A stretch of 64,000 nt of DNA from Beijerinckiaceae bacterium. GTDB taxonomy: Bacteria; Pseudomonadota; Alphaproteobacteria; Rhizobiales; Beijerinckiaceae. Positions 1-64,000 of this stretch are shown here, in pieces. Position numbers and translations under genes: made by a program. The notes below the pieces were generated by a model. It was not told the DNA's origin, did not search any database, and was given only the letters and a program-made list of their open reading frames with translations. The stretch's first letter is position 1. Each line of letters opens with the position of its first letter. The stretch lies in contig CANGFE010000001.1 in NCBI GenBank assembly GCA_947453155.1, positions 1 to 64,000 on the forward strand, written 5' to 3'.

Positions 1-1
1 C

Positions 2-880
2 CGCATCAATCCCTATTCGATGATCGGCAATGCCCTGACTTTGCCGCTTGTCGAATTCATCGTCATGCCAGCGGCTTTGCTAGGCGTTGTGCTGGGCCCT
101 TTGGGTCTGGATGCTTGGGTCTGGCAATTAATGGGGCTCGGCATTTCCGGGATGATGGACGTATCGCGACTTGTTGCCGCTTTTCAGGGCTCGACGCATT
201 ATGTCGAGACATTCGGCTTTGTTGCGCTGCTGGTGATTGCGCTCGGCCTTTTGTTCTTATGCCTGTGGCGCAGCCAGATTCGTTGGTTTGGTGTGCCTCT
301 GGTGCTGGGAGGCTTATGGCTCGCGCAACAAGATCGCCCGCCTGATCTCGCTGTCGATGCGCGGGCGCGCAGCATTGCTGTGCGCGGTTTTTCGGGAAAA
401 TTTGAAGTGCTCAATGGAAAGGGCAATGATTTTGCCGTGTCACAATGGCTTTTGGCCGACGCGGATTCACGCAAGCCTAATGCACCCGATCTCAAGGGGA
501 GCAGCCAATGCGATCCGACTGGTTGCATCACGCATTGGAAGGATGGTCGCGTGATCGCTTTCATCACCGAGCCGCAGGCGTTCGCTGAAGATTGCGCCCG
601 TGCTGACGTCGTGATCACGCGCCTTTATGTTGGCGCTCACTGCAAAGGGCCTGAACTGATTTTAGATGGTGCGCATTTTGCTGCCCGTGGCGCGACGGAA
701 TTGCGTCTGCGCGCGGATGGCACATGGACGCAGCGGGTGGCGCGTGTCGAGGGCGCGGAGCGGCCTTGGCATCCGCAAAGACAGGCACGCTTGACGCGCG
801 CGCCTGTTGTCGCCAGCGGCGGAGCGCAGGATGAGGCGCAGGATGGAGAAAATGACCCGCGCCTGTTTAGTCCTGACTGA
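2..880 (+). CDS. comEC: ComEC/Rec2-family competence protein, C-terminal part (5' end outside window)
   Basis: The frame is open to the window edge and reads RINPYSMIGNALTLPLVEFIVMPAALLG, a typical ComEC segment, followed by a ComEC-like C-terminal domain. Confidence 0.85.
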   Translation, partial: RINPYSMIGNALTLPLVEFIVMPAALLGVVLGPLGLDAWVWQLMGLGISGMMDVSRLVAAFQGSTHYVETFGFVALLVIALGLLFLCLWRSQIRWFGVPLVLGGLWLAQQDRPPDLAVDARARSIAVRGFSGKFEVLNGKGNDFAVSQWLLADADSRKPNAPDLKGSSQCDPTGCITHWKDGRVIAFITEPQAFAEDCARADVVITRLYVGAHCKGPELILDGAHFAARGATELRLRADGTWTQRVARVEGAERPWHPQRQARLTRAPVVASGGAQDEAQDGENDPRLFSPD

Positions 881-1618
881 TTAATATTTGCGGATGAGGC
901 TTACCAGCTTGCCCTGAATGCGGACGCGATCAGGCCCGAAAATGCGTGTCTCATAAGCGGAGTTTGCCGCCTCAAGCGCAATGGAGCCGCCCTTTTTGCG
1001 CAGACGTTTCAGCGTGGCTTCCTCATCATCAATAAGTGCCACAACAATATCGCCTGTTTCGGCGGTATCCTGCTTGCGGATGATGACTGTATCTTCATCC
1101 AAAATACCGGCTTCGATCATTGAATCCCCGCGCACTTCGAGCGCGAAATGATCGCCGGTGCCCAGAAACTCGGGCGGCATCGGGATGGTGTGTGAGGCGC
1201 TCTGGATTGCAGCAATGGGCGTGCCCGCCGCAATGCGCCCCATGACCGGAATCTGGTAGGCATCAAAACTTTCTTCGACGCGGACTGTCGGCATTTTGGG
1301 CGCGCGGTTGAGATCGCCTTCGATGACGGAGGGCGAGAATTTGCCGGGACGCGGTGCAGGCGTCGAGCTCTCAGGCATGCGCAAGACTTCGAGCGCGCGT
1401 GCACGATTGGGAAGGCGCCGAATGAAGCCGCGTTCTTCCAGCGCCATGATCAGGCGGTGAATGCCGGATTTTGAGGCCAGATCCAGCGCATCCTTCATTT
1501 CATCAAAGGAAGGAGGAACGCCGGTCTCCTTGAGTCGCTCATTGATAAAGCGCAGGAGCTCGCTCTGCTTCTTGGTCAGCATGGGTCGTCGTCCCCGAAT
1601 TTTTGGGCGTCCAGCCAA
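881..1618 (-). CDS. lexA: LexA SOS repressor (start may be internal at 1582, [10 protein letters not shown])
   Basis: N-terminal wHTH ([30 protein letters not shown]), AAG cleavage site and S24 peptidase motifs (GDSMIEAGI). Confidence 0.97.
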
Positions 1619-1682
1619 CCCGTTCCAAGGGCGCCATGACGCAGGCGCCCTCTGGATAGACGGAATCGACTAAACAAAGCGT

Positions 1683-1711
1683 GAACAAACTAACATGTTT
1701 TTGTTTTGTTC
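1683..1711 (-). promoter_or_regulatory. Candidate LexA operator / imperfect inverted repeat upstream of lexA
   Basis: gaacaaac...gttttgttc. It contains GTTT-N7-GTTC (1697-1711), one mismatch from the alphaproteobacterial SOS box GTTC-N7-GTTC, and lies ~65-130 bp upstream of lexA. Confidence 0.5.
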
Positions 1712-1733
1712 CGCAAGGGGGAGGATTTGGCGC

Positions 1734-2972
1734 TTAAACCCGCAACATCCGGCAGGTTTCGCCAGCCTTGGTCGCGCGCGCATGGGCCTCGCGTACGATC
1801 AGGCATTGGGCTTCTGACAGGATGCGCAGCATGGAAGAGTCTTGTCGTGTAAAACTCTCGACCAGCGGGTGGCCGTCTTTCTGGCCTGTGATGCGGGCGC
1901 GCAGATAGTCCTGGCGGCTGTCATTCTCGGGCAAGTCTGACGCAAGCACTGCGACTTCTGTGCGGTCATCGCCCGCATGGGGATCGCCCGACAAAGCCCG
2001 CACCAGCGGCACCAGAAAAAGAAGCCCGCAGACAATAGCGGATACGGGATTTCCGGGCAGGCCCAGAATGCGCATGTCGCCGATCTGGCCGTGCATCAAC
2101 GGTTTTCCCGGACGCATGGCAATGCGCCAGAAGCCGAGCTCCATGCCTTCGCGCGCGAGCGCTGTTTGCACGAGATCATGATCGCCCACAGAGGCGCCAC
2201 CGAGTGTGACCAGCACATCAGCGCCATAAGCGCGAGCGGAGCGGATGGCGGCTTCAATGGCAGCAAAATTATCGCCGGCAATGCCCAGATCAATCACATC
2301 AGCGCCCGCATTTTCAGCGTAAGCACGGACCGCAAATGTATTGGACGCAACAATTTGGTCGGGGCCGATCTCTTCGCCCGGACGCACCAATTCATCGCCT
2401 GTCGCGAGCAATGCGACGCGCGGACGGCGTGTGACGGGGAGGGCTGGATGATTCATCGCAGCAGCGAGGGCGAGTTCAGCTGGCCCAAGGCGTTGGCCTT
2501 TTTTCAGCAGCACGTCGCCAGCTGAAAAATCGAGGCCCGCGCCGCGCACATAACGGCCCAGCGTCTCGCTTTCGAGCGCGGTGACCGTCGCGCCGTCGGC
2601 CTTGGTATATTCTTGAATGAGGATTGTGTCTGCACCATCGGGCACAGGTGCGCCCGTGAAGATGCGCACGGCGTCGCCGGCTTTCACTTCGCCTGCGAAG
2701 CGGCGACCCGCCGCGCTTTCGCCAATCACTTTGAGCGTAGCAGGCACTTGCGCAATATCGGCCGCCCGCACGGCATAACCATCCATAGCTGAAGCTGGGA
2801 AGGGTGGTTGTGTGCGCAAAGCCGCAACATCTTCCGCCAGAGTACGGCCGCGGCAGTCTGCCAACGGCACGCGTTCAACGGCCAGCGGCACAGGCGCGCT
2901 AGACAGCACGCGCATCAGCGCGTCTTGGACGGGGAGAAGTGGTGCGCGGCTCACGGATCGTCCCGGCGCCAA
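1734..2972 (-). CDS. moeA: Molybdopterin molybdenumtransferase MoeA
   Basis: Full-length MoeA-like protein: [31 protein letters not shown]. Confidence 0.95.
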
Positions 2973-3433
2973 TCGCCGGATTTACCGCCGCGCTTCTCTG
3001 TCATGCCAATTGCTTCAATCGTCATGAAACGATCAACCGCTTTGAGCATGTCATAGATGGTGAGGCAGGCAACGCTGACGGCTGTAAGGGCTTCCATTTC
3101 AACACCCGTCTGCCCGCCGACTTTGACTTCCGCGCGCACATGTACGCCGGGCAATTTCTCGTCGGGTGTCAGATCGAGTGTCACTTTGGAAATCAGCAGG
3201 GGATGGCAGAGCGGGATCAGCTCATGCGTTTTTTTCGCCGCCATGATGCCGGCAATGCGCGCCGTGCCCAGCACGTCGCCCTTCTTGGCATCACCTGACA
3301 AGCAGAGCTGCAAGGTCTCGGGCTTCATCACCACGCGGCCTTCCGCGACAGCCACGCGTGTGGTGACGGCTTTCTCCGACACATCGACCATATGGGCTTC
3401 GCCCGAGGCGTTGATATGCGAGAGCTTTGTCAT
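2951..3433 (-). CDS. moaC: Cyclic pyranopterin monophosphate synthase MoaC
   Basis: MoaC motifs LIPLCHPL and [25 protein letters not shown]. Confidence 0.96.
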
Positions 3434-4245
3434 CAGTGGCGCGCCTCAAGGGCCGGGCCGTGCAGCAAATCATGCGTGGCTTTGACCACATCGTCCTGAC
3501 GCATCAAGCTCTCGCCAACGAGGAGTGTGCCAATGTTAGAGGCCACAAGCCGCATCGCATCAGCATGCGAGCCGATGCCGCTTTCGCCCACAATGATGCG
3601 ATCATTGGGAACGAGTTTGGCGAGACGCTCGGAAACATCGAGCGAGGTGTGGAATGTATGAAGGTCGCGATTGTTGATGCCAACGAGTCGCGTCTCCAGC
3701 GGCAAGGCGCGCTTGAGCTCTTCTTCATTATGCACTTCGACCAACACATCCATGTGCAGATCATGTGCAACCTTGTTGAGCTCGCGCGCTGTCTCGTCAG
3801 AGACCGCCGCCATAATAATCAGAATGCAATCGGCTCCCCAGGCGCGGGCCTCGAAAACCTGATAGCGGTCATACATAAAGTCTTTGCGCAGAGCGGGCAG
3901 CTTCACCGCATTGCGCGCCGCTGTCAGATATTCCGGCTTGCCCTGGAACGACGGCTCGTCGGTCAGAACTGAGAGGCAGCAAGCGCCGCCTTTCTCGTAA
4001 GCTGTCGCCAGTTTCGGCGGATCGAAATCTGCACGGATGAGGCCTTTTGACGGGCTCGCCTTTTTAATCTCGGCGATGAGCGCAAATTGATTGCGCGCGA
4101 GCTTGTCTTCGATGGCTTTCACAAAGCCACGCGTGCTCGATTGTTCGCCGATCTTGCGCTCCAGCGCGTGGAGCGGCATGCGCACCTTGGCTTCGGCAAT
4201 TTCCTTGCGCTTATAGGTTTCGATTTTGCGCAGAATGTCGGACAT
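3433..4245 (-). CDS. trpC: Indole-3-glycerol phosphate synthase
   Basis: [22 protein letters not shown] and [10 protein letters not shown] motifs; trp operon context. Confidence 0.96.
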
Positions 4246-4248
4246 GTC

Positions 4249-5265
4249 TTACCCGCGGTTCGAAACGGCAACGAGCTTTTCAAGCGTCGCCTTTGCGCTG
4301 CCATCTTCCAGCGCTTTTGCGCCCAGTGCAACGCCTGCTTTGAGGTCAGCGGCTTTTCCAGCCACCAGAAGGGCTGCGGCTGTATTGAAGAGCGCAATAT
4401 CGCGATAGGCGTTCTTTTCGCCTGCCAAAACATCACGCAAGGCGCGCGCGTTAAACTCGGGATCGCCGCCCTTCAAATCTTCCGCCTTGGCCTTGGCGAG
4501 GCCTGCATCTTCCGGATTGACGGTGAAGGACGAGATGTCACCCTTGTCGAGCGCCACGACATGCGTCGGACCTGTGGTGGTCAATTCATCAAGTCCATCA
4601 GAACCATGGACCAACCAAATTTTCTGGGAGCCGAGGTTACGGAGCACTTCGGCCATTGGTTTCAGCAGAGATTGCGAAAACGTGCCGATGACCTGATGCT
4701 TGACGCCAGCCGGATTGGAGAGCGGGCCCAAAATGTTGAAAATCGTGCGCGTGCCGAGTTCGACGCGGGTCGGGCCAACGTGTCGCATCGCGAGGTGATG
4801 TGATTGCGCCATCATGAAACCGATCTTGGCCTCATTGATGCAGGCCTCGACGGCAGCCGCTGTGACACCAATACCAACTCCCAAAGCGCCGAGCACATCG
4901 CTGGCGCCAGATTTCGACGAGGCCGCGCGGTTGCCATGTTTGGCAACGGGCACGCCGCATGCGGCTGTGATGATGGAGGCGAGTGTCGAGACATTATAGG
5001 TGCCCGCGCCATCGCCGCCGGTGCCGACAATATCAATCGCGCCAGCAGGCGCGTTCACGCGCGTCATCTTCGCGCGCATGGCGGTGACTGCGCCGGTAAT
5101 TTCGTCCACCGTTTCACCGCGCACGCGCAGCGCCATCAGGAAGGCGCCCATTTGCGAGGGGGTAACTTCGCCAGAGAGAATATTGTCGAAAGCGAGTTCG
5201 GCTTCCGCACGCGTCAGACTGGCGCCTGTGGCGACTTTTGCAATCAGAGGTTTGAAGGATTCCAT
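4249..5265 (-). CDS. trpD: Anthranilate phosphoribosyltransferase
   Basis: [14 protein letters not shown] and [21 protein letters not shown] motifs. Confidence 0.96.
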
Positions 5266-5278
5266 CTATCGTCTCCGC

Positions 5279-5872
5279 TCAACCGCGCTGCTTGTTGAAA
5301 GCAGCGGCGAGGTCGAGGAAATTTTTCAGGATGAGATGCCCGTGCTGGGAGGCAATGCTCTCGGGGTGGAATTGTACGCCGTGCACGGGATGCGCCTTGT
5401 GTGAGAGTGCCATGATGAGGCCATCAACTTCCGCTGTGACCGCTAGGCAATCGGGCAAGGTTTTGCGATCGACAATCAGCGAATGATAGCGGGTCGCTTC
5501 AAACGGGCCTTCAATGCCTTTGAACAATGTCTCAGCACGATGCGTGATCGTCGACATTTTGCCATGCAGTGGTTCTGGCGCGCGGATAACGTCGCCGCCA
5601 TAGGCATCACCAATCGATTGATGGCCGAGGCACACGCCCATGATTGGCACTCCGCCATTGGCCTGTTTGATCACCTCAAGGCAAATGCCTGCTTCTTTCG
5701 GCGTGCAGGGGCCGGGCGACAGAACAATGGCTTCTGGCCTTTTGGCGAGCAGTTCTTGCGTTGAAATCGCATCATTGCGGATGACTTCAACATCAGCGCC
5801 GAGCGAGCCGAAATAATGGACGAGGTTCCAGGTGAAGCTGTCGTAATTATCGACGAGGACGAGTTTCATCAC
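5279..5872 (-). CDS. trpG: Anthranilate synthase component II (glutamine amidotransferase)
   Basis: [38 protein letters not shown]. Confidence 0.96.
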
Positions 5873-7392
5873 TGGCCTCGCTTTCCGCCGGTGGCAAAGC
5901 GCACGGCTTCTTCAGCAGCGCGGAAGAGCGCCTTGGCCTTGTTCACGCATTCGCGGTGTTCTGATGCCGGGTCGGAATCATAGACAATGCCCGCACCCGC
6001 CTGCGCATGCATCTTTCCGTCTTTGATCACCGCGGTTCGCAGGACGATACACGTATCCATTTCGCCCGATGCGCCGAAATAGCCGATGCAGCCAGCATAA
6101 ATGCCGCGCTTGTCGGTTTCCAATTCGTCGATGATTTCCATGGCGCGCACTTTAGGTGCGCCGGACACTGTGCCTGCTGGGAAGCCAGCCGATAAAGCAT
6201 CAATCACATCATGCTGGGGCGAGAGTTCGCCTTCGATATTGGAGACAATATGCATGACATGGCTGTACCGCTCGACGAAGAATTTTTCGGTCACATCGAC
6301 TGTGCCGATTTCCGCGACACGGCCAACATCATTGCGCCCGAGATCCAGCAGCATGAGATGTTCTGCGCGTTCTTTCGGATCAGCGAGCAATTCTGCGGCA
6401 AGCGCTTCATCTTCCGCCTGCGTTTGGCCACGCCAGCGTGTGCCAGCAATGGGGCGGATCGTCACCTTCTGATCGCGCACACGCACCAGAATTTCGGGGC
6501 TGGAACAAACGATCTGATAACCACCAAAATCGAGATAGCAAAGGAACGGCGCCGGGTTCACGCGGCGCAAAGCGCGGTAGAGCGAAAATGCTGGCAGATC
6601 AAACAAGCTGGTGAAACGCTGCGACAGCACAACCTGAAAAATATCGCCGGCGCGAATATAGTCTTTCGCTTTGGCGACCATTTCCAGAAAACGGCTTTCG
6701 CTCGTATTGGAGACAGGCTCTTTCGCCACCATGCGGGGATCGGCTTGTGGCGCGACATGATCGAGCGGGCTTTCCAGCACATGAACGAGCGCATCAAGGC
6801 GGGCTTGCGCGCTTTCATAAGCAGCACGTGCTGATGTGCCCACCTGCGGGCGCACGGGCGTCACGATCGTGAGTTCGTCTTTGACACTGTCGAACACGGC
6901 CATGAGTGTTGGGCGGATCATCACCGCTTCCGGCACACCAATCGGATCGGGCTTGGCCGGTGCCAGGCGCTCCATCTGACGAACCATGTCATAGCCGAGA
7001 TAGCCGAATACACCGGCAGCCATCGGCGGCAGATTGACGCCCTGCAATTCGGGGACAGCGGATTCGGCGATCAGCGCACGCAACGCGTCCAGCGGCTTGC
7101 CGGGGCAGGGCTGAAAGGCATTCGCATCTGTCAGAGCGTTCCGATTGATTTCCGCGCGGTCGCCATTGGCGCGCCAAATGATGTCGGGTTCAAGCCCGAT
7201 CATCGAATAGCGTCCGCGCGCAGCCCCACCTTCAACCGATTCCAGCAGGAAGATATTTCCTGCGCGACCAGAGGACAGTTTCAGAAAAGCCGAAACGGGG
7301 GTTTCTAGATCGGCAACGAGCTTTGTCGAGACGAGCACGGGCTGGCCAGCATCATAGGCCTTAGTGAACGTCTCGAGGGAGGGTTCAAACAT
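5869..7392 (-). CDS. trpE: Anthranilate synthase component I
   Basis: Chorismate-binding domain: [46 protein letters not shown]. Confidence 0.97.
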
Positions 7393-7401
7393 GTGTTCTG
7401 C

Positions 7402-9309
7402 TCAATAAGCGTCGCCGCCGCCAACCGCGAGGTTGAGCGCAGCGCCATTGATTTTCACGCCCAGATCCATCTGCAATTTGCCGATATATTGCAACAGAAG
7501 ATCATTGCCGAGGCTTTGGGACAATTGCGTTGCAATGGCAACGGCCTGTTCGCTTTCGGCATCAAAGCCAGGAACAACCGCATCATTGATCTTGAAGAGG
7601 ATGCGCGTCAGGCCTTCACCTGCAGCAGAGCCGGCGCGACCGACGGGCAGATTGAAAATCTGCGCAACGACGCCAGCTGCCAGATTGGGCGCGCCACCAC
7701 GGCGCACATCCTTCGCGCTTTCGACTTTCAAGCCGCCATTGTCTTTGGCGATTTTTTCAATGGCTTCGCCGCTTTCCAAAGCCTTGACGAGTTCAATAGC
7801 TTTGGTGGTCAGCGCGCGACGAATTTCATCCTCACGCCACGCCTTAACAACTTCGTCCTTCACCTCTTCGAGGCTCCGGTCATGGGCAGGCTCGATACCC
7901 AGAATTTCAAACCAGACATAGCCATTGTCGCGCGTATTGACCGCTTCATTGTCAACGCCAATATCGGAGGCGAAAACGGCGCGCAGAACGCTATCAGCAT
8001 CTTTCAGCTCAACCGTCTTGCCAGACTTGTCGGTGCCTGTGGCATCGACCGCGTCAACGGTTGTGACCTTGAGATTGGCTTTTTGTGCGGCTTCGGCCAG
8101 CGGCTTGCCGGAGGCGCGCTCATCTTCAATGGCGTCATGCAGCTGCATGACCTTTGAGCGGGCGCGCGAGACGGCAATTTCTTGCTTCAACTCGGCGACG
8201 ACCTCTTCGAAAGGCTTTGTCTGACCCGCGGTGACCGCGCCGACTTTCACAATGACAAAACCGAAACGGCCTTTGACCGGCTGGCTGACCTCGTTGGCAG
8301 GCGTGGTGAAAGCGGCATCTGCAACGGTTGGATCAAGAATAGCCGCGCGTGCCACTTGGCCAAGGGACACATCTTCTTCCGAGCGGCCCTGTTCCTTGGC
8401 CACATCGAGGAAGCTGGTGCCCTTGGCGATTTTTTCGCGGGCTGCTTTGGCTGCGTCTTCCGTGGGGAACACAAGCTGTTGGACTTGGCGTGTCTCGGCC
8501 GTGCCAAAGCGTTCGCCCTTGACGCGCTCATATTGTGCACGCGCATCGGCGTCGGACACGGAAGCCGCATCCGCCACGGTTGAAGGCGTCACAGCGAGCG
8601 TGACGATCTTGCGATATTCCGGCGCGCGCCAATTGCTCTTGCGGATTTCAAACCATGTCTTGAGTTCGTCATCCTTGGGCTGTGCAATCGTGCCAGCGGC
8701 TGCTTGGGGCAGGACGATATATTCGATGGCGCGGGTTTCATTAGCGTAGTGATGAATGGCTTCCTGCAAGGCCATCGGCACTGGGATGCGTCCTGTGACG
8801 GTTTCAGCCACGTCCTGACGCAGATAATTTTTGCGCTGTTCGCGCACGAAGCTCAGCTCGTTAAATCCATTGTCGCGCAGAACATCATTGAAGCGCGTGC
8901 GGTCGAAGCGGCCATCACCGCCTTTAAAGACCGGATCTTCCAAAATCATGCGGCCAATGGTTTCGTCTGACAGTGCCAGATTGAGCGTACGCACTTTTTG
9001 GTCGAGTGCGGCTTCTGAAATCATGCGACCCAGCACTTGCTGGTCGAGGCCAAAGGCGCGCGCTTGATCATTGGTGATCGCGCGGCGTGTTTGACTTTGC
9101 AGATTGGTGATCTGCGACTGATAATTTTGGCGGAATTCAGCGGTCGAAATATTGGCCGACCCGACTTCAGCAACATTGCTGACGCCAATGCCTTTGAAAA
9201 TATCGCCGATGCCCCAAATGGCGAAAGATCCAATCAGAATGCTGAAGACGATCGTCAAAATCGTCTTACCCAGCCAATTCTGCGACGCACGGCGCATGCC
9301 CTCTAGCAT
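7402..9309 (-). CDS. ppiD: Peptidylprolyl isomerase (SurA N-terminal/PpiD-like), membrane anchored
   Basis: N-terminal TM helix (WLGKTILTIVFSILIGSFAIWGIGDIF), SurA_N region and parvulin-like domain; position upstream of trpE fits Rhizobiales synteny. Confidence 0.85.
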   Translation of the reverse strand: MLEGMRRASQNWLGKTILTIVFSILIGSFAIWGIGDIFKGIGVSNVAEVGSANISTAEFRQNYQSQITNLQSQTRRAITNDQARAFGLDQQVLGRMISEAALDQKVRTLNLALSDETIGRMILEDPVFKGGDGRFDRTRFNDVLRDNGFNELSFVREQRKNYLRQDVAETVTGRIPVPMALQEAIHHYANETRAIEYIVLPQAAAGTIAQPKDDELKTWFEIRKSNWRAPEYRKIVTLAVTPSTVADAASVSDADARAQYERVKGERFGTAETRQVQQLVFPTEDAAKAAREKIAKGTSFLDVAKEQGRSEEDVSLGQVARAAILDPTVADAAFTTPANEVSQPVKGRFGFVIVKVGAVTAGQTKPFEEVVAELKQEIAVSRARSKVMQLHDAIEDERASGKPLAEAAQKANLKVTTVDAVDATGTDKSGKTVELKDADSVLRAVFASDIGVDNEAVNTRDNGYVWFEILGIEPAHDRSLEEVKDEVVKAWREDEIRRALTTKAIELVKALESGEAIEKIAKDNGGLKVESAKDVRRGGAPNLAAGVVAQIFNLPVGRAGSAAGEGLTRILFKINDAVVPGFDAESEQAVAIATQLSQSLGNDLLLQYIGKLQMDLGVKINGAALNLAVGGGDAY

Positions 9310-9483
9310 TGTCTCATTCCGATTTAGAGCGATTGGGCGCTTTTTGCGCCGCGGGCGCGGACTATAGGGAGGGGGCGGGGGCGATGCAACGCAGGCCTGT
9401 CAGGTCCGAAGGCGCGGCTTGGAAGGTTTGGGGCCATCTGCTAGTTGGGCGGCCGAGATCGTTAATTTTAGAGGAATTCGCCC

Positions 9484-10242
9484 ATGACCATCCGCCCAAC
9501 TCCCCTCGTTGCGGGAAATTGGAAGATGAACGGCCTCAAGGCCGCTCTGACAGAGATCGCCGCCATTCGTGATGGCGTTGCGGCTGGGGGCTTTGGCCGG
9601 GCCGAGGCGGCGGTTTGCCCGCCCGCCACCCTTGTGGCTGCGGCCGCTGATCTCGCCAAAGGCTCAGCTCTGGCCATTGGCGGGCAGGATTGCCATGCCA
9701 AGGTCTCGGGCGCCCATACGGGCGATATTTCGGCTGAAATGCTGAAGGATGCGGGGGCGACTTATGTGATCGTTGGCCATTCCGAGCGCCGCACCGACCA
9801 CGAAGAAACCTCGGCACAGGTCAAAGCCAAGGCGGAAGCCGCCATAGCGGCTGGCCTCAAGGCGATTGTCTGCGTGGGCGAGAGCGAGGCTGAGCGCCGT
9901 GCGGGTACAACCTTGACGGTCGTTGGCCAGCAAATGAGCGAGAGCTGGCCCGCGGGCGCCACGCCGGACAATCTCGTCATCGCCTATGAGCCCATCTGGG
10001 CCATCGGCACCGGCTTGACCCCTACTGCTGCCGATGTGGCCGAGGTTCATGCCTTCTTGCGCAAGGAAGCGCTGCGGCTTGCGGGTCCCGCCGGGGCTGG
10101 CGTCCGTCTGCTCTATGGCGGTTCGGTAAAGCCCTCCAATGCGGCCGAGTTGATGGGCGTGGCCGATGTCGATGGTGCGCTGGTGGGTGGCGCGAGCCTC
10201 AAGGCGACCGACTTCCTCGGCATTGCTGCGGCTTATAAGTAA
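9484..10242 (+). CDS. tpiA: Triosephosphate isomerase
   Basis: [33 protein letters not shown]. Confidence 0.98.
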
Positions 10243-10256
10243 GTGATCTGCCAAAA

Positions 10257-10280
10257 CCCCGGCGACAGTGGACGCCGGGG
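10257..10280 (+). terminator. Hairpin downstream of tpiA (weak U-tract)
   Basis: ccccggcg-N8-cgccgggg perfect stem. Confidence 0.45.
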
Positions 10281-10357
10281 CCACTTTTGGGCTATGAGGC
10301 ACACGAATTCACAAGGCGCGGATGTGCGCGCCTGTCCAGCGGAAGCGGTTTTTCGTC

Positions 10358-10693
10358 ATGCAGACTGTTTTGATCGTCATCCACCTGATGGTGGTGGTTG
10401 CCCTTGTCATCGTCGTCCTCCTGCAGCGTTCTGAAGGTGGGGCTCTTGGCATTGGTGGCGGCGGCGGCTTGATGACAGGGCGTGGTCAGGCCAATGCGCT
10501 GACACGCGCCACGGCCGTTCTGGCGACCATTTTCTTTATCACGTCGATTGGCCTGACACTTCTGGCCAATTGGGGCCGCGCGCCGACCTCCGTCATCGAC
10601 AAGGTCGCGCCAGCCCAAAGTGCTCCAGCTGGCAGCGATTTGCTCGACCAGCTCAAGGGCATCGACCAGCGCGCTCCTGCGGCGCCGAAGTAA
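10358..10693 (+). CDS. secG: Preprotein translocase subunit SecG
   Basis: MQTVLIVIHLMVVVALVIVVLLQRSEGGALGIGGGGG; start trimmed from ORF 10322. Confidence 0.93.
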   Translation: MQTVLIVIHLMVVVALVIVVLLQRSEGGALGIGGGGGLMTGRGQANALTRATAVLATIFFITSIGLTLLANWGRAPTSVIDKVAPAQSAPAGSDLLDQLKGIDQRAPAAPK

Positions 10694-10704
10694 GACACCA
10701 ACAC

Positions 10705-10729
10705 CAAGGGCCGGATTTTCCGGCCCTTT
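10705..10729 (+). terminator. Rho-independent terminator after secG
   Basis: aagggccgg-attt-tccggccctttt stem-loop followed by T run. Confidence 0.75.
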
Positions 10730-10819
10730 TCATTTCGTCCCCCGGTTTCCCGCGCAACCACTGTGGAAACATCGGGCAGGGCGCTTTTTCCGCTTTCCGA
10801 TTCGGCTTTTGAGGGATAG

Positions 10820-12460
<1,641 letters not shown>

Positions 12461-12538
12461 TTTCGATCGGATGGCTTCGCTTATCGAAGCCTGACATGCT
12501 AGCCTGACGGGACGTTTCTCCCGTCAGGAGTTCACCCC

Positions 12539-13420
12539 ATGCCGCGCGCGATTGATCACATCGTTCATGCATCCCGCGATTTGGCAGCAGAGGCTGAGTT
12601 TTATCGCAAGCTTGGCTTTACTCTGGGGGCTCGCAACCATCATCCGTGGGGCACGGAAAATCACATCATCCAGTTCGCCGATCATTTCATCGAATTGATC
12701 TCGCGTGGTCCGGGGTTTCGTGCCCCTGTCGATCTTGATCCGCACACATTCTCATTTGCGGGCTTCGTTTCCCAGCAGCTCGACAAAGGTGAAGGCGTGT
12801 CCATGTTGGCATTTGCCACACCAGATGCCGCGTCAGATCGCAAGGTCTTTAAATCCGCAGGCTTGGGCGATTTCGAAAGTTTTCATTTCGAACGCAAGGG
12901 CAAGCGTGCGGATGGTGGCGATAGCCATGTTGCGTTTACTTTGGCCTTTGCCCATTCCAAGCTCATGCCAGACATTGGGTTCTTCACCTGTCAGCAGCAT
13001 TTCCCCGAAGAGTTTTACTCAGCCTCATTGCAATCGCATGCCAATGGAGCCGTCGGTGTCTGTGGGATTGTTTTGGTTGCGGACAATCCCTCCGCCCATG
13101 CGGAATTTTTGTCAGGTGTAACGGGCCAGCGCGAGATGCTCGCCACCTCGTTGGGCATTGATTTGGAAGTGGCGGATGAACAAAGCATCGAAGTCCTGAC
13201 CGAGGCGGCCTTTGCCCAAAAGTTCGGGAGTGGCCTGTTGGATCGGCCGGCGCATGCGCCTCATGTGGCGGCGATCCGGATTGCGGTGCGCGATCTGGGC
13301 GCCTGCGCCGAGATTCTTGAGGACAATAGCGTGCCTCATCAGGCCTTTGGCCACAGACTGGTGGTTCCACCCCAAGCTGCCTTCGGGGTCGCACTGGCCT
13401 TCGAGGCCGAGACGGTGTAG
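12539..13420 (+). CDS. VOC-superfamily glyoxalase-like protein
   Basis: IDHIVHASRDLAAEAEFYRKLGFTLGARNHHPWGTENHIIQF is typical of the glyoxalase-like domain. Confidence 0.8.
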   Translation: MPRAIDHIVHASRDLAAEAEFYRKLGFTLGARNHHPWGTENHIIQFADHFIELISRGPGFRAPVDLDPHTFSFAGFVSQQLDKGEGVSMLAFATPDAASDRKVFKSAGLGDFESFHFERKGKRADGGDSHVAFTLAFAHSKLMPDIGFFTCQQHFPEEFYSASLQSHANGAVGVCGIVLVADNPSAHAEFLSGVTGQREMLATSLGIDLEVADEQSIEVLTEAAFAQKFGSGLLDRPAHAPHVAAIRIAVRDLGACAEILEDNSVPHQAFGHRLVVPPQAAFGVALAFEAETV

Positions 13421-13459
13421 GCCTCGGCCAACGAATTTTGAGCTTTTCGAGGGTTTCAC

Positions 13460-14302
13460 ATGCAGGCCAAGGCGGATGTCACCATCGGCACAGGTGCGGG
13501 CGCGGTTACATTTGGCAACCGCCGTCCGCTCGCCCTTATGGCGGGTCCTTGCGCGCTGGAAAGCCGCGAGCATGCGCTGACCATGGCGGCGGCGCTGAAA
13601 GAGATCACCCAAAAGCTCGGCATTGGCCTCGTCTATAAAAGCTCTTTCGACAAAGCCAATCGCACCTCGCTTGAGGGTCGTCGCGGTTTGGGTCTGAAGC
13701 AGGCGCTGCCCGTGTTTGCCGAAATCAAAGAAAAGTTTGGTCTGCCCATCGTCACTGACGTGCATGAAAATGATCAATGCGCGATTGCCGCAGAAGTCGT
13801 CGATGTTCTTCAGATTCCGGCCTTCCTTTGCCGTCAGACAGATTTGCTCTTGGCAGCAGCGGCCACAGGCAAGCCCGTCAACGTCAAGAAGGGCCAGTTT
13901 CTGGCCCCTTGGGATATGAAGAATGTCGTTGCCAAGGTGACGGGCGCGGGCAATCCGAATGTGCTGGTGACAGAACGTGGCGCGAGCTTTGGCTACAACA
14001 CACTTGTCTCGGACATGCGCTCGCTGCCGATCATGGCGGAACAAACCGGCGCGCCGGTGATTTTTGATGCGACCCATTCGGTGCAGCAACCGGGCGGGCA
14101 GGGCACATCATCGGGTGGTCAGCGCGAATTCGTGCCCGTTCTGGCGCGTGCTGCTGTGGCGGTTGGTGTCGCGGGTGTCTTTATCGAGTCGCATGACAAT
14201 CCGGCGCAGGCTTTTTCGGATGGCCCCAATCAGGTGCCGCTGAAAGAGATGGAAGCTCTGTTGCGCCAGCTCATGGCCTTCGACGCCATCGCCAAGGCCT
14301 GA
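13460..14302 (+). CDS. kdsA: 3-deoxy-8-phosphooctulonate synthase
   Basis: [38 protein letters not shown]. Confidence 0.97.
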
Positions 14303-14339
14303 CACACAAGTGTCACATGCGCCTGCTGAAAGCACGGCC

Positions 14340-15167
14340 ATGAATGAGACGCCTTTTTCCTATGTCGATTCCAACACCCCGCTGATGAGGCGAGTGCTGA
14401 TCCGCGCGCTCGAAGAAATCACAGGCGCGAGGGCGGTTGAAAAGCTCTATCTCGAAAACCGCGCACGGATGCAGCCGGGCGAAAACTGGTTTCGCGCTTG
14501 TCTTGATACTTTGCGCGTATCGATTGAATTTGATCAGCAGCAATTGGCGAAAGTTCCACGCCAAGGCCCGTTGATTTTTGTCTCCAATCATCCCTTTGGG
14601 GTCCTGGATGGGATCGCAATGAGCTGGATCGCCAGTCTTGTGCGCGAGGATTTTCTGGTGCTCACCAATGCGGTGCTTTTGCGTGCACCGGAAGTTGCGC
14701 CCTATGTTTTGCCGGTTGATTTTGATCCGACCCCGCAAGCCACCAAAACCAATGTCGAGAGCCGTGCTAAAGCACGTCAACATCTGGCGCGTGGTGGTTG
14801 CGTTGTGATTTTTCCGGCAGGTGCCGTCTCGACGTCGCCGGATTTTTTCGGACGAAAGCCAGCGGTGGATTCACGTTGGCAGCCGATTGCCGCGTCGCTG
14901 GCTGAAAAGGTCAATGCGACCATCGTGCCCGTACATTTCATCGGGCAGAATTCGCGGCTCTTCCAAATGATGAGCCATATTCATCCGATGTTGCGTCTAG
15001 CGCTTTTCTTCCATGAGTTGCGTCGACACGTTGGCAAGCACGTTGAAGTGCGGATCGGTGAGCCTGTCGCTTACGAAGAATTACCTAAGTTCGAGAGCCG
15101 GCAGGCTTTGTCAGATCACTTGCAATCTCTCAGCTCGTCATTGCGAGCGGAGCGAAGCAATCCATAG
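14340..15167 (+). CDS. Lysophospholipid acyltransferase family protein
   Basis: Acyltransferase block NHPFGVLDGI and FPAGAVS; the last ~11 codons and the stop lie inside a palindromic repeat. Confidence 0.8.
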   Translation: MNETPFSYVDSNTPLMRRVLIRALEEITGARAVEKLYLENRARMQPGENWFRACLDTLRVSIEFDQQQLAKVPRQGPLIFVSNHPFGVLDGIAMSWIASLVREDFLVLTNAVLLRAPEVAPYVLPVDFDPTPQATKTNVESRAKARQHLARGGCVVIFPAGAVSTSPDFFGRKPAVDSRWQPIAASLAEKVNATIVPVHFIGQNSRLFQMMSHIHPMLRLALFFHELRRHVGKHVEVRIGEPVAYEELPKFESRQALSDHLQSLSSSLRAERSNP

Positions 15168-15229
15168 CACCAATCTATGAGCGTTAGCGCACTGGATTGC
15201 CGCGTCGCCTTCGGCTCCTCGCAATGACG
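15136..15229. repeat. Dispersed intergenic palindromic repeat element
   Basis: cgtcattgcgagcggagcgaagcaatcc ... ggattgccgcgtcgccttcggctcctcgcaatgacg; terminal arms cgtcattgcgag/ctcgcaatgacg and inner caatcc/ggattg are inverted. Confidence 0.85.
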
Positions 15230-15240
15230 GGGCTGCTGTT

Positions 15241-17161
<1,921 letters not shown>

Positions 17162-17166
17162 TCAGA

Positions 17167-17190
17167 GGGGCGGTCTTCGGGCCGCCCTTT
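17167..17190 (+). terminator. Hairpin terminator after eno
   Basis: ggggcgg-tcttcg-ggccgcccttt. Confidence 0.6.
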
Positions 17191-17207
17191 GTCTTTCGGA
17201 GCTTTTT

Positions 17208-18224
17208 GTGTCCTCACCGCTCACCATCGGTCCTGTTCAACTTGCTGGACGCGCGATCCTCGCGCCTATGTCCGGCGTGACCGATATTGGCATGCGCCGC
17301 ATTGCGCATCGTTATGGCGCGTCGCTTGTTGTGTCTGAGATGGTTGCCTCGGATGAATATGTGAAGGGCGACGAGGAAAACCGTATCCGCGCCGAAGGGC
17401 AGGGCGTCACACCCCATGTTGTGCAAATTGCCGGATGCAATCCCCATTGGATGGGTGAAGCCGCGCGACTTGCCGAGCAATCAGGTGCCGACCTTGTCGA
17501 TATCAACATGGGCTGCCCGGCCAAACGCGTGACGGGTGGCTATGCGGGATCAGCTTTGATGCGCGATCTCGACCACGCACTCTCCTTGGTGCGCGCGACG
17601 GTTGCGGCGGTAAAAATACCTGTGACGCTGAAAATGCGTCTAGGTTGGGATGATGCGACGAAAAATGCACCAGAACTCGCACGCCGAGCGCAGGCTGAAG
17701 GCGTGCAGCTTGTGACTGTGCATGGGCGCACGCGCCAGCAATTTTATAAGGGGTGCGCCGATTGGTCCGCCATTCGTGCTGTGCGTGAGGCCATTACCAT
17801 TCCGCTGATCGCCAATGGCGATTGCGAAACTCTGGATGATGCGCGCGCCATGCTTGCGGCGTCTGGTGCTGATGGCGTCATGATCGGCCGTGCAGCGCTC
17901 GGTCGGCCTTGGTTGATCGGTGAGATCGCGCATGGGCTCGATTCATCTGCTGTGGCAGTACCAAGCTTGCAGGGGCGGGGTGAAGCCGCCCGCGAGCATT
18001 TGGAGACTTTGGTGGAGCTGATGGGCGAGCACTCTGGCCTGCGCCATGCGCGCAAGCATCTGGCGGCCTATGTGGATCATGTCGGCGGGCAGCATCCAGC
18101 TCGCGCCTCAGATCGTATACGTCTCGTAACCACCGAGAATGTCAGCGATGCAAAAGGCCTTCTTGCCTCTTTCTTCAACGCAGCGGAGGATGGGGCTGGC
18201 CTCGTCGCGCGTCCGGCTGCGTGA
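17208..18224 (+). CDS. dusB: tRNA-dihydrouridine synthase (DusB/NifR3), GTG start
   Basis: [47 protein letters not shown]; directly upstream of ntrB. Confidence 0.92.
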
Positions 18225-18228
18225 GATC

Positions 18229-19371
18229 ATGGATGCTCAAGCCCCCACAATGACCCTAGCTGATAGCTCCGGCTTTGCCCCCACATCGCAGCTTCTGTTC
18301 AACGCTCTGCCGCATCCCGTGCTGGCGGTTTCTGGCGCGGGGGTGATTTGCGACGCCAATGTGGCCGCAGAAACCTTCTTCCAGCTGAGTCGGACCATGC
18401 TCATGCGGCTCAAGCTTGAGGATATTCTACCTTTCGGCTCGCCCCTTCTGTCGGCGGTCGAACATGCTCTGGAGCGCGGGTCGGTCGTCAATGAATATCG
18501 TGTCGATATCGGGACGCCCCGGATCGGCACGGAGCGGGTGGTCGATATCAATGTGGCTCCGGTCTCAGCGGGTGCTGAAGGCGTAGTCATTATGCTTCAA
18601 GAACGTACAATTGCCGATAAAATGGACAGGCAGCTGACGCATCGTGGGGCAGCCCGTTCGGTCACGGCTCTGGCAGCCATGCTCGCCCATGAGATTAAAA
18701 ACCCACTGTCGGGCATCCGCGGGGCCGCCCAGCTTTTGGAGCCGGGGATCACCGAGGACGACCGTTCGCTGACCCGCTTGATCTGTGACGAGACGGACCG
18801 GATTGTGAAGCTTGTCGACCGGATGGAGATCTTCTCCGACGAGCGGCCCATCGAGCGTGAGAGCGTCAATATTCACGCCGTGCTCGATCATGTGAAACGC
18901 GTCGCTCAAGCCGGTTTTGCGCGCCATATCCGCGTGGCAGAGCGGTATGACCCATCTTTGCCGCCGGTTTTTGGCAATCGCGACCAGCTGGTGCAGGTGC
19001 TCCTCAACCTTGTCAAAAATGCCGCCGAGGCTTTGGGCGAGGATGCCATTGACGGGGAAATCGAATTGACGACGGCCTTTCGTCCTGGCGTGCGTCTGCG
19101 CACGCCAGGCGCCACCTCTCCGGTGAGCCTGCCACTCGAAATCTGCGTTCACGACAATGGGCCCGGTGTGGCACCAGATATTGCCGCACATCTCTTCGAT
19201 CCCTTTGTAACCAACAAATCTTCCGGAACTGGCCTCGGTCTTGCACTCGTAGCTAAGATCATTGGTGATCACGGCGGCATCGTCGAATGTGAATCCTATC
19301 CGCGCAGAACCACCTTCCGGGTTCTGCTGCCCATGTTCCAACCGCGCGACGGTCGGGCAGGGGCGGAATAG
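18229..19371 (+). CDS. ntrB: Nitrogen regulation histidine kinase NtrB
   Basis: PAS, H-box ([20 protein letters not shown]) and HATPase; followed by ntrC. Confidence 0.95.
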
Positions 19372-19429
19372 GGGTTTGGCGAACTGTCGGGATGATGCCC
19401 CGCATCAGCGGGCTTGAGGAGAATTGGGA

Positions 19430-20917
19430 ATGGCGACCGGACATATCCTCGTTGCCGATGATGATGCGGCGATCCGCACCGTGCTCAGTCAGGCGCTCAC
19501 ACGCGCGGGCTATGAAGTGCGGGTGACGGGCACGGCTGGCACGCTCTGGCGTTGGGTGCAGGCCGGGGAAGGCGATCTTGTCATCACCGATGTCGTCATG
19601 CCCGACGAAAATGCTTTTGAAGTTTTGCCGCGCATCAAGGAATTGCGCCCCGATCTGCCGATCATCGTGATGAGCGCGCAAAATACTTTCATGACGGCCA
19701 TCAAGGCCTCTGAACGTGGCGCCTATGATTATCTTCCAAAACCCTTCGATCTGAAGGAACTTGTTGCCATTGTGCAGCGCGCGATGAGCGAGCCGCGTGC
19801 ACGCCCGAGCGCCCCAAAAGCGGAAGAATTGGAAGGCATGCCGCTGGTGGGACGCTCACCCGCGATGCAGGAAATTTATCGAACGCTGGCCCGTCTCATG
19901 CAGACCGATCTCACCGTGATGATCACAGGTGAATCCGGCACGGGTAAAGAGCTTGTTGCGCGGGCTCTGCATGATTACGGCAAGCGCCGCGAAGGTCCCT
20001 TTGTTGCGATCAACATGGCCGCCATTCCGCGCGATCTGATCGAAAGCGAATTGTTTGGCCATGAGAAGGGCGCGTTCACGGGCGCCAATGCGCGCTCGGC
20101 CGGTCGCTTTGAGCAGGCGGAAGGCGGCACGCTCTTCCTCGATGAAATCGGCGATATGCCGATGGAAGCGCAAACCCGTTTGCTGCGCGTCTTGCAGCAG
20201 GGTGAATATACGACGGTGGGTGGCCGCACCCATATCAAGACCAATGTGCGCATCGTGGCGGCGACCAACAAGGATTTGCGCATCCTCATTCAGCAGGGTC
20301 TCTTCCGCGAAGATTTGTTCTTCCGCTTGAATGTCGTGCCCCTGCGCTTGCCGCCGTTGCGCGAGCGCACCGAAGATATTCCAGATCTCGTTCGCCACTT
20401 CTTTAAGCTCGCGGCGGCTGAAGGCCTGCCTCAGAAGCATATGGAAGGCGCAGCTATGGAGCGCATGAAGCGCTATCGTTGGCCGGGCAATATTCGCGAA
20501 CTCGAAAATCTAATCCGTCGCCTCGCCGCGCTCTATCCGCAGGAATTGGTCTCCGATCAGCTGGTTGAGTTAGAGCTTGGACATGATGCGCCTCTGGCCA
20601 CGCGGGCGACCGCAGCTGCGCCTGGCGGCGCCTCGGCCGCGGCTCCCACAGCGGGTGCTGGGGAAGAGGATTCAACCCTGATGGCCTCGGTTGAGCACCA
20701 TCTGACGGCCCTGTTCCGCACCCACGGGGAACAATTGCCGCCGCCCGGTCTCTATCACCGCATCCTGCGTGAGATTGAAATCCCGCTCATTTCGGCGGCC
20801 CTCTCGGCCACGCGGGGCAACCAGATCAAGGCGGCTGAGCTGCTAGGCCTCAATCGCAATACTTTGCGCAAAAAGGTCCGAGACCTCGATATCCGCCTGA
20901 TGCGCTCACCGCGCTAG
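19430..20917 (+). CDS. ntrC: Nitrogen regulation response regulator NtrC
   Basis: Receiver, sigma54 AAA+ ([19 protein letters not shown]) and Fis-type HTH. Confidence 0.96.
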
Positions 20918-20941
20918 GGGCGGCCTAAAGGCGAGATTTAG

Positions 20942-20970
20942 AGGCGGGGAGCCCAGCCCCCGCCTTTTTT
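20942..20970 (+). terminator. Rho-independent terminator between ntrC and ntrY
   Basis: aggcgggg-agcccag-cccccgcctttttt. Confidence 0.85.
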
Positions 20971-21075
20971 CTTGCGCGTAGTCGCCCTATTTCCCCTTGC
21001 AGCGCCCGGAAATTGTCGCAATCTTGCAACAGTGTAGTATGATTGCCACGCATATTGACGAGCTGGGGAAGCTTA

Positions 21076-23322
21076 ATGGCGACAGCCGAAACCATGCTGG
21101 GGAAGAAGGCACCCTTTTATCAGGGTGAACGCCGCTTCTTGTCGCGTTTTGGTCCGGTGGTTGTGACGCTGGCTGTTGCGCTCGGCATTTTCACTGTTCT
21201 GGTCTTTGCCGATTACACACCGATTGTGCCGACCACCCAGGTTGTCCTGTCGCTGTTTCTCGCAAATGCCATCACCATCCTCATTCTGCTGGGCATTCTG
21301 GTTGCCGAAGTGTGGCGGCTTGTGCGCGCCTATCAGGCGGGCGCGGCTGGGGCAGGGCTGCATGTGCGCATCGTCGGCCTCTTCTCGGGGATTGCCGCGG
21401 CGCCCGCGATCATCATTGCTGTGGTTGGCTCAATCACGCTGGAGCGCAGTCTGAACCCCGCCTTCATGCAGGACGTGCGCGGCTTCGTGTTGAATACAGC
21501 AGAGGCGGCGCGGCTGTTTCGTGAAGCCCAATGCCGCTCGCTCTTGCAAGAGTCCCGGCTGATGTCGAGTGACCTCGATCGTATCAAGCCGATCTATGAC
21601 AATGAGCGCGAGAAATTCCGCGAGTTCTTCTCTGGGCGCTCAAAAATTTTGGGCTTTACGACGGCTATTTTGATCAAGGCAGATGGCACGGTTTTGGAAA
21701 AAGCTGACACGGGTCTCGCCGAACAGCGCTTTGTCCCCCCGGATGCGTCGGATTTTGATGATGCCAATCGCAACGAGCCATTGTGTCTCGTCTTGGACGA
21801 GGGCCGCACCTTCGTTGCGCTGCGTGATCTCACCAATATTGAAAATGCCTATCTCTATGTCGCGCGCCCCGTTGATCCTTTCGCGGTGAATTTTCCCGCG
21901 CAAGCGGCGAGCCTGATCGCGCTCTATGAGAGCTTTGACGCGCATCGCAACAATATCCAGCTCGCCTTTGCGACCATGTATGTCCTGCTCGCTTTGGTCA
22001 TGCTGCTGTCGGCGACTTGGCTTGGACTGTCGTTTGCCAATCGTCTGGTCAGTCCGATCCGCCGCCTCATTGCCGCGACCGACCAAGTGTCGACAGGCAA
22101 TCTCTATGTGCAAGTGCCGGTCAATCGATCAGAGGGCGATCTCGCGCATCTGGGTGAGACCTTTAACAAGATGACCTCTGAATTGCGCTTGCAGCAAAAT
22201 CGATTGATTGCAGCCAGCAATATGATCGATGAGCGCCGCCTGTTTACCGAAGCAGTGCTGTCCGGCGTGCCTGCTGCGGTGATCGGCATTGATGACAAGG
22301 GTCTGGTGACGGTTCTCAATCCGTCCGCGCTGAAATTATTTGACGCGTCAGAGCTCAACCCAGACGCGGTTTTGGGGAAATCGATCGAGCAAGTGATCCC
22401 GGAATTAACCGCGACTTTGACCGAGGCCCGCGAGAAGCGGCAACGTCTGCATCAAGCGCAAATCACCATATTGCGCAATGGTCGGGAGCGTATCTTCAAT
22501 GTGCGCATTTCGACGGAACCTTCTGCCCCAGTCGAGCAATTCTATGTTGTGACACTTGATGACATGACAGATCTCGTTTCTGCACAACGCACCTCGGCTT
22601 GGGCTGATGTGGCGCGACGCATTGCCCATGAGATCAAAAATCCTCTGACGCCCATTCAGCTCTCCGCGGAGCGCATCAAGCGCAAATATGGGAAAGTGAT
22701 CACGCAAGATCGTGAGATTTTCGACCAATGCACGGATACGATTGTTCGACAGGTCGATGACATTAAGCGCATGGTTGATGAATTCTCCTCTTTCGCACGC
22801 ACGCCCAAGCCGCGTTTGGAAGAAGAAGATGTCAATGTCACCGTGAAGCAAGTTCTCTTCTTGATGAAGGTCGGGCACCCCGAAATTACCTTTATCGAAG
22901 ATATTCCCGAAGAACCTTTGCGCGCTCAATTTGACCGTCGCCTGATAGCTCAGGCGCTCACCAATATTGTCAAAAATGCCACAGAAGGTTTGGCCGCGCG
23001 GGAGGGTGAAGACCGCGAGCCCGGCAAGATCAAAGTTTCTGTCCATCCCGAGGATGACAAGATTGTCGTGGAAGTCAGTGATAATGGAATTGGTTTCCCG
23101 ACCGAAAATCGCCAGCGCTTGCTTGAGCCCTATATGACGACGCGCGCTGAAGGCACGGGTCTTGGCCTCCCCATTGTCGCCAAGATTTTGGAAGACCACG
23201 GTGGCGGCATTGAACTGCTGGACGCCGAATGGGGCCAAGGTGCGCGTGTGAGACTTTATTTCCCGATTCAGAAAGAAGTGGCGGAATTTACATCTGCCAT
23301 TCTTCCATCAGAAAAGGCGTAA
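21076..23322 (+). CDS. ntrY: Nitrogen regulation sensor kinase NtrY
   Basis: TM helices, [32 protein letters not shown], HATPase; start trimmed from 21043. Confidence 0.95.
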   Translation: MATAETMLGKKAPFYQGERRFLSRFGPVVVTLAVALGIFTVLVFADYTPIVPTTQVVLSLFLANAITILILLGILVAEVWRLVRAYQAGAAGAGLHVRIVGLFSGIAAAPAIIIAVVGSITLERSLNPAFMQDVRGFVLNTAEAARLFREAQCRSLLQESRLMSSDLDRIKPIYDNEREKFREFFSGRSKILGFTTAILIKADGTVLEKADTGLAEQRFVPPDASDFDDANRNEPLCLVLDEGRTFVALRDLTNIENAYLYVARPVDPFAVNFPAQAASLIALYESFDAHRNNIQLAFATMYVLLALVMLLSATWLGLSFANRLVSPIRRLIAATDQVSTGNLYVQVPVNRSEGDLAHLGETFNKMTSELRLQQNRLIAASNMIDERRLFTEAVLSGVPAAVIGIDDKGLVTVLNPSALKLFDASELNPDAVLGKSIEQVIPELTATLTEAREKRQRLHQAQITILRNGRERIFNVRISTEPSAPVEQFYVVTLDDMTDLVSAQRTSAWADVARRIAHEIKNPLTPIQLSAERIKRKYGKVITQDREIFDQCTDTIVRQVDDIKRMVDEFSSFARTPKPRLEEEDVNVTVKQVLFLMKVGHPEITFIEDIPEEPLRAQFDRRLIAQALTNIVKNATEGLAAREGEDREPGKIKVSVHPEDDKIVVEVSDNGIGFPTENRQRLLEPYMTTRAEGTGLGLPIVAKILEDHGGGIELLDAEWGQGARVRLYFPIQKEVAEFTSAILPSEKA

Positions 23323-23325
23323 AGC

Positions 23326-24693
23326 ATGTTGAGTGACATTCTCATCGTCGATGATGAAGCCGATATTCGCGAAGGCGTGTCGGGCATTCTGTCAGACGAG
23401 GGCCATTCGACCCGCACTGCGCGCAATTCGGATGAGGCTTTGGCTGCGATTGAATCGCGCCGTCCTCATCTGGTGTTTCTCGATATTTGGTTGCAGGGCT
23501 CGCGTCTGGATGGCTTGCAGATTTTGCAAGTGATCAAAGAGCAGCATCCAACTTTGCCGGTCGTCATGATTTCGGGGCACGGCAATATCGAAACTGCCGT
23601 CTCAGCCATTAAGCTTGGCGCCTATGATTTTATCGAAAAACCTTTCAAGGCGGATCGCTTGGTGCTGGTGGCCGACCGCGCGCTCGAAGCCTCGCGTCTC
23701 AAGCGCGAATTGACAGATTTGAAAGTGCGGGCAGGGGCAGGCAATCGCATCATCGGCAAATCAACTGCCATCAACCAATTGCGTGGCGTGATTGAACGCG
23801 TGGCACCGGCAAATTCGCGTATTCTTATTGCTGGCGCGCCGGGTGTCGGCAAGGAATTGGTGGCGCGCTCAATCCATGAATCATCCACTCGCGCGGCGGG
23901 CCCCTTTGTCGTTTTGAATGCGGCAACCATCACGCCAGAGAATATGGAAATTGAACTCTTCGGCACCGAAGGTGGTGAGGGTCGCTTACGAAAAGTGGGT
24001 GCGCTCGAAGAAGCGCATGGCGGGACGCTTTATCTCGATGAAGTTGCCGACATGCCGAAGGAAACGCAGAGCAAGATTTTGCGTGTGCTGGTGGATCAGA
24101 ACTTTCAGCGTGCGGGTGGTGCAACCCGCGTCCATGTCGATGTGCGCATTATCTCCTCGACAGCGCGGGACTTGCAGGGCGCCATAGCGGCGGGATCGTT
24201 CCGGGAAGACCTGTTTCATCGCCTGTCAGTTGTGCCAATCCGCGTTCCCTCGCTTGCAGAACGCCGCGAAGACATCACCGAACTCGTCGGTTATTTCATG
24301 GAACAGCTGTCGCAAACGACCGGCATGCCGCAGCGCATCATCGGAGATGATGCCATGGCCGTTCTGCAATCCCATGATTGGCCGGGCAATATCCGTCAGC
24401 TGCGCAATAATATTGAGCGGCTGATGATCCTCAGCGCGGGGGACCCGGAAGCGGTCATCACTTCTGATATGTTGCCCTCTGAGATTGGGACTATGGTGCC
24501 CAATACCCCAAATGGGTCGGGCGGGGAAAAGCTCATGAGCCTCCCCCTGCGCGAGGCCCGCGAGGTCTTTGAACGGGAGTATCTCGTTGCCCAGATTAGC
24601 CGTTTCGGGGGCAATATCTCCCGGACGGCAGAGTTTATCGGGATGGAGCGCTCGGCCCTTCACCGGAAGTTGAAGTCACTATCGATCGATTAA
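23326..24693 (+). CDS. ntrX: Nitrogen regulation response regulator NtrX
   Basis: Receiver (ILIVDDEADIREGVSGILSDEGH), AAA+ and Fis HTH; adjacent to ntrY. Confidence 0.95.
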   Translation: MLSDILIVDDEADIREGVSGILSDEGHSTRTARNSDEALAAIESRRPHLVFLDIWLQGSRLDGLQILQVIKEQHPTLPVVMISGHGNIETAVSAIKLGAYDFIEKPFKADRLVLVADRALEASRLKRELTDLKVRAGAGNRIIGKSTAINQLRGVIERVAPANSRILIAGAPGVGKELVARSIHESSTRAAGPFVVLNAATITPENMEIELFGTEGGEGRLRKVGALEEAHGGTLYLDEVADMPKETQSKILRVLVDQNFQRAGGATRVHVDVRIISSTARDLQGAIAAGSFREDLFHRLSVVPIRVPSLAERREDITELVGYFMEQLSQTTGMPQRIIGDDAMAVLQSHDWPGNIRQLRNNIERLMILSAGDPEAVITSDMLPSEIGTMVPNTPNGSGGEKLMSLPLREAREVFEREYLVAQISRFGGNISRTAEFIGMERSALHRKLKSLSID

Positions 24694-24822
24694 AGGGGCA
24701 CACCTTAGCCGAAAGCCTTAGTTCTGAGATGAACTTTACCTTGCGGGGCGCAAGTACCTTCCGCTAGATTCAAGTTTCCTGAACCCGGCGATAGCTCGGG
24801 ATGGACTGAAAGAGAAAAAAAG

Positions 24823-25071
24823 ATGGCTGCTGAACGCACCCAAAATTTGCAGGACACGTTCCTGAACTTCGTACGCAAGAACAAAGTCCCGCTCACGATC
24901 TTTCTCGTGAACGGAGTGAAGCTTCAAGGCGTTGTGACTTGGTTCGATAATTTTTGCGTCCTTCTGCGTCGCGATGGGCATTCACAGCTCGTCTATAAGC
25001 ACGCAATCTCGACGATCATGCCTGGACATCCGATCCAAATGTTCGAGGCTGATGATAGCGTCGAGAAGTAA
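24823..25071 (+). CDS. hfq: RNA chaperone Hfq
   Basis: [58 protein letters not shown]. Confidence 0.98.
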
Positions 25072-25104
25072 TGCTGGCGGGGGCGCACCTGCGAGGTTGC
25101 CCCT

Positions 25105-26490
25105 GTGAGCCCATTGGAAATCGGCAAACCGATTATTGAGCCTGAAAAGGCGCTTGCTCAAGCCACACGTGCGTTGATCGTCGGACCTTATCTGACGGAT
25201 CGCGCGGCGTTGAAGCTCGAGCGTGCGTCGACGCGCGGCCCTGACGCCCGCCTCGAAGAGGCTGCGGGTCTTGCGCTTGCCATTGATCTCGACGTGATCG
25301 GGCATGAGCTGGCCATGCTGAGCCAGATCCGGCCCGCGACTTTTCTCGGCAAGGGAAAGGTTGATGAGATTGCTGAACAGGTGAAGCACGACGAGATCGG
25401 TCTCGTCATGATGGATTGCGCGCTCTCACCTGTGCAGCAGCGTAATCTGGAAAAAGCATTCGGCGCCAAAGTGATTGATCGCACCGGATTGATCTTGGAA
25501 ATTTTCGGGCGTCGCGCGCGCACGCGCGAAGGCGCCTTGCAAGTCGAACTGGCGCATTTGAACTATCAGAAATCGCGTCTTGTGCGGTCTTGGACCCATT
25601 TGGAACGTCAGCGCGGCGGCTTTGGCTTTTTGGGTGGTCCTGGTGAGACGCAAATCGAAACAGATCGCCGGCTTATTCAAGAGCGCATGACGCGCATTGA
25701 GCGTGATCTCGAGGCGGTCAAGAAAACACGCGGTCTGCATCGTAAGAGCCGGCAAGATGTGCCTTTCCCGGTTGTCGCTCTCGTTGGCTATACAAATGCG
25801 GGTAAGTCCACCTTGTTCAATCGCCTGACGCGCGCAGAAGTGCTCGCCGAAGACATGCTTTTTGCAACACTTGATCCCACATTACGCGGGCTGCGCTTGC
25901 CGCATGGTGCGCGGATTATGTTGTCGGATACAGTCGGCTTCATTTCCGATTTGCCGACCATGCTGGTGTCAGCTTTCCGCGCGACGCTCGAAGAAGTGAT
26001 TTCAGCCGATGTCATTTTGCATGTGCGTGACATTTCGCATGAGGATACGCAGGCTCAATCATCGGATGTGGAAGCCATCCTTGCTGATCTCGGCATCAAG
26101 CCGGAAGATCACGACCGCATTATCGAAGTTTGGAACAAACTGGATCTGCTCGATGAGCATGCGCGCGAGGCTGTTCTGGATGCGGCCGACAAGCGCCGTG
26201 CGGAAGAGCGTCCTTATGTTGTCTCAGCTCTGACAGGGCAGGGTACAGACCTGCTTTTGGCGGGCATTGAAGACAAGCTCGCGCGTGGCCGCGCCCGTTT
26301 CTTCGTGACGGTTGGCCCGACTGACGGGCCGGGCCTGCATTGGCTTTATGAGAATGGCGAAGTCTTGAAACGAGTCGCGTGTGAAGATGGCTCGCTTGCA
26401 ATCACCATCCGTCTGGCGCCTGAAAAAATTGAACGCTTCACTCAGCGCTTTCCTAATGTCGAGCGGGAAGAAGACGAGCGCCTGTTTTAA
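25105..26490 (+). CDS. hflX: GTPase HflX (GTG start)
   Basis: GFLGGPGETQIETDRR, GYTNAGKSTLFNRLT, DTVGFISDLP. Confidence 0.95.
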   Translation: MSPLEIGKPIIEPEKALAQATRALIVGPYLTDRAALKLERASTRGPDARLEEAAGLALAIDLDVIGHELAMLSQIRPATFLGKGKVDEIAEQVKHDEIGLVMMDCALSPVQQRNLEKAFGAKVIDRTGLILEIFGRRARTREGALQVELAHLNYQKSRLVRSWTHLERQRGGFGFLGGPGETQIETDRRLIQERMTRIERDLEAVKKTRGLHRKSRQDVPFPVVALVGYTNAGKSTLFNRLTRAEVLAEDMLFATLDPTLRGLRLPHGARIMLSDTVGFISDLPTMLVSAFRATLEEVISADVILHVRDISHEDTQAQSSDVEAILADLGIKPEDHDRIIEVWNKLDLLDEHAREAVLDAADKRRAEERPYVVSALTGQGTDLLLAGIEDKLARGRARFFVTVGPTDGPGLHWLYENGEVLKRVACEDGSLAITIRLAPEKIERFTQRFPNVEREEDERLF

Positions 26491-27296
26491 GCCTTCGTCT
26501 TGGCCTCATTCCACAGCGCATCCATTTGTTCGAGACCAGCGTCTTTTAACGCCACGCCACGCTCTGCGAGTGACTTTTCAATATAGGCAAAGCGCTTTTC
26601 AAATTTTGTATTCGTGCCGCGCAGGGCATCTTCCGGGTCAGCATCGACATGGCGAGCAAGATTGGCCACGGCAAAGAGAAGATCACCGATCTCTTCGCGC
26701 ACATGCGCATCATCGCCTGAGGCGATGGCTTCCTCGCATTCGGCCATTTCTTCTTTGATCTTCGCCAGTACAAGGCGCGCATCATTCCAGTCGAAGCCGA
26801 CGGTGGATGCTTTAGCTTGCAGTTTGACCGCGCGGCTCAGAGCAGGGAGTGCACGTGGGACATCGGCCAGCAGGCCCTTGTGTTGTTCGGCGCCGCCGCG
26901 GCGCGCTGCGCGTTCGGCTTTTTCTTCGGCCTTGATTTTGGCCCAAATGCCTTTGACTTCATCTGGTGTGAGATCAGTTGTGTCGCCAAACACATGCGGG
27001 TGGCGGCGGATCATTTTGCGCGTAATCGCTTCCACCACGTCGGGGAAGGCAAACAGGCCTTGCTCTTCGGCCATGCGCGCGTGAAAGACGACTTGCAGAA
27101 GAAGATCGCCCAGCTCATCCGTCAGATCAGCAAAATCTGCGCGTTCAATCGCGTCAGCGACCTCATAGGCCTCTTCAATCGTATAGGGCGCAATGGATGC
27201 AAAATTCTGTTCGAGATCCCAGGGGCAGCCAGACACAGGCGTGCGCAGCGCGGCCATGATTTCGATGAGGCGCGAAATATCGCGAGCGGGTTTCAT
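26487..27296 (-). CDS. mazG: Nucleoside triphosphate pyrophosphohydrolase MazG
   Basis: LRTPVSGCPWDLEQNFASIAPYTIEEAYEVADAIE, ELGDLLLQVVFHA. Confidence 0.95.
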   Translation of the reverse strand: MKPARDISRLIEIMAALRTPVSGCPWDLEQNFASIAPYTIEEAYEVADAIERADFADLTDELGDLLLQVVFHARMAEEQGLFAFPDVVEAITRKMIRRHPHVFGDTTDLTPDEVKGIWAKIKAEEKAERAARRGGAEQHKGLLADVPRALPALSRAVKLQAKASTVGFDWNDARLVLAKIKEEMAECEEAIASGDDAHVREEIGDLLFAVANLARHVDADPEDALRGTNTKFEKRFAYIEKSLAERGVALKDAGLEQMDALWNEAKTKA

Positions 27297-27312
27297 GTGA
27301 TGTCCTGAAATG

Positions 27313-27364
27313 AAAAAGGCGCTTCAAATGAAGCGCCTTAAAAGCCGGATCTTTCGATCCGGCT
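27313..27364 (-). terminator. Tandem hairpin terminators downstream of the cold-shock gene
   Basis: Minus strand: agccggatc-gaaa-gatccggctttt then aaggcgcttc-attt-gaagcgcctttttc. Confidence 0.8.
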
Positions 27365-27381
27365 CTGAATCTTGTCTGCAA

Positions 27382-28086
27382 TTAAGCGAGGTCGATCGAA
27401 ACGGCTTCACGGCCCTTCGGCGTCTCGACAACGCGCATCACAACCGCCTGGCCTTCTGGCAGGTGGGCAATGCCGCTCGGGCGCAGAATAGAAATGTGGA
27501 CGAACACATCTTTTCCGCCGTCGCTCGACGCCACAAAGCCGAAGCCCTTGGTGTCATCGAACCACTTCACCGTGCCACCCATTTCCGTCGCAGTGGACGG
27601 ATCAGGCATGCGGCGGGGAGCCGGGCCACGAGGTGCATCGAAAGAGCGCGGACGCTGTTCGACGGCTGTTGACGTGTCGACTTCGAGAACGCGCGTGACC
27701 TGCGCACCCTTCATGCCCGAACCAACGAGCACCTTGAGCTTGGCGCCCGGAGGAACCGTCTCATAGCCAGCTGATTGAAGAGCACCAATGTGCAAGAACG
27801 CATCGCCCGTGCCGTTGCCGAGTTCGACAAAGCCGAAGCCCTTGTCGCCCTTGAACCACTTCACCGTGGCGTCCACGGGGTCGCCAGACGGAGCGGGGCC
27901 AGAAGAGGGGGCGCCGCCACGTTGGGCAAAGCCACCGCCGCCGCCAAAATCGCCCATAGGCTGAGCATCAAATTGCGGAGCACCGTAGGAGCGGGACGGG
28001 CGGTTATTGCGCGGCTCGTAACCCATCGGGCCATCATCATCGAAGCCACGCTTTCTTGGGCCTCGGAAATCTTTACCTTTGCTCAT
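27382..28086 (-). CDS. Cold-shock protein with two CSD domains and a Gly-rich N-terminus
   Basis: Two RNP-type CSDs: ATVKWFKGDKGFGFVELG... and GTVKWFDDTKGFGFVASSDGGKDVFVH. Confidence 0.92.
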   Translation of the reverse strand: MSKGKDFRGPRKRGFDDDGPMGYEPRNNRPSRSYGAPQFDAQPMGDFGGGGGFAQRGGAPSSGPAPSGDPVDATVKWFKGDKGFGFVELGNGTGDAFLHIGALQSAGYETVPPGAKLKVLVGSGMKGAQVTRVLEVDTSTAVEQRPRSFDAPRGPAPRRMPDPSTATEMGGTVKWFDDTKGFGFVASSDGGKDVFVHISILRPSGIAHLPEGQAVVMRVVETPKGREAVSIDLA

Positions 28087-28617
28087 GTCTACCTGCTCGT
28101 CTCCGCCAAATGGCTACCAGTCCAGTGTCCGCCTGATCAATCAAACGCAACAACCCGGTCAGGAGGTGCCCCGGACCGGTTTCGAACATTTGGCATGCGC
28201 CGAACGCTCGCTTTCTCACATGGGATGCTCGCACCGTGCATGACTGTAGCAGTATTGATGCGTCTAGGCTATGGCTTTTCAACAGGGGCAGTAAAAAAGA
28301 CTTGACGTGGGTTGTGGCTGTTCGGCGGGCGTGAATCGCCAATTCGTGGTTGTCGAGCCCCAGTTCACGATTTGCTGCGCTGCAGCTTGCTCGCCGATCA
28401 AGAGAACCACGATCAAAGCGCCACGCAATTGAGGTTGAGTGCAGAGCGAGCGCAGGTTCACGGCAGCGCTTTCGACGCACGTTTTCAAACGCTCTCGGCA
28501 ACATTTCCCCGCGGGAGAGGATGCCAAGAAACGCCCATGCATGAATCGCATAAGATGTATTATGGAACTAATAAGTAGATTGAGTAGTGAAAGCTAAATC
28601 TATGGCGTTGTTATAGA

Positions 28618-29913
28618 TCAGCCGTCCTGATCTTCTTCCGCAAGTTTGCGCGCTAGGACTTTGTCGATGCGTCGCCCATCCAAATCCACGACTTCAAAGC
28701 GCCAGCCGAGCGTCTCTATATATTCGCCTGTGGCTGGCAGATGATGCAGCTTGTCGATGATCAATCCTGCGACCGTCTCATAGTCGCGCGATCGCGGCAG
28801 ATTGATGCCAAGCTGATCAGACATTTCATCGACCGGCATCCAGCCAGCCAGCAACCATGAGCCGTCTTCACGCTGAATGGCCTCAGGCTCTGTGGCGCCC
28901 TCATCCGACTTAAAGGCACCGGCAATGGCATCCAGAATGTCAGCTGGTGTCACCAGACCTTCGAAATGGCCATACTCGTCATGGACGAGCGCCATCGGTA
29001 TGGCCGCCTCACGCAGGACGCCCAGAGCCTCCAAAGCGTCGATTTGGTCTGGAATGACCGGCGCATGCCGAATGTAGCGGCGCAAATCCACAGACTCTCC
29101 AGCCATGGTGGCTGGCAGCAATTCGCGCAGGTGGATGATGCCCAAGATATTATCGGCCGACCCTTCGCCAACTGGTAGGCGCGAATGCGTGCTTTCAGAA
29201 ATCCGCTGCCGGATGGCGTCTGGCTCATCTCCGAGGTCAATCCAGTCCACGTCCGTACGCGGCGTCATGACGGCGCGCACAGCCCGATCCCCAAGGCGCA
29301 GCACGCCTGAGATCATACGACGCTCATCAACCTCAATAATTCCGGCCGAGGTGGCTTCCTCAACCATGGTTTTAATTTCTTCTTCAGTGACAGCGCTTTG
29401 AGGCGGTTGTTTCAGGCCAAAAATGAGGAAAATCAAGTGTGAGGAGCGATCCAAAAGCCAAACAACAGGAGCTGCCAAACGTGACAGCCACAGCATGATC
29501 GGCGCAACCACGCAGGCAATGGCCTCGGGGTTACGCAAGGCTAATTGCTTGGGAACCAGCTCGCCGACGACGACCGACAAGTAGGTGATCATGCCGATCA
29601 CCAGACCATAGGCGAGAGGCTCAACCAAGGCTGGCGGGATGCGGGTGTCTTTCAACGCGATCGACAGATCAGCGCCTAAGGCAGCGCCGGAAAAGGCACC
29701 GGCCAGAATGCCGATGAGTGTGATGCCAATTTGAACGGTTGAGAGGAATTTGCCGGGATTTTCAGCCAGATCGAGGGCTGTCCGGGCACCGCGCTGCCCC
29801 GCCTCGGCCATCGTCTTGAGACGAGCCGGCCGAGAAGACACAAGGGCGAGTTCGGAAAGAGCGAAAACTCCGTTGAGCGCAATCAGGAGCGCAGCCACCA
29901 ACAATTCTAACAA
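28618..29913 (-). CDS. Hemolysin-family/CNNM transmembrane protein with CBS pair and CorC-HlyC domain
   Basis: DUF21 membrane region, CBS segments (VMTPRTDVDWIDL) and C-terminal CorC_HlyC (YETVAGLIIDKLHHLPATGEYIE). Confidence 0.92.
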   Translation of the reverse strand: MLELLVAALLIALNGVFALSELALVSSRPARLKTMAEAGQRGARTALDLAENPGKFLSTVQIGITLIGILAGAFSGAALGADLSIALKDTRIPPALVEPLAYGLVIGMITYLSVVVGELVPKQLALRNPEAIACVVAPIMLWLSRLAAPVVWLLDRSSHLIFLIFGLKQPPQSAVTEEEIKTMVEEATSAGIIEVDERRMISGVLRLGDRAVRAVMTPRTDVDWIDLGDEPDAIRQRISESTHSRLPVGEGSADNILGIIHLRELLPATMAGESVDLRRYIRHAPVIPDQIDALEALGVLREAAIPMALVHDEYGHFEGLVTPADILDAIAGAFKSDEGATEPEAIQREDGSWLLAGWMPVDEMSDQLGINLPRSRDYETVAGLIIDKLHHLPATGEYIETLGWRFEVVDLDGRRIDKVLARKLAEEDQDG

Positions 29914-30077
29914 GCAGGAATCAGCGACCCCTCGACGGGGTTCCCTCTGTGAAGCATGGCCATATTAGGCGGTCTGCGTCGCAAATGCGAGCGGATCAAG
30001 AGCCCAAGTCCGAAAGTTCGCTTTCGACCACATATGGCAACGTGAACCACGCCGCGTTTCAATCCGCACGAAGCTCC

Positions 30078-30872
30078 TCAGAACCTAATCTGCATCCCGT
30101 CGAAGGCTGGCTCGACGCCGGGTGGCAATTCAGAGCGTAGGCGCTCGAAATCTAGATCCGTGTGGAGATTGGTCAGGATGGCGCGTTTCGGCTTGAGCTC
30201 GCGGATCAAAGCCAGAGCTTCGTCGACCGTCAGATGGCTGGGATGGCTCGTATAGCGCAGAGCATCGACGATCCAGATATCCAGCTCCCGTAGGGCGTCA
30301 TAGCTTTCTTCCGGTACAGCATTGAGATCGGGCGTATAAGCGACATTGCCGAAACGGAAGCCCAGCGCGTCCATCTCGCCATGTTCCAGCCGGAACGGCA
30401 GCGCCTCCACTGCCCCGCCCGGCCCTTCAATTTGGCATGTCTGTCCGGCCACCAGGGGATAGGGGTCGAGCAGGGGCGGATAATTGCTGCCGACGGGCGT
30501 CTCGAAAATATAATCGAAACGGCTGCGCACAAGATCGTCCGTCGGCTGGTCCATATAGACGCCGATCCGGCGTTTCATCTTGATCACCAGCGGGCGAACA
30601 TCATCAATGCCATGAACATGGTCAGCATGAGCATGGGTCAGCAGAATGCCATCGAGCCGAGTGGATCCTTTTGCCAGCAATTGCTCGCGCAAATCTGGCG
30701 ACGTATCGACCAAGACAACCGTGCGCTCTTCGCCTGTAAAACGCTCCACTAGAATGGAGCAGCGACGGCGTCGATTTTTGGGATTTTTGGGATCACAGGC
30801 GCCCCAGTCGCCCCCCACCCGCGGAACGCCGCCGGAGGAGCCACAGCCGAGAATGGTGATCTGAAACGTCAT
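30078..30872 (-). CDS. MBL-fold metallohydrolase (PhnP-like)
   Basis: LGCGSSGGVPRVGGDWGACDPKNPKNRRRR and LLTHAHADHVHGIDD. Confidence 0.9.
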   Translation of the reverse strand: MTFQITILGCGSSGGVPRVGGDWGACDPKNPKNRRRRCSILVERFTGEERTVVLVDTSPDLREQLLAKGSTRLDGILLTHAHADHVHGIDDVRPLVIKMKRRIGVYMDQPTDDLVRSRFDYIFETPVGSNYPPLLDPYPLVAGQTCQIEGPGGAVEALPFRLEHGEMDALGFRFGNVAYTPDLNAVPEESYDALRELDIWIVDALRYTSHPSHLTVDEALALIRELKPKRAILTNLHTDLDFERLRSELPPGVEPAFDGMQIRF

Positions 30873-31654
30873 GAGTTGAGCGGCGGCATTTTCGAAAAGA
30901 GACGAAGCGCATTCTGCGTTGTCGCGGCCGCCATGTCATCTGCGCTGATGCCTTTAACGTCCGCTAAAACGGCGGCGGTCGCGGCGACATAAGCGGGCTC
31001 ATTCCGCTTGCCCCGATATGGTACCGGCGCGAGGAATGGTGCATCGGTCTCGGTCAAAATGCGATCCAAGGGGACATCCTTGGCAATGGCGCGCAGATCT
31101 TCCGAATTTTTGAAAGTAACGACGCCGGAGAAGGACACATAGAGGCCGAGCTCTAGGCCTGTTTCAGCCAACATGCGTGAGGCGGTAAAGCAATGCAGAA
31201 GGGCTTTGAAGGCACCCTTCCCCATTTCTTCACGCAGAATTCGAGCGACATCTTCATCTGCATCCCGCGCATGAATGATAAGCGGAAGACCAGTTTCGCG
31301 CGCGGCGGCAATATGCGTGCGAAACACCCGTGCGGCGGTCGCACGCGGGGCTTTATCGTAATGGTAATCGAGACCAGCTTCACCAATGCCAATGCAACGC
31401 GGATGCGAACTCAATTGCACGAGTTGCTCGACAGATGCTTCCGGCTCTTCATGGGCCTGATGCGGATGCGTGCCGATGGTGAACCAGACATTGTCATAAG
31501 CTTCCGCAATCTCGCGATAACGATCATAGCGCGAGACAAAGGTCGAGATGGTGATCATCCGACCAATGCCAGCCGCTTTGGCACGCGCCACAACAGCATC
31601 GCGTTCTTCAGCGAAATCTGGAAAATCCAAATGGCAATGTGTGTCGATCAGCAT
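30869..31654 (-). CDS. tatD: TatD-family DNase/hydrolase
   Basis: LIDTHCHLDFPDFAEERDAVV, IGIGEAGLDYHYD, LTETDAPFLAP. Confidence 0.95.
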   Translation of the reverse strand: MLIDTHCHLDFPDFAEERDAVVARAKAAGIGRMITISTFVSRYDRYREIAEAYDNVWFTIGTHPHQAHEEPEASVEQLVQLSSHPRCIGIGEAGLDYHYDKAPRATAARVFRTHIAAARETGLPLIIHARDADEDVARILREEMGKGAFKALLHCFTASRMLAETGLELGLYVSFSGVVTFKNSEDLRAIAKDVPLDRILTETDAPFLAPVPYRGKRNEPAYVAATAAVLADVKGISADDMAAATTQNALRLFSKMPPLNS

Positions 31655-33210
31655 CAGGCTTTGGCCTCGCCTTCAGCTTCGACATAACGGGGGAAGATTG
31701 GAGCAGGTGCAGGAAGGGCTGCGCCTGACACAAGACGATTTTGTGCACCTACAAAAGTGAAAGTGCGTGCATCTGCGCCGACACCCAGGAGATCAAGCAG
31801 TTTCTCTGATGCTACCGGAATAACAGGCTGAGCCATCAGAGCAAGATTGCGCAAAACTTCAGCCGTAACGTAGAGAATAGTCTCCATGCGTGCAGGATCA
31901 GACTTGCGCTTGATCCAAGGCTCTTCGCTCGCAAAATAGCGATTGGCTTCCGCCACGACAGACCAGATCTCCGCGAGCATTGTATGCAGCGCGTAATCCT
32001 GCATGGCCGCACGCGCCTTCTCAACTAAGGCGTCGGCTTGTGCGAGAATGGCTCTGTCCGCATCGGTGAAGTCACCATGGGATGAAACTTTCGCCTCGCA
32101 ATTCTTATTGATCATCGACAACGAACGCTGCGCCAAATTGCCAATGTCATTTGCAAGGTCGGCATTGATGCGATTGACGATGGCTTCATGCGAATAATTG
32201 CCGTCCTGACCAAAGGGCACTTCGCGCAAGAAGAAATAGCGCATCTGGTCAACGCCATAATGATCGGCCATCGTGAAAGGGTCGATCACATTGCCGACCG
32301 ACTTCGACATTTTCTCTCCACGATTGAAGAGAAAACCATGGACGACGATTTGCTTGGGCAGCGGAAGATCGGCTGACATCAAGAAAGCTGGCCAAAAGAT
32401 CGCGTGGAAGCGCGTAATGTCTTTGCCAATTACATGCGCATCGCAAGGCCAATATTTGCTGCGCGATCCGGAGAGATCCGGGAAACCCGTCGCTGTGATG
32501 TAATTGGTCAGCGCGTCGACCCAGACATACATGACATGTTTGGGATCATTGGGAACCTGAATACCCCAATCAAATGTCGTGCGGCTGATGGAAAGATCAT
32601 TCAGTCCGCGCTTCACAAAGGCGACGATCTCGTTCTTGTATTTGTCCGGCGTAATGAAATGCGGATTGGCTTCGTAATGAGCAAGAAGCTTGTCGCCATA
32701 GGCTGAGAGTTTGAAGAAATAGCTTTCTTCTTTGACCCATTCGACGGGTGTGCCGGTTGGCGCAAAACGCTGGCCATCGCGCTCGGTCAGTTCGCTTTCA
32801 TCGTAATAGGCTTCATCGCGAACTGAATACCAGCCTTCATATTTGTCGAGATAAATATCGCCCTTGGCGAGCATGCGGTTCCAGATTTCCTGGACCGACT
32901 TTTTGTGCCGCTCTTGTGTTGTGCGCACGATATCGTCGGCGCGCGCATTAAGCTTTTCGCCCATGGCTTCAAATTGCGCGGCTGTGCGATCTGCCAAAGC
33001 CTGCGGCGTGATGCCTTCACGCGCCGCGGTCTGCTGCATCTTCAAACCATGCTCATCCATGCCGGTGACGAAGAGCACGTCTTTTCCATCAAGACGATGA
33101 AAGCGGGCAATAGCATCGGTCGCGATACGCTCATAGGCGTGTCCGATATGGGGCGCACCATTGGCGTAGGGAATCGCGGTCGTGATGTAAAACGTCTGGC
33201 GCGCGGCCAT
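31654..33210 (-). CDS. metG: Methionyl-tRNA synthetase
   Basis: [21 protein letters not shown] and [13 protein letters not shown]. Confidence 0.97.
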
Positions 33211-33243
33211 CTCAAAATCCCTGTCGAACCCAGTTAGCGCGAC

Positions 33244-34326
33244 TCAGGAGCGAGCGGCGCGCGTGGCGGCGGCGAGATCGGCGAAGATCGACAGGATCAG
33301 CGGACGTCTGTCGAGATTGAACGCTTCGGTTTCCCGCGCGGACGCGGCGATCTTCTCCCATACCTCGGCATAGGGCGCAAGGCGGGCCGCCCCCGCCCCC
33401 GCTGAGGCCCGCACCGTCGCATCAATCCAGTCGAATACGGCCGTCAATGTTGTCTCGAAATCCTCTTGCCCGTCGCGCCCCGTCAGCGTGTCGGCGAGAT
33501 CATGGACAGCCAGCCAGTCAACCTCTGGCAGGTGCGCCAGAAGGCCATCGAGGCGGTGTGCAAGGGCGAGCCCTGCGCCATCCAGAAGCTTCATGGCCTC
33601 GCGCACCGAGCCTTGCGCTCGAAGCGCAGCCGCTTCCAAATCTACAATTTTCATCCGCTCCCACGGCTCGCCGGCCGCCTTCAGGGCTCGTACGACATCT
33701 CCATCCTTGAGCGGCTCTAGCGTGAGCATGCGGGCGCGCGAGCGAATGGTCGGGAGAATATCGGCCGGACGGTGGGCAATGAGCAGGAAGAGCGACCGTG
33801 TTGGCGGTTCCTCGATAAGCTTCAAAAGCGCATTGGCGCTCTCTTTGTTCAGATCGTCTGCAGAATCGAGAATAGCCACCCGCCAGCCACCTTCACCCGA
33901 GGCCTGACGAAAGAGGTCAATCAAACGGCGCACGTCATCTGCGCGGATGCGGGTGAAATGCTTTTTAGTTTTTGGGTCCCATTCGCGCCGCGTCAGCAAC
34001 AAGTCGCCATGCGAGAGAGCAGCAATGCGTTTGGCAGCGGGATGTTCGGGATCGACGGAGAGATCCGTCGCATTCTGCACGGCAGGTTGGCTGGGATCAG
34101 GATTTGCCAGAATAAAGCGTGCGAATTGCCATGCGAGCGTCGCTTTGCCAATGCCTTCCCGTCCCCCAATGATCCAAGCCTGCGGCAAGCGTCCGGCCCG
34201 ATAAGCATCGAGAATTTGCGTCTGCGCGCGATCATGCCCAAACAGATTGAGCGTTTCGCGCGGATGGGGCGCGTCGAGAAAGCGATCGCTTTCGGGTGGT
34301 GCTTCAATATCCTTTGCCCGCGCCAT
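33244..34326 (-). CDS. holB: DNA polymerase III subunit delta'
   Basis: QAWIIGGREGIGKATLAWQFARFIL; ATGA overlap with tmk at 34326. Confidence 0.9.
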   Translation of the reverse strand: MARAKDIEAPPESDRFLDAPHPRETLNLFGHDRAQTQILDAYRAGRLPQAWIIGGREGIGKATLAWQFARFILANPDPSQPAVQNATDLSVDPEHPAAKRIAALSHGDLLLTRREWDPKTKKHFTRIRADDVRRLIDLFRQASGEGGWRVAILDSADDLNKESANALLKLIEEPPTRSLFLLIAHRPADILPTIRSRARMLTLEPLKDGDVVRALKAAGEPWERMKIVDLEAAALRAQGSVREAMKLLDGAGLALAHRLDGLLAHLPEVDWLAVHDLADTLTGRDGQEDFETTLTAVFDWIDATVRASAGAGAARLAPYAEVWEKIAASARETEAFNLDRRPLILSIFADLAAATRAARS

Positions 34327-34967
34327 CAGTTCTGCGCTCCGATGAAGCGGGCATGGACGCAAGTCCAAATATCACTGGCGATCTCATCGACGGAACGGCG
34401 CGCATCAACCACGACACAACGCTGCGGATTTTTCTCAGCAATTGTCAGAAAGGCCGCGCGCAAGCCGCGATGAAATTCGATGGCTTCTGATTCAAACCGG
34501 TCGGCCTTGCCATTGCCACGGCGCGCATCGGCACGCGCAATCCCCTCTTCCGCTGGAAGATCGAGGATAAAGGTCAGGTCTGGCACCGTCTCGCCGACCG
34601 TGAGCTTCTCAAGTTGGTCGATAAAATTCTCAGGCAAGGCCCCGCCCTGATAGGCGCGGGTGGAATCGGCAAAGCGGTCGCAAATCACATATGCGCCACG
34701 CGCAAGTGCCGGACGGATAAGCTTATCGAGATGATCGACGCGTGCGGCAGAGAAAATCATCGCTTCCGAGGCCGGTGACAGTTTTTCGACGAGCCCTTCC
34801 AGCAAAACTTTGCGCAAGGCTTCAGCATTGGGTGTGCCGCCAGGTTCGCGGGTGGCAATGGCCTCAAGCCCAAGCACGCGCAAGCGCTCAACGAGCCGGG
34901 CGACCTGCGTCGATTTCCCAGCACCCTCGCCGCCTTCAAACGTGATGAAACGCCCTAACTTAGCCAA
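34326..34967 (-). CDS. tmk: Thymidylate kinase
   Basis: FITFEGGEGAGKSTQVARL, TREPGGTPNAE, CDRFADSTRAYQGG. Confidence 0.96.
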   Translation of the reverse strand: MAKLGRFITFEGGEGAGKSTQVARLVERLRVLGLEAIATREPGGTPNAEALRKVLLEGLVEKLSPASEAMIFSAARVDHLDKLIRPALARGAYVICDRFADSTRAYQGGALPENFIDQLEKLTVGETVPDLTFILDLPAEEGIARADARRGNGKADRFESEAIEFHRGLRAAFLTIAEKNPQRCVVVDARRSVDEIASDIWTCVHARFIGAQN

Positions 34968-35126
34968 AGAAGCCCCTCGGAATCATGCCCGCAGAACCTA
35001 GGTCCCAAAGAGCCGAAGGCCAAGGCCGGAACCAGCAATGACGCGATTCAAAGGAAGGTTCCCCTCACCTATCCAAGCCCTAGGATAGAAAACACCGCCT
35101 GAAACCGTCTTTTTGGGCGGTACAGC

Positions 35127-36161
35127 CTAGCGAACGAGGCCGAGAGAGACTGGACGCGGTGGGGGCAGCGGCATGGATCCGCCCGCTGCTACAGGCGCGG
35201 TCTTCGCAATGGTTGTCATTTCCAAAGCGGGTGGCGCGAGAGTTGTGGCTTGCGCCAACTGGACTGGCGCAACAAGTGGCGCCGGACGAGCCCCCGGCAG
35301 CAACCCAATCGCGATAGGACGACGGACAGGCAAAACCGGGATCAAATCTTCCTCGTCAATTTCTTCCAAAACGTCAGAGGCATTTTGCGACGTCGTGCTT
35401 GCACGCTGCGCTGTTGGCTTAGGCTCTTCTGTGCGCGAGAAGAGCGACGCGACGGTGCTCGTCTTTTCTTCGCGCGCTGGCTTTTCTTCGGCTTCGGCAA
35501 CCATGACCGGCGAGCCCTGCGGCGTGCCATCAAGCGTTGCGGGCCTGCCGTCATCTCGCAAGGTGGCCATCAAAATCTGGTCGTCGGATCCGCCAAGCCC
35601 TGCGGGCTTCACGTAATCAACACGGATATTGGCTGTCCCCATGCGCTTGAAATCAAGAGCATCAGCCACACGCGAGGACACATCCATGATGCGGTCGGAA
35701 TGGAATGGGCCGCGATCATTCAAGCGCACAATCATCGACCGTCCGTTCGCAACATTGGTGACGCGCACATAGCTCGGTAACGGCCAAGTTGGATGGGCCG
35801 CTGTTACCGAGCGCATGTCATAGACTTCGCCATTCGATGTGCGACGACCATGGAAAGCAGACCCATACCAGCTGGCCTTGCCCGTTTGCGAAGTATTGGC
35901 TGCAACTTCTTTCGGCGTGTAGGTGCGCCCAGCAACCGTATAAGGCTTGCCGACGAGATAGCGCCCGCCACCTTTCGGCACAGACTCGCCATCTCCAACG
36001 ACCTTCGGGCTGGCGGCGCCATAGACCGAGGACGGGAAAAATTCTTTGCTCTTCTTGCCTGGAGCTTGCGAACAGCCAGCCAGAGCCAGCGCGACGAGCG
36101 CAGTCAGACAAAGCCGAATGGATTGGGGGAAACCGGCGCAACCGGTACGATCAAGACGCAT
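35127..36161 (-). CDS. rlpA: Septal ring lytic transglycosylase RlpA-like lipoprotein
   Basis: Lipobox (LALAGCSQ) and double-psi beta-barrel (GKASWYGSAFHGRRTSNGEVYDM ... RLNDRGPFHSDRIMDVS). Confidence 0.92.
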   Translation of the reverse strand: MRLDRTGCAGFPQSIRLCLTALVALALAGCSQAPGKKSKEFFPSSVYGAASPKVVGDGESVPKGGGRYLVGKPYTVAGRTYTPKEVAANTSQTGKASWYGSAFHGRRTSNGEVYDMRSVTAAHPTWPLPSYVRVTNVANGRSMIVRLNDRGPFHSDRIMDVSSRVADALDFKRMGTANIRVDYVKPAGLGGSDDQILMATLRDDGRPATLDGTPQGSPVMVAEAEEKPAREEKTSTVASLFSRTEEPKPTAQRASTTSQNASDVLEEIDEEDLIPVLPVRRPIAIGLLPGARPAPLVAPVQLAQATTLAPPALEMTTIAKTAPVAAGGSMPLPPPRPVSLGLVR

Positions 36162-36396
36162 GAGGCAAGACGCGGAACGACACTCCACTGCACAACGCCA
36201 GACAAGTCTGCCTCAATTCCGAAAGCTTGGCCATGTCTTGGATCAAGACCAGGAACAAGCTCTTGGGGAGAATCAAACCACCCAGCGAAGTCACCTTTGG
36301 CTGTCGGGGGTTAACGAAGCGTTCCGGATGACCAACCACCCCCTGACAGCCACGTTTCAGTCTCAAAATGAGACAAAAATAGGGTCGAGTGAAGGT

Positions 36397-36786
36397 TTAG
36401 GGGCGCTCATCGCCGATGCGGGCAATGCCCGAGAGGCCGTCATCACGCTCCCAAGCCAGTCGCTTTTCGTCCACGGGGCGCAAGACGAAACAGAAGATGC
36501 GGCCCTCGTACCAGCTCGTCCATTTCTGGCAGAGGCGGCTGCCATCGACCCACCAGCGACCGGAATCCTGCGGCCTGGCAAAGCGACCGAGTCCAGAGGC
36601 CTCACCTTGCGCGTCGAGACGGCCATCCCGGTAATAATTCATCGGAAATTCGCCGCCCAAGGGCGTAGCCAGGTAGATGCGGCGGCCCGAGACAGCGCGA
36701 TCCAAAGCGGAGCCCGCCAGCGGGGGCGTATCCGCAGCTGCGGGACTGGTCAGGGAAACAAGAAGGAGAGCGGCGAGGCGGTTCAT
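36397..36786 (-). CDS. Predicted secreted hypothetical protein
   Basis: Signal peptide-like N-terminus MNRLAALLLVSLTSPAAADT and a compact Trp-rich mature protein. Confidence 0.6.
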   Translation of the reverse strand: MNRLAALLLVSLTSPAAADTPPLAGSALDRAVSGRRIYLATPLGGEFPMNYYRDGRLDAQGEASGLGRFARPQDSGRWWVDGSRLCQKWTSWYEGRIFCFVLRPVDEKRLAWERDDGLSGIARIGDERP

Positions 36787-36877
36787 GCCCTATTTACGCA
36801 GAAAGCAGCCGGATGGACCCTTCAAAAACCCGCGAGCGGTTGACCAGAGGCGCCGCCCCCCATAGAGAGACGTGCAC

Positions 36878-36967
36878 GGAAGGGTGGCCGAGTGGTTTAA
36901 GGCAGCGGTCTTGAAAACCGCCGTAGGTGAAAGCCTACCGTGAGTTCGAATCTCACCTCTTCCGCCA
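36878..36967 (+). tRNA. tRNA-Ser (anticodon TGA)
   Basis: ggaagggtggccgagtggtttaaggcagcggtcttgaaaaccgcc...gttcgaatctcacctcttccgcca: acceptor stem, cttgaaa anticodon loop, long variable arm, encoded CCA. Confidence 0.95.
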
Positions 36968-36972
36968 TTCCC

Positions 36973-37392
36973 CTAATCCGCTGGTTTAGCATCCTCCCGA
37001 TTGCGCATGTGCTGCGCGAGCGAGTGGATTTGCGGCAGAACGAGTTCGTCAATCTCGGGGCGATTTCCGACCACCTCGCGCCAAGCGCGCATGAAACAGA
37101 CCAGCCAACTTTCGATCTCGGGCGCAGCAATGGGCGCGTGCAAATGACGGGCACGCAGCATGGGCGGGCCGCGTCGCTCGACGAAGAGTTGAGGGCCACC
37201 GAGCCAGCCTGAAAAATATTCGAAGAGTTTTTGGTTGCTGTCCGACAGGTCAGCCGGGTGGATGGCACGCGCCGATTGGCCTTCGGGCAATGTATCCATC
37301 AATTCATAAAAACGATCGACCAGTTTGCGAACACCTGTCTCGCCCCCAATCGCCTCATAAACTGTCTGCCCGTCGCTCATCACAAACCTCAA
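36973..37392 (-). CDS. Group II truncated hemoglobin
   Basis: YEAIGGETGVRKLVDRFYELMDTLPEGQSARAIHPADLSDSNQKLFEYFSGWLGGPQLFVERRGPPMLRARHLHAPI. Confidence 0.93.
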   Translation of the reverse strand: MRFVMSDGQTVYEAIGGETGVRKLVDRFYELMDTLPEGQSARAIHPADLSDSNQKLFEYFSGWLGGPQLFVERRGPPMLRARHLHAPIAAPEIESWLVCFMRAWREVVGNRPEIDELVLPQIHSLAQHMRNREDAKPAD

Positions 37393-38375
37393 AATACCGC
37401 ATGATCGCCGCGATCATCGCGCGCGTCACCGCGGATCATGCGTGCATAGTGATCGGCAAGAGTCTGCGAGCCAAAGCTCGGTGTGGCTTGCGCATCGTAA
37501 CGCCCTGCGACCGGATCAAGGACCAGCATGGATTCTCGAGCATAATAAAGGCCGATGCTCGCCAACTCTGCTTTATCCGCCAATTTGCGGCTGAAGAGCC
37601 CGAACAACGCGAGACAGCCACGGATAAACGCTAGGATGCCGATGGGCATGGTCTGATATTTCGGTTCCCGACCAAGCGCTGCAAAGATGAGTGCGCCCTG
37701 CTCGCGTGGTGTGAGTGCTGGACCAGGACCGCCAATAGGCAGAATTTTGTTCCAGCGATCTTCTTGCGTCAGGCAATCGGCCATGTAGGCGGCGAGGTCA
37801 TCATCGCTGATCGGCTTGCACGCCGTGAGCGTGCCATCCCCAAAATGGATGTAGGGCTTTCCGGCCTTCACCCGCGACACCTGCCCCGACAGCGATTTGA
37901 AAAAGGCCGTCGGTCGCACGATGGAATATGTGATGCCAGAAGCCATCAGCTCAGCCTCAAAAGCGAGCTTCGCTTTCTGGAAGGCAAGCAAGGGCTTCTG
38001 CACGCAGATGGCTGAGAGCAGAACCATCTGCTTCACACCAACCTGTTGCGCGGCGCGCAAAGCCGCGAGATGGGCGCGGTGATCAATCGCCCAAGCATCC
38101 CGCTTCACCCCCGTGCGTGAGGCGAGGCAGGAAACGAGCACATCAAATGCCTCGCCACGGAAACCATCCCGCTCCAGAGAGGTCGGATCAGTCACCTGCC
38201 CTTCCCTCAGCTCAATGCCAGGCAGATGCGGGCGCGCTTTTGCACGATCCCGCACGAAGCAAACGACATGAAACCCACGTGTCTGCAACGCACGCGCCGT
38301 CGCACGACCGATTGTGCCGGTCGCGCCAAGGAGAAAGACACGTTTGGGACGGGTAACGATAGCTGCTAGATCCAT
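37389..38375 (-). CDS. bciA: 3,8-divinyl (proto)chlorophyllide a 8-vinyl reductase, BciA/DVR type
   Basis: VSCLASRTGVKRDAWAIDH, LLSAICVQKPLLAFQKAKLAFEAELM, YSIVRPTAFFKSLSGQV, HFGDGTLTACKPISDDDLAAYMADC, PIGGPGPALTPREQG closely match the DVR/BciA family as recalled. Confidence 0.93.
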   Translation of the reverse strand: MDLAAIVTRPKRVFLLGATGTIGRATARALQTRGFHVVCFVRDRAKARPHLPGIELREGQVTDPTSLERDGFRGEAFDVLVSCLASRTGVKRDAWAIDHRAHLAALRAAQQVGVKQMVLLSAICVQKPLLAFQKAKLAFEAELMASGITYSIVRPTAFFKSLSGQVSRVKAGKPYIHFGDGTLTACKPISDDDLAAYMADCLTQEDRWNKILPIGGPGPALTPREQGALIFAALGREPKYQTMPIGILAFIRGCLALFGLFSRKLADKAELASIGLYYARESMLVLDPVAGRYDAQATPSFGSQTLADHYARMIRGDARDDRGDHAVF

Positions 38376-38443
38376 ATCGAAATGCACGAAAGCGAGATGA
38401 GGTTCTAAATCCAGTTCAAAACTAGTCGAAACCCGACAGCTAT

Positions 38444-39247
38444 TCAAGAAACGCGCATGTTTGGGGATTGTGAAGCCTCAATCGTACGTCCCCATGTTCT
38501 GCGGAGCAGATTGTCTCCAATGATTGGGGTGGATGGTTCTAGCGGGCGTCGATCGTCGTCGATAACGTCCATCCGGTAACCAATGCCGCATTCTGACTTG
38601 ATGATGCTGTGATGCGTTGCGCAGGTTTCGATTTTCCGTCGAATTTGTCCAACATAGACTCGCAAATAGGCCGCATCATCACAATGCGCAGGCCCCCAGA
38701 CGGCACGCAATATGTCGCGGTGGCTCTGCATTTTGCCGCGGTTCATCAAAAAGTACCGCAGCAGATCAAATTCCTTGGGCGTGAACGAGACGGGTTCATC
38801 ACGAACAAACACGATGTGTTTGACAAGATTTAACCGCAAAGGGCCATTTCTCAATTCAGGAGAACCCGCCACCTGCACGGCTCGCGAACGTAAAGCTGCT
38901 TCCGTCCGCGCCATCAGCACGTCAGATCGAAAGGGGCGCCCCAAATAATCATTCGCGCCAAGCGATAAAAACGCGACCAGCTCCGTATCTGTGGCGCAGG
39001 CGGAGATCACAATAATGGGTGTCTGGCACATGACCCGGATCGCCGGCGCAATCGTATGGGCATCACAGGATGGCAAATCATGCGCGACGAAGATCAGACC
39101 TGGCTGAAGGGTCATGCACATGCGCAAGGCTTGCGGCCCCGGCTTATTTGAAAATATGCGATAGCCAGCGGCCGTGAGCACCCGAGCGAGCATCTTCTCG
39201 GCCCCTGGGTCATCGCTGATATTTACGATGGTTGTTCGTCTTTGCAT
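38444..39247 (-). CDS. OmpR/KdpE-type regulator with an atypical receiver lacking the phospho-Asp
   Basis: Receiver-like N-terminus plus winged-helix Trans_reg_C (PVSFTPKEFDLLRYFLMNRGKMQSHRDILRAVWG...LRVYVGQIRRKIE). Start taken at MQRRTT; ORF opens at 39280. Confidence 0.88.
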   Translation of the reverse strand: MQRRTTIVNISDDPGAEKMLARVLTAAGYRIFSNKPGPQALRMCMTLQPGLIFVAHDLPSCDAHTIAPAIRVMCQTPIIVISACATDTELVAFLSLGANDYLGRPFRSDVLMARTEAALRSRAVQVAGSPELRNGPLRLNLVKHIVFVRDEPVSFTPKEFDLLRYFLMNRGKMQSHRDILRAVWGPAHCDDAAYLRVYVGQIRRKIETCATHHSIIKSECGIGYRMDVIDDDRRPLEPSTPIIGDNLLRRTWGRTIEASQSPNMRVS

Positions 39248-39386
39248 CGGGGATCTCCGTGTTCTTGCAACAATAGGCAAGAATTAACGACCCCGACTTG
39301 TCGGAAGGAAAAGCAACGCTTGGCAATAAAGCACAAGAAATGACGGGTCTCGAGATCTCGAAAGCCTATCCTTACAGGAGCCAGTC

Positions 39387-39938
39387 ATGTTCAAGTCAGT
39401 GCGATCCTTCCTAACGGCATGTGTTTTGGCCACTTTTGTGGTCCTGCCCGGGCAAGCCAATGCGGGCACGCCGGAAGATCTCAACGTCGACTCCAAACAG
39501 GCGCTGGCGATCTTGGTCAAGGCAAACCCGATTGCTGCTGTTATGTCCAAGAAAGCAAAAGCGACGCTCATCTTTCCAAACGTTGTAAAGGCCGGCCTGA
39601 TTTTCGGCGGCGCATATGGCGAGGGTGTCTTGCTTAAAGGCGCTCAATTTGATGGATATTTCAATTCCGTCACGGTCTCGTTTGGATGGCAAGCCGGCGC
39701 ACAATCCTATGGATATGTCGTCTTCCTTATGTCTGAAAAAGCGATCCAATATGTTCGCGATACCCATGGTCTTGAAATTGGCGTCGGACCAACTGTTGTT
39801 ATGGTTGATGAAGGCAGCGCCAAGAACCTGACTTCTTCAACATTAAAACACGATGCCTACGCCTTTATCTTTGATCAGCAGGGTCTCATGGCCTCGCTCA
39901 GCATTGAGGGGACTAAAATCTCTCGTATCAAAAAATAG
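39387..39938 (+). CDS. SYLF/Ysc84-like lipid-binding domain protein, secreted
   Basis: Signal peptide, then KAKATLIFPNVVKAGLIFGGAYGEGVLL and SFGWQAGAQSYGYVVFLMSEKA. Confidence 0.88.
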   Translation: MFKSVRSFLTACVLATFVVLPGQANAGTPEDLNVDSKQALAILVKANPIAAVMSKKAKATLIFPNVVKAGLIFGGAYGEGVLLKGAQFDGYFNSVTVSFGWQAGAQSYGYVVFLMSEKAIQYVRDTHGLEIGVGPTVVMVDEGSAKNLTSSTLKHDAYAFIFDQQGLMASLSIEGTKISRIKK

Positions 39939-39963
39939 ACTTGGGTGGTGTGGAGGAACGGAC

Positions 39964-40347
39964 ATGCCAATAGCCAATCGAACCACAGACGAGAGTGAGT
40001 ATGAAAACGTCTTTAGACAATATCTGAATGTCTGCAATCAGGCGATCGCGGCCAACAAAGACAAATTTCCCTACACCGAAATTTGGAACGCGCGCCTCAA
40101 AGGGACCGACCAATTAGCGCGCATTCACGCTGTTGTCTTCGATGACCGACCGAAAATTGCATATTTGCTTCATCTCACACCGGAGATGAAGATCGAAATA
40201 TCTGAAAAAAAGGCATTACAAACCGATGAGCCCTGGCCGTTCCCTTATCAATATATGAAACGTGTCATCACCCATCCGGATAAATATATCGCCAATCCCG
40301 CACGGTTGCAGTGGGGATGGCTGCAGCATCTTCTTGACCCACAATAG
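39964..40347 (+). CDS. Hypothetical protein
   Basis: ATG preceded by gtggaggaacgg RBS-like sequence; 127 aa, no recognised family. Confidence 0.6.
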   Translation: MPIANRTTDESEYENVFRQYLNVCNQAIAANKDKFPYTEIWNARLKGTDQLARIHAVVFDDRPKIAYLLHLTPEMKIEISEKKALQTDEPWPFPYQYMKRVITHPDKYIANPARLQWGWLQHLLDPQ

Positions 40348-40373
40348 GCAGCAACCTGTACTCCTATCCCAAT

Positions 40374-41129
40374 TCAATTTTTAGGTTTTTTAACATGGTG
40401 TGACAGATAGCACCCATCGACAAATTGTAGCAGTTTTTTAATGGACGCGATTGTGACATGCGTGCCCTCGATGCGGGTTCCCGTTGCATCGCGCAGGATA
40501 TTGAGGGCTCTTGAAAATGTCGGGCCCTTCATTCCGAGCAAGTTGGCGATGAGCCGCTTGTCATAGGGTAATTCCAGTTCGAGTCCGTCCCGTTGATTTT
40601 GAACAAGACACAGATCCAGAATAAAACATCCAACGCGCTGAGGCGCGCTATAAAGCAGAAATTGCTCAACCTGCATTTCGTGACGTCGCTGATATTGAAT
40701 CATTGACGTCATCATATTCATCGATAGTTGCGGATTTTCGATCATTTGAGATTTGAGCAATGGAATTGGCATGCTCAGGATTAAAGCATCCTCAACAATC
40801 TGGGCCGTTGCCGCGTGATTTCCGTTTTCAAAAAGAGAAGCCTCTCCCGTCACCGCTTGTTTGGTAATCATGGCGAGTATTACCTCGTCACCGGATTCCG
40901 TTACATGGATCAGTTTAACCCAGCCCGCGATGATGACATAAAAACACTGCGCCACTTCACCTTCTAGAAAGAGATACTGCCCCTTTGTAAAGGCGCGCGA
41001 ATGCGACGCGGCCGCAAATACTTCTATTTCTTTGGAAGCCAATCCCGAAAACAAAGGCAACACACCCAAAAGATCGATTGCGGTGTGTCGCGATGTAATA
41101 TGTGAGATCTTGTCGATCACAGGTTTCAT
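40374..41129 (-). CDS. Crp/Fnr-family transcriptional regulator (no FNR-type Cys cluster)
   Basis: cNMP-binding domain (LPLFSGLASKEIEVFAAASHSRAFTKGQYLFLEGE) and Crp HTH (LPYDKRLIANLLGMKGPTFSRALNIL). Confidence 0.9.
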   Translation of the reverse strand: MKPVIDKISHITSRHTAIDLLGVLPLFSGLASKEIEVFAAASHSRAFTKGQYLFLEGEVAQCFYVIIAGWVKLIHVTESGDEVILAMITKQAVTGEASLFENGNHAATAQIVEDALILSMPIPLLKSQMIENPQLSMNMMTSMIQYQRRHEMQVEQFLLYSAPQRVGCFILDLCLVQNQRDGLELELPYDKRLIANLLGMKGPTFSRALNILRDATGTRIEGTHVTIASIKKLLQFVDGCYLSHHVKKPKN

Positions 41130-41334
41130 TGATTTGATGTTCCAAAATACTTTGAAAAAAGATATTTGAAGCGAACAATGCAATTGAGAAAATAGAGCGG
41201 CTGTTTTGAGCAGCAACACTCAGAATAAAAATAGAGTAGCACGTTTGTGCTATCATTTCATGAAAATAACATCATCAAACCCGTGTGCTCGTTAGGAATT
41301 GATTGGCGCCTTATCCTCTTCAAGGATTCCCACA

Positions 41335-41353
41335 TCGTTTCCTTATTTGAGAA
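41335..41353. promoter_or_regulatory. Shared 19-nt upstream motif, copy 1
   Basis: atcgtttccttatttgaga; 17/19 identical to 41752-41770. Confidence 0.4.
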
Positions 41354-41407
41354 CGCCTATATCGGCTTAGGCTGCAATTGGCAGTGCATACCGGATGGAG
41401 TTTTCCA

Positions 41408-41632
41408 ATGAATACGGAACAGATTCACGGCAAGGCGGAGCAGATTGCCGGCAAGCTCAAAGAGAAATGGGGCAAGCTCACAGGCGATGATATCGCGCTT
41501 TTTAATGGCAAGCGTGAGATATTCCTCGGCAAGCTCAAGGAACATTACGGGCTTTCCAAGGAAGATGCTGACAAGCAAATCAAGGCCATAGAAGAAGCTG
41601 CAAGTGGTAGCTTCACCAAGACGGCTTCCTGA
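41408..41632 (+). CDS. CsbD-family stress protein
   Basis: MNTEQIHGKAEQIAGKLKEKWGKLTGDDIALFNGKREIFLGKLKEHYGLSKEDADKQI. Confidence 0.93.
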   Translation: MNTEQIHGKAEQIAGKLKEKWGKLTGDDIALFNGKREIFLGKLKEHYGLSKEDADKQIKAIEEAASGSFTKTAS

Positions 41633-41751
41633 TTTTCTAGCCAAGAAAGTCGCCCCACAATTCATGTGTGCGGGCGATTTTTAATCCTGTCCCCTCCTCC
41701 GGCTCATGCGCCCGGGTTGGTTTCCAATTCGACAGATCCGGTGAATTTCAT

Positions 41752-41770
41752 ATCGCTTCCTTATTTGTGA
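41752..41770. promoter_or_regulatory. Shared 19-nt upstream motif, copy 2
   Basis: atcgcttccttatttgtga, ~40 bp upstream of the DUF3309 gene. Confidence 0.4.
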
Positions 41771-41808
41771 GGCGACAGGATGCTGATGGCTCTGGTGATG
41801 AGGATCAC

Positions 41809-41967
41809 ATGTCAGTTTCAACACTGCTTCTTATATTTCTCTTCCTTGTTTTGATCGGCGTCTTGCCGACATGGCCCCATAGTCGGGCTTGGGGGTATTA
41901 CCCCAGCGGCGGAACAGGAATTCTTTTGATTGTCATCATTTTGCTGATTTTGAACGGACGCATTTAA
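41809..41967 (+). CDS. DUF3309-family small membrane protein
   Basis: MSVSTLLLIFLFLVLIGVLPTWPHSRAWGYYPSGGTGILLIVIILLILNGRI. Confidence 0.88.
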   Translation: MSVSTLLLIFLFLVLIGVLPTWPHSRAWGYYPSGGTGILLIVIILLILNGRI

Positions 41968-41987
41968 CGTCGAGAAAGGAATTTCCC

Positions 41988-42299
41988 ATGAACCGATTTC
42001 CTCACCTGCAAATTTCACGACCCCTTTGGATCGCAACAATTGTTGCGACAACAGGCCTGACACTCGCGGGATGTGCGACAGGACATCGGTCGATGATCCG
42101 TGCGCCTGGCTCATATGAAAGTTCGGAATCCTACACAGATTCACAAGGCACAACGACGTCAAATAAAACGAATACAGACGTCAGCGTCGATAGCCGCGGT
42201 CGTCGCAAGCAAAGTGTCACCTCGGAAACGAGCCGTGATCCGCGTGGTCTCATGAACAAAACGACCACAAAGAAGAGCTCGACTTCGACTGAGAATTAA
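41988..42299 (+). CDS. Small Ser/Thr-rich lipoprotein
   Basis: Lipobox TGLTLAGCATG; low-complexity hydrophilic mature region. Confidence 0.7.
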   Translation: MNRFPHLQISRPLWIATIVATTGLTLAGCATGHRSMIRAPGSYESSESYTDSQGTTTSNKTNTDVSVDSRGRRKQSVTSETSRDPRGLMNKTTTKKSSTSTEN

Positions 42300-42344
42300 T
42301 TTGAGGCACACAAAAATGCCCCACAAACTCTAAGGTCCTCAGAC

Positions 42345-42593
42345 ATGCTTTACTTGAAACAAATCATTCTGATTGCCGCCAGCCTAGTCCTGCTGAGTGC
42401 TTGTGGGCGACGGCCCGTTGACCGCGCGATGAGCGGCGGCGCCATTGGCGCTGGCGTTGGCGCGGTGGCGGGCGCAGTTGTTGGTGGCAACCCCGGCACA
42501 GGCGCTGTTGTGGGTGGTGTTGTGGGAGCGGCCGCAGGCGGCCTCACGACCAAGCGAACAATTTATCTCGGAAGGCCAATATGGCGGCAATGA
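42345..42593 (+). CDS. Glycine-zipper lipoprotein
   Basis: Lipobox LVLLSACGRR followed by GGAIGAGVGAVAGAVVGGNPGTGAVVGGVVGAAAGG. Confidence 0.8.
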   Translation: MLYLKQIILIAASLVLLSACGRRPVDRAMSGGAIGAGVGAVAGAVVGGNPGTGAVVGGVVGAAAGGLTTKRTIYLGRPIWRQ

Positions 42594-42653
42594 TTGAGGA
42601 GAGCCTTTTTACATCTCAATCATACGCGCCAAAGAGTGGTCGAATTTTACGTG

Positions 42654-43700
42654 TCAGCGCTTCTTGCGGACGAAAATCTCATTGAAGAGCTTTTCCCACT
42701 TCTCGCCATTGTCCATCTGATCCGCCGCATTGACATAGATGATCTTCATTTCCGGCGGCGTCGTCGAGAAGCGCTTGTTGGTAGAGAAGAATTCATGGTT
42801 CGAGAGGATCTCCTGACCATCGGTCAGCAGCCAATCCATGAAAAGAACTGTCGCATTGGGATGGGGGGCATTGGCAGCCAGGCCCATGCCATTCACGCGC
42901 GCGACGGCAGGTTCGAGGTAGAGCGGCGCAATGGGTGCGCCTGATTTGTTTAGCTGGCGAACGCGGAACATATAGGTCGTGACAGCGAAGGGCACTTCGC
43001 CAGCCGCAATCAGATTGGCGAGCAGCGTATGGCCTTTGCGAATCTGGAAGCCGTTCTTATCAGCAATCTCGCGGAAAAGTTTCAGACCCTTTTCCTCGCC
43101 CATGGCTTCAACCGTGGTTGCAAACCAATCCGCATCCCCCGCCTCAACAGCGATCTTACCCTTCCATTTCGGATCGAGCAGATCTTCATACCGCTTGGGA
43201 TATTCACCTTCTGGGAAGGCCTTGGTGTTGATCGCGGCAGTAATGATCTGCAGGCGCGTGCCGAGCCATTCCTTGGGTGCTGCGGCTTGCGGAACGAGTT
43301 CAGCAATCACGGGTGAGTCCACCGCCTGCAATAGCTTTTCACGATGCAAAGCTTCAAGGCCCGATTGATCGGTCTCAAAAGCGTCCACCTCAAAGCGCTT
43401 GGCGCCATATTCGGTGACTGCGCGATGAACAATGTCTTCAGAGCTCGAGCGCCAAATGTTAATCTTCACGCCCGGATATTTGCCTTCGAAAGCATTTTTC
43501 AGCAGCGTCATGTCCTGCACCGTCTGCGACGTATACAGGTTGATCACGCCCTCTTTCTTGGCATTTTCGTAGAGTTTAGCCGTCCGGTCGGCGCCTTTCA
43601 GATTTGCGGCCTCGAGCACTTTGGCATTCTGGGCGAGCGCGGGTGAGGCCAGCAAAAGAGCGGCAAGCGACAGACCAGCAAGGCGCGGCAGGACGGACAT
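42654..43700 (-). CDS. Extracellular solute-binding protein (Fe3+-type ABC SBP family)
   Basis: Signal peptide, LYENAKKEGVINLYTSQTVQDMTLLKNAFEGKYPGVKINIWRSSSEDIVHRAVTEY. Confidence 0.85.
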   Translation of the reverse strand: MSVLPRLAGLSLAALLLASPALAQNAKVLEAANLKGADRTAKLYENAKKEGVINLYTSQTVQDMTLLKNAFEGKYPGVKINIWRSSSEDIVHRAVTEYGAKRFEVDAFETDQSGLEALHREKLLQAVDSPVIAELVPQAAAPKEWLGTRLQIITAAINTKAFPEGEYPKRYEDLLDPKWKGKIAVEAGDADWFATTVEAMGEEKGLKLFREIADKNGFQIRKGHTLLANLIAAGEVPFAVTTYMFRVRQLNKSGAPIAPLYLEPAVARVNGMGLAANAPHPNATVLFMDWLLTDGQEILSNHEFFSTNKRFSTTPPEMKIIYVNAADQMDNGEKWEKLFNEIFVRKKR

Positions 43701-43755
43701 AGGCGTTTCTCCAGATGTATTTGTTGGTGCTTAAGTTAAGGGGGTCTTTGCATGG

Positions 43756-43781
43756 GGTCAATTCGGCCGCGATGCTTGACC
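43756..43781. promoter_or_regulatory. Candidate operator in the divergent SBP/cupin intergenic region
   Basis: Inverted repeat ggtcaa-N14-ttgacc. Confidence 0.35.
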
Positions 43782-43852
43782 AAAGCCCAAGGCGCTGATG
43801 CAATGGGGTAAACCGGGCGCCAGAGAAGAAAATCGCCCACCGGGAGGAGAAT

Positions 43853-44956
43853 ATGGCCGCAAGAGCCCCACTGCCCGACGCCTATCTTGATTGGGTGCAC
43901 AAACAAGGTGTGCCGGTCATTGAAGATTTCGGCATCGACATTCGCAAAGTGCCCGTCGCCCCATGGGCTCGCTATGGCATGAATGGCGCCTTCTGCCATC
44001 TCAAAGGCCGTGATGATTATATTTCGATCTTTGCCTTTGAGCTGCCACCCGGTTCCAAATCCGCGCCGCTGAAACATATTTGCGAAGAAGTCATCTATGT
44101 CATCTCAGGTCATGGATCGACATCGGTGACACTCGAAGACGGTCGCAAACATTTCTTCGAATGGGGCCCAAAAAGCCTGTTCTCGATTCCGCTGAACGCG
44201 ACGCATCAGCATTTCAACAGTTCCGGTCGTGAACCTGCGCGCTTTGCGTCCGTGAACAACATGGTTTTCACCATGAACTGTTTCCGGGATGAGGATTTTA
44301 TCTTCAATTGCCCGGTGCCCTTTACCGAACGCGCGGGAAAGCCGGACTATTTTGTCGGTGACGGTGAATTCATTTCCATTTCACCCGGCCGCCATCAATG
44401 GGAAACGAACTTTGTTCCCGATCTCTCGGCCTTCGAATTGAAGCAATGGTCGCAACGTGGTGCCGGCGGCTCCAATCTGCGTTTCATGCTGACAGAAAAC
44501 ACGATTGGCGCACATTCGTCAGAAATGCCCGTCGGGACTTACAAGAAGGGCCATCGTCACTTTGATGGCGTTTGCGTTTTCGCGGTCACGGGTCAGGGCT
44601 ATTCGCTACTCTGGCATGAAGATGACCAAGAATTCACCCGGGTCGATTGGGAGCATGGCTGCGTCTATTGCCCGCCCGATTCCATGTTCCACCAGCATTT
44701 CAACATTTCAAACCACCCTTCCCGCTATCTGGCACTCCAAATCGGCACTGTGCGTTATCCTCTTCTGCAGATGAAGCGCGATATCTGGACGGTTGGCGTC
44801 GACAAAGACGTGAAAGAAGGCGGCGCTCAGGTGGAATATCAGGATCAAGATCCACGCGTGCATGGCATTTGGCTTGATGAAATCGCGAAGCATGGCGTTG
44901 AATCGCGCATGGGGCCTTTTATCGATGAGACCCAATTTCCGGGGGCAAAGAAATGA
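43853..44956 (+). CDS. Cupin-domain protein (bicupin, dioxygenase-like), paralog 1
   Basis: Two cupin segments: KHICEEVIYVISGHGSTSVTLEDG and KGHRHFDGVCVFAVTGQGYSLLW. Confidence 0.82.
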   Translation: MAARAPLPDAYLDWVHKQGVPVIEDFGIDIRKVPVAPWARYGMNGAFCHLKGRDDYISIFAFELPPGSKSAPLKHICEEVIYVISGHGSTSVTLEDGRKHFFEWGPKSLFSIPLNATHQHFNSSGREPARFASVNNMVFTMNCFRDEDFIFNCPVPFTERAGKPDYFVGDGEFISISPGRHQWETNFVPDLSAFELKQWSQRGAGGSNLRFMLTENTIGAHSSEMPVGTYKKGHRHFDGVCVFAVTGQGYSLLWHEDDQEFTRVDWEHGCVYCPPDSMFHQHFNISNHPSRYLALQIGTVRYPLLQMKRDIWTVGVDKDVKEGGAQVEYQDQDPRVHGIWLDEIAKHGVESRMGPFIDETQFPGAKK

Positions 44957-45912
44957 GCGAGACCATGCACCCCGACCTCGACACGAAATTTATGGTCGAT
45001 CCCTATTTGAATTGGGTGAAGGCCGAAGGCGCACCCATCTATGAAGGTGCCGCACTCGATCTCATGGCACTCGATGTGAAGCCCTGGGCGCGCTTTGGTA
45101 TGAAAGGCGCCGTCTGCCATATTGATGGACGCTGCGATTACCTCACGGCCTTTCTCTTCGGGCTGGAGGCTGGACAGGCGTCAGCGGCGATCCGTCACAC
45201 TTATGAAGATGTCTTCTATGTGCTCTCCGGCAACGGCGAAACACAGATCACCCTCTCAGACGGACATGAGATCACGATCGAATGGAGCGAGAAGAAACTA
45301 TTTGCTGTGCCGATCAATGCGACTGCCCGCCATAAAGCCGGATCATCAGGTGCGCGCTTCGTGGCACTCAGCGACTTCCGCTATTTGATGGGCCTGTATC
45401 GCAACGAGGCCTTTCTATTTGGCAATACATCACCGCTTCATGGACGCCAGAAACGTGCGATTGATGCCGGCCTTGTTGTCAATCCCATGACGGCACCTGT
45501 TTCAGCTGATGAGCTAGCGCCGTTGGCTCTGGCTGATCTATCTGTTGGTGTTGATCTCACGACAATTGGGGCGAAATCATCGACGCTCGCGCGGCGTCAG
45601 ATGCAGGGGCGTCATCTTCTGGGCGTTGATGGACAAGGCTTCAGCCTCTCCTTCTCCAACCAAACAAGTGACATCCGCCGCATGGATTGGCGCCACGGCA
45701 TGCTGTTCGGTCTCAAGGGCATGCATTTCCACCAGCATTTTAATGCTGGCGGCGCCCCTGCCCGTTTTGTTGCCGTCGAACTGGGATCACCCTCCTCGCC
45801 CATGTTCCGCAGCCGCCGCTCGACCTATGGCGATGCGTCGGTCTACGCCTCGGGGGCTGCAATCATCCCCCGTGACCAAGAGCGACCCGAGGTCCGCGCG
45901 GCCTTGGGCTGA
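44953..45912 (+). CDS. Cupin-domain protein, paralog 2
   Basis: Same architecture as the preceding CDS (DPYLNWVKAEGAPIYEG...KPWARFGMKGAVCHIDGRCDYLTAFLFGL); ATGA overlap. Confidence 0.8.
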   Translation: MSETMHPDLDTKFMVDPYLNWVKAEGAPIYEGAALDLMALDVKPWARFGMKGAVCHIDGRCDYLTAFLFGLEAGQASAAIRHTYEDVFYVLSGNGETQITLSDGHEITIEWSEKKLFAVPINATARHKAGSSGARFVALSDFRYLMGLYRNEAFLFGNTSPLHGRQKRAIDAGLVVNPMTAPVSADELAPLALADLSVGVDLTTIGAKSSTLARRQMQGRHLLGVDGQGFSLSFSNQTSDIRRMDWRHGMLFGLKGMHFHQHFNAGGAPARFVAVELGSPSSPMFRSRRSTYGDASVYASGAAIIPRDQERPEVRAALG

Positions 45913-45928
45913 AATCCCTCCCCCTATC

Positions 45929-45964
45929 AAAAGGCCCGGCAACCTCGGTTTTCGGGCCTTTTTT
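45929..45964 (+). terminator. Rho-independent terminator after the cupin pair
   Basis: aaaggcccg...cgggccttttttg. Confidence 0.8.
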
Positions 45965-46059
45965 GTGCGCGTTCCGAACGGCTTGACTATTTTTGTGCTT
46001 TGCTGCGCTGCACCTTGATCCAGCGCAAGGCACGCATCCTCCAGCCCGCTAATTTCTCT

Positions 46060-46082
46060 TATGCGGAACATCTTTCCGCATA
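46060..46082. promoter_or_regulatory. Perfect palindrome upstream of the Rieske oxygenase gene
   Basis: tatgcggaa-catct-ttccgcata, 9-bp perfect arms, 45 bp before the ATG. Confidence 0.6.
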
Positions 46083-46127
46083 GAGGAACAATCGGGTCGC
46101 AACGTCGACCCTTTTTGAGGGGCAGCC

Positions 46128-47414
46128 ATGCTGAACAAAGACCAAAATGATCTCGTCACCCAAACCGGTCCCGGCACGATGATGGGTGATTTGTTCCGCT
46201 GCTATTGGCTGCCCGTTTTGCTCTCCGATGAGCTGCCGGAGAATGATTGCCCGCCGGTCCGTGTGAAGATTCTCTCTGAGCGGTTGATCGCGTTTCGCGA
46301 TTCAGAGGGCAAACTCGGCTTGATCGACGAATTCTGCCCGCATCGCGGCGCATCGCTTTGGTTCGGCCGCAATGAAGAATGCGGTTTGCGTTGCCCGTAT
46401 CACGGCTGGAAATTCGATGTGAACGGCCAATGCATCGACGTGCCTTCAGAGCCTGCGGAATCGGGCTACGCGAAAAAGATCAAGCTCACATCTTACCCCG
46501 TGATCGAAAAAGGCGGCGTGATCTGGACCTATATGGGCAAGGCCGAAAACATGCCCCCCGAACCCTCATATGAATTCTGCTCGGTCCCACGCAAACAGAG
46601 CTTTACCTCTAAGCGTTTGCAGGAATGCAATTGGTTGCAGGCGCTCGAAGGCGGCATCGATTCAAGTCACGTCTCTTGGCTGCATCGTGGCGACGTGAAG
46701 GCCGATCCCTTGTTCAAAGATGCGGGTGGCAACAAATATAATCTGAATGATCTGGCGCCTGTGTTCGAAGTCATCGACAGCGAAGGCGGCCTCTATATCG
46801 GCGCGCGCCGCATGGCCGAGGATAACCAATATTACTGGCGCATCACGCCTTGGCTAATGCCTTGCTTCACGGCAGTTCCCCCGCGCGGCGATTATCCGAT
46901 GCATGGCCACTTCTGGGTGCCGATTGATGATGAAAATTGCTGGGCCTGGAGCTTCGACTATCACCCCGTCCGCGCACTGACGCCGGAAGAAGTTGGACAT
47001 ATGAAGTCCGGCAAAGGGGTGCATTGCAAATATGTGCCGGGCACCTATCGGCCGCTCGCCAATAAGGACAATGATTATCTCATGAGCCGTGATGCCCAGA
47101 GGGCGGGCACCACCTATAGCGGCGTGGAAGGCATCGCCATCCAAGATTCCTCTTTGCAAGAATCCATGGGCCCGATTGTTGACCGCACGAAGGAAAACCT
47201 CGTCGGTTGTGACAACGGCATCATTATGGCGCGCCACAAGATCATGCGCGCTGCGAAAGCTCTCCGGGAGAAAGGCACTCTTCCCCCCGCTCGATCCCCG
47301 GAACAGCAGAGCGTCCGTGCGACTGCCTTGCTTCTCAAACGCGACGTCCACTTCAAGGATGGCGCCAAGGAAGCATTGCAGGCTCGGCCGGGAGTTCCGC
47401 AAACGTCGGTCTGA
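46128..47414 (+). CDS. Rieske [2Fe-2S] aromatic-ring oxygenase, phthalate dioxygenase-like oxygenase subunit
   Basis: CPHRGASLWFGRNEECGLRCPYHGWKFDVNG Rieske motif; NWLQALEGGIDSSHVSWLH catalytic-domain segment. Confidence 0.92.
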   Translation: MLNKDQNDLVTQTGPGTMMGDLFRCYWLPVLLSDELPENDCPPVRVKILSERLIAFRDSEGKLGLIDEFCPHRGASLWFGRNEECGLRCPYHGWKFDVNGQCIDVPSEPAESGYAKKIKLTSYPVIEKGGVIWTYMGKAENMPPEPSYEFCSVPRKQSFTSKRLQECNWLQALEGGIDSSHVSWLHRGDVKADPLFKDAGGNKYNLNDLAPVFEVIDSEGGLYIGARRMAEDNQYYWRITPWLMPCFTAVPPRGDYPMHGHFWVPIDDENCWAWSFDYHPVRALTPEEVGHMKSGKGVHCKYVPGTYRPLANKDNDYLMSRDAQRAGTTYSGVEGIAIQDSSLQESMGPIVDRTKENLVGCDNGIIMARHKIMRAAKALREKGTLPPARSPEQQSVRATALLLKRDVHFKDGAKEALQARPGVPQTSV

Positions 47415-47446
47415 CCTCCCGTAGGCCGTACGTTTTTTGACTTGAA

Positions 47447-47474
47447 GCCGCCGCAGTAATGCGGCGGCCTTTTT
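47447..47474 (+). terminator. Rho-independent terminator after the Rieske gene
   Basis: gccgccgcagtaatgcggcggcctttttat. Confidence 0.8.
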
Positions 47475-47564
47475 ATGGGTGTGCGAATCGCTTGCGGCAA
47501 AGCCGCAGGTGACTAGAATAGAGCCCAAAGGCGGCCCGCTTCACGAGGCGCCATGGGAGGAGAA

Positions 47565-48707
47565 ATGACGGGAGCGCTGGACGGAATTCGCGTGGTCGAA
47601 TTCGCCAATTACGTTTCTGGCCCCTATGCCGGCATGCTGCTGGGCGATATGGGCGCGGATATCATTAAAGTTGAAGAACCCACAAAGGGCGATCCTTTCC
47701 GCGGCTGGGGCCGCGTCGAATATTCGCCGACGTTCGGTTCGGTCAATCGCAACAAGAAGAGCGTCACGCTGGATTTGAAGAGCGAGCAAGGCAAGGCGGA
47801 TGCGCGCGCGCTTATCCTCTCGGCTGATGTCGTGATTGAAAATTTCCGTGTTGGCACGATGGATCGCCTGGGCCTTGGCTATGATCTGTTCACCGAAAAA
47901 AATCCGGGCCTCATCTGGTGCTCGATCACCGGCTTTGGATCGGATGGACCCTATGCCATGCGACCGGGCTACGACACAGTCGGACAAGCCTCGAGCGGAT
48001 TGCTGAGCCTCCTGACGGATGTGGCTAATCCCAAGCCAATGGGAATTTCCTTGTCTGACCATTTGGGCGGGATGAATGCGGCCAATGGTATTTTAGCTGC
48101 CATCATTGCTCGCGGCCGCACCGGTCGTGGTCAGCGCGTCGAAACCTCTCTGCTGGAATCAACGCTGTCTTTCTGCGGCGAAAATGCAGCTCGCTTTTTC
48201 GAAAATGGCAAAGTGCCAGGTCGTGCGACCCGGACGCACCAAGCCCAAGTCTATGCTTTCACCGCGAGCGACGGAAAAGCTTTCATTGTCCATCTCTCAT
48301 CGCCATCGAAATTCTGGATCGGATTGACTGAAGTCGCTGGCCATCCCGAATGGGCCGACGACCCGCGTTTCAAGACGAAAGAGACGCGTGCGAAAAATTA
48401 TGATGCGTTGAACGAGCTCTTGGCCAATGTCTTCAAGGGCAATACGCGGGCCTTCTGGTTGCAAAAGCTTCTCGACCGCGACGTGCCATCAGCGCCTCTC
48501 AATACGCTGGATGATGTGTTTGCCGATCCGCAAGTGCAGCATCTGAAAATGCGTGTCGACGTACCCCACCCCAAACTCGGTCAGGTCGGTTATGTGCGCA
48601 ATGGCGTTCGGCTGTCGGATACGCCGACCTCGGTGCGCACCTGTTCGCCGGAGTTGGGCGAACATAATGACGAAATCCTCATACCTCTGCGTGCGAAAGG
48701 GGCCTGA
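47565..48707 (+). CDS. CaiB/BaiF CoA-transferase family III
   Basis: LDGIRVVEFANYVSGPYAGMLLGDMGADIIKVEEPTKGDPFRGWG; NRNKKSVTLDLKSEQGKADARALILSADVVIENFR. Confidence 0.93.
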   Translation: MTGALDGIRVVEFANYVSGPYAGMLLGDMGADIIKVEEPTKGDPFRGWGRVEYSPTFGSVNRNKKSVTLDLKSEQGKADARALILSADVVIENFRVGTMDRLGLGYDLFTEKNPGLIWCSITGFGSDGPYAMRPGYDTVGQASSGLLSLLTDVANPKPMGISLSDHLGGMNAANGILAAIIARGRTGRGQRVETSLLESTLSFCGENAARFFENGKVPGRATRTHQAQVYAFTASDGKAFIVHLSSPSKFWIGLTEVAGHPEWADDPRFKTKETRAKNYDALNELLANVFKGNTRAFWLQKLLDRDVPSAPLNTLDDVFADPQVQHLKMRVDVPHPKLGQVGYVRNGVRLSDTPTSVRTCSPELGEHNDEILIPLRAKGA

Positions 48708-48708
48708 C

Positions 48709-49731
48709 ATGATGAAAAGAGCAGGTCTCGCAATTCTCTCTTTGTGCCTCTCCCTCGCGCAGGCACAAGCTCAGTCCGCTGCTGACTTTTTCAGAGCCCG
48801 CAAAATGACTTTGATCACCTCGGCTTCGGTCGGTGGTGGTTATGATCAATATGCGCGTCTCTTGTCACGCCACATGCCAAAATATCTACCGGGTGGGCCG
48901 AGCATGATCGTGCAAAACATGCCAGGCGCCGAAGGAATTAAGGCGGCCAATTATCTCTATTCAGTCGCACCACGCGACGGCTCTGTCGTGGGTGGCTTGC
49001 AGCGCAATACGGGTCTGGCCAAATTCTATCACCCCGATAGTTCGAATGCGCAATTTGATGCGCGGAAATTCATCTGGCTGGGCTCGACGCAGCAGGAGAT
49101 TGGCTTCTTCCTGATGCGGACAGCGACAGGCGCGCTCGATCTCAATGGTCTGAAACAGCGCGAGACCACGGTCTCTTCGACGTCGCGCAATTCGCCCAGC
49201 TCCATCTATCCGCGTCTGTTGAACGCGCTCTATGGAACGAAAATCCGCGTGATCGAAGGCTATGACGGGTCGCAGACATCGCTCATGGCCATTGAGCGGG
49301 CCGAAGTGGACGGGCACGTATCCGGTGGCACCTCAGCCAATTTCCGTGCGCGTTATCGTCCTTGGGAAAAATCTGGTCAGGTCGCCATGATCATGCAGCT
49401 CGGCATGGAGCGGGATAAAGAATATCCCAACGTGCCCACAGCTCTTGAGCTTGCGCCCGATGAAACCACTCGCGCAATTTTTGAAATCGCATTCGTCGAA
49501 CAGGTGATGGGCCGCCCATTTGTCCTGCCGCCGGACGTCCCCAAAGATCGCGTAGAAGTTTTGCGTGCTGCTTTCGACAAAACCATGGTCGATAAAGAAT
49601 TCATTGAAGAAGCCGCCAAACAGGGTGCAGAGATTGATCCTGTAACAGGTGCGCGCATCAATGAATTGCTCGACAAAGTTTATACCGCTCCGCCGGCACT
49701 TGCCCAGCGCGTCCGCGATCTCGTGCAATAA
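48709..49731 (+). CDS. Tripartite tricarboxylate transporter/Bug-family periplasmic substrate-binding protein
   Basis: SADFFRARKMTLITSASVGGGYDQYARLLSRHMPKYLPGGPSMIVQNMPGAEGIKAANYLYSVAPRDG. Confidence 0.88.
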   Translation: MMKRAGLAILSLCLSLAQAQAQSAADFFRARKMTLITSASVGGGYDQYARLLSRHMPKYLPGGPSMIVQNMPGAEGIKAANYLYSVAPRDGSVVGGLQRNTGLAKFYHPDSSNAQFDARKFIWLGSTQQEIGFFLMRTATGALDLNGLKQRETTVSSTSRNSPSSIYPRLLNALYGTKIRVIEGYDGSQTSLMAIERAEVDGHVSGGTSANFRARYRPWEKSGQVAMIMQLGMERDKEYPNVPTALELAPDETTRAIFEIAFVEQVMGRPFVLPPDVPKDRVEVLRAAFDKTMVDKEFIEEAAKQGAEIDPVTGARINELLDKVYTAPPALAQRVRDLVQ

Positions 49732-49739
49732 GGTTTTTT

Positions 49740-50930
49740 ATGATCAATGCCATCACACCCTCACGTGAATTGCGTGACACATGCGCCATTGTCGGCACTG
49801 CGACGAGTAAACTCGGCAAAGTTCCGGGCGTCTCCAGCCTCGATCTTCTGATGGATGCCATCCGTAACGCACTCGATGATGCCGGCTTAAAAGCCAGTGA
49901 CATCGACGGTGTCTTGTGTCGCGGACCGGATGAATCCTATTCGCACCATCAATTGCTGGCCGAGCGCCTCGGCATCAATGCACGCTTCTCCACCACGCTC
50001 ACCAATGGTGGCGCCAGCCAGATTATGTCTGTTGCGCTTGCCGTTATGGCGATCCGGTTTGGCTTGGCCAATACGATTGTCTGTGGCTTTGGCCGCGATA
50101 CTTGGTCGCGTACGCATGCGAGCGAAGAAGCGCGTGTGCGCAATGAGACGCGTCCCGAATCCATGCTCGCACGCGAGTTTGGTCCTGAATATGGCTATTT
50201 TGGTGCCACTGCTGCCCATGCCTTTGGCGCCACGCGCCACATGCATCTTTACGGCACGACACGTGATGACTTCGGTGAAATCGCTGTCGCCTTCCGCGAA
50301 CATGCGTTGCGCAATCCCGATGCTTCAATGAAGAAGCCACTAAGCATTGAAGATTATCATGCCGGCCGGCTGATCGTGGCGCCTTTCGGCATTTACGATT
50401 GCAGCTTGCGCTCAGATGCGGCGGGCGCTGTGATTGTGACCAGTGCCGCACGCGCCAAAGATTTGAAAAAGCCGCCCGTCATGATCAAGGGCTTTGGCTT
50501 CCAAAATAATACGCGCGGTTGGTTTGCCGATGACAATATGGTTGTCACAGCCGCCAAGCAGGCGGGTGAAGCCGCTTATGCCATGGCGGGCCTTGGCCCC
50601 AAAGATGTCGACACAGCGCAGATCTACGATTGCTTCACTTATATGGTGCTCACACAATTGGAAGATTACGGCTTCTGCAAAAAGGGCGAAGGCGGGGCTT
50701 TCGTTTCGTCAGGCGCCTTGCGCTTGGGTGGTGCTCTGCCGTGCAACACGTCCGGCGGTCAGCTGTCTGAAGCTCATTGCGAAGGCATGTTGCAGATCGT
50801 TGAGGGTGTGCGCCAATTGCGTCACCTCTATCCTGAAAATCGGCAGGTCAAAGATGCCGATATTGCACTGATTTCCGGTCACGGCGGCAATCAGGTCTGT
50901 CATTCCACTCTCATTCTGGGGCGCGCATGA
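49740..50930 (+). CDS. Thiolase-superfamily (SCP2/lipid-transfer-like) protein lacking the nucleophilic Cys
   Basis: Thiolase-like fold signatures (LPCNTSGGQLSEAHCEGMLQIVEGVRQLR; GHGGNQVCHSTLILGR); canonical CxSG replaced by GASQ. Confidence 0.85.
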   Translation: MINAITPSRELRDTCAIVGTATSKLGKVPGVSSLDLLMDAIRNALDDAGLKASDIDGVLCRGPDESYSHHQLLAERLGINARFSTTLTNGGASQIMSVALAVMAIRFGLANTIVCGFGRDTWSRTHASEEARVRNETRPESMLAREFGPEYGYFGATAAHAFGATRHMHLYGTTRDDFGEIAVAFREHALRNPDASMKKPLSIEDYHAGRLIVAPFGIYDCSLRSDAAGAVIVTSAARAKDLKKPPVMIKGFGFQNNTRGWFADDNMVVTAAKQAGEAAYAMAGLGPKDVDTAQIYDCFTYMVLTQLEDYGFCKKGEGGAFVSSGALRLGGALPCNTSGGQLSEAHCEGMLQIVEGVRQLRHLYPENRQVKDADIALISGHGGNQVCHSTLILGRA

Positions 50931-51340
50931 TGAGCGATCTTGTTCCAAAACCAAAGCCCCGCCCTGCTCCGGAATCCTTGCCTTATTGGCAAGCGGCGCG
51001 CGAACATCGTTTGGCTTTGCCCAAATGCGAGGATTGCCAGAAATTCTGGTTTCCGCCGTCGCGCACCTGTCCGCATTGTTTGTCGACGAAATTTTCGTTC
51101 GAGAATGTCTCAGGCAAAGGAAAGATCTTTTCCTTCGTCACATTCCACCGTGTCTATCGCCCGGCCTTCGCCAATGATGTGCCCTATGTCGTTGCGCTGA
51201 TCGAGCTCGATGAAGGTCCACGCCTGTTGAGCAATATTATGGGTGTTACTCATGATCAGGTGAAATGCGAGATGCGTGTCGAAGTTGTCTTTGATGATTA
51301 TGACGAAGATATTTCGATCCCGAAATTCAAACTCGTCTAA
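50927..51340 (+). CDS. DUF35/OB-fold protein with zinc ribbon (thiolase partner)
   Basis: CEDCQKFWFPPSRTCPHC followed by an OB-fold-like GKGKIFSFVTFHRVYRPAF; ATGA overlap with the thiolase-like gene. Confidence 0.9.
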   Translation: MMSDLVPKPKPRPAPESLPYWQAAREHRLALPKCEDCQKFWFPPSRTCPHCLSTKFSFENVSGKGKIFSFVTFHRVYRPAFANDVPYVVALIELDEGPRLLSNIMGVTHDQVKCEMRVEVVFDDYDEDISIPKFKLV

Positions 51341-52056
51341 CCAATCTGGTTCAAGGCCGTTTGAACATGCTGTTCAGCGGCCTTGATAGCCTCCTGCGGT
51401 TTTTGTCCCGCGGGAATAGAGGGTAAAATGGCGACGCGGATCACGCCGGCGCGCTTGGTTTGATTGCCCGGGAGCCAGAACCGACCTGAATTCATGGCGA
51501 CCGGCAGCAAAGGCGCGTTGAGTTTGCTGTAGAGCAATTCAACGCCACGTTTGAACTCAACATTTGCATCTGGCGCCTGGCGTGTACCTTCTGGAAAAAT
51601 CAGAACACTGCGTCCATGCTCCAAAGCGCGCTGCCCCTCATCCACCATTTGGCGCAGCGCCTTGGTCCCTGCATCGCGATCAATCGGGATCATCGGAGAG
51701 CGTTTCAAGTAAGCGCCGAAAACCGGAATTTTTAAGAGCTCGATCTTCGTAATGATCGCCACTTCGGGAAAGAAGAGCAGATAGGTGATGGTCTCCCACG
51801 CGGACTGGTGGTTCGACACAATGAGGCACGGCTCGGCCGGAAGATTTTCCAAACCATCAATATGATGCGTGATGCCAACGACCCATTTGAGCAAGCTGAT
51901 GACACCGCGCGCCCAAACACGCGTGCATGCGCGCACCATTTTTGGGCGCGACCCAAGTGCTATGACGACAATGAGGACGAGGCCAAAGATAGCCGTCCAA
52001 AGCGTCCAAAGGCCGGCAAATAAGTATGAGCGAATCTTCTGCATGGCACCCAACAT
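51337..52056 (-). CDS. plsC: 1-acyl-sn-glycerol-3-phosphate acyltransferase
   Basis: VSNHQSAWET (HX4D-like region) and LIFPEGTRQAP. Confidence 0.9.
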   Translation of the reverse strand: MLGAMQKIRSYLFAGLWTLWTAIFGLVLIVVIALGSRPKMVRACTRVWARGVISLLKWVVGITHHIDGLENLPAEPCLIVSNHQSAWETITYLLFFPEVAIITKIELLKIPVFGAYLKRSPMIPIDRDAGTKALRQMVDEGQRALEHGRSVLIFPEGTRQAPDANVEFKRGVELLYSKLNAPLLPVAMNSGRFWLPGNQTKRAGVIRVAILPSIPAGQKPQEAIKAAEQHVQTALNQIG

Positions 52057-52169
52057 GAGGATGAGCCTTTTAAATCCCACGCTCGTTAACTTCCTCTTAA
52101 GCTTCGCAGTCCGGCTTACCGCCGCGTGAAAATGCGTGACGCGGGAAGAGTTTTCGAGCAAACTAATTT

Positions 52170-53756
52170 TTGGGGTTGGGATGTTCGTGTCTTGAGAGGG
52201 CAGGATTTTTGTCGCCATTCCTCAAAAAAACAACCCGTCTTTGGCTGACGCCCCCACTAATCTTTACACTTCTTGTCCTAACAGCAGCGCTTGCGCGATT
52301 GTGGCCTCTTCATGTGCATGCCCTGTGGTTCGACGAAGTGTTCTCGATTTATTACGTCCAAAAAGGCTTTGGCGCCATTTGGGGCGCGGATTGGCTCCTA
52401 GAGCCGACGCCACCTTTATATTACAGCCTGCTCGCGCTTTGGACGACAGCGTTCGGACAAGCTGAACCTGTTCTGCGCTTTCTTTCACTTGTCACCTCAA
52501 GCATTGCAGCAGGTTTCATCTATTTATCCGGACGCCGCTTGGCTGGCGAAGGTGCGGGCATACTCGCAGCTCTCCTGTGGTCGTCTCTGCCGCTATCAAT
52601 TGATTACGGGCTGGAGATCCGCGCCTATGCGCTCGTGTTTCTCGAAATATCCGTGCTCACCTATTTATTCATTTGTTTTATTCAAGACGCCCTATTGCAA
52701 GATAAGAAACTGCCCGCCCTCAGGGCCAAAATCGCAGCGTTCTTTTCGACTGGACTTATTCTGAGCTACACGCATGTCACAGGCATCTTAGCTTTTGCCT
52801 CTTATTGCAGCATTGGACTGGCCGTCCTTTGGATCAATCGCCGCGATTTATTGGCCCCGTTTTGCATCGGCGGCTTCGCCTATTGTTTAGCCCTGACCCC
52901 ACAGATCTACGCCAGTGCGCAGGTGATGACAGGCAATGCGCCAACACTTGCTTGGCTCGTCACACCGGGGGTGATGGATGTTATCGCGCTGATGCGGGCG
53001 TTGATGGTTGGCAACATGCCATGGGGCGATCACTCAGCTCGGCTCATTTTGGCGATCTGGTTTTGCGCCGGCGTGCTTGGCCTATCACGTCTGCGCCGTA
53101 AGGATGGTGTGCTGGTTGCAACAACTCTGGGTGTATCATTTCTCGGTCTGATTATCTTTGTTGCCTTTTCACGCTTTCAGGCTGTCCTGCTGAACCGGAC
53201 GACCCTCTGGATGATGATCCCTGCGCTTCTCTTTCTCAGCATGGGTCTTGCACGTTTTCCGCGCCTACCCTTCGCTCTCCTTTCGATTGTCTTGCTGAGC
53301 GCAAATGCAGTGGCATCGAAAACGAGTCTCGACATCAGGGCTGATCAACGCGGGGATTGGCGGGGAATTCAGGAAGTCGTCGAACATTCTGACCCGAATA
53401 TTCTGATCGTGACCGTCGATGGCGAATTGGCTTGCGAATTCCATTACGTCGCGCCTGCGCTTTACGCACAACTCCGGCTTGCGGATCTTCAAGGCAAAGC
53501 TCACTTCCAACGGACACAACGCGTCGATCTTTTCTGTAATCAACCGCCGATGATTGAAATAGATAAAATGCGTGACGCCCTCACATCAGGTCATGACGTC
53601 TGGATCATCGGTCGTATGCCCTATTATGAAAATGGGGCGCGTATGCGGCAGGATGTCGAGCAAATGAGGGACGTTCTCACAAAGGAATTTGTCGTGAAAA
53701 AGCGTATTGAGAATTACGCGTTCATCGCGCTCCTTTTTGGAAGCCGCGGCCGTTGA
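52170..53756 (+). CDS. GT39-like integral membrane glycosyltransferase (start uncertain, possibly TTG at 52209)
   Basis: Multiple TM helices; HALWFDEVFSIYY and EPTPPLYYSLLALW, typical PMT_2 region. Confidence 0.8.
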   Translation: MGLGCSCLERAGFLSPFLKKTTRLWLTPPLIFTLLVLTAALARLWPLHVHALWFDEVFSIYYVQKGFGAIWGADWLLEPTPPLYYSLLALWTTAFGQAEPVLRFLSLVTSSIAAGFIYLSGRRLAGEGAGILAALLWSSLPLSIDYGLEIRAYALVFLEISVLTYLFICFIQDALLQDKKLPALRAKIAAFFSTGLILSYTHVTGILAFASYCSIGLAVLWINRRDLLAPFCIGGFAYCLALTPQIYASAQVMTGNAPTLAWLVTPGVMDVIALMRALMVGNMPWGDHSARLILAIWFCAGVLGLSRLRRKDGVLVATTLGVSFLGLIIFVAFSRFQAVLLNRTTLWMMIPALLFLSMGLARFPRLPFALLSIVLLSANAVASKTSLDIRADQRGDWRGIQEVVEHSDPNILIVTVDGELACEFHYVAPALYAQLRLADLQGKAHFQRTQRVDLFCNQPPMIEIDKMRDALTSGHDVWIIGRMPYYENGARMRQDVEQMRDVLTKEFVVKKRIENYAFIALLFGSRGR

Positions 53757-53759
53757 TCT

Positions 53760-55127
53760 TTATCTGGTAGAAAACGCTGGCCGATCAGACCCCAATGGGC
53801 CCGCCAAACGCGAGAATTCAAAGGCAAGATCGCCAACCCTGAGCGGCGGTTTCAAACGCCGGGCTGGCCCCCAATGTGTGTGTTCAACCACCTCCTGCAA
53901 ATCGGCGGTGCTTTCGGCCGCAAGCGGCCCCTGCGCTTGGCTAGAAAGGCTAGCTACTTCAGCCGCCGTCCGCGCCAGTGAGAAGCGAATGGTCGAACCC
54001 GTCCCATTCTGGGCTTCGCATAAAGCGCGCAGCACAGCAGCGGCCATCATGTGGCCTGTGCCGTAATCCAAAGCTTGAACTGGCAATTGTTGAGGTGAAC
54101 TCGCCTTTGCGTAACGCATCTCTTCCTTAGCAAGGCCGGTGCTCATTTGCACGACCGTGTCAAAGCCACGACGTTTGGCCCATGGACCTGTCCATCCGTA
54201 GGCATTCAATGCGACGTCGATGAGATTAGAATTGATTTTTAGGCGAGCGCTTTCTCCAAAACCAAGCTTCTCTAGAGCATCGCCACGATAGCCGTGCACG
54301 ATGACGTCCGCTTCAGCGATAAGCTGCGTGAATATGCGACGATCTTCTGTATTGGTGAGATCAAGCCGCGCTCGGCTTTTGCCGGGTGTTACTTCCGGCA
54401 ACACAGCCGGCTCATCCCAATCAGGTGGATCGATGCGCAAGACATCTGCGCCATAGGCTGCCAAGAAACGTGTCGCAATCGGTCCAGCCAGAATGCGCGT
54501 CAGGTCTAATACGCGCAACCCTTCTAGCGGCCGATCTGGACGACCAAAGCTGCGCAAGCGACGGGCAGACGTTGTTTCCCAATGGATGAAAGGCTCACGC
54601 CCAACAGCTTGGCCCTGCGGTTGCGTGGACCATTCATCCGCGCTCAGCATTTTCGCGGCAACGCCCCCCTCTGCGACAATTGCTTCTTGCAATGTCTCCG
54701 CATCCCACGAGCGGACAGCGTTAGCGACAGAATGAGAATTTTCATGACAGGCTAGAACACGCAGACAAGCCGCGCGATGATGCGCGGCATTGGTATGGAG
54801 GCGAATAAAGCCATCTTTGGTTTGGTAGTTTCCCGCAATCGGGTCCCATTGTGGGGGCAGTGACCAGCCGGTGGGTCTGATCGATTTGGCAAACCAAAAC
54901 GACGACAAGCGACGATCAACGATCACGCCAGCTTTAGCCCCGCCGCGCCGCTCAACAAATTCGGCTAGTGCGATCCCGGCGGATGCGATAGAGGCCGCAG
55001 CAAAATCCGTCACCGCAAAAACAGATGGAATCGCTCCCTGCCCCGTTTCTTGAACCTGGCCTAAAAGCTCGTCTGACCCGCGCAGAGCAGACCAGATTTT
55101 TCCAAGAATGGTGTGTGTCTGCGACAA
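53760..55127 (-). CDS. CoA-transferase family III protein with apparently permuted domain order
   Basis: The canonical N-terminal CaiB motif (LEGLRVLDLTRILAGPIATRFLAAYGADVLRIDPP) begins near residue 200 and follows a segment resembling the CaiB small domain (GNYQTKDGFIRLHTNAAHHRA). Confidence 0.8.
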   Translation of the reverse strand: MSQTHTILGKIWSALRGSDELLGQVQETGQGAIPSVFAVTDFAAASIASAGIALAEFVERRGGAKAGVIVDRRLSSFWFAKSIRPTGWSLPPQWDPIAGNYQTKDGFIRLHTNAAHHRAACLRVLACHENSHSVANAVRSWDAETLQEAIVAEGGVAAKMLSADEWSTQPQGQAVGREPFIHWETTSARRLRSFGRPDRPLEGLRVLDLTRILAGPIATRFLAAYGADVLRIDPPDWDEPAVLPEVTPGKSRARLDLTNTEDRRIFTQLIAEADVIVHGYRGDALEKLGFGESARLKINSNLIDVALNAYGWTGPWAKRRGFDTVVQMSTGLAKEEMRYAKASSPQQLPVQALDYGTGHMMAAAVLRALCEAQNGTGSTIRFSLARTAAEVASLSSQAQGPLAAESTADLQEVVEHTHWGPARRLKPPLRVGDLAFEFSRLAGPLGSDRPAFSTR

Positions 55128-55130
55128 GCG

Positions 55131-56642
55131 TCAGCCCGTATAAAGATTCGCATATTGATCGCGCAGAACATTTTTTTGGACTTTGCCCATCGTATTGCGC
55201 GGCAGATCATCCAAGAAAATGATTTTCTTGGGCTGTTTAAATTTGGCCAAACGATCTTGCAGCGCATTGATGATCGCTTTTTCATCGATCTGGTCGGGCT
55301 TGGTACGCACAACAACAGCGGTCACGCCTTCGCCAAAGTCGGGATGAGGGACACCAATGACAGCGCTTTCAAAGACGCCCGGCATGGCATCGATCTCGGA
55401 CTCGATTTCCTTCGGATAGACATTAAAGCCACCCGTAATGATCAAATCTTTGCCGCGTCCGACAATATGCACATACCCACGCGCATCAATTTTTCCCAGA
55501 TCCCCGGTGATAAAAAACCCATCCGGCTTGAATTCGGCCTCGGTCTTTTCGGGCATGCGCCAATAGCCCTTAAAGACATTTGGCCCCTTCACTTCGATCA
55601 TGCCGATTTCATCGGCCGCCAAAAGCTTGCCGCTCTCGGGATCAGCGATCCGCACTGACACACCCGGCAAAGGGTACCCGACCGCACCCGGCACCCGATC
55701 CCCATCATAAGGATTTGACGTATTCATATTGGTTTCCGTCATGCCATAGCGTTCAAGAATCGCATGCCCCGTCTTGGCGCTCCATTCGCGATGCGTATCG
55801 GCCAACAGCGGTGCTGAGCCAGACACGAAAAGACGCATGTTCTTGACGTTCTCTTTGTTCAGTTTGGGATGCTGCAACAGACGGACATAGAATGTTGGCA
55901 CGCCCATCAAACAAGTCGCGCGTACCATAAGCTCCATGATTTTTTCCGGATCGAACTTCGGTAAAAAGATCATCGATGCGCCGGAGAAAAACGTCACATT
56001 CGAGGCAACGAAAAGACCATGCGTGTGATAGATCGGCAAAGCATGGATCAACACATCTTTCGAGCTGAAGCGCCAATATTCAACTAGCGTTGTGGCATTG
56101 GAATGAAGATTGTCATGGGTGAGCATCGCGCCCTTGGAACGACCCGTCGTCCCTGATGTGTAAAGAATGGCCGCGAGATCATCGCCTTGACGCGCAACTG
56201 TGTTGAACTCAGGCGATTGCTCAGCTGCGGCGGAGACAAGACTTCCTTTGCCGACCGGATCAATTGTGAGGACCTTTGCGCCCACTTTGGCGGCAAGTTG
56301 CTGAATGCCCGGTTCCGACGCTGGGTCGCAGACAATCAGGCTTGGTTCGGAGTCACTTATGAAATAATCGAGCTCAGCCAACGTATAGGCTGTATTGAGC
56401 GGCAAATAGACAGCCCCGGCGCGGACAGTTGCCAAATAGAGGACAAGAGCCGGAACGGATTTTTCGACCTGCGCTGCGACGCGATCACCAGACTTCACAC
56501 CTTGCGCTACAAGCACATGCGCAATCTGCGCCGAAAGCGCGAAAAGATCGCCGTAGGAATAAATCGTTCCGTCGATATTTTCGATGGCCCGAGCGGCCAA
56601 GTTCGGCGTGTTACGGGACAGGCGGTCGAACAGGTTGCTCAT
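55131..56642 (-). CDS. matB: Malonyl-CoA synthetase-like acyl-CoA synthetase (MatB family)
   Basis: ILYTSGTTGRSKGAMLTH, ERYGMTETNMNTSNPYDGDRVPGAVGYPLPGVSVRI, GGFNVYPKEIE. Confidence 0.88.
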   Translation of the reverse strand: MSNLFDRLSRNTPNLAARAIENIDGTIYSYGDLFALSAQIAHVLVAQGVKSGDRVAAQVEKSVPALVLYLATVRAGAVYLPLNTAYTLAELDYFISDSEPSLIVCDPASEPGIQQLAAKVGAKVLTIDPVGKGSLVSAAAEQSPEFNTVARQGDDLAAILYTSGTTGRSKGAMLTHDNLHSNATTLVEYWRFSSKDVLIHALPIYHTHGLFVASNVTFFSGASMIFLPKFDPEKIMELMVRATCLMGVPTFYVRLLQHPKLNKENVKNMRLFVSGSAPLLADTHREWSAKTGHAILERYGMTETNMNTSNPYDGDRVPGAVGYPLPGVSVRIADPESGKLLAADEIGMIEVKGPNVFKGYWRMPEKTEAEFKPDGFFITGDLGKIDARGYVHIVGRGKDLIITGGFNVYPKEIESEIDAMPGVFESAVIGVPHPDFGEGVTAVVVRTKPDQIDEKAIINALQDRLAKFKQPKKIIFLDDLPRNTMGKVQKNVLRDQYANLYTG

Positions 56643-56653
56643 CAGAAAAGCCT

Positions 56654-58012
56654 TCAGCGGCTGGTGGCCGGCCCCATGACGAGATCCGGCAAAGAGGTCG
56701 AGATAGACGGAAAGAGACACAATACGATCACAGCGCCGATCATCAGGACGACAAAGGGCAATGTTCCGTAAATGACCTCCTTCAGAGGGATATCAGGCGC
56801 AATATTGCGAATGACGAAAATATTCAATCCCACAGGGGGGTGGATCAGCCCCAATTCCATGACAATCGTCATCACCACACCAAACCAGATCAGATCAAAT
56901 CCTGCCGCCTTGATGGGGGGCAGGATGATCGGCGCAGTCATCAGGATGATCGAGACCGGGGGCAGGAAGAAGCCGAGAACCACAACCAAGAGGAGAATGG
57001 TGGCCAGCAAGAACCACTTGTCCAAATTCAGCGCGACAATGGCCTGGGCTGCGCCTTGGGAGATATGCAGATAGCTCATGACGTAGGAATAAAGCAGCGA
57101 CATGCCGATGATCATCATCAGCATCGTGGATTCCCGCAAAGTCGACGACAAAATGGGTTCGAGGTCGGCTGGCCGCCACACGCTATAAATGATTGCGATC
57201 AGGGCGAGAGCCAACAGTCCGCCAAGTCCCGCAGTCTCGGATGGCGTGGCATAGCCGCCATAGAGCGCAAACATGACACCCGTCAGCAAAGCCACAAACG
57301 GAATGACGCGGGGCAAGGAGCTGATCTTCTCAGCCATCGTATATTGATGCTTCTCGAGAATATTATGGGCGGTGCCTGAGCGCTCATATTCGGCACGTGC
57401 GGCGCGATATTCCTGCTGGAAGCGAACAACCGCATAGGCCGCAAAAAGCAAAACCAAGAAGATCCCTGGACCAATCCCAGCCAGAAAGAGCCGCCCGAGG
57501 GATTGCTCGGCTGCCACGGCATAAAGGATCATGGTGATCGAGGGGGGCAGCAAAATGCCAAGCGTCCCACCAGCAGCAATGAGACCTGCTGCAAAGCCAC
57601 CTGAATAGCCGCGCTTGCGCATCTCCGGGATGCCAGCGGAACCAATCGCTGAACAAGTGGCCGGAGATGACCCCGCCATGGCCGCGAACAGAGCACAAGC
57701 AAAGACATTCGCAATGCCAAGTCCGCCCGGAACGCGATGCATCCAGGCGTGAAGCGCGGAATAAAGGTCTTGCCCTGCCCGCGATTTGCCAATCGCCGCG
57801 CCTTTCAAAATGAAAAGCGGGATCGACAGCAGGGTGATGGAGGCCATTTCCTCAAACACATTCTGCGTCACCGTATCAAGCGAGGCGGCCGGCATAAAAA
57901 AATACATAGAAACGATAGCGACAGCACCAAGCGCAAAAGCGATGGGCATTCCGGCGAACATGGCAAAGAGTGTCGCGCCACCATAAAGGAGGCCAACTGT
58001 CAAAGTCGTCAC
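56654..58012 (-). CDS. dctM: TRAP transporter large permease DctM
   Basis: Multi-TM protein with FAAMAGSSPATCSAIGSAGIPEM and LLPPSITMILYA. Confidence 0.93.
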   Translation of the reverse strand: MTTLTVGLLYGGATLFAMFAGMPIAFALGAVAIVSMYFFMPAASLDTVTQNVFEEMASITLLSIPLFILKGAAIGKSRAGQDLYSALHAWMHRVPGGLGIANVFACALFAAMAGSSPATCSAIGSAGIPEMRKRGYSGGFAAGLIAAGGTLGILLPPSITMILYAVAAEQSLGRLFLAGIGPGIFLVLLFAAYAVVRFQQEYRAARAEYERSGTAHNILEKHQYTMAEKISSLPRVIPFVALLTGVMFALYGGYATPSETAGLGGLLALALIAIIYSVWRPADLEPILSSTLRESTMLMMIIGMSLLYSYVMSYLHISQGAAQAIVALNLDKWFLLATILLLVVVLGFFLPPVSIILMTAPIILPPIKAAGFDLIWFGVVMTIVMELGLIHPPVGLNIFVIRNIAPDIPLKEVIYGTLPFVVLMIGAVIVLCLFPSISTSLPDLVMGPATSR

Positions 58013-58563
58013 GAGCGCTGCCCTTTATGTAGCCCGACTGCAATCTGAAGTGCGATTTGAATGCAGAGAAGTGTCATGCCAGCGGCCATGACCGAATAGG
58101 GAATCCAAAGCGGTGGCGCCCAGGTTGAGGATGTCACCTGCCCGTCTTCCCAAGCCTCATGAAACAAGGTCCATGATTTCCAAGAGAAGAATGCGCAAAA
58201 GGCAAGGCTTGCGACGTCGACAAGCAACACACGCACCCGATTAGCTGCGGGCGAGAGAAACCCTACAAGCGCATCAATGCCAACATGCCCACGTTTAGAT
58301 TGCACATGGGCAGCGGTCAAAAAGGTCGCGCCCACCAGCAGAAAAACCGAAGCCTCATCCTGCCAATAGGTCGGCGCTTTGAAATAATATCGCACGACAA
58401 CGCTATAGCTGAGGATCAAGCTGGCCGCGATCAAAGCTACTGAAGCGAGGACCATGATGATTTTGTTCACGACGCCCAACGCACTTTCGGCGGCCCCAAC
58501 AGGACCGCCGATCTTGCCCGCTTGTGGAGCAGCGCCCGGTAATTCAAAACCATGCGCGCTCAT
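58009..58563 (-). CDS. dctQ: TRAP transporter small permease DctQ
   Basis: Four TM helices, VVVRYYFKAPTYWQDEASVFLLVGATFLTAAHVQSKRGHVGID. Confidence 0.9.
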   Translation of the reverse strand: MSAHGFELPGAAPQAGKIGGPVGAAESALGVVNKIIMVLASVALIAASLILSYSVVVRYYFKAPTYWQDEASVFLLVGATFLTAAHVQSKRGHVGIDALVGFLSPAANRVRVLLVDVASLAFCAFFSWKSWTLFHEAWEDGQVTSSTWAPPLWIPYSVMAAGMTLLCIQIALQIAVGLHKGQRS

Positions 58564-59579
58564 GCAGGGACAGCCTCTGCAAGCTGAAGCAATTTAGCAC
58601 TCCCGGAATTCTTCCCGGCATAGTCATTCCAGGCCGTCTCGCGGGCAATCTTGCGCCATTTCTCGACAATTGTTTCATCAAGATCGTGAATTTTCGCGCC
58701 AGCTTTTTCGTAAATTTTAGCGACCGCCTCGTCATCAGCCATAGCCGCATCGCGACCATAGGCTTCAAGCCCCTCGCCCACTTCCATAATCAAGTCTTGC
58801 TGCTTTTTCGGCAAAGCATCAAAAACCGATTTCGAAATGATCAGTGGCTCAAGCATATACCAATAAGATTTCCCGCGCCCTGTCGTGAGGTGTTTGGCAA
58901 TCTCTTCCAGCTTGAATGAAATCAGACTTGTTGAGGACGTCAGACCTGCATCACAGGCGCCCGTTTGCATGGCGGCATAAAGTTCATTGGAGGGCAATGA
59001 TAAAACAGCCGCCCCAGCCGCTTGCAGCATCAAATCCATTTCACGCGAGCCGCCACGGATTTTCATTCCCTTGGCGTCCTCTGGATTTACCAGTGGCGCG
59101 GAACGGCTCGCCACACCACCAGCCTGCCAAATCCATGTAACAATCATGATGCCCTTGTCATTTAAGAATTTTGAAAATTCTTTCCCGACGGCCGCTTGTT
59201 TCCACGCCAGACCCTGCTTGTAAGAACTCACAAGCGCGGGCATGAGCCCAATATTCACCTCGGGCATTTCACCGCCTGCATATGAGATTGGCACAAGCGA
59301 CATATCAAGCGCGCCCTTACGCAGCGAAGACACTTGCGAATTCACTTTCATGAGCGATGAGCCCGCGTAAACTTGCGCGGCCATTTCGCCCGAACTTTTC
59401 GCGGCCAGTTCTTGCGCAAAACGATGGCACAGAATATCGCGGAAATCTCCGTCCTTGCCATTTGATCCGGGAAATTGATGCGAGATTTTTAAAGTCGTCG
59501 CCGCTTGAGCGGAGGAAAATTTCAACAATGCGGGAGCAGCAATCGAACCCGCGAGCACATGGCGGCGCGTCAATGTCAT
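58560..59579 (-). CDS. dctP: TRAP transporter substrate-binding protein DctP
   Basis: Tat-like N-terminus MTLTRRHVLAGSIAAPALLKFSSAQA and KGMKIRGGSREMDLMLQAAGAAVLSLPSNELYAAMQTGACDAG. Confidence 0.92.
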   Translation of the reverse strand: MTLTRRHVLAGSIAAPALLKFSSAQAATTLKISHQFPGSNGKDGDFRDILCHRFAQELAAKSSGEMAAQVYAGSSLMKVNSQVSSLRKGALDMSLVPISYAGGEMPEVNIGLMPALVSSYKQGLAWKQAAVGKEFSKFLNDKGIMIVTWIWQAGGVASRSAPLVNPEDAKGMKIRGGSREMDLMLQAAGAAVLSLPSNELYAAMQTGACDAGLTSSTSLISFKLEEIAKHLTTGRGKSYWYMLEPLIISKSVFDALPKKQQDLIMEVGEGLEAYGRDAAMADDEAVAKIYEKAGAKIHDLDETIVEKWRKIARETAWNDYAGKNSGSAKLLQLAEAVPA

Positions 59580-59675
59580 AGGCTTTCCTCCGATTTTTCT
59601 CTCCGTCCAAACGGCCGACAAGAGCCGAGCTGAAACACCAGCATAACAGAGATTTTTGAGAAGTCGGAAACGACT

Positions 59676-59704
59676 TTCGCATGAGACATATTGCAGTGCG
59701 AAAA
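59676..59704. promoter_or_regulatory. Inverted repeat upstream of the TRAP operon
   Basis: tttcgca-N15-tgcgaaa, ~97 bp upstream of the dctP start. Confidence 0.35.
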
Positions 59705-59941
59705 CCCGTCAAAAAAGTTCCCGAGCCTCGCCATCACGATGCAAACAAACCCCTCAGAGAGCATCGAAATTCGTGATCATTCTTTGCGTTAAACCGCGCC
59801 GGTTTCTAAACAAAATATAAAAACAAATATTGAACCGCACCTGCCCCCGTGCCACTCTGTTCGGGCCATGAGGGAACACCCACGCAGACATGCGTGAAGG
59901 ACTAGCCCCTGTTCTCAACCAGGCTGGATCTGTCGAATTTT

Positions 59942-60625
59942 GTGGAACTTGCCTTGGCGATCCAAAATTCGGCTGACCGCACAACAACCCCTCCTCGGCA
60001 CCAACTCCGGCCCATTGGCGGGCGGCTCAAACGTAGCTTTGATGTCTGCGCAGCAATAATAGCGCTCGTGCTGCTACTCCCATTGATCCTGAGCATTAGC
60101 GCAATCATCTTTAGCTTAAATGGTGGTCCGGTCATCATCCGACACCGCCGTATCGGGCACGCAGGCGAAAGCTTTGGTTGTTTAAAATTTAGAACGATGG
60201 TGAAAAACGCAGAAGATGTTCTCGCACGTCACTTGCGCGAGGACCCAAAAGCGGCCGAAGAATGGGAAAAGCAACGTAAACTTTGCAAAGATCCGCGCGT
60301 AACAAAGATTGGCTCGATCTTACGGAAAACAAGCCTTGATGAGCTGCCCCAGCTTCTCAATATTCTCAATGGGGATATGAGCCTCGTCGGGCCCCGCCCA
60401 ATTGTTGAAGACGAAATCCCCAAATATGGATCCGCGGTTCGGCTTTACCTGCAGGCACGCCCTGGATTAACGGGCGCGTGGCAAGTGAATGGCCGTAGCG
60501 ATATCGAATATCAAAAACGCGTTGCTCTCGACTCGGATTATCTCACCAATTGGTCTTTAAAAACGGACGTGATCATCATCCTGCGGACTTTGCCAGCCGT
60601 CATTAAAGCACGTGGCGTTTATTGA
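59942..60625 (+). CDS. Undecaprenyl-phosphate sugar phosphotransferase (bacterial sugar transferase)
   Basis: KRSFDVCAAIIALVLLLPLI, FGCLKFRTMV, DELPQLLNILNGDMSLVGPRPI, RPGLTGAWQVNGRS. Confidence 0.93.
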   Translation: MELALAIQNSADRTTTPPRHQLRPIGGRLKRSFDVCAAIIALVLLLPLILSISAIIFSLNGGPVIIRHRRIGHAGESFGCLKFRTMVKNAEDVLARHLREDPKAAEEWEKQRKLCKDPRVTKIGSILRKTSLDELPQLLNILNGDMSLVGPRPIVEDEIPKYGSAVRLYLQARPGLTGAWQVNGRSDIEYQKRVALDSDYLTNWSLKTDVIIILRTLPAVIKARGVY

Positions 60626-62066
60626 ATTGCGAGCACGCCTCGCGCAGGAAGTCCCTCGCTGAGATAATAATCAATCGGCCGCGTGGAAATGCCGCCATCG
60701 AGCCTAAGCCTGAAACGTAGGCGCAAACGAAACTCAAGCCGATTAAATAGCCACCAGTGACGTCAAAGTGACGCAAGCCGGCGATCACAGCGAAAGTGAT
60801 CATCGAGGCAACGATATTTGGCAAGGTGTCGAGCGCTAAATCGATATGTGAAACGATTTTCCTGCCAGCGAAAAAAAATTGAATCGGCAAGTGGAAAAAG
60901 ATTTCTGCGAAGGCATAGGCGGTAGCAACGCCAACGGCGCCCCACCGCAGACTAATAAAGAAGGCGCCTGAAATAACGAGGGACGAACTCAGGCTCACCC
61001 ACATGAGGTCTTGCCCGCGCCCCTCTGCCAGAAAAAGCCATGTAGAGCACATCAACAACGGCTGCACCAAGCCTGCGAATCCGAGCCAGAAAAAAATATC
61101 AGCGACAGAGCTCCATTCATCGCCAAGTAAAATAAAAACAAGCTCTGGTGCACAAGCAATCGCGACACACATGCCAGGCATCATTAACAGAGAAAGCAAG
61201 CCCGAGGCATGAAGATAAGCGCGTCGATAAGATTGAGGCTCTGTTTGTAGACGGCTAAGAATGGGCACCATCACACGACTGATCGGGTTGCCAAGATTTT
61301 CGACCGGATACAAAAGAAGCTTATAGGCACGATCATAAAAACCTAGTGCGACAGCCCCGAAGCTACGTCCAATCAAAATATTATCTAAATTTCTCACCAA
61401 ATAATTGGCGATATTATGCCCCGCAATCCAAGCCCCGAAGGAGAACATGCCATCGAGGCTCAGCCTCCATTTCGGTATTTGCGGTCGCCAACCACTCACA
61501 CACCAAGTTAGGGCAACCCAGACACAAACGGAGGCGAGACCGGAAAACCAGAGGGCCCAATAGCTCGGCCATACCCGCGCCATGAGCATGACGACACCGA
61601 AAGATGTGATTGCACAAATAATATCAATAATTGCGAGTAAGCGAAAACGTAGCTTGCGGGCGAGCATTGCATATTGCCCGAAACTCAAGGCACCAACGAG
61701 CAACACAAAGGCCCAGGCCTCCAAAAGGCGCACAAGTCGGGGCTCTTCATAAAAATCGGCTATAAGTGGGGCGCACACGAACAAGACAATCACAAGGCCC
61801 GTTGAAAGCCCAAGATTGATCCAGAACAAAAGGCTCGCCTGCTCAGGCTCAAGTTTTTCTTTCTGTATGATCGACTGATTGAGACCAATATCTTGCAAGA
61901 GATTCGCAAGTGCGATCACCGGTAAAGCCATCGCATAAATACCGAACTGATCAGCATCCAGCAGCCGCGCCAGAAAAATGGTCGTCATAAATTGCAATAT
62001 CATTCGAATGAATTGGGATGACATGGACCAAAACATGCCATCGACAGCCAATTTACGTAAACTCAT
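60603..62066 (-). CDS. Polysaccharide flippase (Wzx/MviN-like lipopolysaccharide biosynthesis protein)
   Basis: Multi-TM; N-terminus DGMFWSMSSQFIRMILQFMTTIFLARLLDADQFGIYAMALPVIALANLLQDIGLNQSIIQ. Confidence 0.92.
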   Translation of the reverse strand: MSLRKLAVDGMFWSMSSQFIRMILQFMTTIFLARLLDADQFGIYAMALPVIALANLLQDIGLNQSIIQKEKLEPEQASLLFWINLGLSTGLVIVLFVCAPLIADFYEEPRLVRLLEAWAFVLLVGALSFGQYAMLARKLRFRLLAIIDIICAITSFGVVMLMARVWPSYWALWFSGLASVCVWVALTWCVSGWRPQIPKWRLSLDGMFSFGAWIAGHNIANYLVRNLDNILIGRSFGAVALGFYDRAYKLLLYPVENLGNPISRVMVPILSRLQTEPQSYRRAYLHASGLLSLLMMPGMCVAIACAPELVFILLGDEWSSVADIFFWLGFAGLVQPLLMCSTWLFLAEGRGQDLMWVSLSSSLVISGAFFISLRWGAVGVATAYAFAEIFFHLPIQFFFAGRKIVSHIDLALDTLPNIVASMITFAVIAGLRHFDVTGGYLIGLSFVCAYVSGLGSMAAFPRGRLIIISARDFLREACSQFNKRHVL

Positions 62067-62226
62067 GCAAAGATAGTCTCCGCTGCGTCTTCATCATCAA
62101 TGCGCGGAGATGAAACTGCAAGCTTAAGCCGATCAAGGAAAAAACAAAAAATTAAAGGTCAAATGATCTTTATCATCGCCTGCAAGGCGAATAATCTTTC
62201 GGATGGGGGTGGCCGAGGAGCAAGGC

Positions 62227-63603
62227 ATGAACCGAAAACTTATCGTTCTCGAATTGAACGAATTGACCCCGTCATTGATGGACCGATTCATTGAATTGGG
62301 CCACTTGCCAAATTTCAAGACATTGAAAGATCGTTCCCTCTGCTTCATCTCAGACGCGCAGGAAAATCCACCGGCCCTTGAACCTTGGATTCAATGGGTC
62401 TCAATTCACACAGGTCTCCCATTCGCAGAGCATGCTGTATTTAACCTCGGTCAGGGTGAAAACTTTAAGGCTCCCCGGATATGGGACCGCGTCGCCGAAA
62501 ATGGAGGGCGTTGCTTTGTCCTTGCCAGTATGAATGCGCATTTTAACAGCAAGTATAAAGACCAAATAGCTCTCATTCCTGATCCATGGGCCCTAAATCT
62601 CACTCCCAATCCTATTGATAAATATAAAGCATTTTTCAACTTCATTAGATCCTATGTTCAAGAATACACCAACAAGTCGACGCCCCTTCACACCCGGGAC
62701 TATATAAATTTTTTTACTTTCATGGCTGCGAGCGGACTGTCGGGCGAGACTATAAAAAAAACTTTCGTGCAGCTTATTTCCGAGAAGACCGGTTCACCAA
62801 AATGGCAACGAGCTGCAATTCTTGACCGGCTGCTTTGGGACGTCTTCAGACATGAGTGGCGCAAAACGCAACCTGATTATGCAAGCCTCTTTTTAAACAG
62901 CACGGCGCATCTGCAACATTACTATTGGCGCGATTTTGAACCGGAAAAATTCTCACTTAAATCGGATCAAACAACAGGTGCTTCAAACGCCATTCTTTTT
63001 GGCTATAAATCGATGGACAAAATCGTCGGCGAATGTCTCGCCATGATTGATAAGAACACATCTGTGGCTTTGGTCACAGCACTTGGTCAGCAACCAATGT
63101 CAAAATACGATGATCAAGGCGGGAAACTTGTTTTCAAAATACGAAATGTCGACAATCTCCTTTGTTTCGCAGGGTATCGAGGCCCGTATCAGTATAAGCC
63201 TGTCATGGCGGAGCAGTTTCATCTGGTCTTCGAAAATCGAGAGGAAGCAGAACGAGCTTTTGAGCGGATTGATTGCTTGGAAATAGGTAGCGAAAAACTC
63301 ATGGATTTGAGGGTTGAAGGTCATACGATCTTCGGTGGTTGTGCTCTCATTCAAGAGCCGATCAAAGAGACCGCAATATCAAGCAAATTCACAAACGAGC
63401 AGCTCCCGTTCTCAGCGCTCTTTTATCCTGTAGATTGCATAAAGAGTGGGATGCATCACCCAGATGGCATTTTTTGGCTATCCGGACCTGGCATTAAACA
63501 AAGAATTGAAGGGGGAAGAATACCAATTACCGAAATTCAAGAATATCTCTTGAATGCAATCGGGATGAGGGGTGACGACCAACGCGACCAGCTAATCCAA
63601 TGA
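62227..63603 (+). CDS. Alkaline phosphatase/phosphodiesterase-superfamily-like protein with atypical active-site residues
   Basis: KLIVLELNELTPSLMDRFIELGHLPNFKTL and MHHPDGIFWLSGPGI resemble PDE/nucleotide pyrophosphatase fold motifs; good RBS. Confidence 0.6.
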   Translation: MNRKLIVLELNELTPSLMDRFIELGHLPNFKTLKDRSLCFISDAQENPPALEPWIQWVSIHTGLPFAEHAVFNLGQGENFKAPRIWDRVAENGGRCFVLASMNAHFNSKYKDQIALIPDPWALNLTPNPIDKYKAFFNFIRSYVQEYTNKSTPLHTRDYINFFTFMAASGLSGETIKKTFVQLISEKTGSPKWQRAAILDRLLWDVFRHEWRKTQPDYASLFLNSTAHLQHYYWRDFEPEKFSLKSDQTTGASNAILFGYKSMDKIVGECLAMIDKNTSVALVTALGQQPMSKYDDQGGKLVFKIRNVDNLLCFAGYRGPYQYKPVMAEQFHLVFENREEAERAFERIDCLEIGSEKLMDLRVEGHTIFGGCALIQEPIKETAISSKFTNEQLPFSALFYPVDCIKSGMHHPDGIFWLSGPGIKQRIEGGRIPITEIQEYLLNAIGMRGDDQRDQLIQ

Positions 63604-63999
63604 GGCGAAATCTTTCTTTGAGAAATGGGAGCGAATACGGTTCATGCGACTTTTGATTGGATATTTGAGAAGCGGCACAGCGTCAGGGTTTCGGAGAAGT
63701 CTCTTCACGCCACGCAATATTTTGCCGCTAGCCATGTCATCTAGAGCGCAGGAAAAATCATATGCCATCTTGAGTGAAGCGAAATGTCCCTCCAGCGCCA
63801 AACGCTCCGCAATTGAAAGCGGAAATCGCCGGCCAATCTCACGATCAAAATCAATCAAACCCCTAATATCTTGCGCTTGGAGGCGGTGTGACGTGGATTT
63901 CGAATGTTTCTGGTAAATATATCCGGCGGAATGATGCCGAATGTACCGAGTATTTTCAGCAAGCAACAAAGCGACCAACGCAAAATCCTCACCAATTCG
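63592..63999 (-). CDS. Glycosyltransferase family 2 protein, C-terminal part (5' end beyond window)
   Basis: The frame continues to the window edge and reads RIGEDFALVALLLAENTRYIRHHSAGYIYQKHSKSTSH, typical of GT2 C-termini. Confidence 0.75.
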   Translation of the reverse strand, partial: RIGEDFALVALLLAENTRYIRHHSAGYIYQKHSKSTSHRLQAQDIRGLIDFDREIGRRFPLSIAERLALEGHFASLKMAYDFSCALDDMASGKILRGVKRLLRNPDAVPLLKYPIKSRMNRIRSHFSKKDFASLD

Positions 64000-64000
64000 C

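Follow-up and report, generated by a model that had tools for sequence, protein, structure and literature searches.

A seven-gene block of a Beijerinckiaceae bacterium is probably a lineage-specific mosaic of catabolic modules for carboxylated acids

Do seven neighbouring genes of catabolic type, all read in one direction, make up one pathway? The question is raised by positions 43853 to 51340 of the window, as we call the whole stretch of 64,000 nucleotides analysed here (contig CANGFE010000001.1 of a Beijerinckiaceae bacterium). A sequence-only reading had seen in this block a plausible complete seven-gene route. All seven are genuine, conserved genes of a catabolic kind, but they fall into separate modules, and steps of such a route are missing from the locus. 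We put a probability of about 0.58 on the block being a mosaic particular to its lineage, made up of three catabolic modules that are transcribed separately and act on carboxylated acids, probably aromatic di- or tri-carboxylic acids.

Layout of the block and borders of its modules

Families were assigned by matching Pfam and NCBIfam profiles against the open reading frames of the window. Seven open reading frames, all on the plus strand, were found with the coordinates and families of the sequence-only reading: two bicupins, CUP1 (43853-44956) and its paralogue CUP2 (44953-45912), a Rieske oxygenase (46128-47414), a CaiB-type (family III) CoA transferase (47553-48707), a Bug/TctC-type periplasmic binding protein (48709-49731), a thiolase-fold protein (49740-50930) and a DUF35 protein (50927-51340). 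The CUP1/CUP2 and thiolase-like/DUF35 pairs overlap by 4 bp; the remaining gaps measure 215 bp (CUP2-Rieske), 138 bp (Rieske-CaiB), 1 bp (CaiB-Bug) and 8 bp (Bug-thiolase-like). On the minus strand, at 42654-43700, a domain match identifies a divergent ABC-type solute-binding protein (SBP_bac_6/SBP_bac_1), whose position and strand are kept in three other genomes (L032, L033 and L034). The source of the block is a lake bacterium.

Between the window and L033, dN/dS was 0.02-0.15 for six of the seven genes; for CUP1, synonymous sites were saturated and pN was 0.05. The genes are under purifying selection, and the seven-gene block is therefore not a chance assembly of reading frames.

Two terminator-like hairpins, each followed by a T-run on the plus strand, divide the block, as judged from its sequence, into CUP1-CUP2, the Rieske gene and CaiB-Bug-thiolase-like-DUF35. 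The stronger one lies in the Rieske-caiB gap (47447-47468; GCCGCCGCAGTAATGCGGCGGC followed by CTTTTT) and was found in all four genomes compared, with arms that are altered yet still pair. The hairpin of the CUP2-Rieske gap (46094-46111) is not conserved in the relatives; in L034, an antisense MFS gene sits between the CUP2 and Rieske genes. The seven genes thus probably form at least three transcription units, because the Rieske-CaiB hairpin is present in four genomes and an antisense gene interrupts the series in one relative.

Recurrence in other genomes

The full block with its divergent ABC-type binding protein was found at only three further loci (L032-L034), all in close relatives, and the CUP1-CUP2 pair occurs without the rest of the block at L035-L043. 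Outside these close relatives, other genomes carry either the CUP1-CUP2 pair or the triad of CaiB, aldolase and DUF35 genes. Sequence comparison documents this separate recurrence as it does the module borders, the families and the diagnostic residues described below. No description of the seven genes together was found in the literature searched, in agreement with the sequence-only reading, which could not match the combination to a textbook pathway.

Gene order is kept between the window and L033 despite dS well above 1, and independent neighbourhoods of a Rieske gene with a bicupin gene exist on another contig of the same genome (C84), in genome G381 and on Phyllobacterium and Sinorhizobium plasmids. 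Both observations make it unlikely that unrelated catabolic modules have piled up side by side with no common substrate, even though only one lineage has the full block, terminators stand at the module borders, and the genome encodes about 13 bicupins and about 85 Bug proteins, so that such neighbours would be common.

We regard it as improbable that the block is a single operon for a complete new aromatic pathway, the route first proposed. The conserved hairpin past the Rieske gene and the antisense gene of L034 argue against it, as do the separation of the modules in all other genomes and the lack of a reductase, a diol dehydrogenase and a ring-cleavage enzyme. In its favour, strand and order are the same in four genomes, two internal pairs overlap and two further gaps are only 1 and 8 bp. 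Moreover, the Rieske and aldolase orthologues are confined to bicupin genomes: among 385 alphaproteobacterial genomes, 12 with and 373 without the bicupin, a Rieske orthologue (at least 56% identity) was present in 7 of 12 against 0 of 373, and an aldolase orthologue in 6 of 12 against 0 of 373, but these counts are not phylogenetically independent. For the mosaic, too, there are counterpoints. Since its modules reside together in only one lineage, their juxtaposition could be accidental, the locus lacks a cis-diol dehydrogenase and a ring-cleavage enzyme, and the Rieske oxygenases of C84 and of the window may differ in substrate.

The Rieske oxygenase

The Rieske protein has Rieske and LigXa_C domains and is 50% identical over 412 residues to the isophthalate 3,4-dioxygenase of Comamonas testosteroni KF1 (IphA/IPDO; 9INA/9IOY), with which it shares the domain architecture. 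Residues C70, H72, C89, H92 and D178 are invariant in the Rieske alignment, D178 corresponding to the bridging aspartate D174 of IPDO. The residues by which IPDO binds carboxylate are Arg234 and His257 (PMC12445078); both anchors are present, as R238 and H261, and V178 is kept too. Other pocket residues are changed: Phe249 to Arg253, Phe333 to Ile336 and Thr175 to Ser179. Sequences with Arg253 form a monophyletic clade, sister to the IPDO clade (support 100/99). This suggests that rhizobial plasmids and aquatic bacteria carry a clade of IPDO-like oxygenases whose anion-binding pocket differs.

The least probable explanation is true isophthalate degradation of the iph type, with an IphA oxygenase and an IphC-like binding protein: the identity to IPDO, the two carboxylate anchors, a Bug-type gene close to the Rieske gene (compare iphC of Comamonas E6) and the IclR and FNR genes beside the C84 paralogue fit it, but the pocket substitutions and the separate, well-supported clade do not, nor does a locus without reductase or dihydrodiol dehydrogenase, in which the oxygenase is accompanied by cupins, CaiB and an aldolase and in which caiB and a terminator stand between the binding-protein and Rieske genes.

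Open reading frame calls and domain searches revealed no cis-diol dehydrogenase and no ring-cleavage enzyme within the locus. It had been pointed out that the cluster contains no reductase, canonical ring-cleavage enzyme or regulator; this is correct for the cluster itself, and such genes lie elsewhere in the genome. On C84, a Rieske paralogue 77% identical to that of the window, accompanied by a protein of the 174-aa type and two bicupins, is adjoined by genes for a ferredoxin, a reductase (FNR) and an IclR regulator. The C84 ferredoxin, IclR and FNR are 64, 57 and 55% identical, respectively, to their counterparts on a Phyllobacterium island. The likely reductase is of the Fer2-FNR type; a search of the same genome for a PDR-type reductase, with a query from L099, gave no match at 1e-10. 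Ring-cleavage families are represented by a LigB-type gene on C30 and an intradiol-type gene on C10 or C43.

The bicupin pair

By its sequence, CUP1 is a member of a large uncharacterised bicupin family. It matched Cupin_2 at 3.5e-9, with CUP2 slightly under the cut-off. In an alignment of 40 sequences, His234, His236 and His280 of the CUP1 C-domain are invariant, and the N-domain carries His75 and Glu78; in 12 CUP2 sequences, the C-terminal metal site is degenerate, with R-Q in place of HxH. The AlphaFold2 model of CUP1 has a bicupin fold (pLDDT 92; 86 for the CUP2 model), and its top Foldseek matches were oxalate decarboxylase, MncA, seed globulins and gentisate dioxygenase, with a TM-score of about 0.46. 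The matches to the gentisate 1,2-dioxygenase and oxalate decarboxylase bicupins (3BU7 and 1UW8) are significant, and two cupin domains and a putative three-histidine metal site are shared with them. Unlike these enzymes, however, the window protein lacks the first His of HxH in its N-domain and CUP2 lacks any C-domain HxH; sequence identity is only 14-16%, and no solved structure comes close to the bicupin (whole-chain TM-score 0.46). The curated family cut-offs for gentisate-type enzymes were far from reached: the cupins scored 27-29 bits against 650 for AminoSalDhMabB (NCBIfam, 5-aminosalicylate/gentisate type), and gentisate_1_2 matched CUP2 alone (17 against 442).

A Rieske enzyme, a cupin and a retro-aldolase also come together in the riboflavin (lum) pathway, which was therefore weighed as a model. 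It was set aside: the lum Rieske enzyme is of the alpha/beta type, and a lum-type gene set was not seen here. The lum pathway does offer a precedent for a cupin hydratase acting ahead of a retro-aldol step.

The CoA transferase, the predicted aldolase and the binding protein

CaiB matches CoA_transf_3 (PF02515) over its full length (residues 9-372 on 1-366; 4.7e-115), below the cut-offs of specific NCBIfam equivalogs. The thiolase-like protein has a Thiolase_C_1 domain, but Gly91 aligns with the nucleophilic Cys of acetoacetyl-CoA thiolase. Gly91, the motif Y296-D297-C298-F299 (YDCF) and His346 are invariant in all nine sequences aligned. CtSal likewise has Gly where the thiolase Cys stands and uses Tyr302 and Cys304 in catalysis (PMC12329534). 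The protein thus lacks the thiolase nucleophile, which corrects the thiolase-like label of the sequence-only reading; because Gly replaces the nucleophilic Cys and the YDCF motif is present, we predict a retro-aldolase of the Sal/Ltp2 type. The DUF35 protein has a ChsH2-type zinc ribbon and OB fold (zf-ChsH2, PF12172; OB_ChsH2_C, PF01796), with a canonical C4 zinc finger (C34-x2-C37-x10-C48-x2-C51), as for Ltp2, rather than C3H1.

As in Sal-Shy(DUF35) (9MYR) and Ltp2-ChsH2(DUF35) (6OK1), a thiolase-fold subunit with Gly at the nucleophile position is encoded beside DUF35. The YD(C/H)(F/Y) motif is shared, its Cys being Sal-like, and His346 falls in the stretch of Ltp2 Tyr344 and Sal Gln352. 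Unlike these steroid aldolases, the window protein is found with a CaiB partner, without a MaoC hydratase domain and without steroid genes at the locus. All five other genomes bearing an aldolase orthologue have the triad, with caiB as its first gene and DUF35 directly after the aldolase (identities 63-66% for CaiB, 66-80% for the aldolase, 49-61% for DUF35). In this clade, an "acetyl-CoA acetyltransferase/thiolase family protein" beside an OB-fold protein and CaiB is thus a predicted retro-aldolase, a testable correction of a common annotation that would extend Sal/Ltp2 chemistry past steroids.

A single-sequence search with the Bug-type protein gave no Pfam or PDB match. Each of its 13 relatives in the alignment matches TctC, and a profile built from them matches Bug27, BugD and the terephthalate-binding protein; the earlier designation as Bug-type therefore holds.

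A possible route

Pairs of CaiB with citramalyl-CoA lyase are a better-known analogous route of retro-aldol cleavage of CoA esters. For the mosaic reading, we infer substrate and order of steps as follows. The Bug protein would capture the acid, and the Rieske enzyme would oxygenate an isophthalate-like substrate with an extra negative or polar group, as suggested by Arg253, with electrons possibly supplied by the ferredoxin and Fer2-FNR reductase of C84. The ring could be cleaved by the LigB-type (C30) or intradiol-type (C10 or C43) enzyme or by the bicupin, CUP1 being the putative active subunit and CUP2 a partly degenerate one in a metal-dependent ring cleavage, hydration or decarboxylation. 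CaiB would form a hydroxy-acyl-CoA, which the YDCF aldolase with DUF35 may split in a retro-aldol reaction to acetyl- or propionyl-CoA and an oxo-acid or aldehyde.

Bicupins and EutA

In the same 385 alphaproteobacterial genomes, a full-length EutA was present in 11 of the 12 with the bicupin and in none of the 373 others, its gene mostly adjoining a cupin gene. The literature searched holds no description of an EutA and cupin pairing, nor of the "ethanolamine ammonia lyase-activating protein". The Phyllobacterium zundukense plasmid island (NZ_CP104971) encodes a Rieske protein 69% identical to that of the window, with Arg253, and resembles the window in its bicupins and TctABC/Bug transport. 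It differs in having EutA, ferredoxin, IclR, FNR, a Zn-alcohol dehydrogenase and RraA; within the 42 kb inspected, CaiB, thiolase-like and DUF35 genes are not annotated.

Tentatively, a bicupin and an EutA-type ATPase may form an uncharacterised enzyme system unconnected to ethanolamine ammonia-lyase, which has been joined more than once with IPDO-like Rieske oxygenases and Bug/TTT uptake. CUP1-CUP2 would then be derived from it, the active bicupin having a partly degenerate second one beside it, and through the linked CaiB-aldolase-DUF35 triad the products of ring cleavage would leave by a new retro-aldol step that depends on CoA. EutA tracks bicupins in the sampled Alphaproteobacteria, and calling ethanolamine use there from eutA alone would therefore mislead.

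Conservation and organization of the gene block

The seven co-oriented ORFs that a sequence-only reading had joined into one complete catabolic route are all in place on the + strand: the two-domain cupin (bicupin) genes CUP1 (43853..44956) and CUP2 (44953..45912), and genes for a Rieske oxygenase (46128..47414), a CaiB protein (47553..48707), a Bug-type SBP (48709..49731), a thiolase-like protein (49740..50930) and a DUF35 protein (50927..51340). Domain searches matched the families named. Against L033, a close relative, dN/dS was 0.02-0.15 for six of the seven genes, and CUP1, with synonymous sites saturated, had a pN of 0.05; thus, all seven genes are maintained. GTDB genomes were scanned with a bicupin alignment, giving 80 loci. 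Only three of these have the full block, including a divergent ABC-type SBP gene (42654-43700): L032, L033 and L034, which come from MAGs of Beijerinckiaceae and related Rhizobiales (CUP1 identity of 97, 92 and 90%, respectively). Loci L035-L043 (CUP1 76-86%) retain just the CUP1-CUP2 pair of the block, often next to Bug SBPs. Co-occurrence holds for the close relatives, but elsewhere the bicupin pair and caiB-aldolase-DUF35 are found apart. The observation is confirmed, and part of its interpretation has support; in this cluster, parts of known kinds are combined in a new way. Immediately upstream of the block, at 40001-42000, the G+C content is 0.46, with surroundings of about 0.55.

In 4/4 genomes, the Rieske gene is separated from caiB by a strong hairpin with a T-run, its arms altered yet still complementary; the window alone has a second, weaker hairpin upstream of the Rieske gene. 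CUP2 and the Rieske gene of L034 have an antisense MFS gene between them. Gaps within modules are −4, 1, 8 and −4 bp, whereas those between modules are 215 and 138 bp. The simplest reading of the sequence is that CUP1-CUP2, the Rieske gene and CaiB-Bug-aldolase-DUF35 form three units.

The thiolase-like protein is a predicted retro-aldolase

Alignment with acetoacetyl-CoA thiolase (6ESQ) placed Gly91 at the position of the nucleophilic Cys. Thus, of the "thiolase-like/DUF35" pair, the families stand, and DUF35 retains a canonical C4 zinc finger, but the thiolase nucleophile is missing. A Y296-D297-C298-F299 motif is invariant across nine orthologues. CtSal (structure 9MYR, confirmed) has Tyr302/Cys304 and a Gly in place of the nucleophile; CtSal and TcLtp2 are steroid side-chain retro-aldolases with a DUF35 partner (PMC12329534). 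Because the Gly91/YDCF pattern is that of CtSal, and partly that of TcLtp2, a CoA-dependent retro-aldol function is predicted by analogy; its CoA ester would come from the linked CaiB. His346, positioned by eye on the alignments, falls in the region where Ltp2 has Tyr344 and Sal has Gln352, and may therefore represent a third arrangement.

Five other genomes in a sample of 385 alphaproteobacterial genomes have an aldolase orthologue, always in the order caiB-aldolase-DUF35 and in a stretch lacking cupin or Rieske genes. Triads at L148, L149, L146 and L150 are accompanied by varying sets of an enolase-superfamily protein, an Amidohydro_2 protein, an ADP-forming acyl-CoA synthetase and a Bug SBP, a recurrent catabolic neighbourhood.

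The Rieske oxygenase and its paralogue

The Rieske protein is 49.5% identical to the isophthalate dioxygenase (IPDO) of Comamonas testosteroni KF1. Mutation of IPDO R234 or H257 abolished isophthalate activity (PMC12445078); both are retained (R238/H261), as is V178, but F249 is replaced by R253. Enzymes with R253 (the window clade, contig C84 of the same genome, G381, G104, G300, Phyllobacterium, Rhizobium and Caballeronia) form one group with support of 100/99, separate in the tree from IPDO and from the Phe-retaining Rhodococcus/Arthrobacter enzymes. This suggests a related polycarboxylate, rather than isophthalate itself, as the substrate.

Rieske orthologues lie near other bicupins on C84 and in G381, and share plasmids with bicupins in Phyllobacterium and Sinorhizobium. 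The C84 locus (L135), a second Rieske locus, encodes a 77% paralogue of the window Rieske protein, two bicupins and a Pht5/NMT1-like protein. It also encodes a ferredoxin, an IclR regulator, a Fer2-FNR reductase and a 174-aa-type protein, whose identities to their counterparts in a Phyllobacterium island are 64, 57, 55 and 38%, respectively. The electron donors that the sequence-only reading had missed beside the block therefore exist in the genome, and those of C84 may serve the window Rieske oxygenase.

Cupins, binding proteins and proposed function

The high-confidence CUP1 model (pLDDT 92) matches bicupins, with a TM of only 0.46 to the nearest solved structures. His234, His236 and His280 of CUP1 are invariant in 40 members; the HxH of CUP2 is lost in 12/12 proteins, in which Q fills the second position of the motif and R or H occurs at other positions. 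The pair may thus combine an active and a partly degenerate subunit.

Alone, the block SBP had no Pfam match; aligned with 13 relatives, 13/14 members match PF03401, and the profile matches structures of the terephthalate-binding protein, Bug27 and BugD, which upholds the Bug/TctC assignment. The genome has about 85 Bug/TctC SBPs (88 matches) in 2.8 Mb, a very large expansion, and 8/12 of its bicupin places are ≤2 kb from a Bug gene (14% expected, p = 5e-5).

Probably, a carboxylated compound would be imported through Bug/TTT and the Rieske enzyme would oxygenate an aromatic polycarboxylate; ring cleavage, by the bicupin or by enzymes elsewhere in the genome (which encodes LigB-type enzymes on C30 and intradiol-type on C10 and C43), would be followed by CoA transfer and retro-aldol cleavage. 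Only families, residues, co-occurrence and module borders are seen in the sequence; the substrate, step order and unity of the route are what we infer.

On the − strand at 53760-59621 are a malonyl-CoA synthase (873 bits against a cut-off of 558), a CaiB-like protein (455 aa; match confined to PF02515 positions 1-210) and a complete DctPQM TRAP transporter. Together, these genes resemble a unit for taking up and activating malonate.

Bicupins are associated with EutA

The link between bicupins and EutA is a more surprising lead than the cluster. A EutA homologue (PF06277, 3e-115) adjoins the cupin in 33/80 bicupin loci (L044:11083-12651 and 32 further loci), within 193 bp in 32/33. Full-length EutA occurs in 11/12 bicupin genomes and 0/373 others among 385 alphaproteobacterial genomes (Fisher p = 2e-20, overstated because genomes are non-independent); the twelfth has a EutA fragment at a contig edge, next to its bicupin. 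The pattern covers several families. Other proteobacterial classes, actinobacteria and Chloroflexi show the adjacency too, as does NZ_CP104971 of Phyllobacterium zundukense (446521-449292; 469795-472597). EutB and EutC were absent from the 25 most frequently matched families among 86 neighbours, and a literature search found no description of the association. The window cluster lacks EutA; its genome has three elsewhere, and EutA-type ATPases adjoin bicupins at C9:48725-52137 and C48:1545-2945. At L139:3-1269 and L182:5933-7157, paired single-cupin-sized ORFs (a "split" bicupin) adjoin EutA or lie near a EutA-bicupin pair.
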